Assembly (NCBI GenBank): GCA_021292105.1 | Contig: CM037866.1 | Span: 4,935,502-4,999,501, forward strand | DNA: 64,000 nt | Reading direction: 5' to 3' | Source: Anadara kagoshimensis | Taxonomy: Eukaryota > Mollusca > Bivalvia > Arcoida > Arcidae | In this document: positions 1-64,000 of the stretch, in pieces | Position numbering within the stretch: position 1 is the stretch's first letter | Layout: each line of letters opens with the position of its first letter | Program-made: the position numbers and the translations under genes | The notes under the pieces: model-generated | Seen by the model: only the letters and a program-made list of their open reading frames with translations | Told to the model about the DNA's origin: nothing | The model's database searches: none

Positions 1-249
1 ACTGTAACAAAACCATTTAACGCCACATATATACAGATACATGATGTCTGGTATAGGATTTTATAATTCTAAATTCGAAGGCTTTTGTGAATGTCATCTA
101 TCTGAAGGATATTGAAATAAAAGATACAACTAATCCTTCATGTTCTGCTTCATATTGGGACTTGTACCTCAACTATGGCACCTACGTGGACTTTATAAAA
201 CGAAGCAAACTGCTGGATTACTAATACCAAAATACAATGTACATTTTTG

Positions 250-356
250 ATTTGTTCTCACTTTCCTGGTGAAAGTCCGTGTGTTTAACTTCATTTGCAA
301 AGTTTCAACGTTTGTTCTTTGCTTTGGGATTATGATATTGGCATGGATCGGTATGA
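250..356 (-). repeat. Repeat A, diverged fragment
   Basis: This is a weak copy of an interspersed repeat (called Repeat A here) whose better copies lie at 15715-15990, 27566-27800, 29955-30168, 34722-34905 and 63610-63745. Shared landmarks are 'cctggtg.aag..c.cgtgt', 'ttctttgctt..g.attatgat' and 'catggat..gtatg'. The rest of 1-760 shows no gene. Confidence 0.45.
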
Positions 357-766
357 GAGACATTTTAAGTCACATGATTGATTAAAAGATAATTAGAAGA
401 AAAAGAGATCGACTTTAAATAAATTGACTGGTATGGACAGTAAATGTTTGTAAAAGGCACATAGCATGTAATATTTTTCAGTCTATCCTGAATTTAGAAA
501 CAGTATAACCAATCGGGTGGAAAAAAGTTGTTAGAAATAAAGGATTAGTCCAGATTTCAGGTTTAAAAACTAAACATGAAAAGTACTACTGGAGCGAAAA
601 ACACAGACAGTGGTTCCTTTAAAGATATGACATTTTAATCAGCAATTAAGACTTTCTCATTCCATTAGCCTTGTTTTTTAGAATGTAACTCGGGTATATT
701 TTATTGAATTTCTTTAAAGGAGGACATGTCACTGAGTGAAGAAGTTTTAAACCCCAGTATGTAATT

Positions 767-1150
767 GTTACATACGTGACTAAACAGTTACATACATTAC
801 TTACTTAATTAATTATTTTTGTCACTAGAAAAGTGAACATTTACATCGTGATAATTGATAATTTTAAAGGCTTTATATCTTGTTGTCTTAATAAAGAAAT
901 TGAAGACTTCATTGTAAACGAGACCATGTACATAATCTTATTATCGGTTAAACTGTTACATACGTTACCGATAAATAGTTTTTGTCATTCGCTAGGAAAG
1001 TGAACATATATACCAATATCATGTTAATATTGATAAGTTTTACAATTTTATTATGGAAAACAAGAGTTAATAATTTGTAATATAATATAATTTAACTGTC
1101 TTTATATTGACTCAAAGTCATCTAGAGGTGCTACATACGTTACCGAATAC
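767..1150 (+). repeat. Degenerate ~178-bp tandem repeat
   Basis: The motif GTTACATACGTTACC recurs at about 783, 953 and 1131 (plus a partial at 767). It is followed each time by 'tttttgtca...tag.aaagtgaacat'. This is an old tandem duplication of roughly 178 bp, about two and a half units, with no coding potential. Confidence 0.5.
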
Positions 1151-1199
1151 ACTGTTTACTTAAGTGAAAATTATCTTGAAGATAAATAAGTTTTGTACA

Positions 1200-2460
1200 G
1201 TTCTTTTGGTAAGTAATTTCATCAAGACATATTTGCATTTTGATTTGAGTGTTGATTAATGACTACCTGTTTGAAATTTTATTTCTGTTACCAACTTGAG
1301 AATACAGAAATAAATTTATTGTATTTTTGCGTAAAAACACTTTAATTTCTGTAGACTACAAACATCGTCATTATCATTTCGATATGCCGAAGTGGTCTCA
1401 AGGCACATTTTTAAATTAATAACAATGTACCTAATGTTCAAGCTTAATAAACATATAAATACTACTACCTGGTTAGAATATGATGAACTTTAACTACGGT
1501 CACGTAAATATCAACTCATTTAAATACAAATGTATGTATGTAACAATAAAGTGAAATTACAACCAAAATAATCAATTGGTGTTAATAATTTTGTTGTTTC
1601 TGAATCTTCAGATATGTCCAGTCTCTGAAAATACCAGAAGTTCATTGCTTGTAAGACTTTTATTTTTCATCATCTTGAAATAGTGAATTGGGCCTTATTA
1701 CTGAGAATGGGTGTATAGCTGACAGGGTTAATCCTCAGGGTATGATGGATAATGGTCCCATATTTCTGAAATAAGTATCACTTAATATGATTCATTACTT
1801 TTCTTTTTGGAAGTCTTCAAGTGACCGTAAAAATGTGTGTAGCCTATTGGTGAAGATTACAACTAAAGCACCTCTCTCACACATGAAATTATGAAGTTAG
1901 GGAGCTACACCAGATATGCTTCTACAGACTTATAACAAATGACACAGTATACCCAATATTTTAGTATATTATCAAGGTTTTAATTATGATGCAATATAGC
2001 GACACGCCCAATGCAGTAACTCTGCGGGTGTATTATGAACAGAATTTGCTATGGGTCCCTGAAAAATCTTTTAATCACAACTGTCGTACCAATTTTGAAG
2101 CCCATGAAGAAATAATTATGTTTTTGTACATATCAAGATGCTGCTATTTTAAGCGAAATTTCACGAGAGGGGAGAGGGATTTTTGTTGTAATATTGTTTA
2201 ACCTCACATCAAAATTAACAAATTTATAAATGTCTAACGATTACATGTAATCTAAGAACAAGTTCATGTATGCATGAGATGTGCAAGTGTGTGGTGTGTT
2301 TTGTTCTAGTAGGAACTCACGCGTTGCCACTTAATGATGAAACCTCACTAAGTGAGTATGCCAATCTAAGTCATGTAATTCTGAGCTCATTTGAATTAAT
2401 GAATAATCTGTCATCCAAATACTGAAAGCCAGGTGAGAAAGGAAAGTCTAAAATGTTAAC
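1200..2460. other. No recognisable feature
   Basis: AT-rich sequence without a convincing exon, RNA or repeat. A 71-codon open frame at 1986-2201 has no recognisable domain, signal peptide or splice context and is treated as chance. Confidence 0.4.
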
Positions 2461-2473
2461 AATCTTGGGTATG

Positions 2474-2523
2474 GACCCGGCATGGGTTCGAACCTACAAC
2501 CTCCCGCTCTCAAGGCGAATGCC

Positions 2524-2526
<3 letters not shown>
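2474..2526 (-). repeat. SINE head fragment (tRNA-like)
   Basis: Read on the minus strand this gives the B-box-like GGTTCGAACCC preceded by 'gagcgggaggt' and followed by 'gccgggtc', matching the head of the SINE-1 family seen whole at 29371. It is cut off by the adjacent (GA)n tract. Confidence 0.5.

Positions 2527-2565
<39 letters not shown>
2527..2565 (+). repeat. (AG)n microsatellite
   Basis: About 19 uninterrupted AG dinucleotides abutting the SINE head fragment. A C-homopolymer follows at about 2762-2773. Confidence 0.95.
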
Positions 2566-2568
<3 letters not shown>

Positions 2569-3047
2569 CACCTACAATTTCTTGTCTCCACAGTTAGTTT
2601 ATTGATGACAAGATAGAATGTTTTAAGTGTAATAAGGTTGGGTTATATAAAGGTATTTTACATGCCCTTACCTAAAAAATTGATCTAAAAATGTGCTCAA
2701 ATTGCGCCAGATTTTACTGGTAAGAGATAATGTCCTCATATACTAGTAACTGAGTGTTATGCCCCCCCCCCCCGTCAAGATTCATCCAGTTAAATAGAGT
2801 CAGGGATGGGGAAATCGGAGTTATGGGGAAAAGCAACAGACTTTATTCAAATGAACTGACAAAGTAACTTACAGTGTCCCATGTCGTTCAAATCTAGGCA
2901 GTGAGAGGCACAACAATAGCAAGTGACACTCTTCCATCATATTCAATGTATGGACATTTAATGGACAATCTCTACTGAGTATTGTAATGACTGTCTAGGG
3001 TGATAAATTTTAGTACAGGATACATACGATTTTTTAATCGGATTTTC

Positions 3048-3049
<2 letters not shown>

Positions 3050-3081
<32 letters not shown>
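3050..3081 (+). repeat. Poly(A) homopolymer
   Basis: A run of about 32 A. No retroposon body is recognised upstream, so it may be a microsatellite or the tail of an unrecognised element. Nothing else is seen between 2570 and 3750. Confidence 0.9.
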
Positions 3082-3082
<1 letters not shown>

Positions 3083-3753
3083 AGTTACACGTCCCTATCT
3101 TGACACAATACGAATAAACCTTGAAACCTTGTGTATGGTTTCTAATTTTCATTTTCAACCAACGGACGTGAATAAAATGTCCTTCTGAAATAAAATTCAA
3201 TATATCATGGCAATAAAACATGGTCTCTGGATTAGCAAGAGAAATAAATATCATTTAAAAATAGCGATTAAGGTCTAAAATCCAGCACACTTTAATTTCA
3301 GTACACATAATTTGTTTTTGAATTTAACGACACCATCTTATTTGTATGTATTTGAGAATTATGTGGAATTGTCCGTCGTTATTGTTTGCATATTATCAAA
3401 ATAAAAATTTGTGCAATTTTTGTGTGATTAAAAATGAATGTTGTGTTTTGTGTAATTGTCACAATTAAATACAGATATTACCAAATATTTTCAGGTTAAG
3501 GGAAAGTTAAAACATAATAATGCCGGATTTAAAAAAAAACTCTTCCACAGTTTTTTTCAGTGACGTTAAAATTTAATATGGATTTTTTATAATGTATAAA
3601 ACTGCGATTATTTTTACATTTAATAGTGAAAAATTCATAAAAATCCGTCCACAAATAATCCGTGTAGATCGTTTTAAAAATGAATGTTTTCTAGTAAGAT
3701 TAATGTAAAATCTAGCGACGTAATCGATTGTGTCGAGAAACAAAAGAAAACCT

Positions 3754-3782
3754 TGACGTCATTTTCTAATACTATGACGTAA
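3754..3782 (+). promoter_or_regulatory. Paired CRE-like sites
   Basis: A palindromic TGACGTCA (3754-3761) and a half-matching TGACGTAA (3775-3782) lie 21 bp apart, 23-50 bp before an ATG at 3805. The words fit CREB/ATF binding sites. Function is inferred from the motif and its position only. Confidence 0.3.
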
Positions 3783-3804
3783 TTGTCATAAGGGTCGTTT
3801 TGTC

Positions 3805-4041
3805 ATGGAGCGGCTCAAATATGATCTGTATCTGCATAATAATATTGAAAACAAAGATAAAAATGTTCCCCTACCCATAATAGAGAAATTTACTGAAAAC
3901 TTTCAGGTACTCTTAAATATTGAAGTTTTTCATGAAGAGCATCCCAGTTTATTTCTGGGAAACATCCCGATTCCATTACTAGACACCCTAAGGTACCAGA
4001 AAAAAAGTGGTGTCGGAGGATCCGGGGGGGGGGGTGCACGG
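3805..4041 (+). CDS. Candidate first exon, unknown protein
   Basis: An open frame starts at ATG 3805 and gives MERLKYDLYLHNNIENK..., a charged, non-secreted N-terminus. It runs into a glycine-rich stretch over a G homopolymer and reaches a good donor-like site (CACG|GTGAGT, about 4040) just before the in-frame TGA. Two CRE-like sites lie upstream. No domain is recognised and no second exon was found. It may be a chance frame; the homopolymer also makes the reading frame uncertain. Confidence 0.2.
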
Positions 4042-4162
4042 TGAGTCCACCTAGCCCACTGACTAATAGTTTTCGCGCAAAACAAACAACCGCTAAATAA
4101 GCGAAAATATGTACACCGCGAAAATAGATACGTTTCCAGTATTCTGTTTTATGTTTAACTTT

Positions 4163-4500
4163 ACCACTGTGGTAGATCAGTTGGTCGAGTGCTCGCTCCG
4201 TAAGTGGGAGGTCGTGGATTCGAACCCCGACCGGGTCTGACCCAAGACTTGAAAGTGGGTAGTGACTGTTCTTTCGCCAAGCACTCCGCATCATGAAATG
4301 AAAGTCACAGTTCTTTCGGATGGGAACTTAAAATAAACGAGGTACCTTGTCACGGTTGGCTTGGCACGATAAAGAACCTGCTGTAAAATAATGTCATCAG
4401 CGCAACACACAGGCAAAATTTCTGCACTTTCGCCTATAGTTGGCGACATCTCGATATAAATGAAATATTCTTGACTGGGGCGTAAAACACCATTACTCCA
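4163..4500 (+). repeat. SINE-1 (tRNA-derived), near full length
   Basis: The head 'accactgtggtagatcagt' and the B box 'ggattcgaac' mimic a tRNA promoter. The body 'gacccaagacttgaaagtgg' and the tail 'gaaatattcttgactggg' match the copy at 29371. A (CT)n tract follows (4500-4520). It sits in the putative first intron of the minus-strand PAN-like gene, about 30 bp beyond its donor. Confidence 0.85.
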
Positions 4501-4533
4501 CTCTCTCTCTCTCTCTCTCTGTCTGGTACTTAC

Positions 4534-4851
4534 ATTTGAAGGATCTTCATAATAATCATATTGGTTGTCTGTAGTTAAAGCAGTTGTCTTTTTGCTGGCA
4601 AAGTTAAGATCACAAGAAAACACGGAACGTTTGTAATTAAAAGACAAACACTTCGCTGTGGTGGAACACTTCCGGGAACACTGCTTGATCCCAATAAGAT
4701 AAAGTGTTAAAAAAGATCGGTTGACCAGTATGCTGTTCTTAGTAATAAATCCATGGGCGTCACATTGGTCATTCTGGCCCAAAGAACATGTCAACATGCT
4801 TAACAAAATCCACAAGGTGGATAAAACGCTTATGATACGGATTCTTTCCAT
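4534..4851 (-). CDS. First exon of secreted PAN/apple-like protein
   Basis: On the minus strand an ATG at 4851 opens a 106-codon exon that ends at a consensus donor (AAT|GTAAGT, donor at 4528-4533), phase 0. Residues 1-25 (MERIRIISVLSTLWILLSML...) form a typical signal peptide. Five cysteines follow (C30, C58, C62, C68, C80), with the spacing CxxxCxxxxxCxSFNY...CxLN and a later YDYYEDPSN. This pattern is common in PAN/apple-type extracellular modules of molluscs, but the domain call is by eye. Beyond the donor the frame runs into a (CT)n tract and a SINE, so reading on to 4291 is artefactual. Later exons should lie at lower coordinates or outside the window; none was recognised. Confidence 0.5.
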
Positions 4852-5110
4852 GTTTCGGATTGTCAGGAAAAATGCTCGTGATTTAGAACAGGATAAAAAT
4901 TATCAAAATTCACAAAGTGGAAAAAATCACCATTATACTGTTAATTCTAATATACCGGAAAATTGTCCGTGATTTCGAACAAAATAAAAATTAAGAAAAT
5001 TAACAACATCTACAGGTTGAACAAACTGTTCATGGTACTAGTAAATCCCATGTATCGGGTTGTCAGGAAACTTTTCCATCATTTCGAATTCCGATTTAAA
5101 CATCTCGCTG
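4801..5110 (-). repeat. Degenerate duplication at PAN-like exon start
   Basis: The stretch around the ATG ('ccatgtttcggattgtcagg', about 4849) recurs at about 5050 as 'ccatgtatcgggttgtcagg', each with similar neighbours ('aacaaaatccacaaggtgg' versus 'aacaacatctacaggttga'). It is an old local duplication of roughly 200 bp covering the 5' end of the exon. Confidence 0.4.
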
Positions 5111-5682
5111 TTCATACTATTGATAGAAAAAAAATGAATCTTTAATTAGCATTCCTGTCGATATGAAATATATAAATAAAATGAATGGCTGATCCATATC
5201 AAATCTCCTAAGTGTTAAAAGCTTAATTTATCAATATTTACAATTCCATTATTCACTTTAATTGTTATTATATGTTATCAGCCGATAACAACAATAGAAA
5301 GTAGTTCCGGCTTTGTTGACAATCTGTGTGTCGAGTTTTTTGAGTTGCGCCGGGGACACCCAAAGATATTCACACTACGCCCAGCGGCGTACCGTGACCT
5401 GATTATATGTGTATGCAAAGTTGGAGCGCCAAAGGCGCGACCACAGTAGGGGGTTTGGGTGCATGCTCCCCTGGAAATTTTTTTAATTTATATGCTTCAA
5501 AATGCATTTTGAGACAGATATGCAATACCTTCTCGTGTTAAATTTTTTTATACAAATTGGAGATTAATTACAAATTTAAAATATGCGGATCCTACTGATC
5601 CTTGGGAGTGGAAGGTTGGGTACCAGGTTTAATCACACATGTTCTCTGCGTTTGTATCATAGATTCACCATTCCTGAACTGA

Positions 5683-5735
5683 CTGCATCGGAATAAGTGA
5701 AATATTCTTGAATTGGGGTAAAACACCATTTAATC
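5683..5735 (+). repeat. SINE-1 tail fragment
   Basis: 'ggaataagtgaaatattctt' followed by 'gtaaaacaccattt' matches the 3' end of the SINE-1 family; the head is absent. Confidence 0.55.
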
Positions 5736-5873
5736 TTATCCAATCCAGTAAAAAAAAAAAAAAAAAATGACTGGCACACTGGCCATTGTCTACGGAATAA
5801 CCCTGAAACTACAGACTGTTTATTAAAGTTTAAGATTATAAGAGTGTTAACCGATAACGGCTCCATACAAACT

Positions 5874-5877
<4 letters not shown>

Positions 5878-5906
<29 letters not shown>

Positions 5907-5921
5907 GCGCGCGCGCGCACA

Positions 5922-5976
<55 letters not shown>
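5878..5976 (+). repeat. Compound (CA)n(CG)n(CA)n(TC)n microsatellite
   Basis: About 28 bp of CA, about 10 bp of CG, a short CA piece, then about 50 bp of TC. Open frames on both strands through it encode only Arg-Glu, Thr-His or Ser-Leu runs and are not genes. Confidence 0.95.
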
Positions 5977-5978
<2 letters not shown>

Positions 5979-6064
5979 ATACTCTTTTTTTTTAAAATAG
6001 TTTTTGTGACCAATTCATGTGTACGCACTTGCGTTTTTGCGTATAGGGCGGTACGCCACTGACG

Positions 6065-6410
6065 CCCAATAACTTCAGTCAGGTATACTCACAAATTCTA
6101 CGTTTTCAAATTGCAAGTTCATTTTTAACACGAGAATGTAAACCAATTTTATTCAATAAAAATCATAAAGAAGGAAATGTCTGTACTATTTTTTACGTTG
6201 ACAGTATCATAAGCGTGTTGATTCGCCATTAACACAATGGAGTACCATCGAAATATACATGGTTTGTTAAAGTTACCATAGGAAATATTGAAAATATAAG
6301 AAATAAAGACAATTGTATTGTTAGTTATCGTGGTATAACTAACAATGGCCTTTTCGCAAATTTATCAATTTATCATGAAATGCTTCGTTAGTTAGTTTCT
6401 AGAAACTGGT
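6065..6410. other. No recognisable feature
   Basis: AT-rich sequence between the hAT-like element and the tandem array. No exon, RNA or repeat was recognised. Confidence 0.4.
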
Positions 6411-6414
6411 TTTA

Positions 6415-9400
6415 ATGGACAGGTGGACTTTATACAGAGACCATCACCTTCATTACAGACCTGTCAAAAGTTTAACAACTGACAACAAGGATTCGAAGCT
6501 CGGTTGCCGAGTGGATACTGTATGGTTGCCTTTATTCACTGGGGATTTAATTTCGCTATATTCGCGGTCTCACTTAATCGCGTGAAATTAAATACCAAGG
6601 GAATATTTTCATGTAGCATGAATTAAACGTAGACCGAGATAATTCATACAGTTAATTATTAACACTGGCCACTAGACTGAAAAATTTGATACTCGTGAAT
6701 AAGTTCCAGTGTCTGAATCCGTGAAATTTTATCCCCGCAGAATTAAACAACTATACATTAGCAAGTGGGGAAAATCCGGTTTTTATAGACAGGTGGAATT
6801 TATACAGAGGGAATCGTCTTCATGACGGACCTGTCGATAGTTTGATTTCTGATGACTAGTATTCTAGCGCGAAGTTCGATTGTCGAGTGACTGAGATACG
6901 GATAGCTAGTAGCTAAAATCCAGTTTTTATAGACAGGTGGACTTTATACAAAGGACATCATCATAACAGACATGTCGAAAGTTTAACAGCTGACAACAAG
7001 GATTTGAAGCTTGGCTGTCAAGTGACTGAGATATGGAAAGCTAGTGGCTACAATCCGGTTTGTATAGACAGGTGAACTTTATACAGTGGGAATTGTTGAC
7101 AACAAAGATTGGATCGCAAAGCTCGGTTGTCGCTGAGGTATAGATGGCTAGTGGGTTGAAACTGGTTATAATAGACAGGTGGACTTTATACAGAGGTCAT
7201 TATCGTCATGACAGACCTGTCAAAAGTTTAACAGCTAACAACAAGGATTTGAAACTTGTCTGTCAAGTGACTGAAATATGGAAAGCTAGTGGCTACAATC
7301 CGGTTTTTATAGACAGGTGAACTTTATACAGTGGGAATTGTTAACAACAAAGATTCAATCGCAAAGCTCGGTTGTCGCTGAGGTATAGATGGCTATTGTG
7401 TTGAAACTGGTTATAATAGACAGGTGAACTTTATACAGAGGGAATTATCTTCATGACAGACCTGTCGAAAGTTTAACAGCTAACGAGGAGTCGAAGCTCG
7501 GCTGTCTTGTAATTGAAATATTGATAGCTAGTTTTTAGAAATTGGTTTTAATTGACAGGTGGACTCTATACAAAGCAATTTGTCTTTATTACAGAACTGT
7601 CAAAAGTTTAACAGCTGACAACAAGGATTCAAGACTCGGCTCTCGGGTGACTGAGATATGGAAAGTTAGTGGCTAAATCTGGTTTTAATAGACAGGTGGA
7701 CTTTATGCAGAAGGAATCGTCTTCATAACAGCCTTGTCGAAAGTTTGACAGCTGACAACAAGGATTTGAAGATTGGCTGTCAAGTGACTGAGATATGGAA
7801 AGCTAGTGGCTACAATCCGGTTTTTATAGACAGGTGGACTTTATACAGTGGGAATTGTTGACAACAAAGATTCGATCGCAAAGCTCGGTTGTCGCTGAGG
7901 TATAGATGGCTAGTGTGTTAAAACTGGTTATAATAGACAGGTGGACTTTATACAGAGGGAATTTCCTTCATGAAAGACCTGTCGAAGGTTTAATAGCTAA
8001 CAAGGAGTCGAAGCTCGGCTGTCTTGTGATTGGAATATTGATAGCTAGTTTTTAGAAATTGGTTTTAATTGACAGGTGGACTCTACAAAGCAATTCGTCT
8101 TTATTACAGAACTGTTAAAGGTTTAACAGATGACAACAAGGATTCGAAGCTCGGCTCTCGAGTGACTGAGATATGGAAAGTTAGTGACTGAATCTGGTTT
8201 TAATAGACAGGTGGACTTTATACAAAGAGCATTATCTTCATGACAGACCTGTCGAAAATTTAACAGCTAACAAGGAGTCGAAGCTCGGCTGTCTTGTGAT
8301 TAAAATATTGATAGCTAGTTTCTAGAAATTGGTTTTAATAGACAGGTGGACTTTATACAAAGCAATTTGTCTTTATTACAGAACTGTCAAAAGTTTAACA
8401 GCTGACAACAAGGATTCAAGACTCGGCTCTCGGGTGATTGAGATATGGAAAGCTAGTGGCTAAATCTGGTTTTAATAGACAGGTGGACTTTATGCAGAAG
8501 GAATCGTCTTCATAACAGACTTGTCGAAAGTTTAACAGCTGACAACAAGGATGTGAAGCTTGGCTGTCAAGTGAATGAGATATGGAAAGCTAGTGACTAC
8601 AATCCGGTTTTATAGACAGGTGGACTTTATACAGTTGCAAAGCTCGGTTGTCGCTGAGATATAGATGTCTAGTGGGTTAAAACTAGTTATAATAGACAGG
8701 TGGACTTTATACAGAGGTCATTATCGTCATGAAAGACCTGTCGAAGGTTTAACAGGTGGACTTTATACAGAGGTCATTATCGTCATGACAGACCTGTCGA
8801 AGGTTAAACAGCTAACAAGGAGTCGAAGCTCGGCTGTCTTGTGATTGAAATATTGGTAGCTAGTTTCTAGAAATTGGTTTTAATAGACAGGTGGACTTTA
8901 TACAAAGTAATTCGTCTTCATTACAGACCTGTCAAAAGTTTAACAACTGACAACAAGAATTCGAAGCTCGGCTGCCGAGTGGATACTGTATGGTTGCCTT
9001 TATTCACTGGGGATTTAATTTCGCTATATTCGCGGTCTCACTTAATAGCGTGAAATTAAATTAAAGTGAATATTTTCATGTAGCATGAACTAAACATATA
9101 CCAAGATAACCCACATAGAAATTTGTTAACACTGGTCACTGGACATCGAAATTTTATACCCGTGAATAAGTTCCAGTGTCTGAACCGTGAGATTTTATTC
9201 CCGCAGAATTAAACAACTATACATTAGCAAGTGCTTTAACAAACAGGTGGGCTTTATACAGAGGGAATCGTCTTCATTACGGACCTGTCGATAGTTTGAT
9301 TTCTGATGACTAGGATTCGAGCGCGAAGTTCGATTGTCGAGTGGCTGAGACATAAATAGCTAGTGGCTAAAATCCGGTTTTTATAAACAGGTGGACTTTA

Positions 9401-9440
9401 TACAGAATGAATTGCTTTCCTGACAGACCTGTCAATAGTT
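6415..9440 (+). repeat. Array 1: ~130-145-bp tandem repeat, ~20 units
   Basis: Each unit starts near GACAGGTGGACTTTATACAG and continues with 'cagacctgtcgaaagtttaa', then 'acaaggattcgaagctcgg' and 'ctgagatatggaaagctagt'. Unit starts recur at about 6418, 6787, 6930, 7068, 7182, 7311, 7420, 7553, 7689, 7829, 7936, 8074, 8206, 8339, 8479, 8616, 8697, 8753, 8888, 9245 and 9387. A longer insert with 'gtatggttgcctttattcac' occurs at both ends of the array (about 6487-6775 and 8948-9230), so a bigger block was also copied. Within a unit GACAGGT and ACCTGTC face each other about 45 bp apart. Confidence 0.9.
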
Positions 9441-9768
9441 AACTAGTCGACAACAAGGATTCGATCGCGTAATAAGGTTGTGGAGTGACTGACATATGAC
9501 TAGTGACTACAAACCTGTCGTGAGATAGGTAACAGCTTTGGAACCCTGTCGAGATGTTTCATACGCGTGGGTAAGCTCAGCTGCTAATGCGGCATTAATT
9601 CATTAGGTCAGTGTTAAATTTTTGACAGGTCTGTATTGTTGTGAGATTAATTGACCACTGGATATTTCGGACAAGTTTAGATGGTCAGGGGAGATATATG
9701 CGAATCCAGTTTATTTTACACCTGTTGTTATTGACGGAAAATGAAAAGGTGATTGAATCATTAATTAA

Positions 9769-11043
9769 GGTCAAGTGGTTCAAATGGATGCTAACGTTAC
9801 ACATGCCGTGTGCAAATCTACCTGTGTGCACTCTGGTAGTGTTATTCTTGGATGCTAACGTTACACATGCCGTGTGCAAATCTACCTGTGTGCACTCTGG
9901 TAGTGTTATTCTAAGTCCTTACTTAAATAACTATAATCATTTTTAACAAATTATTTACAGGGAATAAAATATATTATGTCTATAAATTAAAGTATGTATA
10001 CAAGAAGAGCATCAGATATACAGTACACGGATAAATTCAATAGATACTAATGATTCACAAAGAACTGTCTTTGATACCTTCAATTGATTAAGGCGTTTTT
10101 TTCACAAAATTTCATTGATTATATTTTAATATTGATTCGATTTTCAAAATTCTGTCAGATTTTCAAAGTTTCAAATTTTCATATTTTTTAGACACTATGT
10201 TTCCAATGACGTCATGAAAATTTATACTGAATGACGTGTTTTCGAGCACGTGGGTTTTCAATTACGTATACTTTTCTGACTAAGTAAAAGGTTTCAATAA
10301 AATGAATTTTTTTTCACTACAGTCAAGATTGTGCCCCAATAGTTCAATCTCTTTTAAATATTTCAAATGAAGCCATTAACAATATTTCCCAGATTCTGAC
10401 TGGCCCTTCTAGCTTTTTTGAATCGTCATTGACTCATTTGGGATGTTAAGGCTTTGTTCTGCTGTTACTCCAAAATAATAATATTTCTTGATATTATTAT
10501 TTCTGTACTATAAGTTGCTAGTTATACAAAATAATCTAATTTATAAGTAATTTTTGGATACAAAGCATTAAAATTAAGTATTTACTATTACAGCAAGACG
10601 CACAAATGACGTAAAAGTTCGCAAGTTTGTCAATTCTTTTACAATATAAAAAAAAATCATGACGTTATTGCTAATTTGAACCAGATAACGTCTTTAAAGT
10701 TTTATACCAAAAAGTCAAGCAAGGGGACATTTTGTTTTTCTTTACATTTTTCAAAAAAATTCAAATTATTAACAAGAGTTTTTTAGCTTTTTAAAAAAAC
10801 TTGTAGGACAAACTGTTATTTTTCAAAACTCTTTCCAATTTTCCAGAAGCTGAAAATTTGCGATTTTCTATTTAGCCTATGTTAAAATCAAAATTTGTTA
10901 CATTTTTGTATGCTTTATAGCTAAAAAGGGTAAAAAGTGGACATCTATATTTTTGTTTACATTTTCAGATGCGCCACAAAAAGTTTTACAAGTATGAAAA
11001 AATCAGAAACTTGTAGGATAGTGCCCATTTGTACCACTCGGAC
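9769..11043 (+). mobile_element. TTAA-flanked inverted-repeat transposon (copy 1)
   Basis: The termini are inverted, about 24 bp: GGTCAAGTGGTTCAAATGG at the left and, on the other strand, GTCCGAGTGGTACAAATGG at the right. Each is bordered by TTAA (9765-9768 and 11044-11047), the target duplication typical of piggyBac-type elements. The interior is AT-rich and non-coding. A second copy in inverse orientation is at 34198-35570 and a truncated one at 37480-38245. The superfamily call rests on the TTAA target only. Confidence 0.7.
9785..9912 (+). repeat. Perfect 64-bp tandem duplication
   Basis: The 64 bp at 9785-9848 are repeated exactly at 9849-9912 ('ggatgctaacgttacacatg' starts both). It lies in the subterminal part of the TTAA element; the other copy has a single version of this stretch, so the duplication is recent and specific to this copy. 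Confidence 0.9.
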
Positions 11044-11190
11044 TTAAAGCGGCATCAGCATTAATACTGCGTAAAAGATAATATACACGCCCGTCGAAAG
11101 TTTAACACTAAACTAACGAATGCAGCAGAATATAGCTTTTTGTCAACTATACCTGGAAAGCTTTACGACAGAAGGAATCAACGGTACAGA

Positions 11191-12580
11191 CCTGTCGAAA
11201 GTTTAACACTAAGCGGCTAACAAAAAAGAGATGAAGTTCAGATGTTGAATGAACTGTCGAATGCAGCAGAATAGTCTTTCGTCACCTATACCTCTAAACC
11301 TATCAATAGTACTAGTATAGACCTGTCGAAAGTTTAACTATAAGCGGCTAACAAAAAACAGATGAAGTTCAGGTGTTGAATGAACTGTCGAATGCAGCAG
11401 AATAGTCTTTCGTCACATATACCTCTAAACCTATCAACAGTACTAGTACAGACCTGTCGAAAGTTTAACACTAAGCGGCTACAGAAAAACAGATGAAGTT
11501 CAGGTGTTGAATGAACTGTCGAATGCAGCAGAATAGTCTTTCATCACCTATACCTCTAAACCTATCAATAGTACTAGTACAGACCTGTCGAAAGATTAAC
11601 ACTAAGCGGCTAACAAAAAAAAAGTGATGAAGTTCAGATGTTGAATGAATTGTCGAATGCAGCAGAATAGTCTTTCGTCACCTATACCTCTAAACCTATC
11701 AATAGTACTAGTATAGACCTGTCGAAAGTTTAACAATAAGCGGCTAACAAAAAAGAGATGAAGTTCAGGTGTTGAATGAACTGTCGAATGCAGCAGAATA
11801 GTCTTTCGTCACCTATACCTCTAAACCTATCAATAGTACTAGTATAGACCTGTCGAAAGTTTAACAATAAGCGGCTAACAAAAAAGAGATGAAGTTCAGG
11901 TGTTGAATGAACTGTCGAATGCAGCAGAATAGTCTTTCGTCACCTATACCTCTAAACCTACCAATAGTACTAGTATAGACGTGTCGAAAGTTTAACAATA
12001 AGCGGCTAACAAAAAAGAGATGAAGTTCATATGTTGAATGAACTGTCGAATGCAGCAGAATAGTCTTTCGTCACCTATACCTCTAAACCTATCAATAGTA
12101 CTAGTATAGACCTGTCGAAAGTTTAACAATAAGCGGCTAACAAAAAACAGATGAAGTTCAGGTGTTGAATGAACTGTTGAATGCAGCAGAATAGTCTTTC
12201 GTCACCTATACCTCTAAACCTATCAATAGTACTAGTATAGACCTGTCGAAAGTTTAACAATAAGCGGCTAACAAAAAAGAGATGAAGTTCAGATGTTGAA
12301 TGAACTGTCGAATGCAGCAGAATAGTCTTTCGTCACCTATACCTCTAAACCTATCAACAGTCCTAGTACAGACCTGTCGAAAGTTTAACAATAAGCGGCT
12401 AACAAAAAAAGAGATGAAGTTCAGATGTTGAATGAACTGTCGAATGCAGCAGAATAGTCTTTCGTCACCTATACCTCTAAACCTATAACAGTACTAGTAT
12501 AGACCTGTCGAAAGTTTAACACTAAGCGGCTAATAAAAAAGAGATGAAGTTCAGATGTTGAATGACCTGTCGAAACGTTA
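11191..12580 (+). repeat. Array 2: 131-bp tandem repeat, ~11 units
   Basis: CCTGTCGAAAGTTTAAC recurs at 11191, 11322, 11453, 11584, 11718, 11849, 11980, 12111, 12242, 12373 and 12504; the spacing is 131 bp in every case except one of 134. Units are nearly identical and contain 'aagcggctaacaaaaaagag', 'gaactgtcgaatgcagcaga' and 'cctatcaatagtactagta'. A last partial unit at 12566 runs directly into the conserved upstream block of sulfatase copy 1. The array shares only its lead motif with Array 1. Confidence 0.95.
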
Positions 12581-12594
12581 AAACCATGCCATGA

Positions 12595-12970
12595 ATTTGA
12601 TACAGAATCGTCAGCACGCCCCGCTCCTCGTCCGCTTTATATCTCTAAAGCTCTCCAGCAGCTGTTATTTATATATCTACATCATTTCGGCCACTTGCTA
12701 TCCATATTTTGGCCACTGGACAATCGAGTTAATTAGATCCCATTTCGTTAGCCAAGTGTTGAACTTTCGTCAGGTCTGCAATGCAGCTTTAGAATAACAA
12801 AATGTCATTTATTTTTAAATATGAAATATTGGATTATTAATTTATCAAAAATATTAATGATACGAACTCTGACCGTTGGTCAAGAAGTGCGTTAGATGTA
12901 TAATTATGATAAATATTTATTCAATATTCTATTAAGTCCCTCCAGCATCTAATACGGTATATATAAACGA
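12595..12970 (+). promoter_or_regulatory. Promoter of sulfatase copy 1
   Basis: Two blocks are conserved with the upstream region of copy 2. The first (about 12600-12720) contains a C-rich box 'cgccccgctcctcg', 'ctttatatctc' and an E-box CAGCTG. The second is a TATA box (TATATATAAA, 12958-12967) preceded by 'ccagcatct'. Copy 2 has the same order and spacing (25362-25490, 25607-25616). Transcription should start about 30 bp after the TATA box. Array 2 ends right upstream. Confidence 0.55.
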
Positions 12971-12991
12971 AACAATGACATTTTGAACACA

Positions 12992-13058
12992 TTTACCACC
13001 AACCTACCACAGACTACAACTATCCTCGGTAGAGGGCGCTGTAAAGCTTTTTTTCAAG
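12992..13058 (+). other. Non-coding first exon (5'UTR), copy 1
   Basis: The stretch after the TATA box is conserved with copy 2 up to a donor (CAAG|GTAGGT, donor from 13059) and contains 'agagggcgctgt'. It has no useful ATG frame. An acceptor 'tttaatttcag' about 30 bp before the ATG at 14757 would join it to the coding exon. The 5' end is estimated from the TATA box. Confidence 0.45.
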
Positions 13059-13317
13059 GTAGGTATACTAGTTTTTAAAAACAATATTTATTCATCAATA
13101 AATACAAATAATACAACACAAATCAAACTTTAAACTTGATTCAGGAACAAGCGCTAGCTTATTTCAACCCGTCTCCAGAACAACTTTACAACATAATGTA
13201 AACCTTTATCGTCAACTGCCAACCACAAACCAATTTAATAAGACACTATTTCGCGATTTACACTTTGGGTTTACAGTGAAACAATAAAGGTTGATCTACA
13301 GTAATTCAAAATGTGGA

Positions 13318-13612
13318 AGCGCGTGGCCTAGTGGTTAAGGCGTTGGACTCATGATTCGAATGTCGTGGGTTCGATCTCTGGACCGGGCGATGTGTTGTGT
13401 CCTTGAGCAAGACACTTAATTTCACGCTGTTCCAGTTCACTCAGCTGAAAAATAAATGAGTACCAGCAAAATGCTGGGGGTTAACCCTGCGATGGACCGG
13501 CGTCCCATTCAGGGGAGAGTCTTGTACTCTCAGTCGCTTAACGCCACGGAAACCGGGATAAGCTCCGGCCTGATGGGCCTAATGGCTCGGGACAGACTTT
13601 AACTTTTTAACA
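13318..13612 (+). repeat. SINE-3, tRNA-derived with conserved central domain
   Basis: An A-box-like 'tggcctagtggttaagg' and a B-box 'gggttcgatct' form a tRNA-like head. The body 'ccttgagcaagacacttaat' and 'aaaaataaatgagtaccagc' resembles central domains shared by SINEs of distant invertebrates. Which named domain this is (Nin-type is one possibility) I cannot settle. It lies in the 5'UTR intron of copy 1. Confidence 0.7.
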
Positions 13613-13784
13613 GTAATTCAAAATATAATGACCGTAACTAGGAAAATACAGAGGTTATAAGTAAATAGGTATACTATTTAGGACCATAATAACAATTTCA
13701 CCAGATCTACCCCGCAGATGTCAGGTTAAGTTATTCTTGGTCTCTATATTTTAACCATTTACAATTCATTTTTACTATAACTGA

Positions 13785-14038
13785 CCCGGTTTCACAATCA
13801 TTCCTTAGTTAAGATTTTCCTTAACTTAAATTTTGCAAAATTATAAATATTTATAATTTTGGTAATTTTCAAGATATCCAGAAATTTAAGATGTCATTTT
13901 AAAGATCACTTCCGGATCAAAACATTTGCATAAGTTTTGACAAAAATATTCACCAGTAGTTCCACAAAAAAGGTTGACAAAATTTGCTTAATTCAAGATA
14001 AGAAAAATCTTAGCTAAGGAATTATTGTGAAACCGGGG
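13785..14038 (+). mobile_element. MITE family C, copy upstream of copy 1
   Basis: Inverted ends of about 45 bp: 'cccggtttcacaatcattcc' with 'ttagttaagattttcctt' on the left, mirrored at the right by 'agctaaggaattattgtgaa' and 'accgggg'. No coding frame. Related ends lie in intron 2 of the three sulfatase copies and partly near 43905. Confidence 0.7.
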
Positions 14039-14188
14039 CCTGTGCCATTTTTTTTACACTTTTGGAAATTTCACCTTAAACAGCCTAGTAATAGAACTTT
14101 AGAGTTTTCTGTCACTTTTATGGTCATTTTTTCATACTTTTGGTCATTATGATGCTTATTTTCACAATTTTTAAAATCCTATGAAAGA

Positions 14189-14211
14189 AGAGAGAGAGAG
14201 AGAGAGAGTGT

Positions 14212-14253
<42 letters not shown>

Positions 14254-14324
14254 CCGAGAGGGAGAATCCGAAATAGAGCCAGAGAGAGAGAGAGAGAGTC
14301 CGAAAGAGAGTCTGAAAGAGAGAA

Positions 14325-14364
<40 letters not shown>
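14189..14364 (+). repeat. Imperfect (AG)n microsatellite
   Basis: Long AG runs interrupted by 'aatccgagagggagaatccg' type variants. Open frames across it encode only Arg/Glu or Ser/Leu. Confidence 0.95.
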
Positions 14365-14366
<2 letters not shown>

Positions 14367-14590
14367 GCTACTACAGAACACTAAATATCCCCGATAGAGG
14401 GCGCTGTGATTTTTATATAAGTGATAGCAAGTATAATTCTAGTTTGAATAAAAAATCTATTCTGAAAATATTAATAATAATGATAATAATAATAATTATA
14501 GTAATGATTATCGTATTTATTAATAATAACAATGCTAATTACTGTATTTCATAATTATAATAATAATAGTAATAGTGATAATAACTGTAT

Positions 14591-14595
<5 letters not shown>

Positions 14596-14626
<31 letters not shown>
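14596..14626 (+). repeat. (TAA)n microsatellite
   Basis: About ten TAA trinucleotides, preceded by a looser AAT-rich stretch from about 14470. Confidence 0.9.
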
Positions 14627-14629
<3 letters not shown>

Positions 14630-14756
14630 GTGAAAATTACTGTATTTTTAGATCTTGTGGATATTCTATACAGATTTTACTGTATTTAGGCCCTTTGTGG
14701 GTTATGTTACTGAGATTTTTTTAATTTCAGTATTTTTACAGGTGATGTGGTAAAAT

Positions 14757-17700
14757 ATGGCGGTATTTACTAAGAACACGTGGTTTGTTTACTTTGTTTT
14801 TTATTGGTCTGCCGGGATCAGTCCTTCATTGGCTTCTGGTGAAGCTGAATGTCCGATGGAATTTCCAAAGCAAGTTCAAAAGGTACAAAATTATGTAAAA
14901 ACAAACACCTACAACAATCTTTACAGACCGTTAAAAAATTTAACACTGAGTTATCGAAAAAGAGTCGGAGTTCGGTTGCTTAGTGGCCGAGTTACTGAAA
15001 CCTGGTGGTAAAAAGGAAGGAAGTAACTACCATAAAGCTGTTGAGATTTATAGCTGATGAGGAGCCGAGATGAGTTGTCAATTGATAGATCACCGACCAC
15101 GCCCACAATGTTCTGACAATGGTCCGACATGTTTGAATTTCACCCAAAAAGAATACAAATTTGGCCTGAATTGTGCCATTTAATGACATCACTGACACTA
15201 GTATGTCATTTGTTGCTGTGACGCTGCTTTGGTACCGTGATGGCCACCAGTATCGGAACATAAAAGGCATGACCGGTGATACGTCAATTCGGCACAAACT
15301 TAATATGACTGACGGTGTGACCGTTAAGAATGCGCAGCAGACAAAGTTCTATCACAGATGCTTTTATTCTAATTTCAGCATAAGCCAAATGCGGGTTATT
15401 TACTAGGTCAAATCTTTCGAAACTCTAAACTACTTTTCTGTATTTCTTAAGACAAATTCCAAAATATTACAAAATTTTAGCTACATACAGTATACGCATT
15501 CTCTGTTTTTACACTGTTAACAGTGGTGCGCCAGACAGTTGCGGGATCTCCGGAAAGAAAGAATGATCTCGCGAGATCCCGTTTCGTTCGAGTTTCAATA
15601 TTGCGACGTATTGCGGGAAAAATTCACGTGAATTTGACACAATTTTTTCAACTCACCAATATATGTATTGTTGTGTTGGATTAACGGACTTTGTGTAATT
15701 TGATTGATCTAAGAATAATATCACAGTATTGTTGATAAGTTTGATGTCTCTGTGTCCAGGATTGCCCTGGATATATTTGATGTCTCATAGTTCTATGTTC
15801 CTTTCACACAATTTTGATTACATACGTGGCGGGTGTAGCTAGCTAAACAGGAGGTGCTTACCCTTCCGGAGCACCCGGCCTCACTTCCCTGGTGGAAGTT
15901 CACGTGTCTCACCTAACTTGTCAGTTCCAAAGTTTTTACTTTGCTTCTGGATTGTGATTCGGCCATGGATTAGTATGTTTGTTTTTGATATGCACGTGTT
16001 ATCTATAGTGAAACCTGTGCTTTCGCTGTTCAAGGCTGCAAAAAAGCTGATCTTTCTATCAGCTTAGTGTTAAACTCTCGACAGTTCTGAACCATATGTT
16101 TATCTGTAGTTTCAAAATATTTCAATGTTTTTGGTTGATATGTTGTAAAGGAATCGTCAATTCTTGATAGTTATTTATTTTTTAAACCAAAACTTATGAT
16201 TGTGTATTTTAGGTAACAGATAATGTATATGTTGCCATTGGATACGCATTGGGGAATTCCATAATGGTGATTGCACCGGAAGGACTTATTATAATTGATG
16301 TAACGGAGACTGCAGATGCTTCCTTACAGATTTTTGCGGAGTTCCGGAAGATTTCAACAAAGCCAGTGAAAGCAATTGTATACACCCATTATCACCATGA
16401 CCACATTATGGGTGCAAAGGTATTGGGTTTTTGTTTTTTACTTGAAACGTGTTTCAAAGCTGCAATTTTCGATTGAGAAACGTCGGTGTTTGAGGGATCT
16501 TAAGCAGAGAAACAATAGGATATTCACCGCTGTATCACGTGATACTCTCTAACGTTCCGCACAATCGTTAAGAGGTATTGATCACGTCGTACAGGGGCGA
16601 ACCCCATTATTGCTATCGGTAGGTCAATATTGAATGTTAGTGACGTCATTTTACACGATTTTTAAATAACGGGTATTAATACCCGAAAATCGTAAATTTG
16701 CGCTGATCGCCTTACAATATTTGTAAGTTTCATTCTAAACGCCAAGTACTCAGCGAAAAAACTCAAATAAGCATATTGGACATGGAAATCCCCAATACAC
16801 ATAGTCATTATAGGAAACTCGTGGTACCATTAGTATCTTGTGCGGCATGATTAAAAAGCATGGTCTTTGTTTCACAATCATTTCTTAACTTCCATCTATA
16901 ATAATAATAATAATAATTTTTATAATAATAATAATAATAATAATAATAGTACTTAATTGCAAGGAATTAGTACTATGGCATTAGAGTAGAATAAATTATG
17001 TAACAACATGACAAATAATGAACAGAGAACAGTCAGGAGTTGAGAAAGTGTGATCTCAGTAACCAGACTTTGAATAGATAAATACAGAGATTCAGAGTCC
17101 TCTTTTAATAGTGTTTGAAATTTATGAATATTTGGCCGGACACAGTAATATTTATTGTTATCATTATTATCATTTTTAAAATTACATCTAGCAAATTTTG
17201 ACAATACATTTACGGAACTATAAATTTTCAATTTTTACAAAACCAATTACATATATTTACATTGTGACTGTTTTCTCTTCGATGAAACATGCAGAAGCAA
17301 TTGTATTACAATTCCCGTTGAAAGACAATTTGGGTCATGGCCCTTGATGTGTATTAATTTTCCCTCAAGATGACGTCATGTGCCGATCTCGCATGACAAA
17401 AACCCTATCTTGCATGAGCAAGTATTGAAGAAAATTTTCAATGTCAATAGTTAAAACAAATATTGGTACAAAATATTTATTGAAAGAACGAATTGTAAAT
17501 ATAAGAAATGACATTTCTGCTCATGGTATTTTAAGAGGTAATGCAAGACTTTGTGTGACTTTGCCCTTCATCGAATTTTGCACACGCCACACTATCATTA
17601 CTTCTTGAAATACCATGATCAAACTGTCATTTCTTAAATACAAATGTTATAAGCATGAAGTAATCTTCTAAATCACACCTTAAATCTTACAAATTAAAAA

Positions 17701-20700
17701 AATTAAAAGTTAGGGAACAAATTCCAGTTAAGAAATAATTGTAAAACATGAACAGATAATTACATACGTCAGAAAATCAGGTATTACTTCGTTTCTGACA
17801 TATCCGGATTTCAAAACAAATTGCATGTATTTTAGTTTTTTTTTATTTTGTAGACATTTATAGACCCAAACAATCCACCAGAAATCTGGGCAGATATAAA
17901 ACTTCTGGACACCATAGAAAAATTTCAAACTTATGCTTTTGCCATCAGATATACGCGGGCGGTCAGGCAATTTGGGAATTACGTTCCCAGTTCTAATAGT
18001 GGACTTGGAAACAGTTTGTCAACCGGAGACGAAGGATTTGTCATTCCAAACAAGTTTGTTGACAAACCCAGTGTTGAGGCAAACGTTGCAGGTAATACAA
18101 CTTTAAAATAACATAATTGTATGGTGTTGTGTAATGGTCAAATTTGCATTATCGAAGATACGTTGGAGAAGAAGCGAAGAATCTGATAGAAGCTAAGATG
18201 CGATATCAAAGGAGCTAATGCACTATCGAATCTTCGTCATTGTATATTCGTTCCTTTGCGTTATTGCATCTTTTCATTTTCGGCTTCTTCGCCATTGTAT
18301 CTTTGCTCCTTTGCGTTATTTTAAGTTCTCTCTTTCGTCACCGTATCTTCGCTTCTTCGCCATCAAATCTTCGTTCCTTTGCGTTATTTCAGCTTCTCTC
18401 TTTCGCCATCGCATCTTCGCTTCGTCGCCATCAAATCTTCGCTCCTTTGCGTTACTGCCACTTCTCCTTTTCACCGTTGCTTCTTCGCCATCGTATCTTC
18501 GCTTTTTGTGCTATTTTAAGTTCTCTCTTTCGCCATCGTATCTTCGCTTCTTTGCGCTATTACCATTTATCTTTTTCGCCATCGATCTTCGTTTCTCCGC
18601 CATCGTATCTTCGCTCCTTTGCGTTATCGCAAATTCGTTCCTTCAAGCCATCGGTATGAGCAATAATGGAGATTTGATCTGAAGGGGAATCAAAGTAGGT
18701 ATAAGCAGAGAAACAAATTCTATAATAATTTCATATATAAAACAGTTTATATTTACAATTGGAATCGACCTTCTTTAGATGAACCTATTTGTTTTTACTG
18801 TCATTCAATTGCTTTTAAATACAGTGTGATGTCATGACCTCTGAATACGTAACGTTCAACTATCCGATTACGTCACAGAACGTCATTCTATTACGCCATG
18901 CATTGGTCAGTATGCAAATCTAGCCCCGGCAGAACTATCCTTATTTGGAGCAAGGCTGTTTCATCAATGCCGTATATAAGTCGGAATGAAATAAATTATT
19001 GTAGCGATAATTTTACATTTCGGACATACTAACAATTTTTTTGTGATTACAAATATAAGAAATAACATTCTATTTGAGTGTATACATTCGGTATTATGAA
19101 TGAGAGTCAGGAATAGCATACCTACCTACCTACCTACTTACCTACCTACCTACCTATCCTCTTCGCCCCAGGTGGAGCATAAGGTCAATACAAGATTTCT
19201 AATTGCGATCTGTCCTTTGCCTTCGTCTCAGCCTCTCCCCAAGTCAGCTGCAGATCTTTTAGTTCTCCTTCCATAGTCCGTCGCCATGTTGGTTTTGGCC
19301 TTGCACGAGGTCTTTTCTCTTTGGGTGTCTATCTTAATGCTTCTTTAGTTATGCATTTCCCCTCCATTCTAAGAACATGTCCAAGCCATCTAAACCCGAA
19401 TCTGTCATTTTCAATAAGTTTCAATTTGATATGGTGTTCGGCTAGACTATTTTACAGATTTGACTTAAACAACTATGATGGAAACAAGATAGAGATCTCA
19501 TATCTGCTTTGGTACCCCCCCCAGCATTCACATCCATACACCAATACTGATTTAATATTTCTGTTATAGAGTTTGACTTAGGTCTTTCTGCTGTATTGTT
19601 TTGATCTTCATATAGGTTTTAATTTGTGGAATGGTGTTCTCGCTTTGGATAGTCTGTTCTTTATGTCTTTCTGTGTTGGCTCTTCTGTGCTTACAACTGC
19701 GCCTAAGTATGTGAATTTGTCTACTTGCTTAATTTCGTTTCCATCAATATTTAATTTTTCATCAGATTTTGTGTTTAATCTCATTTCTTCGTAGTTCATC
19801 AAATATGTTATTCTGACCCTCATTCATAATACCGAATGAATACACTCAAATGGAATGTTATTTCTTAATTAAATTTTAGTATATGTTACTTAAAACATAG
19901 ATAGGAAAAAATAACTTTGTAATCATTTTTGAAAAAGGTTTCAAGTTATGTATTTATTAACCAGTGGCATAACCAGTGTGAAATCACGACTTTTATCAAA
20001 TGTTTCAGTTTTAGGTTTGATTTTACTATTGTTTAGAATATGCAATAATATACAATGCCTAAGGGTGACATCTCTTCTGAAGGGGTGTTGGTAGAGTGCT
20101 CGTTCCGGAAGTGGGAGGTCGTGGGTTCGATCCCCGGCCGGGTCTGACCCAAGACTTGAAAGTGGGTAGTGACTGTTCTTTCGCCATGCACTCGGCATTA
20201 CAAAATAAAAGTCACGGTTCTTTCGGATGGGAACTTAAAATAAACGAAGTCACGTGTCACGGTGGGCTTGGCACGCTAAAGAACCCTGCTGCATAATGCC
20301 ATCAGCGCAACGCACAGGCAAAATTTCTGCACCTTCGCCTATAGCTGGCGACGTCCCGATATAAGTGAAATATTCTTGATTGGGACGTTAAACACCATTT
20401 CTCACGCACTTACTCCTCTGAAGGGGTGACGAATCTCGATGTCAAAATACGTAGAGGTCATTTCCTTCTAAAACATTATTAAAATTATTCACTGCATACA
20501 TACTAGGAATGACTGGTGACCATCCAAACAGTCAACACTGTCCTGTGAAAGTTATCTCCCCTGTACCAGGCTGCTGCAGTGTGACGATTGTATTATCACA
20601 TAATGTTGTCACCTTAAGAAAAATAAAAAATCCATGTCTAAAACAAAACTCAGATGCAAAGAAAAAACTTTAAAAATGACAAAATATATTAAACACGTGG

Positions 20701-20745
20701 ACTTCCACCAGTAAATTTAGTCGTTACATGTCAATAAATGATGTC

Positions 20746-20784
<39 letters not shown>

Positions 20785-22781
20785 TTTTAACGGAGTTCGG
20801 GAGCGTCTTATTGTTATTGTACTGTTTTTATTTTTTCTTCTATATTATTATTATTATTATTATTATTCCTTATTTTTTCTTCCGTAATTTTTTTTGTCCA
20901 TGGACTTTCTCAAAAACGACAAAAGCTACAAACTTGAAACTTTCTATAAATGTGCAGTATCATATGGTTATGGTTGTCATTGTTACAAAAACCGAGAGGT
21001 GATTAGGCGATTTTTTTTTAAATTTTGAATTTTTAACAATAAAACTTGTGTGGATATTAACCCATCAACTATATGTATACGTTTTGACATGACCAATCCA
21101 ACTATGACAAAATATGGGACCTTTGGCCAATTTGGGAAGAATCTCTTTTTTATCATAAGTCATTCCCCTATAACCTATATATTCTTGATTGGCATGAAAC
21201 ATGCAATTCATATATGGCAAAATTTTCGACCCAGGACCATTTTTTTGACCTCATTAATATTTCCTACATTATCAAAATAATTGCTCAAAATCCATATATA
21301 TTCTTGATCACTATGTTATCACATCCTCATATATCACATAGAAGTGGATCCCTCATCTAAAGTAGACCGCACTATTTTTTGGGCCCTATCAAATTCTCCA
21401 ATAAGGCTAATCACCTATTAGCCATATACACGTATATTCTTGAGCAGAATGAAATATGTAATTCATATATGACAAAATTTTGGATATTGATTCTTGATTA
21501 CTATGTAACTCACATCTCATACAAATGCTGACCTAATTTTGTGACAGGACATTTTGTGGATCAAAACGTTTTGTCCATTACTGATAAATAAACAATAAAT
21601 TTTCTTGTGTTATTTGTTTAACAGGATTAAATGTGGTCTTTATGCAGATTCCTGGAGAAAGCAACGATCAAATAGGAATGTGGGTTCCGGAATGGAAAAT
21701 GTTTTTCCCTGGAGACACCTTCTATAATGCTTTTCCGAACTTGTATTCTATCAGGGGAACACCGATGAGGGATCCGAAATTATGGTACTCATCTGTTCAA
21801 AATATAGCGGACTTAAAGCCAGAGTACCTTGTTCTAAGCCACCATTACCCCGTGATAGGAAAGACCAAAATCCAAAAATATCTGACCGAATACCGAGATG
21901 CTATACAGTTTGTCCATGATCAGGCGCTTAGGTACATCAATAAAGGGTACTACCCCGATAAAGTTGTCGAGATGGTCAAACTGCCTAAGAAACTGGCTAA
22001 ACGTCCTTACCTACAACAGTGTTACGGCACCATCGCCTGGTCAGTGAAAGGCGTGTTCCAGCTTTTCCTGGGCTGGTTTAGTGGAGACCCGGCTGAATTG
22101 CTTCCAATGACATATACTGAAAAAGCCAAACGAATGAAAGAACTCGCAGGAGGTGTAAGCGGTCTTGTAAGCAAAGGCAAGGATGCCTTGAAATCCGGAG
22201 ATAATCAGTGGGCGCTGGAACTATCGTCCTACGCTCTAGAATTAAAACCAGATAACAACCAAGCCAGGCAATTAAAATCAGAGGCGTTAGTTGCTCTTGG
22301 CGACGCTACGTCATTTCCGCTTGCGATAAACTATTACAAAACTATGGCGTTGGAAGTAAGCGGAAAAATTGATTTGAGTTTGAGGCCAGAATACATTCAC
22401 CACCTTGTCTATTCCTACCGAATGAGACAGTTGTTCGAGCTCATGCCGGCGATGTACATCGCTGAAAACTGTTCTGATAGGACGGATATCGTTCTATTCA
22501 AATTTCGAGACACTGGATTAGAAGTCTATGTGCAGCTGAGAAATGGCGTCGCAATCATATCCGATTCTAAACCCGAAGAAGATCGTGTTTTTAGTGTAAC
22601 CTTTGCCTCCGAGGATTTGTTCCGAGACCTTGTTGTCATGATGGCGGATGGGACAGGTTGGCCCTTCTCTTTTCTTACGGAAATAAGCTCAAAAGTTAAG
22701 ATAATATCTCCATTTACAATGACCCGTTTCACGGAGATAATGCATTGTTTTGATTGGTACATGAATGTTAAAACAGCTTAA
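14757..22781 (+). CDS. Secreted alkyl-sulfatase-like metallo-hydrolase, copy 1
   Basis: Four coding exons: 14757-14882, 16213-16419, 17854-18091 and 21625-22781, all with GT..AG introns and matching phases (0, 0, 1), total 575 aa. Residues 1-28 are a signal peptide (WFVYFVFYWSAGISPSLA). Residues 43-300 form a metallo-beta-lactamase domain with THYHHDH at 100-106 (zinc ligands H101, H103, D105, H106), an IPGE at 199-202, a PGD at 219-221 and SHH at 262-264. Then come an alkyl-sulfatase dimerisation domain (about 280-440, with NQWALELSSYALE) and an SCP2-like C-terminal domain. The order is that of bacterial SdsA1-type alkyl sulfatases and their animal homologues, which cleave sulfate esters; the substrate here is unknown. 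Bacterial enzymes have Glu where D221 stands. One codon shorter than copy 2 in exon 3 (TFID-PNN). The alternative GTG at 21633 is inside exon 4, not a start. Confidence 0.85.
15081..15288 (+). mobile_element. MITE G (TTGACGNATCGCCGGCC ends), copy 1 intron
   Basis: Inverted ends 'gatcaccgaccacgcccaca' and 'gcatgaccggtgatacgtcaa'-like bracket about 200 bp of non-coding DNA. The cleanest relative, with near-perfect ends, is at 44068-44264. Counterparts lie at 28434-28503 (internally deleted) and 39062-39258. Confidence 0.65.
15565..15578. promoter_or_regulatory. Perfect palindrome GATCTCGCGAGATC
   Basis: The 14-bp palindrome contains TCTCGCGAGA, a word known as a strong CpG promoter element in vertebrates. 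It sits in a GC-richer island (about 15525-15620) inside intron 1. No transcription start is evident, so a role is unproven. Confidence 0.3.
15715..15990 (-). repeat. Repeat A, long copy
   Basis: Reverse-oriented, about 275 bp, from 'catactaatccatggccgaa' (right end) to 'cacagtattgttgataagtt' (left end). It contains 'gctccggaagggtaagcacc' and 'gtttagctagctacacccgc' when read on the minus strand. No coding frame or tRNA-like head is seen. The class is unknown. Confidence 0.7.
16670..16685. other. 16-bp perfect palindrome, intron 2 of copy 1
   Basis: CGGGTATTAATACCCG is perfectly self-complementary, and flanking 'cgattttt'/'aaaatcg' can extend the hairpin with a small bulge. A TGACGTCA lies 29 bp upstream (16641). 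Confidence 0.4.
16862..17750 (+). mobile_element. MITE family C, intron 2 of copy 1, with insertions
   Basis: The left end 'tttgtttcacaatcatttct' and right end 'agttaagaaataattgtaaa' correspond to the inverted ends seen at 13785-14038. The inside has been enlarged by an (ATA)n tract (16896-16948) and a MITE (17502-17636). Copy 2 has the same frame at 29908-30384 without those insertions. Confidence 0.5.
17502..17636 (+). mobile_element. MITE H, 135 bp
   Basis: Inverted arms of about 41 bp: 'taagaaatgacatttctgct' with 'catggtatttt', mirrored by 'taccatgatcaaactgtcat' and 'ttctta'. The paralogous place in copy 2 (about 30236) lacks it, so it inserted after the genes split. The same outer ends occur at 19056 and 19867. 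Confidence 0.65.
18160..18660 (+). repeat. Foldback minisatellite, intron 3 of copy 1
   Basis: A tandem of 'cgccatcgtatcttcgcttc' and 'tttgcgttatt' words covers about 430 bp. A short left arm of the inverse sequence ('gaagatacgttggagaagaa') makes a foldback structure. The same structure sits at the same distance from exon 3 in copies 2 (30797-31000) and 3 (40770-40885) with far fewer units. Long open frames across it are Phe/Ser-rich by-products. Confidence 0.7.
19056..19867 (+). mobile_element. Inverted-repeat element holding a LINE fragment
   Basis: Two 54-bp arms (19056-19109 and 19814-19867) are inverted copies with about three mismatches ('taagaaataacattctattt' opens the left arm). Their outer 15 bp match the MITE at 17502. 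Between them is a minus-strand LINE fragment. A LINE insertion alone gives direct, not inverted, flanks, so either a MITE was invaded or an inverted duplication formed around the insert. Confidence 0.6.
19117..19813 (-). mobile_element. Truncated LINE (non-LTR retrotransposon), 3' part
   Basis: On the minus strand, 19823-19608 reads ...DGNEIKQVDKFTYLGAVVS..., the end of a reverse transcriptase in LINE families ('FTYLG' followed by a K.RLSKAR segment). Further on, 'GHVLRMEGK' and 'RPRARPKPTWRR'-like words appear in shifted frames, typical of the LINE C-terminal end. It finishes in (TAGG)n at 19117-19155, a simple-repeat tail. It is 5'-truncated and frameshifted. The clade is not determined. 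Confidence 0.65.
20088..20400 (+). repeat. SINE-1, head slightly truncated
   Basis: It starts inside the A box ('ttggtagagtgctcg'), has the B box 'gggttcgatcc', the shared body and the tail 'gatataagtgaaatattctt' + 'gggacgttaaacaccatt'. It lies in intron 3 of copy 1. Confidence 0.8.
20410..21620. other. Intron 3 remainder, copy 1
   Basis: (AAT)n at 20746-20784 and (TTA)n at 20845-20867. From about 21060 to 21560 a loose repetition of 'tatattcttgat' and 'catatatg.caaaatttt' phrases indicates an old tandem. The last 90 bp ('acgttttgtccattactgat') are conserved with copy 2 before exon 4. No gene. Confidence 0.4.
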
Positions 22782-22830
22782 ATTGTATGCCTCGGTCCAT
22801 TTAAATTGAATAATTTCTCCCCAAAATCAA

Positions 22831-22836
22831 AATAAA
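22831..22836 (+). terminator. Poly(A) signal, copy 1
   Basis: AATAAA lies 50 bp after the stop codon, at the same place as in copies 2 and 3. Confidence 0.6.
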
Positions 22837-23204
22837 TTTAGTTCTTTAAATGAATCTTGATTTGTTTTTGTAAGCAATTAAATTACAAGCCTGTCAAAAG
22901 TTTAACACCAAGTTAATGAATTAGTGCATAAGCAGCAGAAGCTTTCGATCTATTGTAAGCTATATGTCGATAACATTTCAATAGCAGACATCTATCTCTC
23001 GACAGGTTTTCGGTGACTAGCTATCTGTCACTCCATTTGGTATTACATTTGCGGCAGGTCGATTGATTAAATGATTCAACGGGGATTTATGTTCCAGTGA
23101 AAAATATTTCACATTTATCGACATGTCACCAGCTATAATTGAAGTGGTAGAAGTTTTGACCTTTGCAATCCGCTCAGGGCATTGTGCAGGGAGGGTTCAT
23201 TAAC

Positions 23205-23389
23205 GTTCCACGCCTGTCGTAAAACGGGACACGACACGAGTCTCTTCCGAAGACCCCATGGCTTTCTTTTCTAAATACCGAGTGCTTGGCCAAAGAACAA
23301 TCACTTCCAACTTTTACGTCTTGGGTCGGACCCTGTTCGACCTCCCTCTTACAGAGCAAACATTCTACCAACTGAGCTACCGCAGTGGT
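23205..23389 (-). repeat. SINE-1 head and body, shared with copy 3 flank
   Basis: Read on the minus strand it starts 'accactgcggtagctcagtt' and continues to the 'gacccaagacgt' body. The 3' tail is missing. The adjoining (GT)n (23437-23470) and 'aaaaaactatca' recur next to the SINE at 42480-42640, so the insertion preceded the duplication that separated copies 1 and 3. Confidence 0.75.
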
Positions 23390-23433
23390 TTTTATATAAA
23401 GTATTTGTTTGTCGATTAAAAAACTATCACCCA

Positions 23434-23436
<3 letters not shown>

Positions 23437-23470
<34 letters not shown>
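23437..23470 (+). repeat. (GT)n microsatellite
   Basis: About 16 GT dinucleotides; the homologous place after copy 3 has (GT)n(GA)n at 42684-42729. Confidence 0.95.
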
Positions 23471-23473
<3 letters not shown>

Positions 23474-23639
23474 AAGATCCACTCACTGTTTCACTTATAT
23501 GCGTAAGTTATAGGGCGATGTAATAAACCGAGTACTAGTAGCCAGAGAAAACCTCCACACTTCGACAAGCGAACCAGGATATTTTATGACATCAGGATCC
23601 GCTAAAATGGTGTTCGGATCTAGTTAGGAAAAGATCTAT

Positions 23640-23885
23640 GGTCCGTGAACAGTGATTGTTCTTTCGCCACGTACTTGATATTTAGATAGGAAAGTCACGG
23701 GGTCTTTCGGAATGTACCTACGAACCATTGCATTGTTTCACGGGTGGCGTGGCAAGATAAAGTATACTTACTAGACATAACTCTGTGAACTCTGCACGTG
23801 TAAAAATCTCATCCACATCACCCATATAGCTGGTGATGTCTCGATATAAATGAAACATTCTTGACTTGGACGCTAAAAAACTTAA
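23640..23885 (+). repeat. SINE-1 body and tail, diverged
   Basis: 'agtgattgttctttcgccac', 'agctggtgatgtctcgatat' and 'tgaaacattcttgacttgga' match the body and tail of SINE-1 in order. The head is missing. Confidence 0.65.
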
Positions 23886-23899
23886 TCACTCAATCAAGA

Positions 23900-24985
23900 T
23901 GGAGAGAATTGGTGTTTAAACGCCTCAATCAAGATTCTCTCACTGATATCAAGACAGATATGGGAAGGTGGAGTGGAGTAAGGGATTTTAAAGTCTCTGT
24001 GGGTCCGGATACGCGAAATTTCCTTAAAGGACAATAACTCTGTCATGGTTCATCCGATCACCTCGCCTTTACCACCGATGGATTCCTCTCTTTGAGGCGG
24101 ACTTGACGGTACATACACGGTTAAGAGATCGAGTTCCGACGGGCATTTTTGCCAATCCGGCCCTTCGGGGGTCATCACGGACTTGAGGGTAGTTTACTTT
24201 GATCCGGTTTTCCCTAGCTATTTTTAGGCCTAGGCCGTTCTTTCCCCACATACCGGACCTTCCCCAGTTTCTTCAACATCTCAACGTGTGACCCTGTGAC
24301 CTCTGACGTCATGCATATTTAACAAATCTTGCATCCAGCATTATAACACGGCTTCTATCTGCTTAGACTCTACTACTGTGGAGTAGAGTAATAGTGTTAC
24401 ACCTCAGTCAAGATTCTATCACCCATATCAAGACAGTCAGTTCTGGGAAGTTGGAGTGGAGCAATGGTGTTTAATGCCCCAGTCAAGATTATCTCATTTT
24501 TATCGAGACAGTCAGCTCTGGGAAGTTGGAGTGGAGTAATGGTGTTTAATGCCCCAGTCAAGATTCTCTCATTTTTATCGAGACAGTCAGCTCTGGGAAG
24601 GTCGAGGGGAGTAATGGTGTTTAATGCCCCAGTCAAGATTTTCTCATTTTTATCGAGATAGTCAGTTCTGGGTAGGTCGAGTAAAGTAATGGTGTTTAAC
24701 GCCTCAGTCAAGATTCTATCACTTATATCGAGACAGTCTGTTCTGGGAAGCTGAAGTAGAGTAATGATGTTAAACGCTTCAGTAAAGATTATATCACTTA
24801 TATCGAGGCAGTCAGTTCTGGGAAGATGGAGCGGAGTAATGATGTTAAACGCTCCAGTAAAGATCCTATCAAGTATATTGAGACACTCAGTTCTGGGATG
24901 GTGGAGTGGAGTAATGGTGTTTTACGAATCAGTGAAGATTCTATCACTCATATCGAGGTAGTCATGCCTCGGATTGTAGTGGATT
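23900..24985 (-). repeat. 75-bp minisatellite derived from a SINE tail
   Basis: Units of 75 bp ('gtaatggtgtttaatgcccc', 'agtcaagattctctcatttt', 'tatcgagacagtcagctctg') run from about 24385 to 24985, about eight copies; an outlying unit lies at 23905-23990 and two more at 34000-34150. About 46 bp of the unit equal the reverse complement of the SINE-1 3' end. As 75 is a multiple of three, the array has long open frames, which are incidental. Confidence 0.85.
24060..24310. other. GC-richer unassigned block
   Basis: This block ('ccgacgggcatttttgccaa', 'atccggcccttcgggggtca') is clearly less AT-rich than its surroundings and interrupts the outlying and main parts of the minisatellite. A 60-codon minus-strand frame covers most of it but matches nothing I know. 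It may be a fragment of an unrecognised element. Confidence 0.35.
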
Positions 24986-24989
24986 GAAG

Positions 24990-25360
24990 TGTTGACACAT
25001 ATGCAGCTTTTATTCAATTCCGTGTCTTTCAGCAAAATTCAAATGCATGATAATTGAAGATTTCACAGTGACCCAGTATATGACCACTTCTAAATACACC
25101 AGTTGTCGGGTTTTGAAACTTCACTTCCACATTTTGATCATATTGCCACCAACTGAATTTCTAACTTGATCGAAATATTGTCGAAGTTTTTGTAGAAATG
25201 ACGGGAAATTGGACATTTTCCTTTGCAATTTGGCAAGGAAACTTAATGCAAAAAACATGATTGTCGCCCGTGATTCTAACTCGACTTTATCTTAAAGAAC
25301 TATGATTGTATTGAGAAAACTGCACAGGCCTGTGGAAATGTTAACATCAAGCCAACAGAA
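24990..25360. other. No recognisable feature
   Basis: Unremarkable AT-rich DNA between the minisatellite and the copy 2 promoter. At 25327 'caggcctgtggaaatgttaa' looks like one decayed unit start of the array that is expanded before copy 1. Confidence 0.4.
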
Positions 25361-25361
25361 T

Positions 25362-25620
25362 GGTACAGTATCGTCAGCATGCCCCCGCTCCTCGTTCGCT
25401 TTATATCTCCACAGATCTCCGGCAGCTGTTATTTATATATCTACATCATTTCGGCCACTAGCTATTCTTAATTTGGCCACTGGACAGAAAATGTCATTTT
25501 TTAAAATATAAAATATTAATATATCAAAAATATTAACTACGTTAATATAAAATTATGATAAATATTAAATCGATGTTTTGTTAACTCCTTCCAGCATCTG
25601 GTACAGTATATATAAACGAT
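25362..25620 (+). promoter_or_regulatory. Promoter of sulfatase copy 2
   Basis: It is conserved with 12595-12970: 'atcgtcagcatgcccccgct', an E-box CAGCTG, 'atatctacatcatttcggcc', 'ccagcatct' and a TATA box (TATATATAAA, 25607-25616). Conservation against a background of diverged repeats supports function. Confidence 0.55.
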
Positions 25621-25639
25621 TCAATGACATTTTGAACAC

Positions 25640-25707
25640 ATTTACCACAAACCTGCTACAGACTACGGATATTCCCAGTAGAGGGCGCTGTCGAGGTTCA
25701 TTTCAAG
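25640..25707 (+). other. Non-coding first exon (5'UTR), copy 2
   Basis: It follows the TATA box by about 25-30 bp and contains 'agagggcgctgt', ending at CAAG|GTAGGA. It matches the copy 1 exon at 12992-13058. The acceptor would be the 'tttcag' about 30 bp before the ATG at 27437. Confidence 0.45.
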
Positions 25708-25865
25708 GTAGGATAACTGTGCCAATTTTATCATTTTTTGAAAATTCAGCTCAAAAAAGTATTTTGAAATTTTCTATCACTTACATGGTGGTTTTGTTTA
25801 TTCACAATTTTGGTCAATATGATGATTATTTTTTTTTACAATTTCATGGTTAGCTTGAGAAAAAG

Positions 25866-25874
25866 TGAGAGAGA

Positions 25875-25914
<40 letters not shown>
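25866..25914 (+). repeat. (AG)n microsatellite
   Basis: AG runs with one 'aattg' interruption; copy 1 has a longer AG tract at the equivalent place (14189-14364). Confidence 0.9.
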
Positions 25915-25915
<1 letters not shown>

Positions 25916-26291
25916 ATTGTTACCACCATCATATTCAAGGTAGAAGATATTGTAGACAAATTTCACAAACATTTACAATTTTTTTCTAATGGCATCATTT
26001 TATTAGGCGGTGAGTTAATGTACAATTTTAATTTCATTTGAACGGGAGATGATAATGAACCCCCGTGAACCTTAAACAAGTGCCAAGGTGTCCAATACCA
26101 CCACTTTGTTCTAACATCATAATGTTTGTAATTTGTGATGTCTTCCACATTACCAGCTATCAATCAATGATTTTGAGGATCAACATATGGAGTTGTTGGA
26201 TATAGAAATTTTTCAGTTTGAAGTGAAATCAAACTTTATGAAATAGGATACTAATGAGAAACTGACGTTGTACATGGTGCCGCTGAAAAAA

Positions 26292-27073
26292 AATGTTTGT
26301 AAATGTGTCTAAAATCTTTTAGATGGTTGTAAAATGTGGCTACAATCTCTAAAATGATTGTAAAATGTGGTGACTACAATCTCTCTTAAGTGTTTGTAAA
26401 ATGTGACTAGTTTATCTGAAATGTTTGTAAAATGTGACTAGTTTATCTGAAATGTTTGTAAAATGTGACTTCAATCTCTCTGAAATGTTTGTAAAATGTG
26501 ACTACAATCTCTTTGAAATGTTTGTAAAATGTGACTACAATCTCTCTGAAATGTTTGTAAAATGTGACTACTTTATCTGAAATGTTTGTAACATGTTGCT
26601 AAAATATCTGAAATGTTTGTAAAATGTGGTGACTACAATCTCTGTAATGTTTGTAAAATGTGGTGACTACAATCTCTGTAATGTTTGTAAAATGTGACTG
26701 CAATCTCTAAAATGTTTTGTAAAATGTGACTACAATCTCTGAAATGGTTGTAAAATGTGGATACAATCTCTAAATTGGTTGTAAAGTGTGACTATAATCT
26801 TAGAAATGTTTGTTAAATGTGGCTACAATCTCTGAAATGTTTGTTAAATGTGGCTTCAATCACTGAGATGGTTGTGAAATGTGACTATAATCTTAAAAAT
26901 GTTTGTAAAATGCGGCTTAAATCTGTAAATGTTGGTCAAATGTGGCTACAATCTCTGAAATATTTTTAAAATGTGAATGCAATCTTTGAAATGTTTGTAA
27001 AATGTGACTACAATCTTTGAAATGTTTGTAAAATGTGACTACAATCTTTGAAATGTTTGTAAAATGTGACTTC
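26292..27073 (+). repeat. ~30-bp minisatellite in 5'UTR intron of copy 2
   Basis: About 25 imperfect units of 'aatgtttgtaaaatgtgact' plus 'acaatctctg', 28-34 bp each. Copy 1 has no counterpart. No coding sense. Confidence 0.9.
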
Positions 27074-27436
27074 AAATTCAGAAAAACGGGGTTTAAAGAT
27101 AACGAATATATATGATTTAGCTTTTAAAATTGTGACCACCTCATTATTAAAACCTTCTATCCATCATGTCTATTGTCCAAGGTCTCGTAGCTGGTCTCAC
27201 AGGTATTAATCAATTACTTAGATCCTATGTGTGGTCTTTTTATACAGGTTTTACTGTATTTAGGTCAACTCACTGGATGAACTTTATATACAGATTTATT
27301 AAGGTTCCGTGACTGGGTCTTCATATGCATATTTTAATGTTATTAGGTTCCACATATTAGTTGTTGCATATATCTTTTACTTTATTAAGTTTCTCTTTTT
27401 GTTATTTCAGTATTTTTACAGGTGATGTGGTAAAAT

Positions 27437-30400
27437 ATGGCGGTATTTATTAAGAAAACGTGGTTTGTTTACTTTGTTTTTTATTGGTCCACCGGGATGA
27501 GTCCGTCAATGGGTGCTGATGAAGCTAAATGCCCGAAAGGGTGGCCAAAACAAATTCAAAAGGTACTATTCATACTAATCCACGTCCGAATCATAATCCA
27601 GGAGCAAAGTAAAAACTTTGGAGCTGGCGCGTAAACTTCCACCAGGAAAATGAGGCCGAGTGCTCCGGAAGGGTAAACATCTCCTGTTTAGCTATCTACA
27701 CCCACCACGTGTGTAATTAAAAATGTGTGAAAGGAATATGGAACGTCAAATATATCCATGGCATTCATGGACACTAAGACATCGAACTTATAAACAATAC
27801 TGTGATGACGGCCATAAAACTTTTTGAGAGCCTTAAAATCCTTAGGCTTGCAAAATCCGTGAGTCAACAATTTATTTGCAAGCAGCCTGCTTCGTCGTAC
27901 AAAGTCCCTGTAGTAGGAACAAGATCTACCATAGCGTATTTAGTGGGAAACAAAAACGCCATAAGCAGGAGAAGCAGGTATGTTGCTGCATAGAAAAGGA
28001 AAGTTGACAACTAAATTATATTAAAACAACGATTACAACAAACAGTACAGACCTGTTGAAAATTTAGCACTGAGCCACCAAAAAAGTGTCGAGGTTCGGT
28101 TGCTGAGAGGCCGAGTTATGGAAAACTGGTGGTAATTTCATGATGCTAATCCGGCACTAACTTATTAGCTTGGTGTTAAACTTTCGACCGGTCTGGACCA
28201 TATGTTAAACCGTAGTTTCAAAATATTTCAATGTTTTTGTTTTTTCTTCAAAATTCGTCCGACTACTAACAGTACAGACCGGTCAAAAAATTAACACTGA
28301 CCTATCGAAAAAAGAGTCGAAATTCGGCTATTGAGTGGCCAAGTTATGGAAACATGGTGCTAAAAAAGAAAGGAAGTAACTACCAAACAAGCTGTCGAGA
28401 TATATAGCTGATGAGGAGCCGAGATAAGCTGCCAATTCAGCGGATCGCAAGCCACGCCTAAAAAGTTCCGACAAAGGTTCGGCATGACCAGCGATACGTC
28501 AAATTGGGTCTTACTTTTTAGCTTAGTGTTAACAGTCTACAGGTCTAAACTGTAGTTTCAAAATATTTAAATTATTTGTTTGATATGTTGTAAAAGAATT
28601 GTCAATTTTTTATATTTGTTTTTGTTCCAAAACTTATAATTTTTATTTTAGGTAACAGATAATGTATATGTTGCCATTGGATACGCAGCGGGAAATTCCA
28701 TAATGGTGATTGCGCCGGAAGGACTTATTATAATTGATGTAACAGAAACTGTAAATACTTCCGCGGAAATTTTTGCGGAGTTTCGGAAGATATCATCAAA
28801 GCCAGTAAAAGCAATTGTATATACCCATTATCACCATGACCACATTATGGGTGCAAAGGTAATGCGCTTGTGACGTATTTTTAGCATGCAATTCTCAAAT
28901 GAGGGACTTCGGTAGCCGAGCTTTTGAAAGCGCGAGTCTACGGACAACAGAGTCTTATTTTGAATCCAACTCGGGACAGAACCTAATGTGAAAAAAGTTT
29001 ATCGGTTCGTTAACCGGAGTTCAGTAGTTCACTCAAGGCAAGGAAATACTCCATACACATAGCTATTATAATTATGGTGGTATTAGTGATGGGAATCGGT
29101 TGTATTTTCATAATCGATTAATTGGTTATAATCGGAAGATGATTTCGATCGATTTTCCGATAATAATCTGTCAATAAATTGAAGCGGTAATTACAAAGTT
29201 AATAAGTTTAACTTCTAACGTCTTGATAATATCTACAAGATACATGAGACATTTGTATCTCAGTTAAGACTTAAAATATCTTCCATTTTTCTGATCATTT
29301 ACTCTTCCTTACATGTGTGTTAGTTTTCTTTTCCAAGTACACTTATTTCAGCTACAGATTCATACTTATTACCACTGCGGTAGCTCAGTTGGTAGAGTGC
29401 TCGCTCCGTAAGTGGGAGGTCGTGAGTTCGAGCCCCGACCGGGTCTGACCCAAGACTTGAAAGTGGGTAGTGACTGTTCTTTCGCCAATCACTCGGCATT
29501 ACGAAATGAAAGTCACGGTTCTTTCGGATGGGAACTTAAAATAAACGAGGTCCCGTGTCACGGTTGGCTTGACACGCTAAAGAACCCTGCTGTATAATGC
29601 CATCAGCGCAACGCACAGGCACAATTTCTGCACTTTCGCCTATAGCTGGCGACGTCACGATATAAGTGAAATATTCTTGACTGGGACGTTAAACACCATT
29701 ACTCAACTCAACTCATACTTATTTTATAAGAGACGTTACATAAACGAACTTCAGTAAATAATCGAAATCGATCAATTATTATATTTTAGAATCGATTATC
29801 GCTAATCGGACGCTCAAACGATTAGATATCGATTAAATCGATTAATCGGTCCAACACTAGGTGGTATCACCTAATATTTCGTCATTACGTAGTGATCAAT
29901 TAAAGTGCAGGTGCTTGTTTCACAATCATCCCTTAACTTACATCAAGTCAAAAACAAACATACTAATTCATGTCCGAATCACAATCCAGAAGCAAAGTAA
30001 AAACTTGACTAGTTGAGTAAGACACGTGAACTTCCAACAGAGAAGTAAGGCCGGGTGCTCCGGAAGGGTAAGCACCTCCTGTTTAGCTAGCTACACCTGC
30101 CACGTGTGTAATCAAAATTGTGTGAAAGGACGTTTATTATATCAAGGGCAATCCTGTGATGACGGCCATAAAACTTTGGCAAATTTTGACATACATTTAC
30201 GGAACTATAAATTATCATTTTTCACAAAACCAATTAAATAAATACAAATGTTATAAGCTTGAAGTGATCTTTAAAATGACCCAATAAAACTATCTTATAA
30301 GTTAACAAAACTTTTGAGATTTGAAATTTGTCAAAGTAAGGAAAAAATCTTAGTTAAGAAATAATTGTAAAACCGGGGCCTGGTTGAACAGATAATTTCA

Positions 30401-31429
30401 TACGACAGAAAATCAAGTTTTACTTCTCTTCTGACATTACCGAAGGGAAAAACGAATTGCGTGTATTTTAGTGACATTTACCTTTTTTTTTTAGACATTT
30501 GTAGATGACCCAAACAATCCACCAGATATTTGGGCAGATATAAACCTTCTTGACAGCTTAGAGAATTTTCAAACGTATGCTTTTGTAATCAGAATGACGC
30601 GGGCGCTCAGGCAAGTTGGAAATAACGTTACCGGTTCTAATGCAGGACTTGGAAACGGTTTAGCAATCGGTGAGGAAGGATTCGTAATTCCAAACAAGTT
30701 TGTTGACAAACCCAGTGTTAAAGCAAACGTTGCAGGTAATACAACTTTAAAATAACATAATTGTATGGTGTTCTGTAAGGGTAAAATTTGCATTATCGAA
30801 GATACGATGGCGAAGAAGCGAAGAACCAAAGATGCTATGGCAAAGAAGCGGAGATGCGATGGTGAGGGATCTAATGGACTATCGCAACTTCTCTTTTTCG
30901 CCATCGTATCTTTGCTCCTTTGCGTTATTGCAACTTCTCTCTGTCGCCATCGTATCTTTGCTCATTCGCCATCGCAAATTCTCTCCTTCAAGCCGAGATT
31001 TGAGCAATAATGGAAATTTAATCTTAAGGGGGATGAAAGTAGGTATCAGTAGAGAAACAAATTCCGTAATAATTTCATATAAAACTGTTTTTTAATTTTA
31101 GTGTCACTAGATATGTTACTTAATATTAGAAAAAAACATAACTGTGTAATTATTTTTTAAAAAACTTTCAAATTATGTATTTTAATAGCCATTATTGGGT
31201 CCTTTGCGGCAAAACAGTTTTTGGTATGAAAGTTGAACAACATTTATAATAAAGTTTTCCAATCAATTCGCAAAAGATAAGTCTAGTACATGGGCATTTT
31301 GTTTTTTAACTTTGTGACCTTAAAATATAAATATTGCGCCCGATACACGCAATTTTAGAAGGCAAAAGTCATAGAAAACCTCAATCATAAATTGTACAGT
31401 TTTCAAAAATAAATAAATAAATAAACAAA

Positions 31430-31468
<39 letters not shown>

Positions 31469-33731
31469 AACTTCGTATATCTCTAACAAACTCTGACTCC
31501 TATGCGCTTGATTTGTGTCTTGGTCATTGAATGGTAAACTTTATTTTAAATTTTGTTTAGCCCTCACAACAAAAACTGTTTTGCCGCAGAGGTCATAAAA
31601 TGTCAATTAAAATCATATTATAAATATATATATAAATTTCGAATATTTCTCTGAAATGATTTCTGATACATCAGATATGTGATTTTCTGTAACTAAGTAA
31701 CATATTTAGTGGCATATTAATTCAAAAACAGGTTTATATTATATAGAAGGAAAATGAACTTGCTGTTCTTGTCAAACCCTATTTAAAATCCCCTTAACAC
31801 AAAACGATTTTATTGACCGTTTTTGTATTATGTATCAATATCTTCAGAAGCAACTCAAATCAATGTCACAGAAGCCGCGTTGGCCTACGGCGCCAGGTTC
31901 ACTTACCGTTGTGAGTTCAAATCCCGCTCAGATTACATGTGGGAAAGTGATTTTTCCTTGCCGTTGGTCCATCTGGTGTCAGTATAATGTGATTGTGGGA
32001 GTGGTAGTATTGACTCAGTGATGTAGTACCTAAAAGTCGCTCTGAATACGCACTTATACAAGGCAGAGAATAAAACACAAAATATTTATTCTTAATCATT
32101 ATGGAATAGCAAACTCATATTTTACATCAGAGTGGACCCCAGACCTATTTTTGGCAGGGCCATCTTGTTTATCCAAACATTTTGTCCATTACTGATAAAA
32201 ATGAACCAAAAAATTCTTGTTCCAAAGCTAAAAAAGAAATATTCGCTTTCAGTCTTACAAACATATTGATATTCAAATAAAAGGCCAGAAAAATATGAGG
32301 GCGTTCACTTAAAGTTGGGGACCGGGGCAACTTATTTCTGAGGCTGCTTGAAATCTAAAAAAAAAGAAATATTCTCCTTCAGTCTTACAAACATATTGGT
32401 ATTCGAATATAAGGCCATGAAAAATATGAGGGCGTTTACTGAAAGTTTGTGCCTGGGGCAACTTGTTTCCGAGGCTGCTTGCAATCTCAAACGAAGTCTA
32501 ATTATTATTATTACTTTATTACTTTACATCATCATTATTATTATTATTATAATATGTGTAATTTGTTTTAACAGGATTAAATGTGGTCTTTATGCAGATT
32601 CCTGGAGAAAGCAACGATCAAATAGGAATATGGGTCCCGAAATGGAAAATGTTTTTCCCTGGGGACACCTTCTATAATGCTTTTCCGAACTTGTATTCCA
32701 TCAGGGGAACACCGATGAGGGATCCAAAATTATGGTACTCATCTGTTCAAAAAATAGCGGACCTAAAACCAAAGTACCTTGTTCTAAGCCATCATTATCC
32801 AGTAGAAGGAAAGGCTAGAATCCAGGAATATCTTACCAATTACCGAGATGCTATACAGTTTGTCCATGATCAGGCGCTAAGGTACATCAATAAAGGATAC
32901 CACCCCGATAAAGTAGTTGAGATGGTCAAACTACCTAAGAAACTCGCTAAACGTCCTTACCTACAGCAGTGTTACGGCACCGTCGCCTGGTCAGTGAAAG
33001 GCGTTTTCCAGCTTTTCCTGGGCTGGTTTAGCGGAGACCCGGCTGATTTGCTTCCAATGACATATACTGAAAAAGCCAAACGAATGGAGGAACTCGCAGG
33101 AGGTGTTAAAGGTCTTGTAAACAAAGCTAGGGATGCCTTGAGATCCGGCCATAATCAGTGGGCGCTCGAATTATCGTCCTACGCTCTAGAATTAAAACCA
33201 GATTACAACCAAGCCAGACAATTAAAATCGGAGGCTTTAGTTGCTCTTGGCGACGCTACGTCATTTACGCTTGCGGTAAACTATTACAAAACAAGTGCTT
33301 TGGAAGTAAGCGGAAACATTGATCTGAGAGTCGAACCAGAAATGGTCCATGACTTTATCTATTCCTTCCGAATGAGGCAGTTGTTCGAGCTGATGCCGAC
33401 GATGTACATCGCTGAAAACTGTTCTGATAGGACGGATATCGTTCTATTCAAATTTCGAGACACAGGATTAAAAGTCTATATGCAGCTGAGAAATGGCGTC
33501 GCAATCATATCAGATTCTCGGCCGGAAGGAGATGACGTTTTTAATATAATCTTTGCTAACGAGGATTTGTTCCGAGACCTTGTGGTCGACATGATGGATG
33601 GGACAGGTTGGCCATTTCCTTTTCTTTGGAAAATACTCTCAAAAATTGAGATACCATCTCCATTTACAATAACCCGTTTCTATGAGATAATGCATTGTTT
33701 TGATTGGTACATGAATGTTAAAACCGCATAA
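27437..33731 (+). CDS. Secreted alkyl-sulfatase-like metallo-hydrolase, copy 2
   Basis: Exons 27437-27562, 28652-28858, 30495-30735 and 32575-33731 (phases 0, 0, 1) encode 576 aa with no break. The N-terminus MAVFIKKTWFVYFVFYWSTG is a signal peptide. The zinc motif THYHHDH, IPGESNDQIG, the FFPGD and SHHYPV segments, the dimerisation domain and the SCP2-like end are all present. This suggests a secreted zinc sulfate-ester hydrolase working as a dimer; the substrate is not known. Exon 4 is closest to copy 3 (both have VNYYKTSALEVSG and RVEPEMVHDF), but exon 3 is the outlier of the three (INLLDSLENFQ, VIRMTRALRQVGNNV), which points to gene conversion. Intact promoter, first exon and poly(A) signal make it the best functional candidate of the cluster. 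Confidence 0.87.
27566..27800 (+). repeat. Repeat A in intron 1 of copy 2
   Basis: It starts 'catactaatccacgtccgaa' a few bases after the exon 1 donor and ends near 'ataaacaatactgtg'. It is inverse to the copy in intron 1 of copy 1, so the two insertions are independent. Confidence 0.7.
28047..28190 (+). mobile_element. Short CCTGTCGAAAGTTTAAC-type element
   Basis: About 145 bp from 'acagacctgttgaaaattta' to the inverse 'gtgttaaactttcgaccggt', the minimal form of the elements in intron 1 of copies 1 and 3. Confidence 0.6.
28274..28545 (+). mobile_element. Second CCTGTCGAAAGTTTAAC-type element with MITE G remnant
   Basis: It starts 'acagaccggtcaaaaaatta' and ends 'agcttagtgttaacagtcta' + 'caggtct'. 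At 28434-28503 it holds an internally deleted MITE G (ends 'ggatcgcaagccacgcc' and 'gaccagcgatacgtcaa'). Confidence 0.6.
29084..29859 (+). mobile_element. hAT-type MITE with 8-bp target duplication
   Basis: It starts TAGTGATGGGAATCGG and ends, inverse, CCGATTAATCG... with CCAACACTA at the edge. GGTGGTAT is present on both sides (29076-29083 and 29860-29867), the 8-bp duplication expected of hAT. The ends are rich in AATCGAT. A SINE is nested at 29371-29712, so the element alone is about 420 bp. Intron 2 of copy 1 shows the corresponding empty site near 16825. Confidence 0.8.
29371..29712 (+). repeat. SINE-1, full length with target duplication
   Basis: tRNA-like head with A box 'tagctcagttggtagag' and B box 'gagttcgagcc', body 'gacccaagacttgaaagtgg', tail 'gactgggacgttaaacacca' and (ACTCA)n. 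TCATACTTATT flanks it on both sides (29360-29370, 29713-29723). It inserted into the hAT MITE. This is the reference copy for the family here. Confidence 0.9.
29908..30384 (+). mobile_element. MITE family C, intron 2 of copy 2
   Basis: Left end 'gcttgtttcacaatcatccc', right end 'gttaagaaataattgtaaaa' + 'ccggggcc', inverted as at 13785-14038. It has been invaded by Repeat A (29955-30168). Confidence 0.6.
29955..30168 (+). repeat. Repeat A nested in MITE C
   Basis: 'catactaattcatgtccgaa' to about 'caatcctgtgatgac'; contains 'gctccggaagggtaagcacc'. Confidence 0.7.
30797..31000 (+). repeat. Foldback minisatellite, intron 3 of copy 2
   Basis: The left arm ('gaagatacgatggcgaagaa') and the right arm ('tcgccatcgtatctttgctc') are inverted. 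It is much shorter than in copy 1 and lies at the same distance (about 60 bp) from exon 3. Confidence 0.7.
31197..31596 (+). mobile_element. MITE D, about 400 bp
   Basis: Inverted ends: 'tttgcggcaaaacagttttt' on the left and its inverse 'aaaaactgttttgccgcaga' on the right. (AAAT)n at 31410-31468 lies inside. Not seen in intron 3 of copies 1 or 3. Confidence 0.65.
31868..32076 (+). repeat. SINE-2, intron 3 of copy 2
   Basis: The tRNA-like head ('ccgcgttggcctacgg' ... 'gagttcaaatcccgc') and the body 'acatgtgggaaagtgatttt', 'gtcagtataatgtgattgtg' match SINE copies at 40991 and 63757. The 5' flank ('tcaatatcttcagaagcaac') is shared with copy 3, so insertion preceded that duplication. Confidence 0.75.
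32215..32490 (+). repeat. Twofold ~130-bp tandem duplication
   Basis: 'tcagtcttacaaacatattg', 'aaatatgagggcgtt' and 'tgaggctgcttg' each occur twice, about 130 bp apart, just before exon 4 of copy 2. A (TTA)n tract follows (about 32503-32550). Confidence 0.8.
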
Positions 33732-33779
33732 CTTTTATGTCTCAGTCCATTTAAATTAAATAATTTTTCCAAAGGTCAA

Positions 33780-33785
33780 AATAAA
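33780..33785 (+). terminator. Poly(A) signal, copy 2
   Basis: AATAAA 49 bp after the stop codon, conserved in position with copies 1 and 3. Confidence 0.6.
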
Positions 33786-33994
33786 TTGAGTTCTCAAAAT
33801 GATTTCTTCTTGAAAGCAATAAATAACAGGCATGTCAAAAGTTTGACACTAATTTGATAAATTAGTGCCTAAGCGACAGAAGATCTCGATCTATCGTTAG
33901 CTATATGTCGATAACATTTCGATAGCAAACATCTATCTCTCGAGAGTAATTCGGTCAGTTATAATTAACAGTCGAACTTTGACTCCATTTGGAG

Positions 33995-34155
33995 AGAAGT
34001 ATTGGTGTTTTAACGCTTCAATAAAGATTCTATCACTTATGCCGATGCAGTCAGTTCTTGGAAGGTGGAATGGAGTAATGGGTTTTACGTCTCAGTCAAG
34101 ATTATATCACTCATACCGAGGTGATCAGTTCTGGGATGGTGAAGTGGAGTGCTGG
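33995..34155 (-). repeat. Two outlying units of the 75-bp minisatellite
   Basis: 'attggtgttttaacgcttca' and 'tgggttttacgtctcagtca' start two diverged units of the SINE-tail-derived repeat that forms the array at 24385-24985. Confidence 0.7.
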
Positions 34156-34197
34156 TAACTGAATTCAGCAAAGGGATCCTTTAAATACATCCCTTAA

Positions 34198-35570
34198 TGG
34201 CAAGTGGTACAAATGGACACTTTCCTTAAAGTTTCTGATTTTTTCATACTCATAAATCGATCTTTTTGAGGCAACTGAAAATGCAACAGATAAGTGGTCT
34301 CTTTTTACTTTTAAGCTATAACGCGTCAAAAATGTAACATACATGTATCTGGGAAGTATAACATAGGCTAAATAAGAAAACGAATTTTTCAAGCTCTAGA
34401 AAAATTGGAAACAGCATAGAAAAATAACAGTTTGTTTTAAAAATTAAAAAAAAACTAACAAAATGTAGTTCAATATTTGAATGTTTTGTCCCTTGCTCGA
34501 GTTTTCTCTATAAAACTTCAAAAACGTAATCTGGTGCGAAAATATGACCCAAACTAGCAATGACGTCACGATTTTTAACGACAATTATTGTAAAATAATC
34601 GGCAAACTTGCGAACTTTAACGTCATCGTGCAGTAAGCTAGGAGCGTTGTTGTATTTATGCTTATTACTGTAATAGTAAATAATTTATTTTTATGATTTG
34701 TATAAAAAAAAAAACATACTAATCCATGTCCGAATCACAATCCAGAAGCAAAGTAAAAACTTTGAAACTGACAAGTTATTAGGTTAGACATGTGAACTTC
34801 CACCAGGGAAGAGAAGCCGGGTGCTCCGAAAGGGTAGGCACCTCCTGTTTAGCTAGCTACACCCGCCACGTGTGTAATCAGAATTGTGTGAAAGGAACAT
34901 GGAACTATCAAATTACTTTTTAAATTTGATTATGTTGCATTCATATTTATTCAAATTATAGAAATAATGATATAGAAAAACATTATAACTTCAAAAAGCA
35001 GAAGAACAAAGCCTAATTATCATTAAAAACTGCAAGAAGACGGACCAGTCAGAGTCAAGGAAATATTGTCAATGATCAATGGCTACGTTTGAAATATAAA
35101 AAAAATATTCAACTACTTAGACAAAATCTCATCTGGTGTGATAAAAAATCGTAGTAAATGAGACATTGTTTTTGGTAAGAAAAGGTGATTGAAAACCATC
35201 GACCTTGAAAACGCGTTATTCAGAAATTGTTTGCGTCATTCAAATAACACCCTTTATTTCAGTATAAATTTTCATTGCGTAATTGCAAATATATTTTAAA
35301 AGTCAAAAAGTATAAAAAAATATAATTTATTTTTGAAAATCAGAACAATATAAAAAAGATGTCATTAATTATATTTTATGGAAAACGCCTTTATCAGTTG
35401 AAGGTAATTCTTAGTGAATCATTGGTATATAATAGATTTTTTCTTATTTCATTCCATGTAAAACAAAGTATTTGTAATTTATCACAAATTATTACCTTTA
35501 CTTTCAGTTAGGAGCGCATAGGTTTCTACACGCCATGCGTAACACCAGCGTCCATTTATACCACTTGGCC
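34198..35570 (-). mobile_element. TTAA-flanked inverted-repeat transposon (copy 2)
   Basis: The ends are TGGCAAGTGGTACAAATGG (left) and, inverse, GGCCAAGTGGTATAAATGG (right), each bordered by TTAA (34194-34197, 35571-35574). The interior aligns in reverse with 9769-11043 over its whole length. Repeat A is nested at 34722-34905. There is no transposase frame. Confidence 0.75.
34722..34905 (+). repeat. Repeat A nested in TTAA element
   Basis: 'catactaatccatgtccgaa' to 'aattgtgtgaaaggaacatg'. It is absent from the same point of the copy at 9769-11043. Confidence 0.75.
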
Positions 35571-35574
35571 TTAA

Positions 35575-36350
35575 TACCTGGGGACGTCTCGATTTGAATA
35601 CTAGTAGCTAGGCTTTGTTACCAACCAGGAGACAGGGACTGTAGCAACTCGTAATGAAGTCCATCGCCTAAATAAAGTTCGGACATCATTATGCGTGGGT
35701 TACCCAATGATGCCTAACGATTTAGGCCCAAGTCAAGAAGTCAAATACATTCGTTTAATTTTGAGAATAATTTTTATTTTGAAATACCAAACAGACGTTG
35801 TATGGACTCTCAATCTTTGGATGTCATCAGGCGTCAAAATTGTCAAGGCTTAATGAACCTCGGACTTCATTATGCGTTTGACTTCTCTGGAGTTGTAACA
35901 AGGGACCAGATTCATTAGCAATATTAAAAAATATCCATTATCTATATTATACGGGGTTTTAGCAGGTTACATGATTTAATTATATTTTAAAAAAACAAAT
36001 ATTTGTTTCTAATAATGTTGGTTGATGAGGCAGTTTTTAAAAAAATTTTACCTTCAAATGATATATGAGTATCGACACTTTGAGAATTTAAATGATTCTT
36101 ATACCACAATTGAGTTCATCATTAATGAATTCATTACGACTCCCTCACGCAGCAACACGCATGTTTCGGTTGCTAAGTGTAATCCATGTGTTTTATTCCA
36201 GGTTCAAATGTTTATGTAATTTTTTTCAGCAATATTTTTGTCTATGCCATACGTACAAAATCTTCAATATGTAACATTACTGTTTTACTGTAATTTATTT
36301 TTATTGACAAACAAACAAGCTGCCAAACCACAATTGTTACGATGAAGATT
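35575..36350. other. Unassigned intergenic DNA
   Basis: Includes two phrases about 180 bp apart with 'tcattatgcgt' and 'cggac(a/t)tcattatg', hinting at a degenerate repeat. No gene was recognised; short frames at 36022-36274 have no supporting features. Confidence 0.35.
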
Positions 36351-36357
36351 TTGTATA

Positions 36358-36735
36358 GGCAAACAGCATTGACCTGTCCATTTGACCTTTCATTGGATAT
36401 GTTCATAATGGAAATTTCACCACTGGGTAATATTATAATTTAATTAATTTACAGTTAAAACATGAACAGTGTTTGTATCTAAAACAACTACGTTCCCTAT
36501 TTACAGTCAAACCTGTCTATAAAGGCCACGCAAGACAACCAGTCAAAATGAACATTATATACAGGTTTCTTTGAATACAGGTTCAAATAATATGAATAAA
36601 GAACAATTGAGATACAACTCTACTTGCTTTTATAAGCAAGTGGCCCTTATATAGAGGTGGGATTAAGGCAGGTTGGACTGTATAAATAGATTCATTTTGA
36701 ATAAATATTAAAACGAAAGGTCAATGTTGTTTGCC
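36358..36735 (+). mobile_element. Inverted pair enclosing MITE F
   Basis: GGCAAACAGCATTGACCT (36358-36375) faces AGGTCAATGTTGTTTGCC (36718-36735), 17 of 18 bases complementary. MITE F (36502-36682) lies between them, so it may have inserted into an older inverted-repeat element. Confidence 0.45.
36502..36682 (+). mobile_element. MITE F, copy 1
   Basis: Inverted ends 'tacagtcaaacctgtctata' and 'ggcaggttggactgta', flanked by TA. The interior 'acaggttcaaataatatgaa' and 'tggcccttatatagaggtgg' matches the second copy at 43602-43784 in inverse orientation. Confidence 0.75.
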
Positions 36736-36794
36736 CATTCGTTTGGTATAGAACTGAAATGAACATCTCGAGAAAACAGAATTAACCTTTACTT

Positions 36795-36965
36795 GCGATT
36801 AAGTATTTCCTTAGCCTTATTTTGTAAAATATATTTTTCAACGTTTCATAATTTTGTTCAAGCACTACTGATGAGGAATTGTATTCCGAAACGGCCGTCT
36901 AGTGCTGTAAATATAAAACTGGTATAATATGTAATTGTAAAACTCAACAGGTTGGGACCGTTAGT
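36795..36965 (+). mobile_element. Hammerhead-bearing retroelement unit (retrozyme-like)
   Basis: The segment 'agtatttccttagccttatt' through the ribozyme to 'ctggtataatatgtaattgt' is shared with 38467-38645 in inverse orientation, which defines a mobile unit of about 170 bp. The size and single ribozyme fit animal retrozymes or a Penelope-element end. No tandem neighbour was found. Confidence 0.6.
36861..36906 (+). ncRNA. Type I hammerhead ribozyme
   Basis: All catalytic parts are present in order. Stem I is closed by AGCACTA (36861-36867) and TAGTGCT (36900-36906), seven perfect pairs, with a further TT/AA pairing across a small internal loop. The core CTGATGA is at 36868-36874. Stem II is GGAAT/ATTCC (36875-36879 with 36883-36887) with a TGT loop. 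GAAA is at 36888-36891. Stem III is very short (A-T and C-G pairs, 36891-36892 with 36997-36998 minus 100, that is 36897-36898). Cleavage would follow GTC, between 36899 and 36900. Minimal stem III is known from hammerheads of Penelope-like retroelements and animal retrozymes, which often act as dimers. No reverse transcriptase lies nearby, so this is a non-autonomous unit. Activity is not shown. Confidence 0.8.
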
Positions 36966-36969
36966 CTTA

Positions 36970-37370
36970 TTTTTACTTATCTTGTGTGAAACTCAACTGT
37001 TTTTCCTAGTAGCTTTGGGGCGTTAGTAGTACTTTTAATTATCTTGCAATCTTAATTGCCAACTCAAATTGTATTTGTAGCAGAAATTTACTTTTTCTTA
37101 AGTGCTAATGGAAACACGTTGAATTTTATGACTAGACTATATATTGTCATATTGAGATTTGTAACTAACACTTTATTATAAAACGCAGGTAAATACAGGT
37201 ACGTACATATAGTTTTTTTACACAAGTAAGGTAAATAAGTGTGGAATAGACAGGTTGTATATTACACGAACGGTATGACAGTTTCATTAATTTTCATCGA
37301 GCAACGTGGGTATACAATTACAGTTTAGATCAGACGAAAATTTAAAACAAAGCTAAGCGAATAAGCGGCG
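36970..37370. other. No recognisable feature
   Basis: AT-rich DNA between the ribozyme unit and the upstream remnant of copy 3. Confidence 0.4.
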
Positions 37371-37374
37371 AACC

Positions 37375-37475
37375 GGCAACTCATTTCGCCCCTCGGCGGC
37401 TTTATCTTGACATCATTGTGTTGACTATCTTTAGGGCATCTTTTTCGGCCAGTAGCATTCCAAAATTAAATATAG
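37375..37475 (+). promoter_or_regulatory. Decayed promoter block of copy 3
   Basis: 'catttcgcccctcggcggct' + 'ttatctt' and 'catctttttcggccagtagc' line up with the conserved upstream block of copies 1 and 2. The downstream TATA box and the first exon are missing; a transposon fragment starts here instead. Confidence 0.45.
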
Positions 37476-37479
37476 GGGT

Positions 37480-38245
37480 CCCCTCTTTACGGTGTAAGCT
37501 ATTATTTAACATTTTTTTGGAATCTTAACATAGGCTGAGTAGGAAATCAGGCTCTGGAGAATTGGAAAAAAAGTAGAAAAATAATAATTTGTCCTACATG
37601 TTATTAAAACCTAAATAATGTAGACGGGATGGCTCACTTTTAATCTTAAATGGTCATCGTGCTGTAAACTAAGGTGTTGTGCTTCTTGCTGTTATAATAA
37701 AACATGTTTATAAATTATGTAAAAAATACTTTTTAAATTATATTGTTTTGTATTCCTAATCACTTGAATTATAGAAATAATGATATTAAGAAACACTATT
37801 ACTACGAATTAGAGAAAAACAAAGTCTTATCCGAAATAAAAGTCAATGATGGCACTTCAAAAATGCAAGAAAACGGGCCAGTCAGAGTCAGGGGTATAAT
37901 GTCAATGGCTACATAAAAAGTGATAGAACTAATTAGATAAAATCTTGACAAGAGTGAAAAAAATCATTATAATTTATAAAATTTAACTTGGCAAGATATG
38001 GAGACTGAAAATCACCGAGGTCAAAATACTCCACTCAGAAGTTCCACACGTAATTAAATTAACAACAATTTTCAATTAAAAAATTTTCCTGACGTTATTG
38101 CATATATATTTTAAAAGGCACAATGTTATTCAAAAGCTGACAGAATTTTGAAAAAAAATCAATTATGTAAAAAAAAACCGATTGAAATCAATTGAAATTA
38201 TAAAAGGCAATTCATTAGTGAATCATTGGTATCTGATTAATTTAT
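37480..38245 (-). mobile_element. TTAA-type transposon fragment (copy 3)
   Basis: 'gccagtcagagtca', 'ggcaattcattagtgaatca' and neighbouring words match the interior of 34198-35570 in the same orientation. The inverted ends were not found. It replaces the promoter and 5'UTR exon of sulfatase copy 3. Confidence 0.6.
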
Positions 38246-38466
38246 TCGTGTACGTATTTATGATGCTTTTCATTTGTCCTAGTAATTTGATCTTTTTTGT
38301 TTTATATTTCAGTATTTTACAGGGATGTGGTAATAATGGCGGTATTAATTAAGATCACGTGGTTTGTTTACTTTGTTTTTTATTGGTCCGCCGAGATCAG
38401 TCCTTCATTGGGTGCTGATGAAGCTAAATGTCCAAAGGGGTGGCCAAAAAAAATTCAAAAGGTACT

Positions 38467-38645
38467 AATTACACATTATGCCAGTTTTAATTTTACAGCA
38501 CTAGACGGCCGTTTCAGAATACAATTCCTCATAAGTAGTGCTTGGACCACAAAATTATAAAACAAAATTATTTTGAATATGTTGAAAAGCTACCCAAAGG
38601 ACCAAAATATATTTTACCAAATTAAGCTAAGGAAATACTTTGCAT
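38467..38645 (-). mobile_element. Hammerhead-bearing unit, copy 2, degenerate
   Basis: It is the inverse of 36795-36965 and begins about 5 bp after the exon 1 donor of sulfatase copy 3. The ribozyme part (38497-38542) keeps stem I (TAGTGCT/AGCACTA), GAAA and the GTC site. The core reads CTTATGA instead of CTGATGA, and the first pair of stem II is a G-T wobble. The core G is essential in known hammerheads, so this copy should not cleave. Confidence 0.65.
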
Positions 38646-38934
38646 GATGGAGTATACCTTAGTTTTTGAAAAATTTCAAATTTTAACTTGCAATACATTT
38701 AGACATTATAGTATATTTCTGACAATAATACGAAATTATTGTCTACTGAGTTTGTAAAATCCTCGGGAAACGTAAACCTGATATCCATATCCAATGGGAA
38801 TAATTGCCTTACACAAACTTTAGGGGGTAGATATTTCACATGGTACAGTGGGAAAAACCTTTTAATGTCACAAACATTGCAACTCCGTAAGTAGACTTAA
38901 TGAATAGCTATATATGTAGGCCCAAATAGTACAT

Positions 38935-39296
38935 ACCGATCAAAGGTTTAACACTAGGCAAGCAAAAACAGTCAGTTGCTGAGTTGAGGAGTTATTAAAA
39001 TCTTTGGGTAAAGAAAGATAGAAAGTAGCTACCTAAACAAAACTGTCGAGATTAATTGGCAACTGACGAATCGGTAGCCACGCCCACAATGTTCCGACAA
39101 AGGTCCGACATGCTTGAATTACACACAAAAAGAATAAAAATTTGGCCCGAGTTGTGCCATTTAATGACGTCAGTGACACTAGTGCTTCATTAAACTCGTT
39201 AGGTACCGTGATGGTCGCCAGTGTCAGAACATAAAAGACGTGGCCGGCGATATGTCGGCACTAACTCATTAGCTCCGTATCAAACTGTAGACAGGT
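38935..39296 (+). mobile_element. CCTGTCGAAAGTTTAAC-type element, intron 1 of copy 3
   Basis: Ends 'accgatcaaaggtttaacac' and the inverse 'caaactgtagacaggtctg'. It contains a MITE G copy at 39062-39258. Matches the elements at the same place in copies 1 and 2, so it predates the duplications. Confidence 0.55.
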
Positions 39297-39734
39297 CTGC
39301 GTCAGTGTTTTTGTTTGATATGTAGTAAAAGAATAATTTTTTATATTTATTTTTTGTACCAAAATTTATGATTCTTTATTTTAGGTAACAGATAATGTAT
39401 ATGTTGCCATTGGATACGCAATAGCAAATTCCATAATGGTGATTGCACCGGAAGGGCTTATTATAATTGATGTAACGGAAACCTTAAATACTTCCGCGGA
39501 GATTTTCGCGGAGTTCCGGAAGATTTCCAGAAAGCCAGTGAAAGCAATTGTATACACCCATTATCACCATGACCACATTATGGGTGCACAGGTACTGCGG
39601 TTTTGGTTTTAACTTGTACAAGTTTCTAGCCTGCAATTCTCAGTTGATGGGCCTCAGTATATTATACCTCATAAACTTAAGTTTCTCCTGAAAACCATTG
39701 TAACTACTCCTGGTCATATAATCGTCCGGAACTC

Positions 39735-40480
39735 CTGACTATACGTTATATAAATTATCTCCCCTGATGAGACGTTGTTTCCGTGGGAGGCTCAATTACA
39801 TTGCGTAATGGCGGCGCCCATAGATAATGACTCGGGATTCCAGTCGTTAAAAGATCTAATGGGGAATGTCTTCACCAACAAACATTCCGGCCATAAAAAA
39901 ACACAAGTTTCGTTTCCTTACCTGTTTCACCAAAATCATAGTTACCTCAAATTACCTATCGTTACAGAGAAAAACAAATCGCCGAAAGTGAAAACGGAGT
40001 AGAAAAATCCCCAAAACGTAAACATCGATGTTTTGTTTTCGGAATTTAGTGCACCAGTCGACATTACAATTTTTTTTAATAAAAGCAAAACATCAAAACA
40101 TATTCATTGTTGCATTAACAATGCTTTTGTCCAGTCTCACTATCTAAACTAAAGTTTCCCTGAACTTTTGACAATCTTTTACAGAATAACAACAGCAATA
40201 CTAGTAGTTTTTTTTTACAAAATCAAATAAAGGCACAAATGATGTATGCCTAAAGTTTAAATGACTCCTTTTATCAATAAATGGATATTTTACAAACAAA
40301 CAAAATTCCTTGAAATTTGCCAAAGTTAAGGAAAATCTTAGTTATAATATGATTAAAAGAGGCCTGATTTACAAAAAATAATTACAAACGTCAGAAAATC
40401 TGGTCTTTGTTTCTGATATAACCGAAAGTCAATCCAAATTACATGTCCATTTTTATTTGAATAGTGACATCTAATTATTG
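39735..40480. other. Intron 2 remainder, copy 3
   Basis: A block specific to this copy (39740-40015) contains 'taatggcggcgcccatagat' and a 75-codon frame without known features; it is probably an unrecognised repeat. MITE family C remnants ('gttaaggaaaatcttagtta', about 40325) precede exon 3. Confidence 0.35.
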
Positions 40481-40769
40481 TTTTGTAGACATTTATAGAG
40501 GACCCAAACAATCCACCAGAAATCTGGGCAGATATAAAACTCCTGGGCACCATAGAAAATTTTTTAACTTATGCTTTTGCCATCAGATATAAGCGAGCCA
40601 TGAGGCAATTTGGGAATTACGTTCCCGATTCTAATAGAGGACTTGGAAACGAATTGGTAGTTGGTGAAGAAGGGTTCGTCATTCCAAACAAATTTGTTGA
40701 CAAACCCAGTGTTGAGGCAAACGTTGCAGGTAATACAACAATTATGTGGTGTTCTGGTAGGGTCATATT

Positions 40770-40885
40770 TGCGAAGAAGCAAAAATGCTATAACGAAGAA
40801 TCGAAGATGCGATGGCAAAGGAACTAATGCACTATCGCATCTTCTCAACTTGCGCTATCGCAAATACGTTCCTTCAAGCCATCCA
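40770..40885 (+). repeat. Foldback minisatellite, intron 3 of copy 3
   Basis: The shortest version of the repeat seen in copies 1 and 2: 'gaagaatcgaagatgcgatg' faces 'ctatcgcatcttctc', followed by the common end 'cgttccttcaagccat'. Confidence 0.6.
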
Positions 40886-40990
40886 TATGAGCAATAATGA
40901 AAATTTGGCCTTCAACACAACACGAAATAATTGGCAGTCTTTTTGTTTGATCGATCAATATCTTTAGAATCAAGTCCAATCAATGTAACA

Positions 40991-41160
40991 GAGGCCGTGG
41001 TGGCCTAATGGATACGACGTAAGTCTACAAATCCAGGGTCTCCCACAACTCAGACCACATGTGGAAATTGATTTGGCCTTGAGGCTGGCTATTCTAGGTT
41101 CCTCTGGTGTCAGTATAATGTGACTGGGGGAGTGGTATGCTTGTTTGCGGCGTACATCGT
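40991..41160 (+). repeat. SINE-2, intron 3 of copy 3
   Basis: 'gaggccgtggtggcctaatg' head, 'accacatgtgg' and 'tcagtataatgtgactgggg' body. Shares its 5' flank with the insertion in copy 2. Confidence 0.7.
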
Positions 41161-42405
41161 TGTGTCACGACTGGATAATAATAATATGTATTATTTGTGT
41201 TACAGGATTAAATGTGTCTTTATGCAGATTCCAGGAGAAAGCAACGATCAGATAGGAATGTGGATTCCGTCATGTAAATATTTTTCTCTGGGGACACCTT
41301 TTATAATGCTTTTCCGAATCTGTATTCCATCAGGGGAACACCGATGAGGGATCCGAAATTTTGGTACTCATCTGTTCAAAAAATAGCGGACCTAAAACCA
41401 AAGTACCTTGTTCTAAGCCATCATTACCCCGTGATTGGAAAGGCCAAAATCCAGAAATATCTTACCAATTACCGAGATGCTATACAATTTGTCCATGATC
41501 AGGCAGTAAGGTACATCAATAAAGGGTATCACCCCGATAAAGTTGTCGAGATGGTTAAACTGCCCAAGAAACTGCTAAACGTGATTACCTTCAGCAGTGT
41601 TACGGCACCGTCGCCTGGTCAGTGAAAGGCGTTTCCAGCTTTTCCTGGGCTGGTTTAGCGGAGACCCGGCTGATTTGCTTCCGATGACATATACTGAAAA
41701 AGCCAAACGGATGAGGGAACTCGCAGGAGGCGTTAGCGGTCTTGTAAGCAAAGCAGAGATGCCTTGAAATCCGGTCATAACCAGTGGGCGCTAGAATTAT
41801 CGTCCTATGCTCTAGAATTAAAACCAGATAATGACCAAGCTAGGCGATTAAAATCGAAGGCTTTAGTTGCTCTTGGCGACGCTACGTCATTTACGCTTGC
41901 GGTAAACTATTACAAAACAAGTGCTTTGGAAGTAAGCGGAAAAATTGATCTGCGAGTCGAACCAGAAATGGTCCATGACTTTATCTATGCCTTCCGAATG
42001 AGGCAGTTGTTCGAGCTCATGCCGCGATGTACATCGCTGAAAACTGTTCTGATAGGACGGATATCGTTCTATTCAAATTTCGAGACACTGGATTAGAAGT
42101 CTATATGCAGCTGAGAAATGGCGTCGCAATCATATCCGATTCTCAACCTAAAGGAGATGACATTTTTAGTATAACCTTTGCATACGAGGATTTGTTCCGA
42201 GACCTTGTGGTGCCATGTCGGATGGGACAGGTTGGCCTTTCTCTTATCTTGAGGAAGAACGCTCAAAAATTGAGATACCATCTCCATTTTCAATGAACCG
42301 TTTTTATGACATAATGCATTGTTTTGATTAGTACATGAATGTTAAAACCACGTAAATTGTATGTCTCAGTCCATTTAAATTAAAGATTTTCCCCCAAAAA
42401 ATCGA

Positions 42406-42411
42406 AATAAA
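42406..42411 (+). terminator. Poly(A) signal, copy 3
   Basis: AATAAA at the position conserved with copies 1 and 2. Confidence 0.5.
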
Positions 42412-42479
42412 TTCAGTTCTTTAATGAATCTTGAGTTGTTTTTGTTAGCAGTTAAATTACAGGCCTGTCGAAAGTTTAA

Positions 42480-42640
42480 CACTTCTTCCGAAGACCCCTT
42501 GACTTTCTTTTCTAAATTCGAATGCTTGACGGTAGAACAGTCACTACCCTCTTTTAATTCTTGAGTGAGATCAGGTCGGGTTTCGATCCCAACCTTCCCC
42601 TTACAGAGCAAGCATTTACCAACTGAGCTACCGCAGTGGT
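42480..42640 (-). repeat. SINE-1 head and body after copy 3
   Basis: Read on the minus strand it starts 'accactgcggtagctcagtt'. It and the adjoining (GT)n correspond to 23205-23470 after copy 1; the flank of copy 2 lacks them. Confidence 0.75.
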
Positions 42641-42683
42641 TTTTATCTAAAGCATTTTTGTGGAAAAAAACTATCAGTCGCCC

Positions 42684-42685
42684 GT

Positions 42686-42728
<43 letters not shown>

Positions 42729-42729
42729 G
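42684..42729 (+). repeat. (GT)n(GA)n microsatellite
   Basis: About 13 GT then about 10 GA. A G-homopolymer follows at about 42929-42941. Confidence 0.95.
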
Positions 42730-43002
42730 AGAGAGATGAGCAACACAAAATGATAGTGAAAAGTATTGGTGTGTTGACGGATCATGGTGTTTAACGCATA
42801 TATAGGTCATATTTGGTTTGGTGAATAAACTAGATCACCAAGAGAAAAATAGGGACATTCGACAAGCGAACTGACCTGCACTCTTACAGTAGTGGTGCTC
42901 AGTTCGTAGAACATTTGCCTTTGTTGTGGGGGGGGGGGGGGCTCTGGGGACATTCTAACCCCTCGTCATGCCTTGTGTTTTCCATCCCAATCCGTTACAA
43001 TA

Positions 43003-43270
43003 TACCAATACGGTGGCTCAGTGGTAGAGTGCTCGCTCCGTATGTGGGAGGTCGTGGGTACGAACCCCAACCGCGTCTGACGCAAGACTTGAAAGATGAC
43101 AGTGAGCATTCTTCCACCAATCACTCGGCATAACATGTTTGGCACGATTAAGAAGAGCCTTGCTGTACAATGCTATCAGCGCAACGCACATGTAACATTT
43201 CTACACCTTTGCCTATAGCTGTAAAGTCTTGATATAAATGACATATATTGACTTGGACATTAACACAATC
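43003..43270 (+). repeat. SINE-1, diverged
   Basis: A box 'ggtggctcagtggtagag', body 'cgcaagacttgaaag', a shortened middle, and tail 'tgatataaatgacatatatt' + 'gacttggacatta'. Confidence 0.75.
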
Positions 43271-43309
43271 TCAACTTAACTCCAGTCCATTACAGTTTGG
43301 TGGCCAGTG

Positions 43310-43545
43310 TGATCCTTAAAAGTGGTAGACTGGTAATTGCAATTATAAAATAGACTATTCTAAGGATTTGGGGCATAGGGTTTCCCACTTACGGATTATT
43401 GGGAACTAAAGAATAGCAGGGGGGATGTAGCGGTCTGAACATGCCAGTCTGAAAATGCGGGTGTTCCAAGTTCGAGGCCCGCTACAGTTTGGTAGCACAG
43501 TGTGGCCCTCGACAGTGGTAGACTGACCTTAAGTTAAATATAGCT
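43310..43545 (+). repeat. tRNA-like SINE head with partial duplication
   Basis: 'gggatgtagcggtctgaaca' ... 'aagttcgaggcccgctac' has tRNA-like A and B boxes. The phrase 'tacagtttggt' ... 'agtggtagactg' occurs before it (43308-43352) and after it (43480-43530), so a partial second unit is present. Family unknown. Confidence 0.5.
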
Positions 43546-43601
43546 AATTTTGGCAATGTTTTATAATATTTTAAAAATAAGGTGTCTACAAAATTAGAAT
43601 A

Positions 43602-43784
43602 TACAGTCCAACCTGTCTTAAAGACCATCTCTATATAAGGGACACCTGCTTATAAAGAACAGTAGGATTGTATCCCAAATCTTCTTTATTCGTGTGGTTT
43701 GAACCTGTATATAAAGGCCACCTATCCATAAAGGCCACTATTACTTGTTCCCTTGGATGGTCATTATATACAGGTTTGACTGTA
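43602..43784 (-). mobile_element. MITE F, copy 2
   Basis: Ends 'tacagtccaacctgtcttaa' and 'tatacaggtttgactgta', flanked by TA; inverse relative to the copy at 36502-36682 with the interior conserved. Confidence 0.75.
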
Positions 43785-43789
43785 TATAC

Positions 43790-44060
43790 ATGCAATAACC
43801 GGAGGAGATCTTTAATACCTTGAAAGCCAGCAATGTCATTTAGAAATTATTTTTTTTGCAGATTTAATAAAAATCACAGTACAGAAATGATTGTAAATTA
43901 GTACCAGACTCCAGTTTCATAACCATATGAGATTTTCCTTAAAAAATAACAAATTTTGAAAATCGTTTTGAAAACAGGTATAAACACTTTTGAGAAAACT
44001 AAACACAGATGTTATAAGTTTAAAAATGATTTTCAAAATACCTTAAATGTTTAAAATATC
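43790..44060. other. Mostly unassigned
   Basis: Contains a weak MITE C end ('cagtttcataaccatatgag' + 'attttcctta', about 43910). Nothing else recognised. Confidence 0.35.
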
Positions 44061-44067
44061 TTGACAA

Positions 44068-44261
44068 TTGACGGATCGCCGGCCACGCCCACTATGTTCC
44101 GACAAAAGGTCGACATGCTTGAATTACACGCAAAAAGAACGAAAACTCGGTCTGAATTAATGACGTCACTGACACTAGAACGTCATTAGTTGCCACGACT
44201 CTGTTTGGGTATCGTGATGACGACCAGTGTCGGAATATTATGGGCGTGGCCGGCGATACGT

Positions 44262-44264
<3 letters not shown>
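44068..44264 (+). mobile_element. MITE G, stand-alone copy
   Basis: Near-perfect inverted ends: TTGACGGATCGCCGGCCACG and, inverse, TTGACGTATCGCCGGCCACG, with pairing extending to about 37 bp. Interior as in intron 1 of the sulfatase genes. A 34-base A run (44262-44295) abuts its right end. Confidence 0.75.
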
Positions 44265-44296
<32 letters not shown>

Positions 44297-44299
44297 AAG

Positions 44300-44557
44300 A
44301 TTTAAAGTAATATTCAACAAAGTCTCGTGAAAAATGTTTGTGTCAAATCGTCAGTTATGCTTTGACTGCAGTAAAATTCATTTTCGTTTTGACAATGAAC
44401 TGTGAGACAATTGTTATGATGTTGTGTAAAAAATTTCTACGACATTTTATTTATACGTGTTTTATTTTTATCTGACATTTGTTTCATAATAAATACTGTT
44501 TGTAATTTTAAATATTTCTTTAAATTATTGATTAAAATTCAATGTATTTATTACTAA
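44300..44557. other. Spacer before the satellite
   Basis: AT-rich, no recognisable feature. Confidence 0.4.
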
Positions 44558-47500
44558 ACTTGTTTTAATTTAGCAACATTAGACTTGTTTTAATTTAGCG
44601 ACATTAGACTTGTTTTAATTTAGCAACATTAGACTTGTTTTAATTTAGCAACATTAGACTTGTTTTAATTTAGCGACATTAGCCTTGCTTTAATTTAGCA
44701 ACATTAGCCTTGTTTTAATTTAGCAACATTAGACTTGTTTTAATTTAGCAACATTAGACTTGTTTTAATTTAGCATCATTAGACTTGTTTTAATTTAGCA
44801 ACATTAGACTTGTTTTAATTTAGCAACATTAGACTGTTTTAATTTAGCATCATTAGCTTGCTTTATTTAGCAACATTAGCCTTGTTTTAATTTAGCAACA
44901 TTAGACTTGTTTTAATTTAGCAACATTAGACTTGTTTTAATTTAGCAACATTAGCCTTGTTTTAATTTAGCAACATTAGACTTGTTTTAATTTAGCATCA
45001 TTAGACTTGTTTTAATTTAGCAACATTAGACTTGTTTTAATTTAGCAACATTAGACTTGTTTTAATTTAGCATCATTAGACTTGTTTTAATTTAGCAACA
45101 TTAGCCTTGTTTTAATTTAGCATCATTAGCCTTGCTTTAATTTAGCAACATTAGACTTGTTTTAATTTAGCATCATTAGCCTTGCTTTAATTTAGCAACA
45201 TTAGCCTTGTTTTAATTTAGCGACATTAGACTTGTTTTAATTTAGCAACATTAGACTTGTTTTAATTTAGCAACATTAGACTTGTTTTAATTTAGCAACA
45301 TTAGACTTGTTTTAATTTAGCATCATTAGCCTTGTTTTAATTTAGCATCATTAGCCTTGCTTTAATTTAGCAACATTAGACTTGTTTTAATTTAGCATTA
45401 TTAGCCTTGTTTTAATTTAGCAACATTAGACTTGTTTTAATTTAGCAACATTAGACTGTTTTAATTTAGCAACATTAGACTTGTTTTAATTTAGCAACAT
45501 TAGACTTGTTTTAATTTAGCAACATTAGACTTGTTTTAATTTAGCAACATTAGACTTGTTTTAATTTAGCAACATTAGACTTGTTTTAATTTAGCATCAT
45601 TAACCTTGTTTTAATTTAGCATCATTAGCCTTGCTTTAATTTAGCAACATTAGACTTGTTTTAATTTAGCGACATTAGACTTGTTTTAATTTAGCAACAT
45701 TAGACTTGTTTTAATTTAGCAACATTAGACTTGTTTTAATTTAGCATCATTAGACTTGTTTTAATTTAGCATCATTAGCCTTGCTTTAATTTAGCAACAT
45801 TAGACTTGTTTTAATTTAGCGACATTAGACTTGTGTTAATTTAGCAACATTAGACTTGTTTTAATTTAGCATCATTAGCCTTGTTTTAATTTATCGACAT
45901 GAGCCTTGTTTTAATTTAGCAACATTAGCCTTGTTTTAATTTAGCAACATTAGCCTTGTTTTAATTTAGCATCATTAGCCTTGTTTTAATTTATCGACAT
46001 TAGCCTTGTTTTAATTTAGCAACATTAGACTTGTTTTAATTTAGCATCATTAGCCTTGTTTTAATTTAGCAACATTAGACTTGTTTTAATTTAGCAATAT
46101 TAGACTTGTTTTAATTTAGCAACATTAGACTTGTTTTAATTCAGCATCATTAGACTTGTTTTAATTTAGCAACATTAGCCTTGTTTTAATTTAGCAACAT
46201 TACACTTGTTTTAATTTAGCAAAATTAGACTTGTTTTAATTTAGCAACATTAGACTTGTTTTAATTTAGCGACATTAGACTTGTTTTAATTTAGCGACAT
46301 TAGACTTGTTTTAATTTAGCAACATTAGACTTGTTTTAATTCAGCAACATTAGACTTGTTTTGATTTAGCAACATTAGCCTTGTTTTAATTTAGCAACAT
46401 TACACTTGTTTTAATTCAGCAACATTAGCCTTGTTTTAATTCAGCAACATTACACTTGTTTTAATTTAGCGACATTAGACTTGTTTTAATTTAGCAACAT
46501 TAGACTTGTTTTAATTCAGCAACATTACACTTGTTTTAATTCAGCATCATTAGACTTGTTTTAATTTAGCAACATTAGCCTTGTTTTAATTTAGCGACAT
46601 TAGCCTTGTTTTAATTTGCGACATTAGCCTTGTTTAATTAGCGACATTAGACTTGTTTTAATTTAGCGACATTAGACTTGTTTTAATTTAGCATCATTAG
46701 CCTTGTTTTAATTTAGCGACATTAGACTTGTTTTAATTTAGCAACATTAGACTTGTTTTAATTTAGCAACATTAGCCTTGTTTTAATTTAGCAACATTAG
46801 CCTTGTTTTAATTTAGCAACATTAGCCATGTTTTAATTTAGCGACATTAGACTTGTTTTAATTTAGCAACATTACACTTGTTTTAATTTAGCAACATTAC
46901 ACTTGTTTTAATTTAGCAACATTAGACTTGTTTTAATTTAGCAACATTACACTTGTTTTAATTCAGCAACATTAGCCTTGCTTTAATTCAGCAACATTAG
47001 CCTTGTTTTAATTTAGCAACATTACACTTGTTTTAATTTAGCAACATTACACTTGTTTTAATTCAGCAACATTAGCCTTGCTTTAATTCAGCAACATTAG
47101 CCATGTTTTAATTTAGCAACATTAGAATTGTTTTAATTTAGCAACATTAGCCTTGTTTTAATTTAGCAACATTAGCCTTGCTTTAATTCAGCAACATTAG
47201 CCTTGTTTTAATTTAGCAACATTACACTTGTTTTAATTCAGCAACATTAGCCTTGTTTTAATTCAGCATCATTAGACTTGTTTTAATTTAGCATCATTAG
47301 CCTTGTTTTAATTTAGCATCATTAGACTTGTTTTAATTTAGCAACATTACACTTGTTTTAATTTAGCGACATTAGACTTGTTTTAATTCAGCATCATTAG
47401 ACTTGTTTTAATTCAGCAACAGTAGACTTGTTTTAATTTAGCAACATTAGACTTGTTTTAATTCAGCAACATTAGCCTTGTTTTAATTTATCGACATTAG

Positions 47501-50500
47501 CCTTGTTTTAATTTAGCAACATTACACTTGTTTTAATTCAGCAACATTAGCCTTGTTTTAATTCAGCAACATTAGCCTTGCTTTAATTCAGCAACATTAG
47601 CCTTGTTTTAATTTAGCAACATTAGACTTGTTTTAATTCAGCATCATTAGACTTGTTTTAATTTAGCAACATTAGCCTTGTTTTAATTTAGCAACATTAC
47701 ACTTGTTTTAATTTAGCAACATTAGACTTGTTTTAATTCAGCATCATTAGACTTGTTTTAATTCAGCAACATTAGACTTGTTTTAATTTAGCAACATTAC
47801 ACTTGTTTTAATTTAGCAACATTAGACTTGTTTTAATTTAGCAACATTAGCCTTGTTTTAATTTAGCAACATTACACTTGTTTTAATTTAGCAACATTAG
47901 ACTTGTTTTAATTTAGCAACATTACACTTGTTTTAATTTAGCAACATTAGCCTTGTTTTAATTTAGCAACATTAGCCTTGTTTTAATTTAGCGACATTAG
48001 ACTTGTTTTAATTTAGCAACATTAGCCTTGTTTTAATTCAGCAACATTAGCCTTGTTTTAATTCAGCAACATTACACTTGTTTTAATTTAGCGACATTAG
48101 ACTTGTTTTAATTTAGCAACATTAGACTTGTTTTAATTCAGCAACATTACACTTGTTTTAATTCAGCATCATTAGACTTGTTTTAATTTAGCAACATTAG
48201 ACTTGTTTTAATTTAGCGACATTAGACTTGTTTTAATTTAGCGACATTAGACTTGTTTTAATACAGCAACATTACACTTGTTTTAATTTAGCGACATTAG
48301 ACTTGTTTTAATTTAGCAACATTAGACTTGTTTTAATTCAGCAACATTACACTTGTTTTAATTCAGCATCATTAGACTTGTTTTAATTTAGCAACATTAG
48401 CCTTGTTTTAATTTAGCGACATTAGCCTTGTTTTAATTTTGCGACATTAGCCTTGTTTTAATTTAGCGACATTAGACTTGTTTTAATTTAGCGACATTAG
48501 ACTTGTTTTAATTTAGCAACATTAGCCTTGTTTTAATTTAGCGACATTAGACTTGTTTTAATTTAGCAACATTAGACTTGTTTTAATTTAGCGACATTAG
48601 ACTTGTTTTAATTTAGCAACATTAGACTTGTTTTAATTCAGCAACATTACACTTGTTTTAATTCAGCATCATTACACTTGTTTGAATTTAGCACATTAGA
48701 CTTGTTTTAATTTAGCAACATTAGACTTGTTTTAATTAGCAACATTAGACTTGTTTTAATTCAGCAACATTACACTTGTTTTAATTCAGCACTCATTACA
48801 CTTGTTTGAATTTAGCAACATTAGACTTGTTTTAATTTAGCAACATTAGACTTGTTTTAATTTAGCGACATTAGACTTGTTTTAATTAAGCACATTAGAC
48901 TTGTTTTAATTTAGCGACATTAGACTTGTTTTAATTAAGCAACATTAGACTTGTTTTAATTCAGCAACATTACACTTGTTTTAATTCAGCATCATTAGAC
49001 GTGTTTTAATTTAGACATTAGACTTGTTTTAATTTAGCAACATTAGACTTGTTTAATTTAGCGACATTAGACTTGTTTTAATTTAGCAACATTAGACTTG
49101 TTTTAATTTAGCGACATTAGACTTGTTTTAATTTAGCGACATTAGCCTTGTTTTAATTTAGCGACATTAGCCTTGTTTTAATTAGCATCATTAGCCTTGT
49201 TTTAATTTAGCACATTACACTTGTTTTATTTTTAGAGCATTGTTTTAATTCAGCATCATTAGACTTTTTAATTTAGCGACATTAGCCTTGTTTTAATTTA
49301 GCATCATTAGCCTTGTTTTAATTTAGCAACATTAGACTTGTTTTAATTTAGCAACATTAGCCTTGTTTTAATTTAGCAACATTAGCCTTGTTTTAATTTA
49401 GCGACATTAGCCTTGTTTTAATTTAGCAACATTAGCCTTGTTTTAATTTAGCAACATTAGCCTTGTTTTAATTTAGCAACATTAGCCTTGTTTTAATTTA
49501 GCAAATACATTGTTTTAATTTAGCATCATTAGCCTGTTTTAATTTAGCAACATTAGCCTTGTTTTAATTAGCAACATTAGCCTTGTTTAATTTAGCAACA
49601 TTACACTTGTTTTAATTTAGCAACATTAGACTTGTTTTAATTTAGCACATTACACTTGTTTTAATTTAGCAACATTAGCCTTGTTTTAATTTAGCAACAT
49701 TAGCCTTGTTTTAATTTAGCAACATTAGATTTGTTTTAATTTAGCATCATTAGACTTGTTTTAATTTAGCAACATTAGCCTTGTTTTAATTTAGCAACAT
49801 TAGACTTGTTTTAATTTAGCAACATTAGACTTGTTTTAATTTAGCATCATTAGACTTGTTTTAATTTAGCAACATTAGACTTGTTTTTAATTTAGCAACA
49901 TTAGCCTTGTTTTAATTAGCGACATTAGACTTGTTTTAATTTAGCGACATTAGACTTGTTTTAATTTAGCAACATTAGACTTGTTTTAATTTAGCAACAT
50001 AGCCTTGTTTTAATTTAGCGACTTAGCCTTGTTTTAATTTAGCGACATTAGACTTGTTTTAATTTAGCAACATTAGCCTTGTTTTAATTTAGCAACATTA
50101 GCCTTGTTTTAATTTAGCAACATTAGCCTTGTTTTAATTTAGCAACATTAGCCTTGTTTTAATTTAGCAACATTAGCCTTGTTTTAATTTAGCGACATTA
50201 GCCTTGTTTTAATTTAGCAACATTAGACTTGTTTTAATTTAGCAACATTACACTTGTTTTAATTTAGCAACATTAGACTTGTTTTAATTTAGCAACATTA
50301 GACTTGTTTTAATTTAGCAACATTAGCCTTGTTTTAATTTAGCAACATTAGCCTTGTTTTAATTTAGCAACATTAGAATTGTTTTAATTTAGCAACATTA
50401 GACTTGTTTTAATTTAGCGACATTAGCCTTGTTTTAATTTAGCAACATTAGCCTTGTTTTAATTTAGCAACATTACACTTGTTTTAATTTATCGACATTA

Positions 50501-53500
50501 GCCTTGTTTTAATTTAGCAACATTAGACTTGTTTTAATTTAGCGACATTAGCCTTGTTTTAATTTAGCAACATTAGACTTGTTTTAATTTAGCAACATTA
50601 CACTTGTTTTAATTTATCGACATTAGCATTGTTTTAATTTAGCAACATTAGCCTTGTTTTAATTTAGCAACATTAGCCTTCTTTTAATTTAGCAACATTA
50701 CACTTGTTTTAATTTAGCAACATTAGACTTGTTTTAATATATCGACATTAGCCTTGTTTTAATTTAGCAACATTACACTTGTTTTAATTTAGCAACATTA
50801 GACTTGTTTTAATTTAGCAACATTCTTGTTTTAATTTAGCAACATTAGCACTTGTTTTAATTTAGCAACATTACACTTGTTTTAATTTAGCAACATAGCC
50901 TTGTTTTAATTCAGCAACATTACACTTTTTTTTTTAGCAACATTAGACTTGTTTTAATTTAGCAACATTAGACTTGTTTTAATTTAGCAACATTACACTT
51001 GTTTTAATTTAGCAACATTAGCCTTGTTTTAATTTAGCAACATTAGACTTGTTTAATTAGCAACATTAGACTTGTTTTAATTAGCAACATTAGACTTGTT
51101 TTAATTTAGCAACATTAACTTGTTTTAATTTAGCAACATTGAGCTTGTTTTAATTTAGCAACATTAGCCTTGTTTTAATTTAGCAACATTAGCCTTGTTT
51201 TAATTTAGCAACATTAGACTTGTTTTAATTTAGCAACATTAGACTTGTTTAATTTAGCAACATTAGACTTGTTTTAATTTAGCAACATTAGACTTGTTTT
51301 AATTTAGCAACATTAGACTTGTTTTAATTTAGCAACATTAGACTGTTTTAATTTAGCAACATTACACTTGTTTTAATTTAGCAACATTAGCCTTGCTTTA
51401 ATTTAGCATCATTAGATTTGTTTTAATTTAGCAACATTAGACTTGTTTTAATTTAGCAACATTAGACTTGTTTTAATTTAGCATCATTAGCCTTGTTTTA
51501 ATTTAGCAACATTAGCCTTGTTTTAATTTAGCAACATTACACTTGTTTTAATTTAGCAACATTAGCCTTGTTTTAATTTATCGACATTAGCCTTGTTTTA
51601 ATTTAGCAACATTACACTTGTTTTAATTTAGCAACATTAGCCTTGTTTTAATTTAGCAACATTAGACTTGTTTTAATTTAGCATCATTAGCCTTGTTTTA
51701 ATTTAGCAACATTAGACTTGTTTTAATTTAGCAACATTAGACTTGTTTTAATTTAGCATCATTAGCCTTGTTTTAATTTAGCAACATTAGACTTGTTTTA
51801 ATTTAGCAACATTAGCCTTGTTTTAATTTAGCAACATTAGACTTGTTTTAATTTAGCGACATTAGCCTTGTTTTAATTTAGCAACATTAGCCTTGTTTTA
51901 ATTTAGCAACATTAGCCTTGTTTTTAATTTAGCAACATTAGACTTGTTTTAATTTAGCGACATTAGACTTGTTTAATTTAGCAACATTAGCTTGTTTTAA
52001 TTAGCAACATTAGACTTGTTTTTTTAGCAACATTAGCCTTGTTTTAATTTAGCAACATTAGCCTTGTTTTAATTTAGCAACATTAGACTTGTTTTAATTT
52101 AGCAACATTAGCCTTGTTTTTAATTTAGCAACATTAGACTTGTTTTAATTTAGCATCATTAGCCTTGCTTTAATTAGCAACATTAGACTTGTTTTAATTA
52201 GCAACATTAGACTTGTTTTTAATTTAGCAACATTAGCCTTGTTTTAATTTAGCAACATTAGACTTGTTTTAATTTAGCATCATTAGCCTTGCTTTAATTT
52301 AGCAACATTAGCCTTGTTTTAATTTAGCACATTAGACTTGTTTAATTTAGCAACATAGACTTGTTTTAATTTAGCAACATTAGACTTGTTTAATTTAGCA
52401 CATTACACTTGTTTTAATTTAGCAACATTACACTTGTTTTAATTTAGCAACATTACTTGTTTAATTTAGCAACATTAGCCTTGTTTTAATTTAGCATCAT
52501 TAGCCTTGTTTTAATTAGCAACATTAGACTTGTTTTAATTTAGCAACATTAGCCTTGTTTTAATTAGCAACATTAGCCTTGTTTTAATTTAGCATCATTA
52601 GCCTTGTTTTAATTTAGCAACATTACACTTGTTTTAATTTAGCAACATTAGCCTTGTTTTAATTTAGCAACATTAGACTTGTTTTAATTTAGCAACATTA
52701 GACTTGTTTTAATTTAGCAACATTACACTGTTTTTAATTTAGCAAACATTAGCCTTGTTTTAATTTAGCAACATTAGACTTGTTTAATTTAGCAACATTA
52801 GCCTTGTTTTAATTTAGCAACATTAGCCTTGTTTTAATTTAGCAACATTAGACTTGTTTTAATTTAGCAACATTACACTTGTTTTAATTTAGCAACATTA
52901 GCCTTGTTTTAATTTAGCAACATTACACTTGTTTTAATTTAGCAACATTAGCCTTGTTTTAATTTAGCAACATTAGCCTTGTTTTAATTTAGCAACATTA
53001 GCCTTGTTTTAATTTAGCAACATTAGCCTTGTTTTAATTTAGCAACATTAGCCTTGTTTTAATTTAGCAACATTAGCCTTGTTTTAATTAGCAACATTAG
53101 CCTTGTTTTAATTTAGCAACATTAGCCTTGTTTTAATTTAGCACATTAGCCTTGTTTTAATTTAGCAACATTAGCCTTGTTTTAATTTAGCAACATTAGC
53201 CTTGTTTAATTTAGCGAACATTAGACTTGTTTTAATTTAGCAACATTACACTTGTTTTAATTTAGCAACATTAGCCTTGTTTTAATTTAGCAACATTACA
53301 CTGTTTTAATTTAGCAACATAGACTTGTTTTAATTTAGCAACATTAGCCTTGTTTTAATTTAGCAACATTAGACTTGTTTTAATTTAGCAACATTAGCCT
53401 TGTTTTAATTTAGCAACATACACTTGTTTTATTTAGCAACATTAGCCTGTTTTAATTTAGCAACATTACACTTGTTTTAATTTAGCAACATTAGCCTTGT

Positions 53501-56500
53501 TTTAATTTAGCAACATTACACTTGTTTTAATTTAGCAACATTAGACTTGTTTTAATTTAGCAACATTAGCCTGTTTTAATTTAGCAACATTAGACTTGTT
53601 TTAATTTAGCAACATTAGACTTGTTTTAATTTAGCAACATTAGACTGTGTTTTAATTTAGCAACATTAGACTTGTTTAATTTAGCAACATTAAGCCTTGT
53701 TTTAATTTAGCAACATTAGACTTGTTTTAATTTAGCAACATTAGAATAGTTTTAATTTAGCAACATTAGAATTGTTTTAATTTAGCAACATTAGACTTGT
53801 TTTAATTTAGCGACATTAGCCTTGCTTTAATTTAGCAACATTAGACTTGTTTTAATTTAGCAACATTAGACTTGTTTTAATTTAGCAACATTAGACTTGT
53901 TTTAATTTAGCAACATTAGACTTGTTTAATTTGAGCACATTAGACTTGTTTTAATTTAGCAACATAAGCCTTGTTTTAATTTAGCAACATTAGCCTTGTT
54001 TTAATTTAGCATCATTAGACTTGTTTTAATTTAGCATCATTAGACTTGTTTTAATTTAGCAACATTAGACTTGTTTTAATTTAGCACATTAGACTTGTTT
54101 TAATTAGCAACATTAGCCTTGTTTTAATTTAGCAACATTAGACTTGTTTTAATTTAGGCAACATTAGACTTGTTTTTAATTTAGCAACATTAGACTTGTT
54201 TTAATTAGCAACATAAGCCTTGTTTTAATTTAGCAACATTAGACTGTTTTTAATTTAGAACATTACACTTGTTTTAATTTAGCAACATTAGCCTTGTTTT
54301 AATTTAGCATCATTAGCCTTGTTTTAATTTAGCAACATTAGACTTGTTTTAATTTAGCAACATTAGACTTGTTTTAATTTAGCAACATTAGCCTTGTTTT
54401 AATTTAGCAACATTACACTTGTTTTAATTTTCGACATTAGCCTTGTTTAATTTAGCAACATTAGACTTGTTTTAATTTAGCGACATTACACTTGTTTTAA
54501 TTTACGACATTAGCCTTGTTTTAATTTAGCAACATTAGACTTGTTTTAATTTAGCAACATTACACTTGTTTTAATTTAGCAACATTAGCCTTGTTTTAAT
54601 TTAGCATTATAGCCTTGTTTTAATTAGCAACATTAGCCTTGTTTTAATTTAGCAACATTAGCTTGTTTTAATTTAGCAACATTAGACTTGTTTTAATTTA
54701 GCAACCTTAGCCTTGTTTTAATTTAGCAACATTAGACTTGTTTAATTTAGCATCATTAGCCTTGCTTTAATTTAGCAACATTAGACTTGTTTTAATTTAG
54801 CAACATTAGACTTGTTTTAATTTAGCAACATTAGCCTTGTTTTAATTTAGCAACATTAGACTTGTTTTAATTTAGCATCATTAGCCTTGCTTTAATTTAG
54901 CAACATTAGCCTTGTTTTAATTTAGCAACATTAGACTTGTTTTAATTTAGCAACATTACACTTGTTTTAATTTAGCAACATTAGACTTGTTTTAATTTAG
55001 CAACATTACACTTGTTTTAATTTAGCAACATTACACTTGTTTTAATTTAGCAACATTACACTTGTTTTAATTTAGCAACATTAGCCTTGTTTTAATTTAG
55101 CATCATTAGCCTTGTTTTAATTTAGCAACATTAGACTTGTTTTAATTTAGCAACATTAGCCTTGTTTTAATTTAGCAACATTACACTTGTTTTAATTTAG
55201 CAACATTAGCCTTGTTTTAATTTAGCAACATTACACTTGTTTTAATTTAGCAACATTAGACTTGTTTTAATTTAGCAACATTAGCCTTGTTTTAATTTAG
55301 CAACATTAGACTTGTTTTAATTTAGCAACATTAGCCTTGTTTTAATTTAGCAACATTACACTTGTTTTAATTTAGCAACATTAGCCTTGTTTTAATTTAG
55401 CAACATTACACTTGTTTTAATTTAGCAACATTAGCCTTGTTTTAATTTAGCAACATTACACTTGTTTTAATTTAGCAACATTAGACTTGTTTTAATTTAG
55501 CAACATTAGCCTTGTTTTAATTTAGCAACATTAGACTTGTTTTAATTTAGCAACATTAGACTTGTTTTAATTTAGCAACATTAGACTTGTTTTAATTTAG
55601 CAACATTAGACTTGTTTTAATTTAGCAACATTAGCCTTGTTTTAATTTAGCAACATTAGACTTGTTTTAATTTAGCAACATTAGAATAGTTTTAATTTAG
55701 CAACATTAGAATTGTTTTAATTTAGCAACATTAGACTTGTTTTAATTTAGCGACATTAGCCTTGCTTTAATTTAGCAACATTAGACTTGTTTTAATTTAG
55801 CAACATTAGACTTGTTTTAATTTAGCAACATTAGACTTGTTTTAATTTAGCAACATTAGACTTGTTTTAATTGAGCAACATTAGACTTGTTTTAATTTAG
55901 CAACATAAGCCTTGTTTTAATTTAGCAACATTAGCCTTGTTTTAATTTAGCATCATTAGACTTGTTTTAATTTAGCATCATTAGACTTGTTTTAATTTAG
56001 CAACATTAGACTTGTTTTAATTTAGCAACATTAGACTTGTTTTAATTTAGCAACATTAGCCTTGTTTTAATTTAGCAACATTAGACTTGTTTTAATTTAG
56101 CAACATTAGACTTGTTTTAATTTAGCAACATTAGACTTGTTTTAATTTAGCAACATAAGCCTTGTTTTAATTTAGCAACATTAGACTTGTTTTAATTTAG
56201 CAACATTACACTTGTTTTAATTTAGCAACATTAGCCTTGTTTTAATTTAGCATCATTAGCCTTGTTTTAATTTAGCAACATTAGACTTGTTTTAATTTAG
56301 CAACATTAGACTTGTTTTTTATTAGCAACATTAGCCTTGTTTTAATTTAGCAACATTACACTTGTTTTAATTTATCGACATTAGCCTTGTTTTAATTTAG
56401 CAACATTAGACTTGTTTTAATTTAGCGACATTAGCCTTGTTTTAATTTAGCAACATTAGACTTGTTTTAATTTAGCAACATTAGACTTGTTTTAATTTAG

Positions 56501-59500
56501 CAACATTAGCCTTGTTTTAATTTAGCAACATTACACTTGTTTTAATTTATCGACATTAGCCTTGTTTTAATTTAGCAACATTAGACTTGTTTTAATTTAG
56601 CGACATTAGCCTTGTTTTAATTTAGCAACATTAGACTTGTTTAATTTTTTTAGCGACATTAGACTGTTTTAATTAGCAACATTAGACTTGTTTTAATTAG
56701 CAACATTAGCCTTGTTTTAATTTAGCAACATTACACTTGTTTTAATTTATCGACATTAGCCTTGTTTTAATTTAGCAACATTAGACTTGTTTTAATTTAG
56801 CGACATTAGCCTTGTTTTAATTTAGCAACATTAGACTTGTTTTAATTTAGCGACATTAGACTTGTTTTAATTTAGCAACATTAGTCTTTTTAATTTAGCA
56901 ACATTAGCCTTGTTTTAATTTATCGACATTAGCCTTGTTTTAATTTAGCAACATTAGCCTTGTTTTAATTTAGCAACATTAGCCTTGTTTTAATTTTGCG
57001 ACATTAGCCTTGTTTTAATTTAGCGACATTAGACTTGTTTTAATTTAGCGACATTAGACTTGTTTTAATTTAGCAACATTAGACTTGTTTTAATTTAGCA
57101 TCATTAGCCTTGTTTTAATTTAGCAACATTAGACTTGTTTTAATTTAGCGACATTAGACTTGTTTTAATTTAGCAACATTAGTCTTGTTTTAATTTAGCA
57201 ACATTAGCCTTGTTTTAATTTAGCAACATTAGACTTGTTTTAATTTAGCAACATTAGCCTTGTTTTAATTTAGCAACATTACACTTGTTTTAATTTAGCA
57301 ACATTACACTTGTTTTAATTTAGCAACATTAGACTTGTTTTAATTTAGCAACATTACACTTGTTTTAATTTAGCAACATTAGCCTTGTTTTAATTTAGCA
57401 ACATTAGACTTGTTTTAATTTAGCGACATTAGACTTGTTTTAATTTAGCAACATTACCTTGTTTAATTTAGCAACATTAGCCTTGTTTTAATTTAGCAAC
57501 ATTAGCCTTGTTTTAATTTAGCAATTAGACTTGTTTTAATTTAGCAATATTAGACTTGTTTTAATTTAGCAACATTACACTTGTTTTAATTTAGCAACAT
57601 TACACTTGTTTTAATTTAGCAACATTAGCCTTGTTTTAATTTAGCAACATTACACTTGTTTTAATTTAGCAACATTAGACTTGTTTTAATTTAGCAACAT
57701 TAGCCTTGTTTTAATTTAGCAACATTACACTTGTTTTAATTTAGCAACATTAGACTTGTTTTAATTTAGCAACATTAGCCTTGTTTTAATTTAGCAACAT
57801 TAGCCTTGTTTTAATTTAGCAACATTAGCCTTGTTTTAATTTAGCCACATTACACTTGTTTTAATTTAGCAACATTAGACTTGTTTTAATTCAGCAACAT
57901 TACACTTGTTTTAATTTAGCAACATTAGACTTGTTTTAATTTAGCAACATTAGACTTGTTTTAATTTAGCAACATTAGACTTGTTTTAATTTAGCAACAT
58001 TACACTTGTTTTAATTTAGCAACATTAGCCTTGTTTTAATTTAGCAACATTAGCCTTGTTTTAATTTAGCAACATTAGCCTTGTTTTAATTTAGCAACAT
58101 TACACTTGTTTTAATTCAGCATCATTAGACTTGTTTTAATTTAGCATCATTAGCCTTGTTTTAATTTAGCAACATTAGACTTGTTTTAATTTAGCAACAT
58201 TAGCCTTGTTTTAATTTAGCAACATTACACTTGTTTTAATTTAGCAACATTAGACTTGTTTTAATTTAGCAACATTACACTTGTTTTAATTTAGCAACAT
58301 TAGACTTGTTTTAATTTAGCAACATTAGCCTTGTTTTAATTTAGCAACATTAGACTTGTTTTAATTTAGCAACATTAGAATTGTTTTAATTTAGCAACAT
58401 TAGAATTGTTTTAATTTAGCAACATTAGACTTGTTTTAATTTAGCGACATTAGCCTTGCTTTAATTTAGCAACATTAGACTTGTTTTAATTTAGCAACAT
58501 TAGCCTTGTTTTAATTTAGCAACATTAGACTTGTTTTAATATAGCAACATTAGACTTGTTTTAATTTAGCAACATTACACTTGTTTTAATTTAGCAACAT
58601 TAGACTTGTTTTAATTTAGCAACATTAGCCTGTGTTTAATTAGCAACATTAGACTTGTTTTAAATTAGCAACATTAGAATTGTTTAATTTAGTTAGCAAC
58701 ATTAGAATTGTTTTAATTAGCAACATTAGACTTGTTTTAATTTAGCGACATTAGCCTTGCTTTAATTTAGCAACATTAGACTTGTTTTAATTTAGCAACA
58801 TTAGCCTTGTTTTAATTTAGCAACATTAGACTTGTTTTAATTTAGCAACATTAGACTTGTTTTAATTGAGCAACATTAGACTTGTTTTAATTTAGCAACA
58901 TAAGCCTGTTTTAATTTAGCGACATTAGACTTGTTTTAATTTTAGCGACATTAGATTGTTTTGATTTAGCTTATTAGCCTTGTTTTTAATTTAGCGACAT
59001 TAGACTTGTTTTAATTTAGCAACATTAGACTTGTTTTAATTTCAGCAACATTAGCCTTGTTTTAATTTAGCACATTTGCCTTGTTTAATTTAGCAACATT
59101 AGACTTGTTTTTATTTAGCATCATTACACTTGTTTTAATTTAGAACATTTTAGACTTGTTTTAATTTAGCAACATTAGACTTGTTTTACTTAGCGACATT
59201 AGACTTGTTTTATTAAGCAACATTAGACTTGTTTTAATTCAGCACTTACACTTGTTTAATTCAGCATCATTAGACTTGTTTTAATTAGCGACATTAGCCT
59301 TGTTTTAATTAGCATCATTAGACTTGTTTTAATTTAGCACATTAGCCTTTTTAATTTAGCGACATTAGACTTGTTTTAATTTAGCGACATTAGCCTTGTT
59401 TAATTTAGCGACATTAGCCTTGTTTTAATTAGCATCATTAGACTTGTTTTAATTTAGCGACATTAGCTTGTTTAATTCAGCATCATTAGACTTGTTTTAA

Positions 59501-62500
59501 TTTAGCGACATTAGCCTTGTTTTAATTTAGCATCATTAGCCTTGTTTTTAATTTAGCACATTAGCCTTGTTTTAAATTCAGCAACATAGCCTTGTTTTAA
59601 TTTAGCGACATTAGCCTTGTTTAATTTAGCAACATAGCCTTGTTTTAATTTGAGCATCATTAGCCTTGTTTTAATTTAGCAACATTACACTTGTTTAATT
59701 TATCGACATTAGCCTTGTTTTAATTTAGCAACATTAGCCTTGTTTTTAATTAGAATCATTAGCCTTGCTTTAAATTTAGCAACATTAGCCTTGTTTTAAT
59801 TTAGCAAACATTAGACTTGTTTTAATTTAGCAACATTAGACTTGTTTTAATTTAGCATCATTAGACTTGTTTTAATTTGCATCATTAGACTTGTTTTAAT
59901 TTAGCGACATTAGCCTTAGCTTTAATTTAGCAACATTAGACTTGTTTTAATTTAGCAACATTAGACTTGTTTTAATTTAGCGACATTAGACTTGTTTTAA
60001 TTAGCATCATAGACTGTTTTAATTTAGCACATTAGACTTGTTTAATTTAGCATCTTAGACTTGTTTTAATTTAGCAACATTAGACTTGTTTTAATTTGCA
60101 TCATTAGACTTGTTTTTAATTTAGCATCATTAGACTTGTTTTAATTTAGCATCATTAGCCTTGCTTTAATTTAGCAACATTAGCCTTGTTTTAATTGAGC
60201 ACATTAGACTTGTTTTAATTAGAACATTAGACTTGTTTTCTTTTAATTTAGCAACATTAGATTTGTTTTAATTTAGCAACATTAGACTTGTTTTAATTTA
60301 GCATCATTAGACTTGCTTTAATTTAGCATCATTAGACTTGTTTTAATTTAGCATCATTAGCCTTGCTTTAATTTAGCAACATTAGCCTTGTTTTAATTAG
60401 CAACATTAGACTTGTTTTAATTTAGCAACATTAGACTTGTTTTAATTTAGCAACATTAGACTTGTTTTAATTTAGCAACATTAGACTTGTTTTAATTTAG
60501 CACATTAGACTTGTTTTAATTTAGCAACATTAGACTTGTTTTAATTTAGCATCATTAGACTTGTTTTAATTTAGATCATAGACCTTGTTTTAATTTAGCA
60601 ACATTAGACTTGTTTTAATTTAGCACATTAGCCTTGTTTTAATTTAGCAACATTAGCCTACTTGTTTTAATTTAGCAACATTAGACTTGTTTTAATTTAG
60701 CAAACATTAGACTTGTTTTAATTTAGCAACATTAGATTTGTTTTAATTTAGCAACATTAGACTTGTTTTAATTTAGCGACATTAGACTTGTTTTTAATTT
60801 AGATCATTAGACTTGTTTTAATTAGCATCATTAGCTTGCTTTAATTTAGCAACATTAGCCTTGTTTTAATTTAGCAACATTAGACTTGTTTAATTTAGCA
60901 ACATTAGACTTGTTTTAATTTAGCAACATTAGACTTGTTTTAATTTAGCAACATTAGATTGTTTAATTTAGCAACATTAGACTTGTTTATTTTTTTAGCA
61001 ACATTAGACTTGTTTTAATTTAGCCATTAGCCTTGCTTTAATTTAGCAACATTAGACTTGTTTTAATTTAGCAACATTAGCCTTTTTTAATTTAGCAACA
61101 TTAGACACTTGTTTTAATTTAGCAACATTAGACTTGTTTTAATTAGCACATTAGATTGTTTTAATTTCAGCACATTAGACTTGTTTTAATTTAGCAACAT
61201 TAGACTTGTTTTAATTTAGCGACATTAACTTGTTTTAATTTGCAACATTAGACTTGTTTTAATTTAGCAACATTAGATTGTTTTAATTTAACAACATTAG
61301 ACTTGTTTTAATTTAGCGACATTAGACTTTGTTTTAATTTAGCAACATTACACTTGTTTTAATTTTAGCGACATTAGCCTTGCTTTAATTTAGCAACATT
61401 AGACTTGTTTTAATTTAGCAACATTAGACTTGTTTTAATTTAGCAACATTAGACTTGTTTAATTTAGCACATTAGACTTGTTTTAATTTAGCACATTAGA
61501 CTTGTTTTAATTTAGCACATTAGACTTGTTTTAATTTAGCAACATTAGACTTGTTTTAATTTAGCACATTAGACTTGTTTTTAATTTAGCAACATTACTT
61601 GTTTTAATTTAGCAACATTAGCCTTGTTTAATTTAGCAACATTAGACTTGTTTTAATTTAGCAACATTAGACTTGTTTTTAATTTAGCAACATTAGCTTG
61701 TTTTAATTTAGCGATCATTAGACTTGTTTTAATTTAGCATCATTAGCCTTGCTTTAATTTAGCAACATTTAGCCTTGTTTTAATTTAGCAACATTAGCCT
61801 GTTTTTAATTTAGCACATTAGCCTTGTTTAATTTGCACATTAGCCTTGTTTTAATTTAGCGACATTAGACTTGTTTTTAATTTAGCGACATTAGACTTGT
61901 TTTAATTAGCATCATTAGCTTGTTTTAATTTAGCACATTAGACTTGTTTTAATTTGCAACATTAGACTTGTTTTAATTTAGCGACATTAGACTTGTTTTA
62001 ATTTAGCCATTAGACTTGTTTTAATTTAGCAACATTAGACTTGTTTTAATTTAGCAACATTAGACTTGTTTTAATTTAGCAACATTAGACTTGTTTTAAT
62101 TTAGCATCATTAGACTTGTTTTAATTAGCGACATTAGACTTGTTTTTAATTTAGCAACATTAGACTTGTTTTAATCAGAACATTACACTTGTTTTAATTC
62201 AGCACATTAACTTGTTTTAATTTAGCAACATTAGACTTGTTAATTAGCAACATTAGACTTGTTTTTAATTCAGAACATTACACTTGTTTTAATTCAGCAT
62301 CATTAGACTTGTTTTAATTTAGCAACATTAGACTTGTTTAATTTAGCAACATTAGACTTGTTTTAATTCAGCACAACATTACACTTGTTTTAATTCAGCA
62401 TCATTACACTTGTTTAATTTAGCAACATTAGACTTGTTTTAATTTAGCACATTAGACTTTTTTAATTCAGCACAGTACACTTGTTTTAATTCAGCATCAT

Positions 62501-63606
62501 TAGACTTGTTTTAATTTAGCGACATTAGACTTGTTTTTAATTAAGCAACATTAGACTTGTTTTAATTCAGCAACATTAGCCTTGGTTTTAATTAGCGACA
62601 TTAGACTTGTTTAATTAGCGAACATTAGACTTGTTTTAATTTAGCGACATTAGCCTTGGTTTTAATTAGCACATTAGACTTGTTTTAATTCAGCACATTA
62701 GCCTTGTTTTAATTTAGCGACATTAGACTTGTTTTAATTTAGCAACATTAGCCTGTTTTAATTCAGCACATTTAGCCTTGTTTAATTTAGCAACATTAGC
62801 CTGTTTTAATTTAGCGACATTAGCCTTGTTTAATTTAGCAACATTAGCCTTGTTTTAAATTTGCAATTAGCCTTGTTTAATTTAGCACATTAGACTTGTT
62901 TTAATTCAGCATCATTACTTGTTTTAATTTAGCGACATTTAGCCTTGTTTTAATTTATCGACATTAGACTTGTTTTAATTTAGCATCATTAGACTTGTTT
63001 TAATTTAGCATCATTAGCCTTGTTTTAATTTAGCATTAGCCTTGTTTTAATTTAGCAACATTAGATTTTTAATTTAGCATCATTAGACTTGTTTTAATTT
63101 AGCGACATTAGCCTTGTTTTAATTTAGCAACATTAGACTTGTTTTAATTTAGCAACATTAGCCTTGTTTTAATTTAGCAACATTAGACTTGTTTTAATTT
63201 AGCATCATTAGACTTGTTTTAATTTAGCATCATTAGACTTGTTTTAATTTATCGACATTAGCCTTGTTTTAATTTAGCAACATTAGATTTGTTTTAATTT
63301 AGCAACATTAGACTTGTTTTAATTTAGCAACATTAGCCTTGTTTTAATTTAGCAACATTAGCCTTGTTTTAATTTAGCAACATTAGACTTGTTTTAATTT
63401 AGCATCATTAGCCTTGTTTTAATTTAGCAACATTAGACTTGTTTTAATTTAGCAACATTAGCCTTGTTTTAATTGAGCGACATTAGACTTGTTTTAATTT
63501 AGCAACATTAGACTTGTTTTAATTCAGCAACATTAGACTTGTTTTAATTCAGCATCATTAGCCTTGTTTTAATTTAGCGACATTAGACTTGTTTTAATTC
63601 AGCAAT
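44558..63606 (+). repeat. 25-bp satellite array, ~19 kb, ~760 units
   Basis: The whole stretch is head-to-tail copies of a 25-bp unit containing TTGTTTTAATTTAGCAACA and ATTAG. Variation is concentrated at four points: ATTAGAC / ATTAGCC / ATTACAC before TTG; GCAACATT / GCGACATT / GCATCATT; TTTAGC / TTCAGC / TTATCG; and TTGTTTT / TTGCTTT. ATTACAC is absent from the first ~1.6 kb, and TTCAGC is concentrated at about 46.1-48.8 kb, in a patch near 57.9-58.1 kb and after 59 kb, so homogenisation is local. The unit has stops in all frames and does not encode protein. No other element interrupts it. There are no spacers, so it is not a CRISPR array. Confidence 0.97.
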
Positions 63607-63609
63607 TCA

Positions 63610-63745
63610 GTAATTTTGATTACACCCGTAGCGGTTGCAGCTAGCAAAACACGAAGTTCCCACCCTTCTGGAGGACCCAACCTCATTCCCCTGGCGGAGG
63701 TTCACGTGTTTATCTACATTTGTTAGTTTTTTATCCTTTTTATCT
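63610..63745 (-). repeat. Repeat A, partial
   Basis: 'taattttgattacacccgta' to 'ggaggttcacgtgttt' matches the minus-strand form at 15800-15930. It begins within a few bases of the end of the satellite. Confidence 0.65.
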
Positions 63746-63756
63746 TGATTGGTACA

Positions 63757-64000
63757 TGTGAGGGCGCGGTGGCCTAATGGATAAGACGTCAGTCTTCAAA
63801 TTCAAGGTTCTTTCACCGCTGTGAAATCGAGTCCCGCCCGGACCACATGTGGGAAAGTGAATTTTCCTTACTGTTGGCCTTTACTGATTCACCTGGTATC
63901 AGTATAATGGACTGGGGGAGTGGTACGCTTGTCTGCGGCATACTGACTATGTGAGCTAGCACGGTAAAGTCGCCCTGAGTGCGCGCTAGTACAAGGCAGA
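63757..64000 (+). repeat. SINE-2, best copy, runs to window end
   Basis: The head 'gcgcggtggcctaatggata' with 'agacgtcagtcttc' and 'aaatcgagtcccgcc' is strongly tRNA-like. The body 'accacatgtgggaaagtgaa' and 'gtatcagtataatgg' follows, and 'taaagtcgccctgag' + 'tacaaggcaga' reaches the window edge. Confidence 0.8.

Follow-up and report, generated by a model that had tools for sequence, protein, structure and literature searches.

A probable metazoan non-LTR retrozyme with a type I hammerhead ribozyme in the genome of the bivalve Anadara kagoshimensis

The repeat and its two copies in the window

The window, that is, the whole stretch of 64,000 nucleotides analysed here (Anadara kagoshimensis, assembly GCA_021292105.1, contig CM037866.1, positions 4,935,502 to 4,999,501 of the forward strand), carries two copies of a short repeat in opposite orientations, one of which contains a type I hammerhead motif (Table 1). 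Both were delimited by BLAST comparison of the window with a reference unit of 339 nt from the genomic locus L026. An earlier reading, made from the letters alone and referred to below as the sequence-only reading, had given the first unit as 36795-36965, bounds that are corrected in Table 1. Copy 1 is without the first 166 unit positions, its two matching pieces (36801-36837 and 36843-36936) corresponding to unit positions 167-203 and 245-339, and it has an intact ribozyme and no adjoining second unit. The inverse recurrence reported by the same reading does exist, as a second copy on the minus strand, but it extends well past the proposed 38467-38645, and copy 2 is probably catalytically dead, its core being mutated to CTTATGA.

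The unit has a G+C content of 34%, within the range below 50% that is typical of metazoan non-LTR retrozymes, and it is non-coding in the window: the element is overlapped by no open frame of at least 150 aa, as the sequence-only reading also stated for a polymerase gene. The reading frame for reverse transcriptase (RT) and GIY-YIG, by which Penelope-like elements are recognized, is likewise missing from it. A short repeat at 36601-36684 and 43600-43684 (81% identical, opposite orientation) ends just upstream of copy 1 and is unrelated to the retrozyme.

Table 1. Positions of the probable retrozyme copies and of their parts in the window
Feature	Position	Strand	Basis
Copy 1, 5'-truncated, ~41 inner unit positions missing	36801..36936	+	BLAST of 339-nt unit from L026
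Type I hammerhead, intact core, predicted cut after 36899	36861..36906	+	sequence; motif count in shuffles; 4311 core-pattern matches in genome
Stem I, 7 bp	36861-36867 paired with 36900-36906	+	read from sequence
Core CTGATGA	36868-36874	+	read from sequence
Stem II, GGAAT-TGT-ATTCC, 5 bp, loop TGT	36875-36887	+	
GAAA	36888-36891	+	read from sequence
CGGCC	36892-36896	+	read from sequence
GTC	36897-36899	+	read from sequence
Stem III, 2 pairs, loop GGCC	A36891-U36898, C36892-G36897	+	
Stem III segment ACGGCCGT, perfect palindrome; predicted 8-bp helix between two hammerheads	36891..36898	+	unconstrained two-strand fold
37-nt tail, cut site to common 3' end of copies (...ATGTAATT)	36900..36936	+	
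Copy 2, 301 bp, unit positions 39-339, 92% identical	38467..38767	-	BLAST of L026 unit
Copy 2 hammerhead, core CTTATGA at 38529-38535, probably inactive	38498..38541	-	

The hammerhead motif

All the invariant hammerhead positions named by the sequence-only reading, namely CTGATGA, GAAA, GTC, a 7-bp stem I and a 5-bp stem II with a TGT loop, are readable in copy 1, and its statement that stem III has only two to three pairs agrees with a count of two. The features by which type I is defined, including the core CUGANGA, GAAA, a UH cleavage site and three stems with the motif open at stem I, are present. Searched exactly, the pattern of core and spacing matches the window once, at 36868; a second match, with a single mismatch, is in the inverse copy. 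When two mismatches are allowed, 10 are found against 14.05 expected, which is no commoner than chance, and the case for the hammerhead therefore rests on its stems and copies. A search of the window with a relaxed structural motif, composed of CTGANGA, a stem II of 3 bp or longer, GAAA, UH and a stem I of 5 bp or longer, gave a single match. Two matches were obtained in 100 dinucleotide shuffles, which were made from window bases 1-44555, covered both strands and excluded the 25-bp satellite at 44558-63605. Folded by itself, the 46-mer has only a modest advantage over its shuffles (z -1.63, 16 of 200 folding as well), and its best fold is not the hammerhead.

An Rfam type I match had been anticipated by the sequence-only reading, which counted its absence among the refuting outcomes, but no hammerhead match was obtained with Rfam 15 either at gathering over the whole window or at E<=10 on 36500-38900, both runs being made without a positive control. 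The Rfam hammerhead models expect a longer stem III. As thousands of copies keep the core, the failure is attributed to the models, and a covariance-model match is no defining feature of the hammerhead ribozyme itself; an intact animal hammerhead can escape an Rfam scan. The silence of Rfam is what would favour reading the window motif as a chance resemblance. Against such a resemblance stand the two relaxed-motif matches in 100 shuffles and the genome-wide count of the core pattern (core, TGT loop and GGCCGTC), which has 2212 + 2099 = 4311 matches whereas its reverse has 0. A chance origin is hardly conceivable. At the level of sequence, the hammerhead is confirmed as real.

A palindromic stem III and predicted pairing of two copies

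The segment from A15.1 to U16.1 is the palindrome ACGGCCGU, through which a double hammerhead of two copies is predicted to form. Exactly this structure is returned by the unconstrained fold of two strands, at a predicted -31.3 kcal/mol, while the predicted minimum fold of the monomer (-10.7) is another structure and the monomer hammerhead is placed at -6.2, all of these energies disregarding loop-loop contacts. In axolotl, hammerheads with a short stem III have been reported to cleave best as dimers (PMC7229834). However, those of mussel and other invertebrates, which have two pairs and a tetraloop as in the window, cut alone according to the same source, and for this reason dimer action of the window hammerhead is a prediction, not a necessity.

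Copies and arrays across the genome

The genome searched is an assembly of 1.115 Gb in 36 contigs, of which C1-C19, 38-76 Mb each, make up ~1110 Mb together; a set of nineteen chromosomes would be in keeping with a bivalve, and the Wnt genes present mark the genome as that of an animal. BLAST of 36795-36965 against it gave at least 60 matches, with 40 of 2313 candidates scored. The suggestion that the unit is mobile is supported by dispersed copies, which lie at places on many contigs and many of which are single. Tandem units, a search for which had been recommended, are also present: in the fetched loci, head-to-tail arrays at ~339-nt spacing hold up to five hammerheads each, and the junction between two units is found 546 + 539 = 1085 times genome-wide, compared with 0 for the reversed junction. 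The 339-nt unit is thereby a short tandem repeat with a type I hammerhead in the size range of retrozymes (150-450 bp). Units are more alike within an array (median identity 98.8%, 12 pairs, which are not independent as 6 of the 12 come from one array) than between arrays (94.2%, 241 pairs), and one old array has a unit identity of 66%. The hammerhead letters were found 0 times in viral contigs and 0 times in bacterial and archaeal genomes.

A fixed 3' end and scattered 5' starts

Three samples of copies were used to locate the ends of the element. The first consists of arrays ranked by similarity to the window, with L041 left out because its flanks are identical to those of L040. The tail stands at the end of the match in 34 of 37 arrays and is absent in 3, and for the 34 no departure of the 5' starts from a uniform spread along the unit was seen (KS p=0.67). 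The presence of flank in the query biases this sample. The second takes the loci L045-L074 in map order along contig C1, with 7 of 29 rows dropped because they were duplicates or ran off the end of the locus. There, the end is no more than 12 nt away from the fixed point in 21 of 22 arrays, and the start in one of the 22, the 5' starts again being not different from uniform (p=0.11); one copy that was dropped along with its duplicate stops 18 nt before that point. For the third, 40 of 70 listed core-match places, all on C1 and some duplicating each other, were read to 110 nt past the cut. In position order, departure from the unit comes 35-42 nt beyond the cut in 37 of these 40; one continues into another unit, and two, representing one duplicated copy, leave at 12 nt. 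This footprint is what would be expected of reverse transcription from one fixed start on a circular or multimeric template, with variable stops.

The ends also bear on the view of the arrays as an ordinary satellite in which the hammerhead is incidental and which spreads by unequal crossing-over and copying at the DNA level. Tandem arrays do exist, and satellite DNA is where newt hammerheads were originally described (PMC6155905), but many copies here are scattered singly, and one fixed 3' end combined with variable 5' ends is not produced by crossing-over. We consider a satellite origin very improbable.

Insertion sites

In metazoan non-LTR retrozymes, target duplications exceed 4 bp where they occur. 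No target duplication signal stands out for the retrozyme copies in the junctions compared. A first junction test found none. In a shuffle test, the mean longest match was 6.3 vs 5.0 in shuffles, with 1 of 500 as high, a result driven by the array L052, whose insertion sits in a minisatellite with a ~32-bp unit. Across 56 arrays, two exceed the 99th percentile against 0.56 expected, one being L052 and the other having its match away from the junctions, and no duplication of LINE size was found among the 56. The nested insertion L053 can be read as having a target duplication of up to 5 bp, TTTGC.

An apparent preference for NTAA after the 3' end was considered and dropped. The pattern looked like homology between primer and template, but 29 nt of flank, with GTAAAAC at its beginning, had been part of the BLAST query, and the preference is not seen in position-ordered junctions. 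These have an A+T excess at place 2 only and T at places 1-2, which may belong to the element.

Penelope-like elements of the genome

A GIY-YIG search of the genome gave at least 50 matches, with 150 of 248 candidates scored, and 11 of the 50 places were read (L075-L085). Matches to both RT and GIY-YIG were obtained in the three long loci, although the RT match of L075 is below the Pfam cut-off. In five loci (L076, L077, L078, L081 and L085), CTGAAGA and GAAA lie between stem I strands, L081 being without a paired stem II and L085 having two stem I mismatches; L075 and L083 have one core place changed, the hammerhead of L079 is degenerate, and no convincing motif was found in L080, L082 and L084. 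The stem III segment is palindromic in four of the five intact hammerheads. In L075, L077, L078, L081 and L083, five of the eight loci with a traceable motif, a (TA)n run begins 36-60 nt beyond the cut, compared with 81-101 nt in L076, L079 and L085; that these copies end at (TA)n was judged by eye on few sequences. Rfam gave only below-threshold matches on L075-L077, none of them a hammerhead. As a joint MAFFT alignment of the hammerheads misplaces the cores, pairs were checked by script.

These loci allow the retrozyme to be set against the possibility that a Penelope-like element left the window copy behind, as a fragment or as a solo repeat, with the ribozyme of that element. The Penelope-like elements read in this genome do carry minimal type I hammerheads, but with a core and stems unlike those of the window motif. 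Between the retrozyme and the 11 of 50 loci read, no match to the unit, no other shared sequence and no shared 3' tail was found beyond a diverged retrozyme copy adjoining L076 and a weak 24-nt match in L082. A Penelope-like fragment is accordingly extremely improbable. The sequence-only reading had offered retrozymes or the ribozyme of Penelope-like elements, of which the former has held, given a 339-nt non-coding unit, arrays, 34% G+C and thousands of copies, and the latter has not, the hammerheads in the Penelope-like loci read being shorter and having the core CTGAAGA.

Several further features of these loci were recorded. Downstream of the GIY-YIG frame, L080 and L084 contain DNA that by eye is C2H2 zinc finger-like, and perhaps represent another Penelope-like lineage. 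The copies in L076 and L077 have adjoining inverted pieces, 97.9-99.4% identical. In L075, direct repeats of ~800 bp (1077-1835 and 3758-4564, 79.5% identical) lie on both sides of the Penelope-like frame and may be either pseudo-LTRs or flanking repeats.

A proposed cycle and the enzyme behind it

The window copy is very probably a metazoan non-LTR retrozyme with a type I hammerhead, for which the following cycle is proposed, with a Penelope-like element as the likeliest source of the enzyme. Arrays of the 339-nt unit would be transcribed as multimers, which the hammerheads would cut to monomers, either singly or in the predicted pairs through the palindromic stem III. A host RNA ligase may then close the circles, as suggested by PMC7229834. 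Reverse transcriptase supplied in trans would start at the fixed inner point ~37 nt past the cut to which the footprints point, and would cover the unit partly, once or several times, with variable stops, on either a circle or a linear multimer. The cDNA would finally be inserted with little or no target duplication. The elements form a new family of an already known kind, and priority is not claimed.

The enzyme that moves animal retrozymes is left open in the available part of PMC7229834, where LINEs and Penelope-like elements are named. In Anolis, a Penelope-like protein has been shown to start reverse transcription inside the RNA, at +111 to +118 of the reading frame, with the hammerhead cut at +26, and the genomic ends of the element fall on these start sites (PMC11167929). 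The protein uses uncut RNA in vitro, and retrozymes go unmentioned in that paper. The 3' ends of retrozyme copies likewise fall on one inner site downstream of the hammerhead, and this fixed end, taken together with the inner start in Anolis, lends circumstantial support to a Penelope-like enzyme. The distances differ, at ~85-92 nt past the cut in Anolis (by subtraction) vs ~37 nt in the retrozyme. Against such an enzyme, no tail shared with the Penelope-like loci read was found, and the flanks differ: a (TA)n run is found at 1 of 43 retrozyme junctions, whereas Penelope-like copies end in such runs, and a head-to-head inverted piece, an arrangement that is common in Penelope and described for it (PMC3846280), abuts the 5' end in 1 of 54 retrozyme arrays, besides the nested L053. 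The inverted copies and (TA)n flanks of the local Penelope-like elements are thus not traits of the retrozyme.

LINE copies, too, are variably truncated at the 5' end and share a fixed 3' end. The same retrozyme might instead be moved by a LINE-type reverse transcriptase that recognizes the 3' terminal sequence or the transcript end. LINEs are among the candidates named in PMC7229834, repeats with 15-bp, LINE-like target duplications have been reported from Nematostella (PMC4918200), and the flanks of retrozyme and Penelope-like copies differ as described above. Yet the fixed end is internal to a unit that is repeated, at 37 nt beyond the cut, and transcripts can extend past it, as the arrays do; moreover, no target duplication of LINE size was found among the 56 arrays. 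A LINE-type enzyme appears somewhat unlikely.

We tentatively propose, at somewhat less than even confidence, that animal retrozymes are parasites of Penelope-like elements, reverse transcription by the Penelope-like enzyme starting ~37 nt past the cut on a ribozyme-made circle and running for one or more rounds. If true, such parasitism would explain the fixed 3' ends, the scattered 5' ends and the array-specific units, as well as the presence of hammerheads in both classes of element. The family, with its thousands of copies, its scattered 5' ends and a 3' end that is sharp and lies shortly beyond the cut, makes the question of the enzyme directly testable.

Comparison with known systems

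The closest likeness by description, rather than by sequence, is to the retrozymes of Mytilus galloprovincialis, which also have a type I hammerhead, low G+C and a non-coding tandem unit (350-390 bp vs 339 here) in a genome with ~5000 motifs, vs 4311 core-pattern matches here, and with Penelope-like elements (PMC7229834). Neither the palindrome in the stem III loop nor a 3' end fixed at ~37 nt beyond the cut, both seen here, is described for the mussel in the available part of that source. The repeats of newt and axolotl resemble the window family in their 330-350-bp unit, short stem III and palindromic loop, and their hammerheads cut best as dimers (PMC7229834, PMC6155905), but the window hammerhead has two stem III pairs, a state likened in PMC7229834 to that of invertebrate hammerheads able to cut alone.

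Penelope-like hammerheads share with that of the window the type I order (PMC6155905, PMC7761336; L075-L085), the palindromic stem III in most of the intact ones and an end shortly past the cut, and differ from it in their CTGAAGA core, other stems, an adjoining RT/GIY-YIG frame and copies that run into (TA)n. Plant LTR retrozymes are also non-autonomous retroelements with hammerheads, but these are of type III and lie in LTRs, with a primer binding site and 4-bp duplications (PMC4918200, PMC7761336), whereas the window family has type I, no LTR structure seen and no 4-bp duplication signal. No description of a fixed inner 3' end of animal retrozymes was found in literature searches on retrozymes or in the available parts of PMC7229834, PMC7761336 and PMC4918200.

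Other features of the window

Apart from the element, the window contains a 19-kb satellite array (44558-63605) with a 25-bp unit in ~768 copies and 91% matches, and two further tandem arrays at 6929-8981 and 11184-12574, with units of ~131-137 bp and multiples thereof, to which the stretch GACCTGTCGAAAGTTTAACA is common. A tRNA-like Rfam match at 43007-43078 (29.7 vs a cut-off of 29 bits) is perhaps the head of a SINE; ARAGORN, which found no tRNA, does not call it. Two open frames of 382 aa with an alkyl sulfatase dimerisation domain, at 21633-22781 and 32583-33731, lie 11 kb apart and are probably exons of a tandemly duplicated gene.
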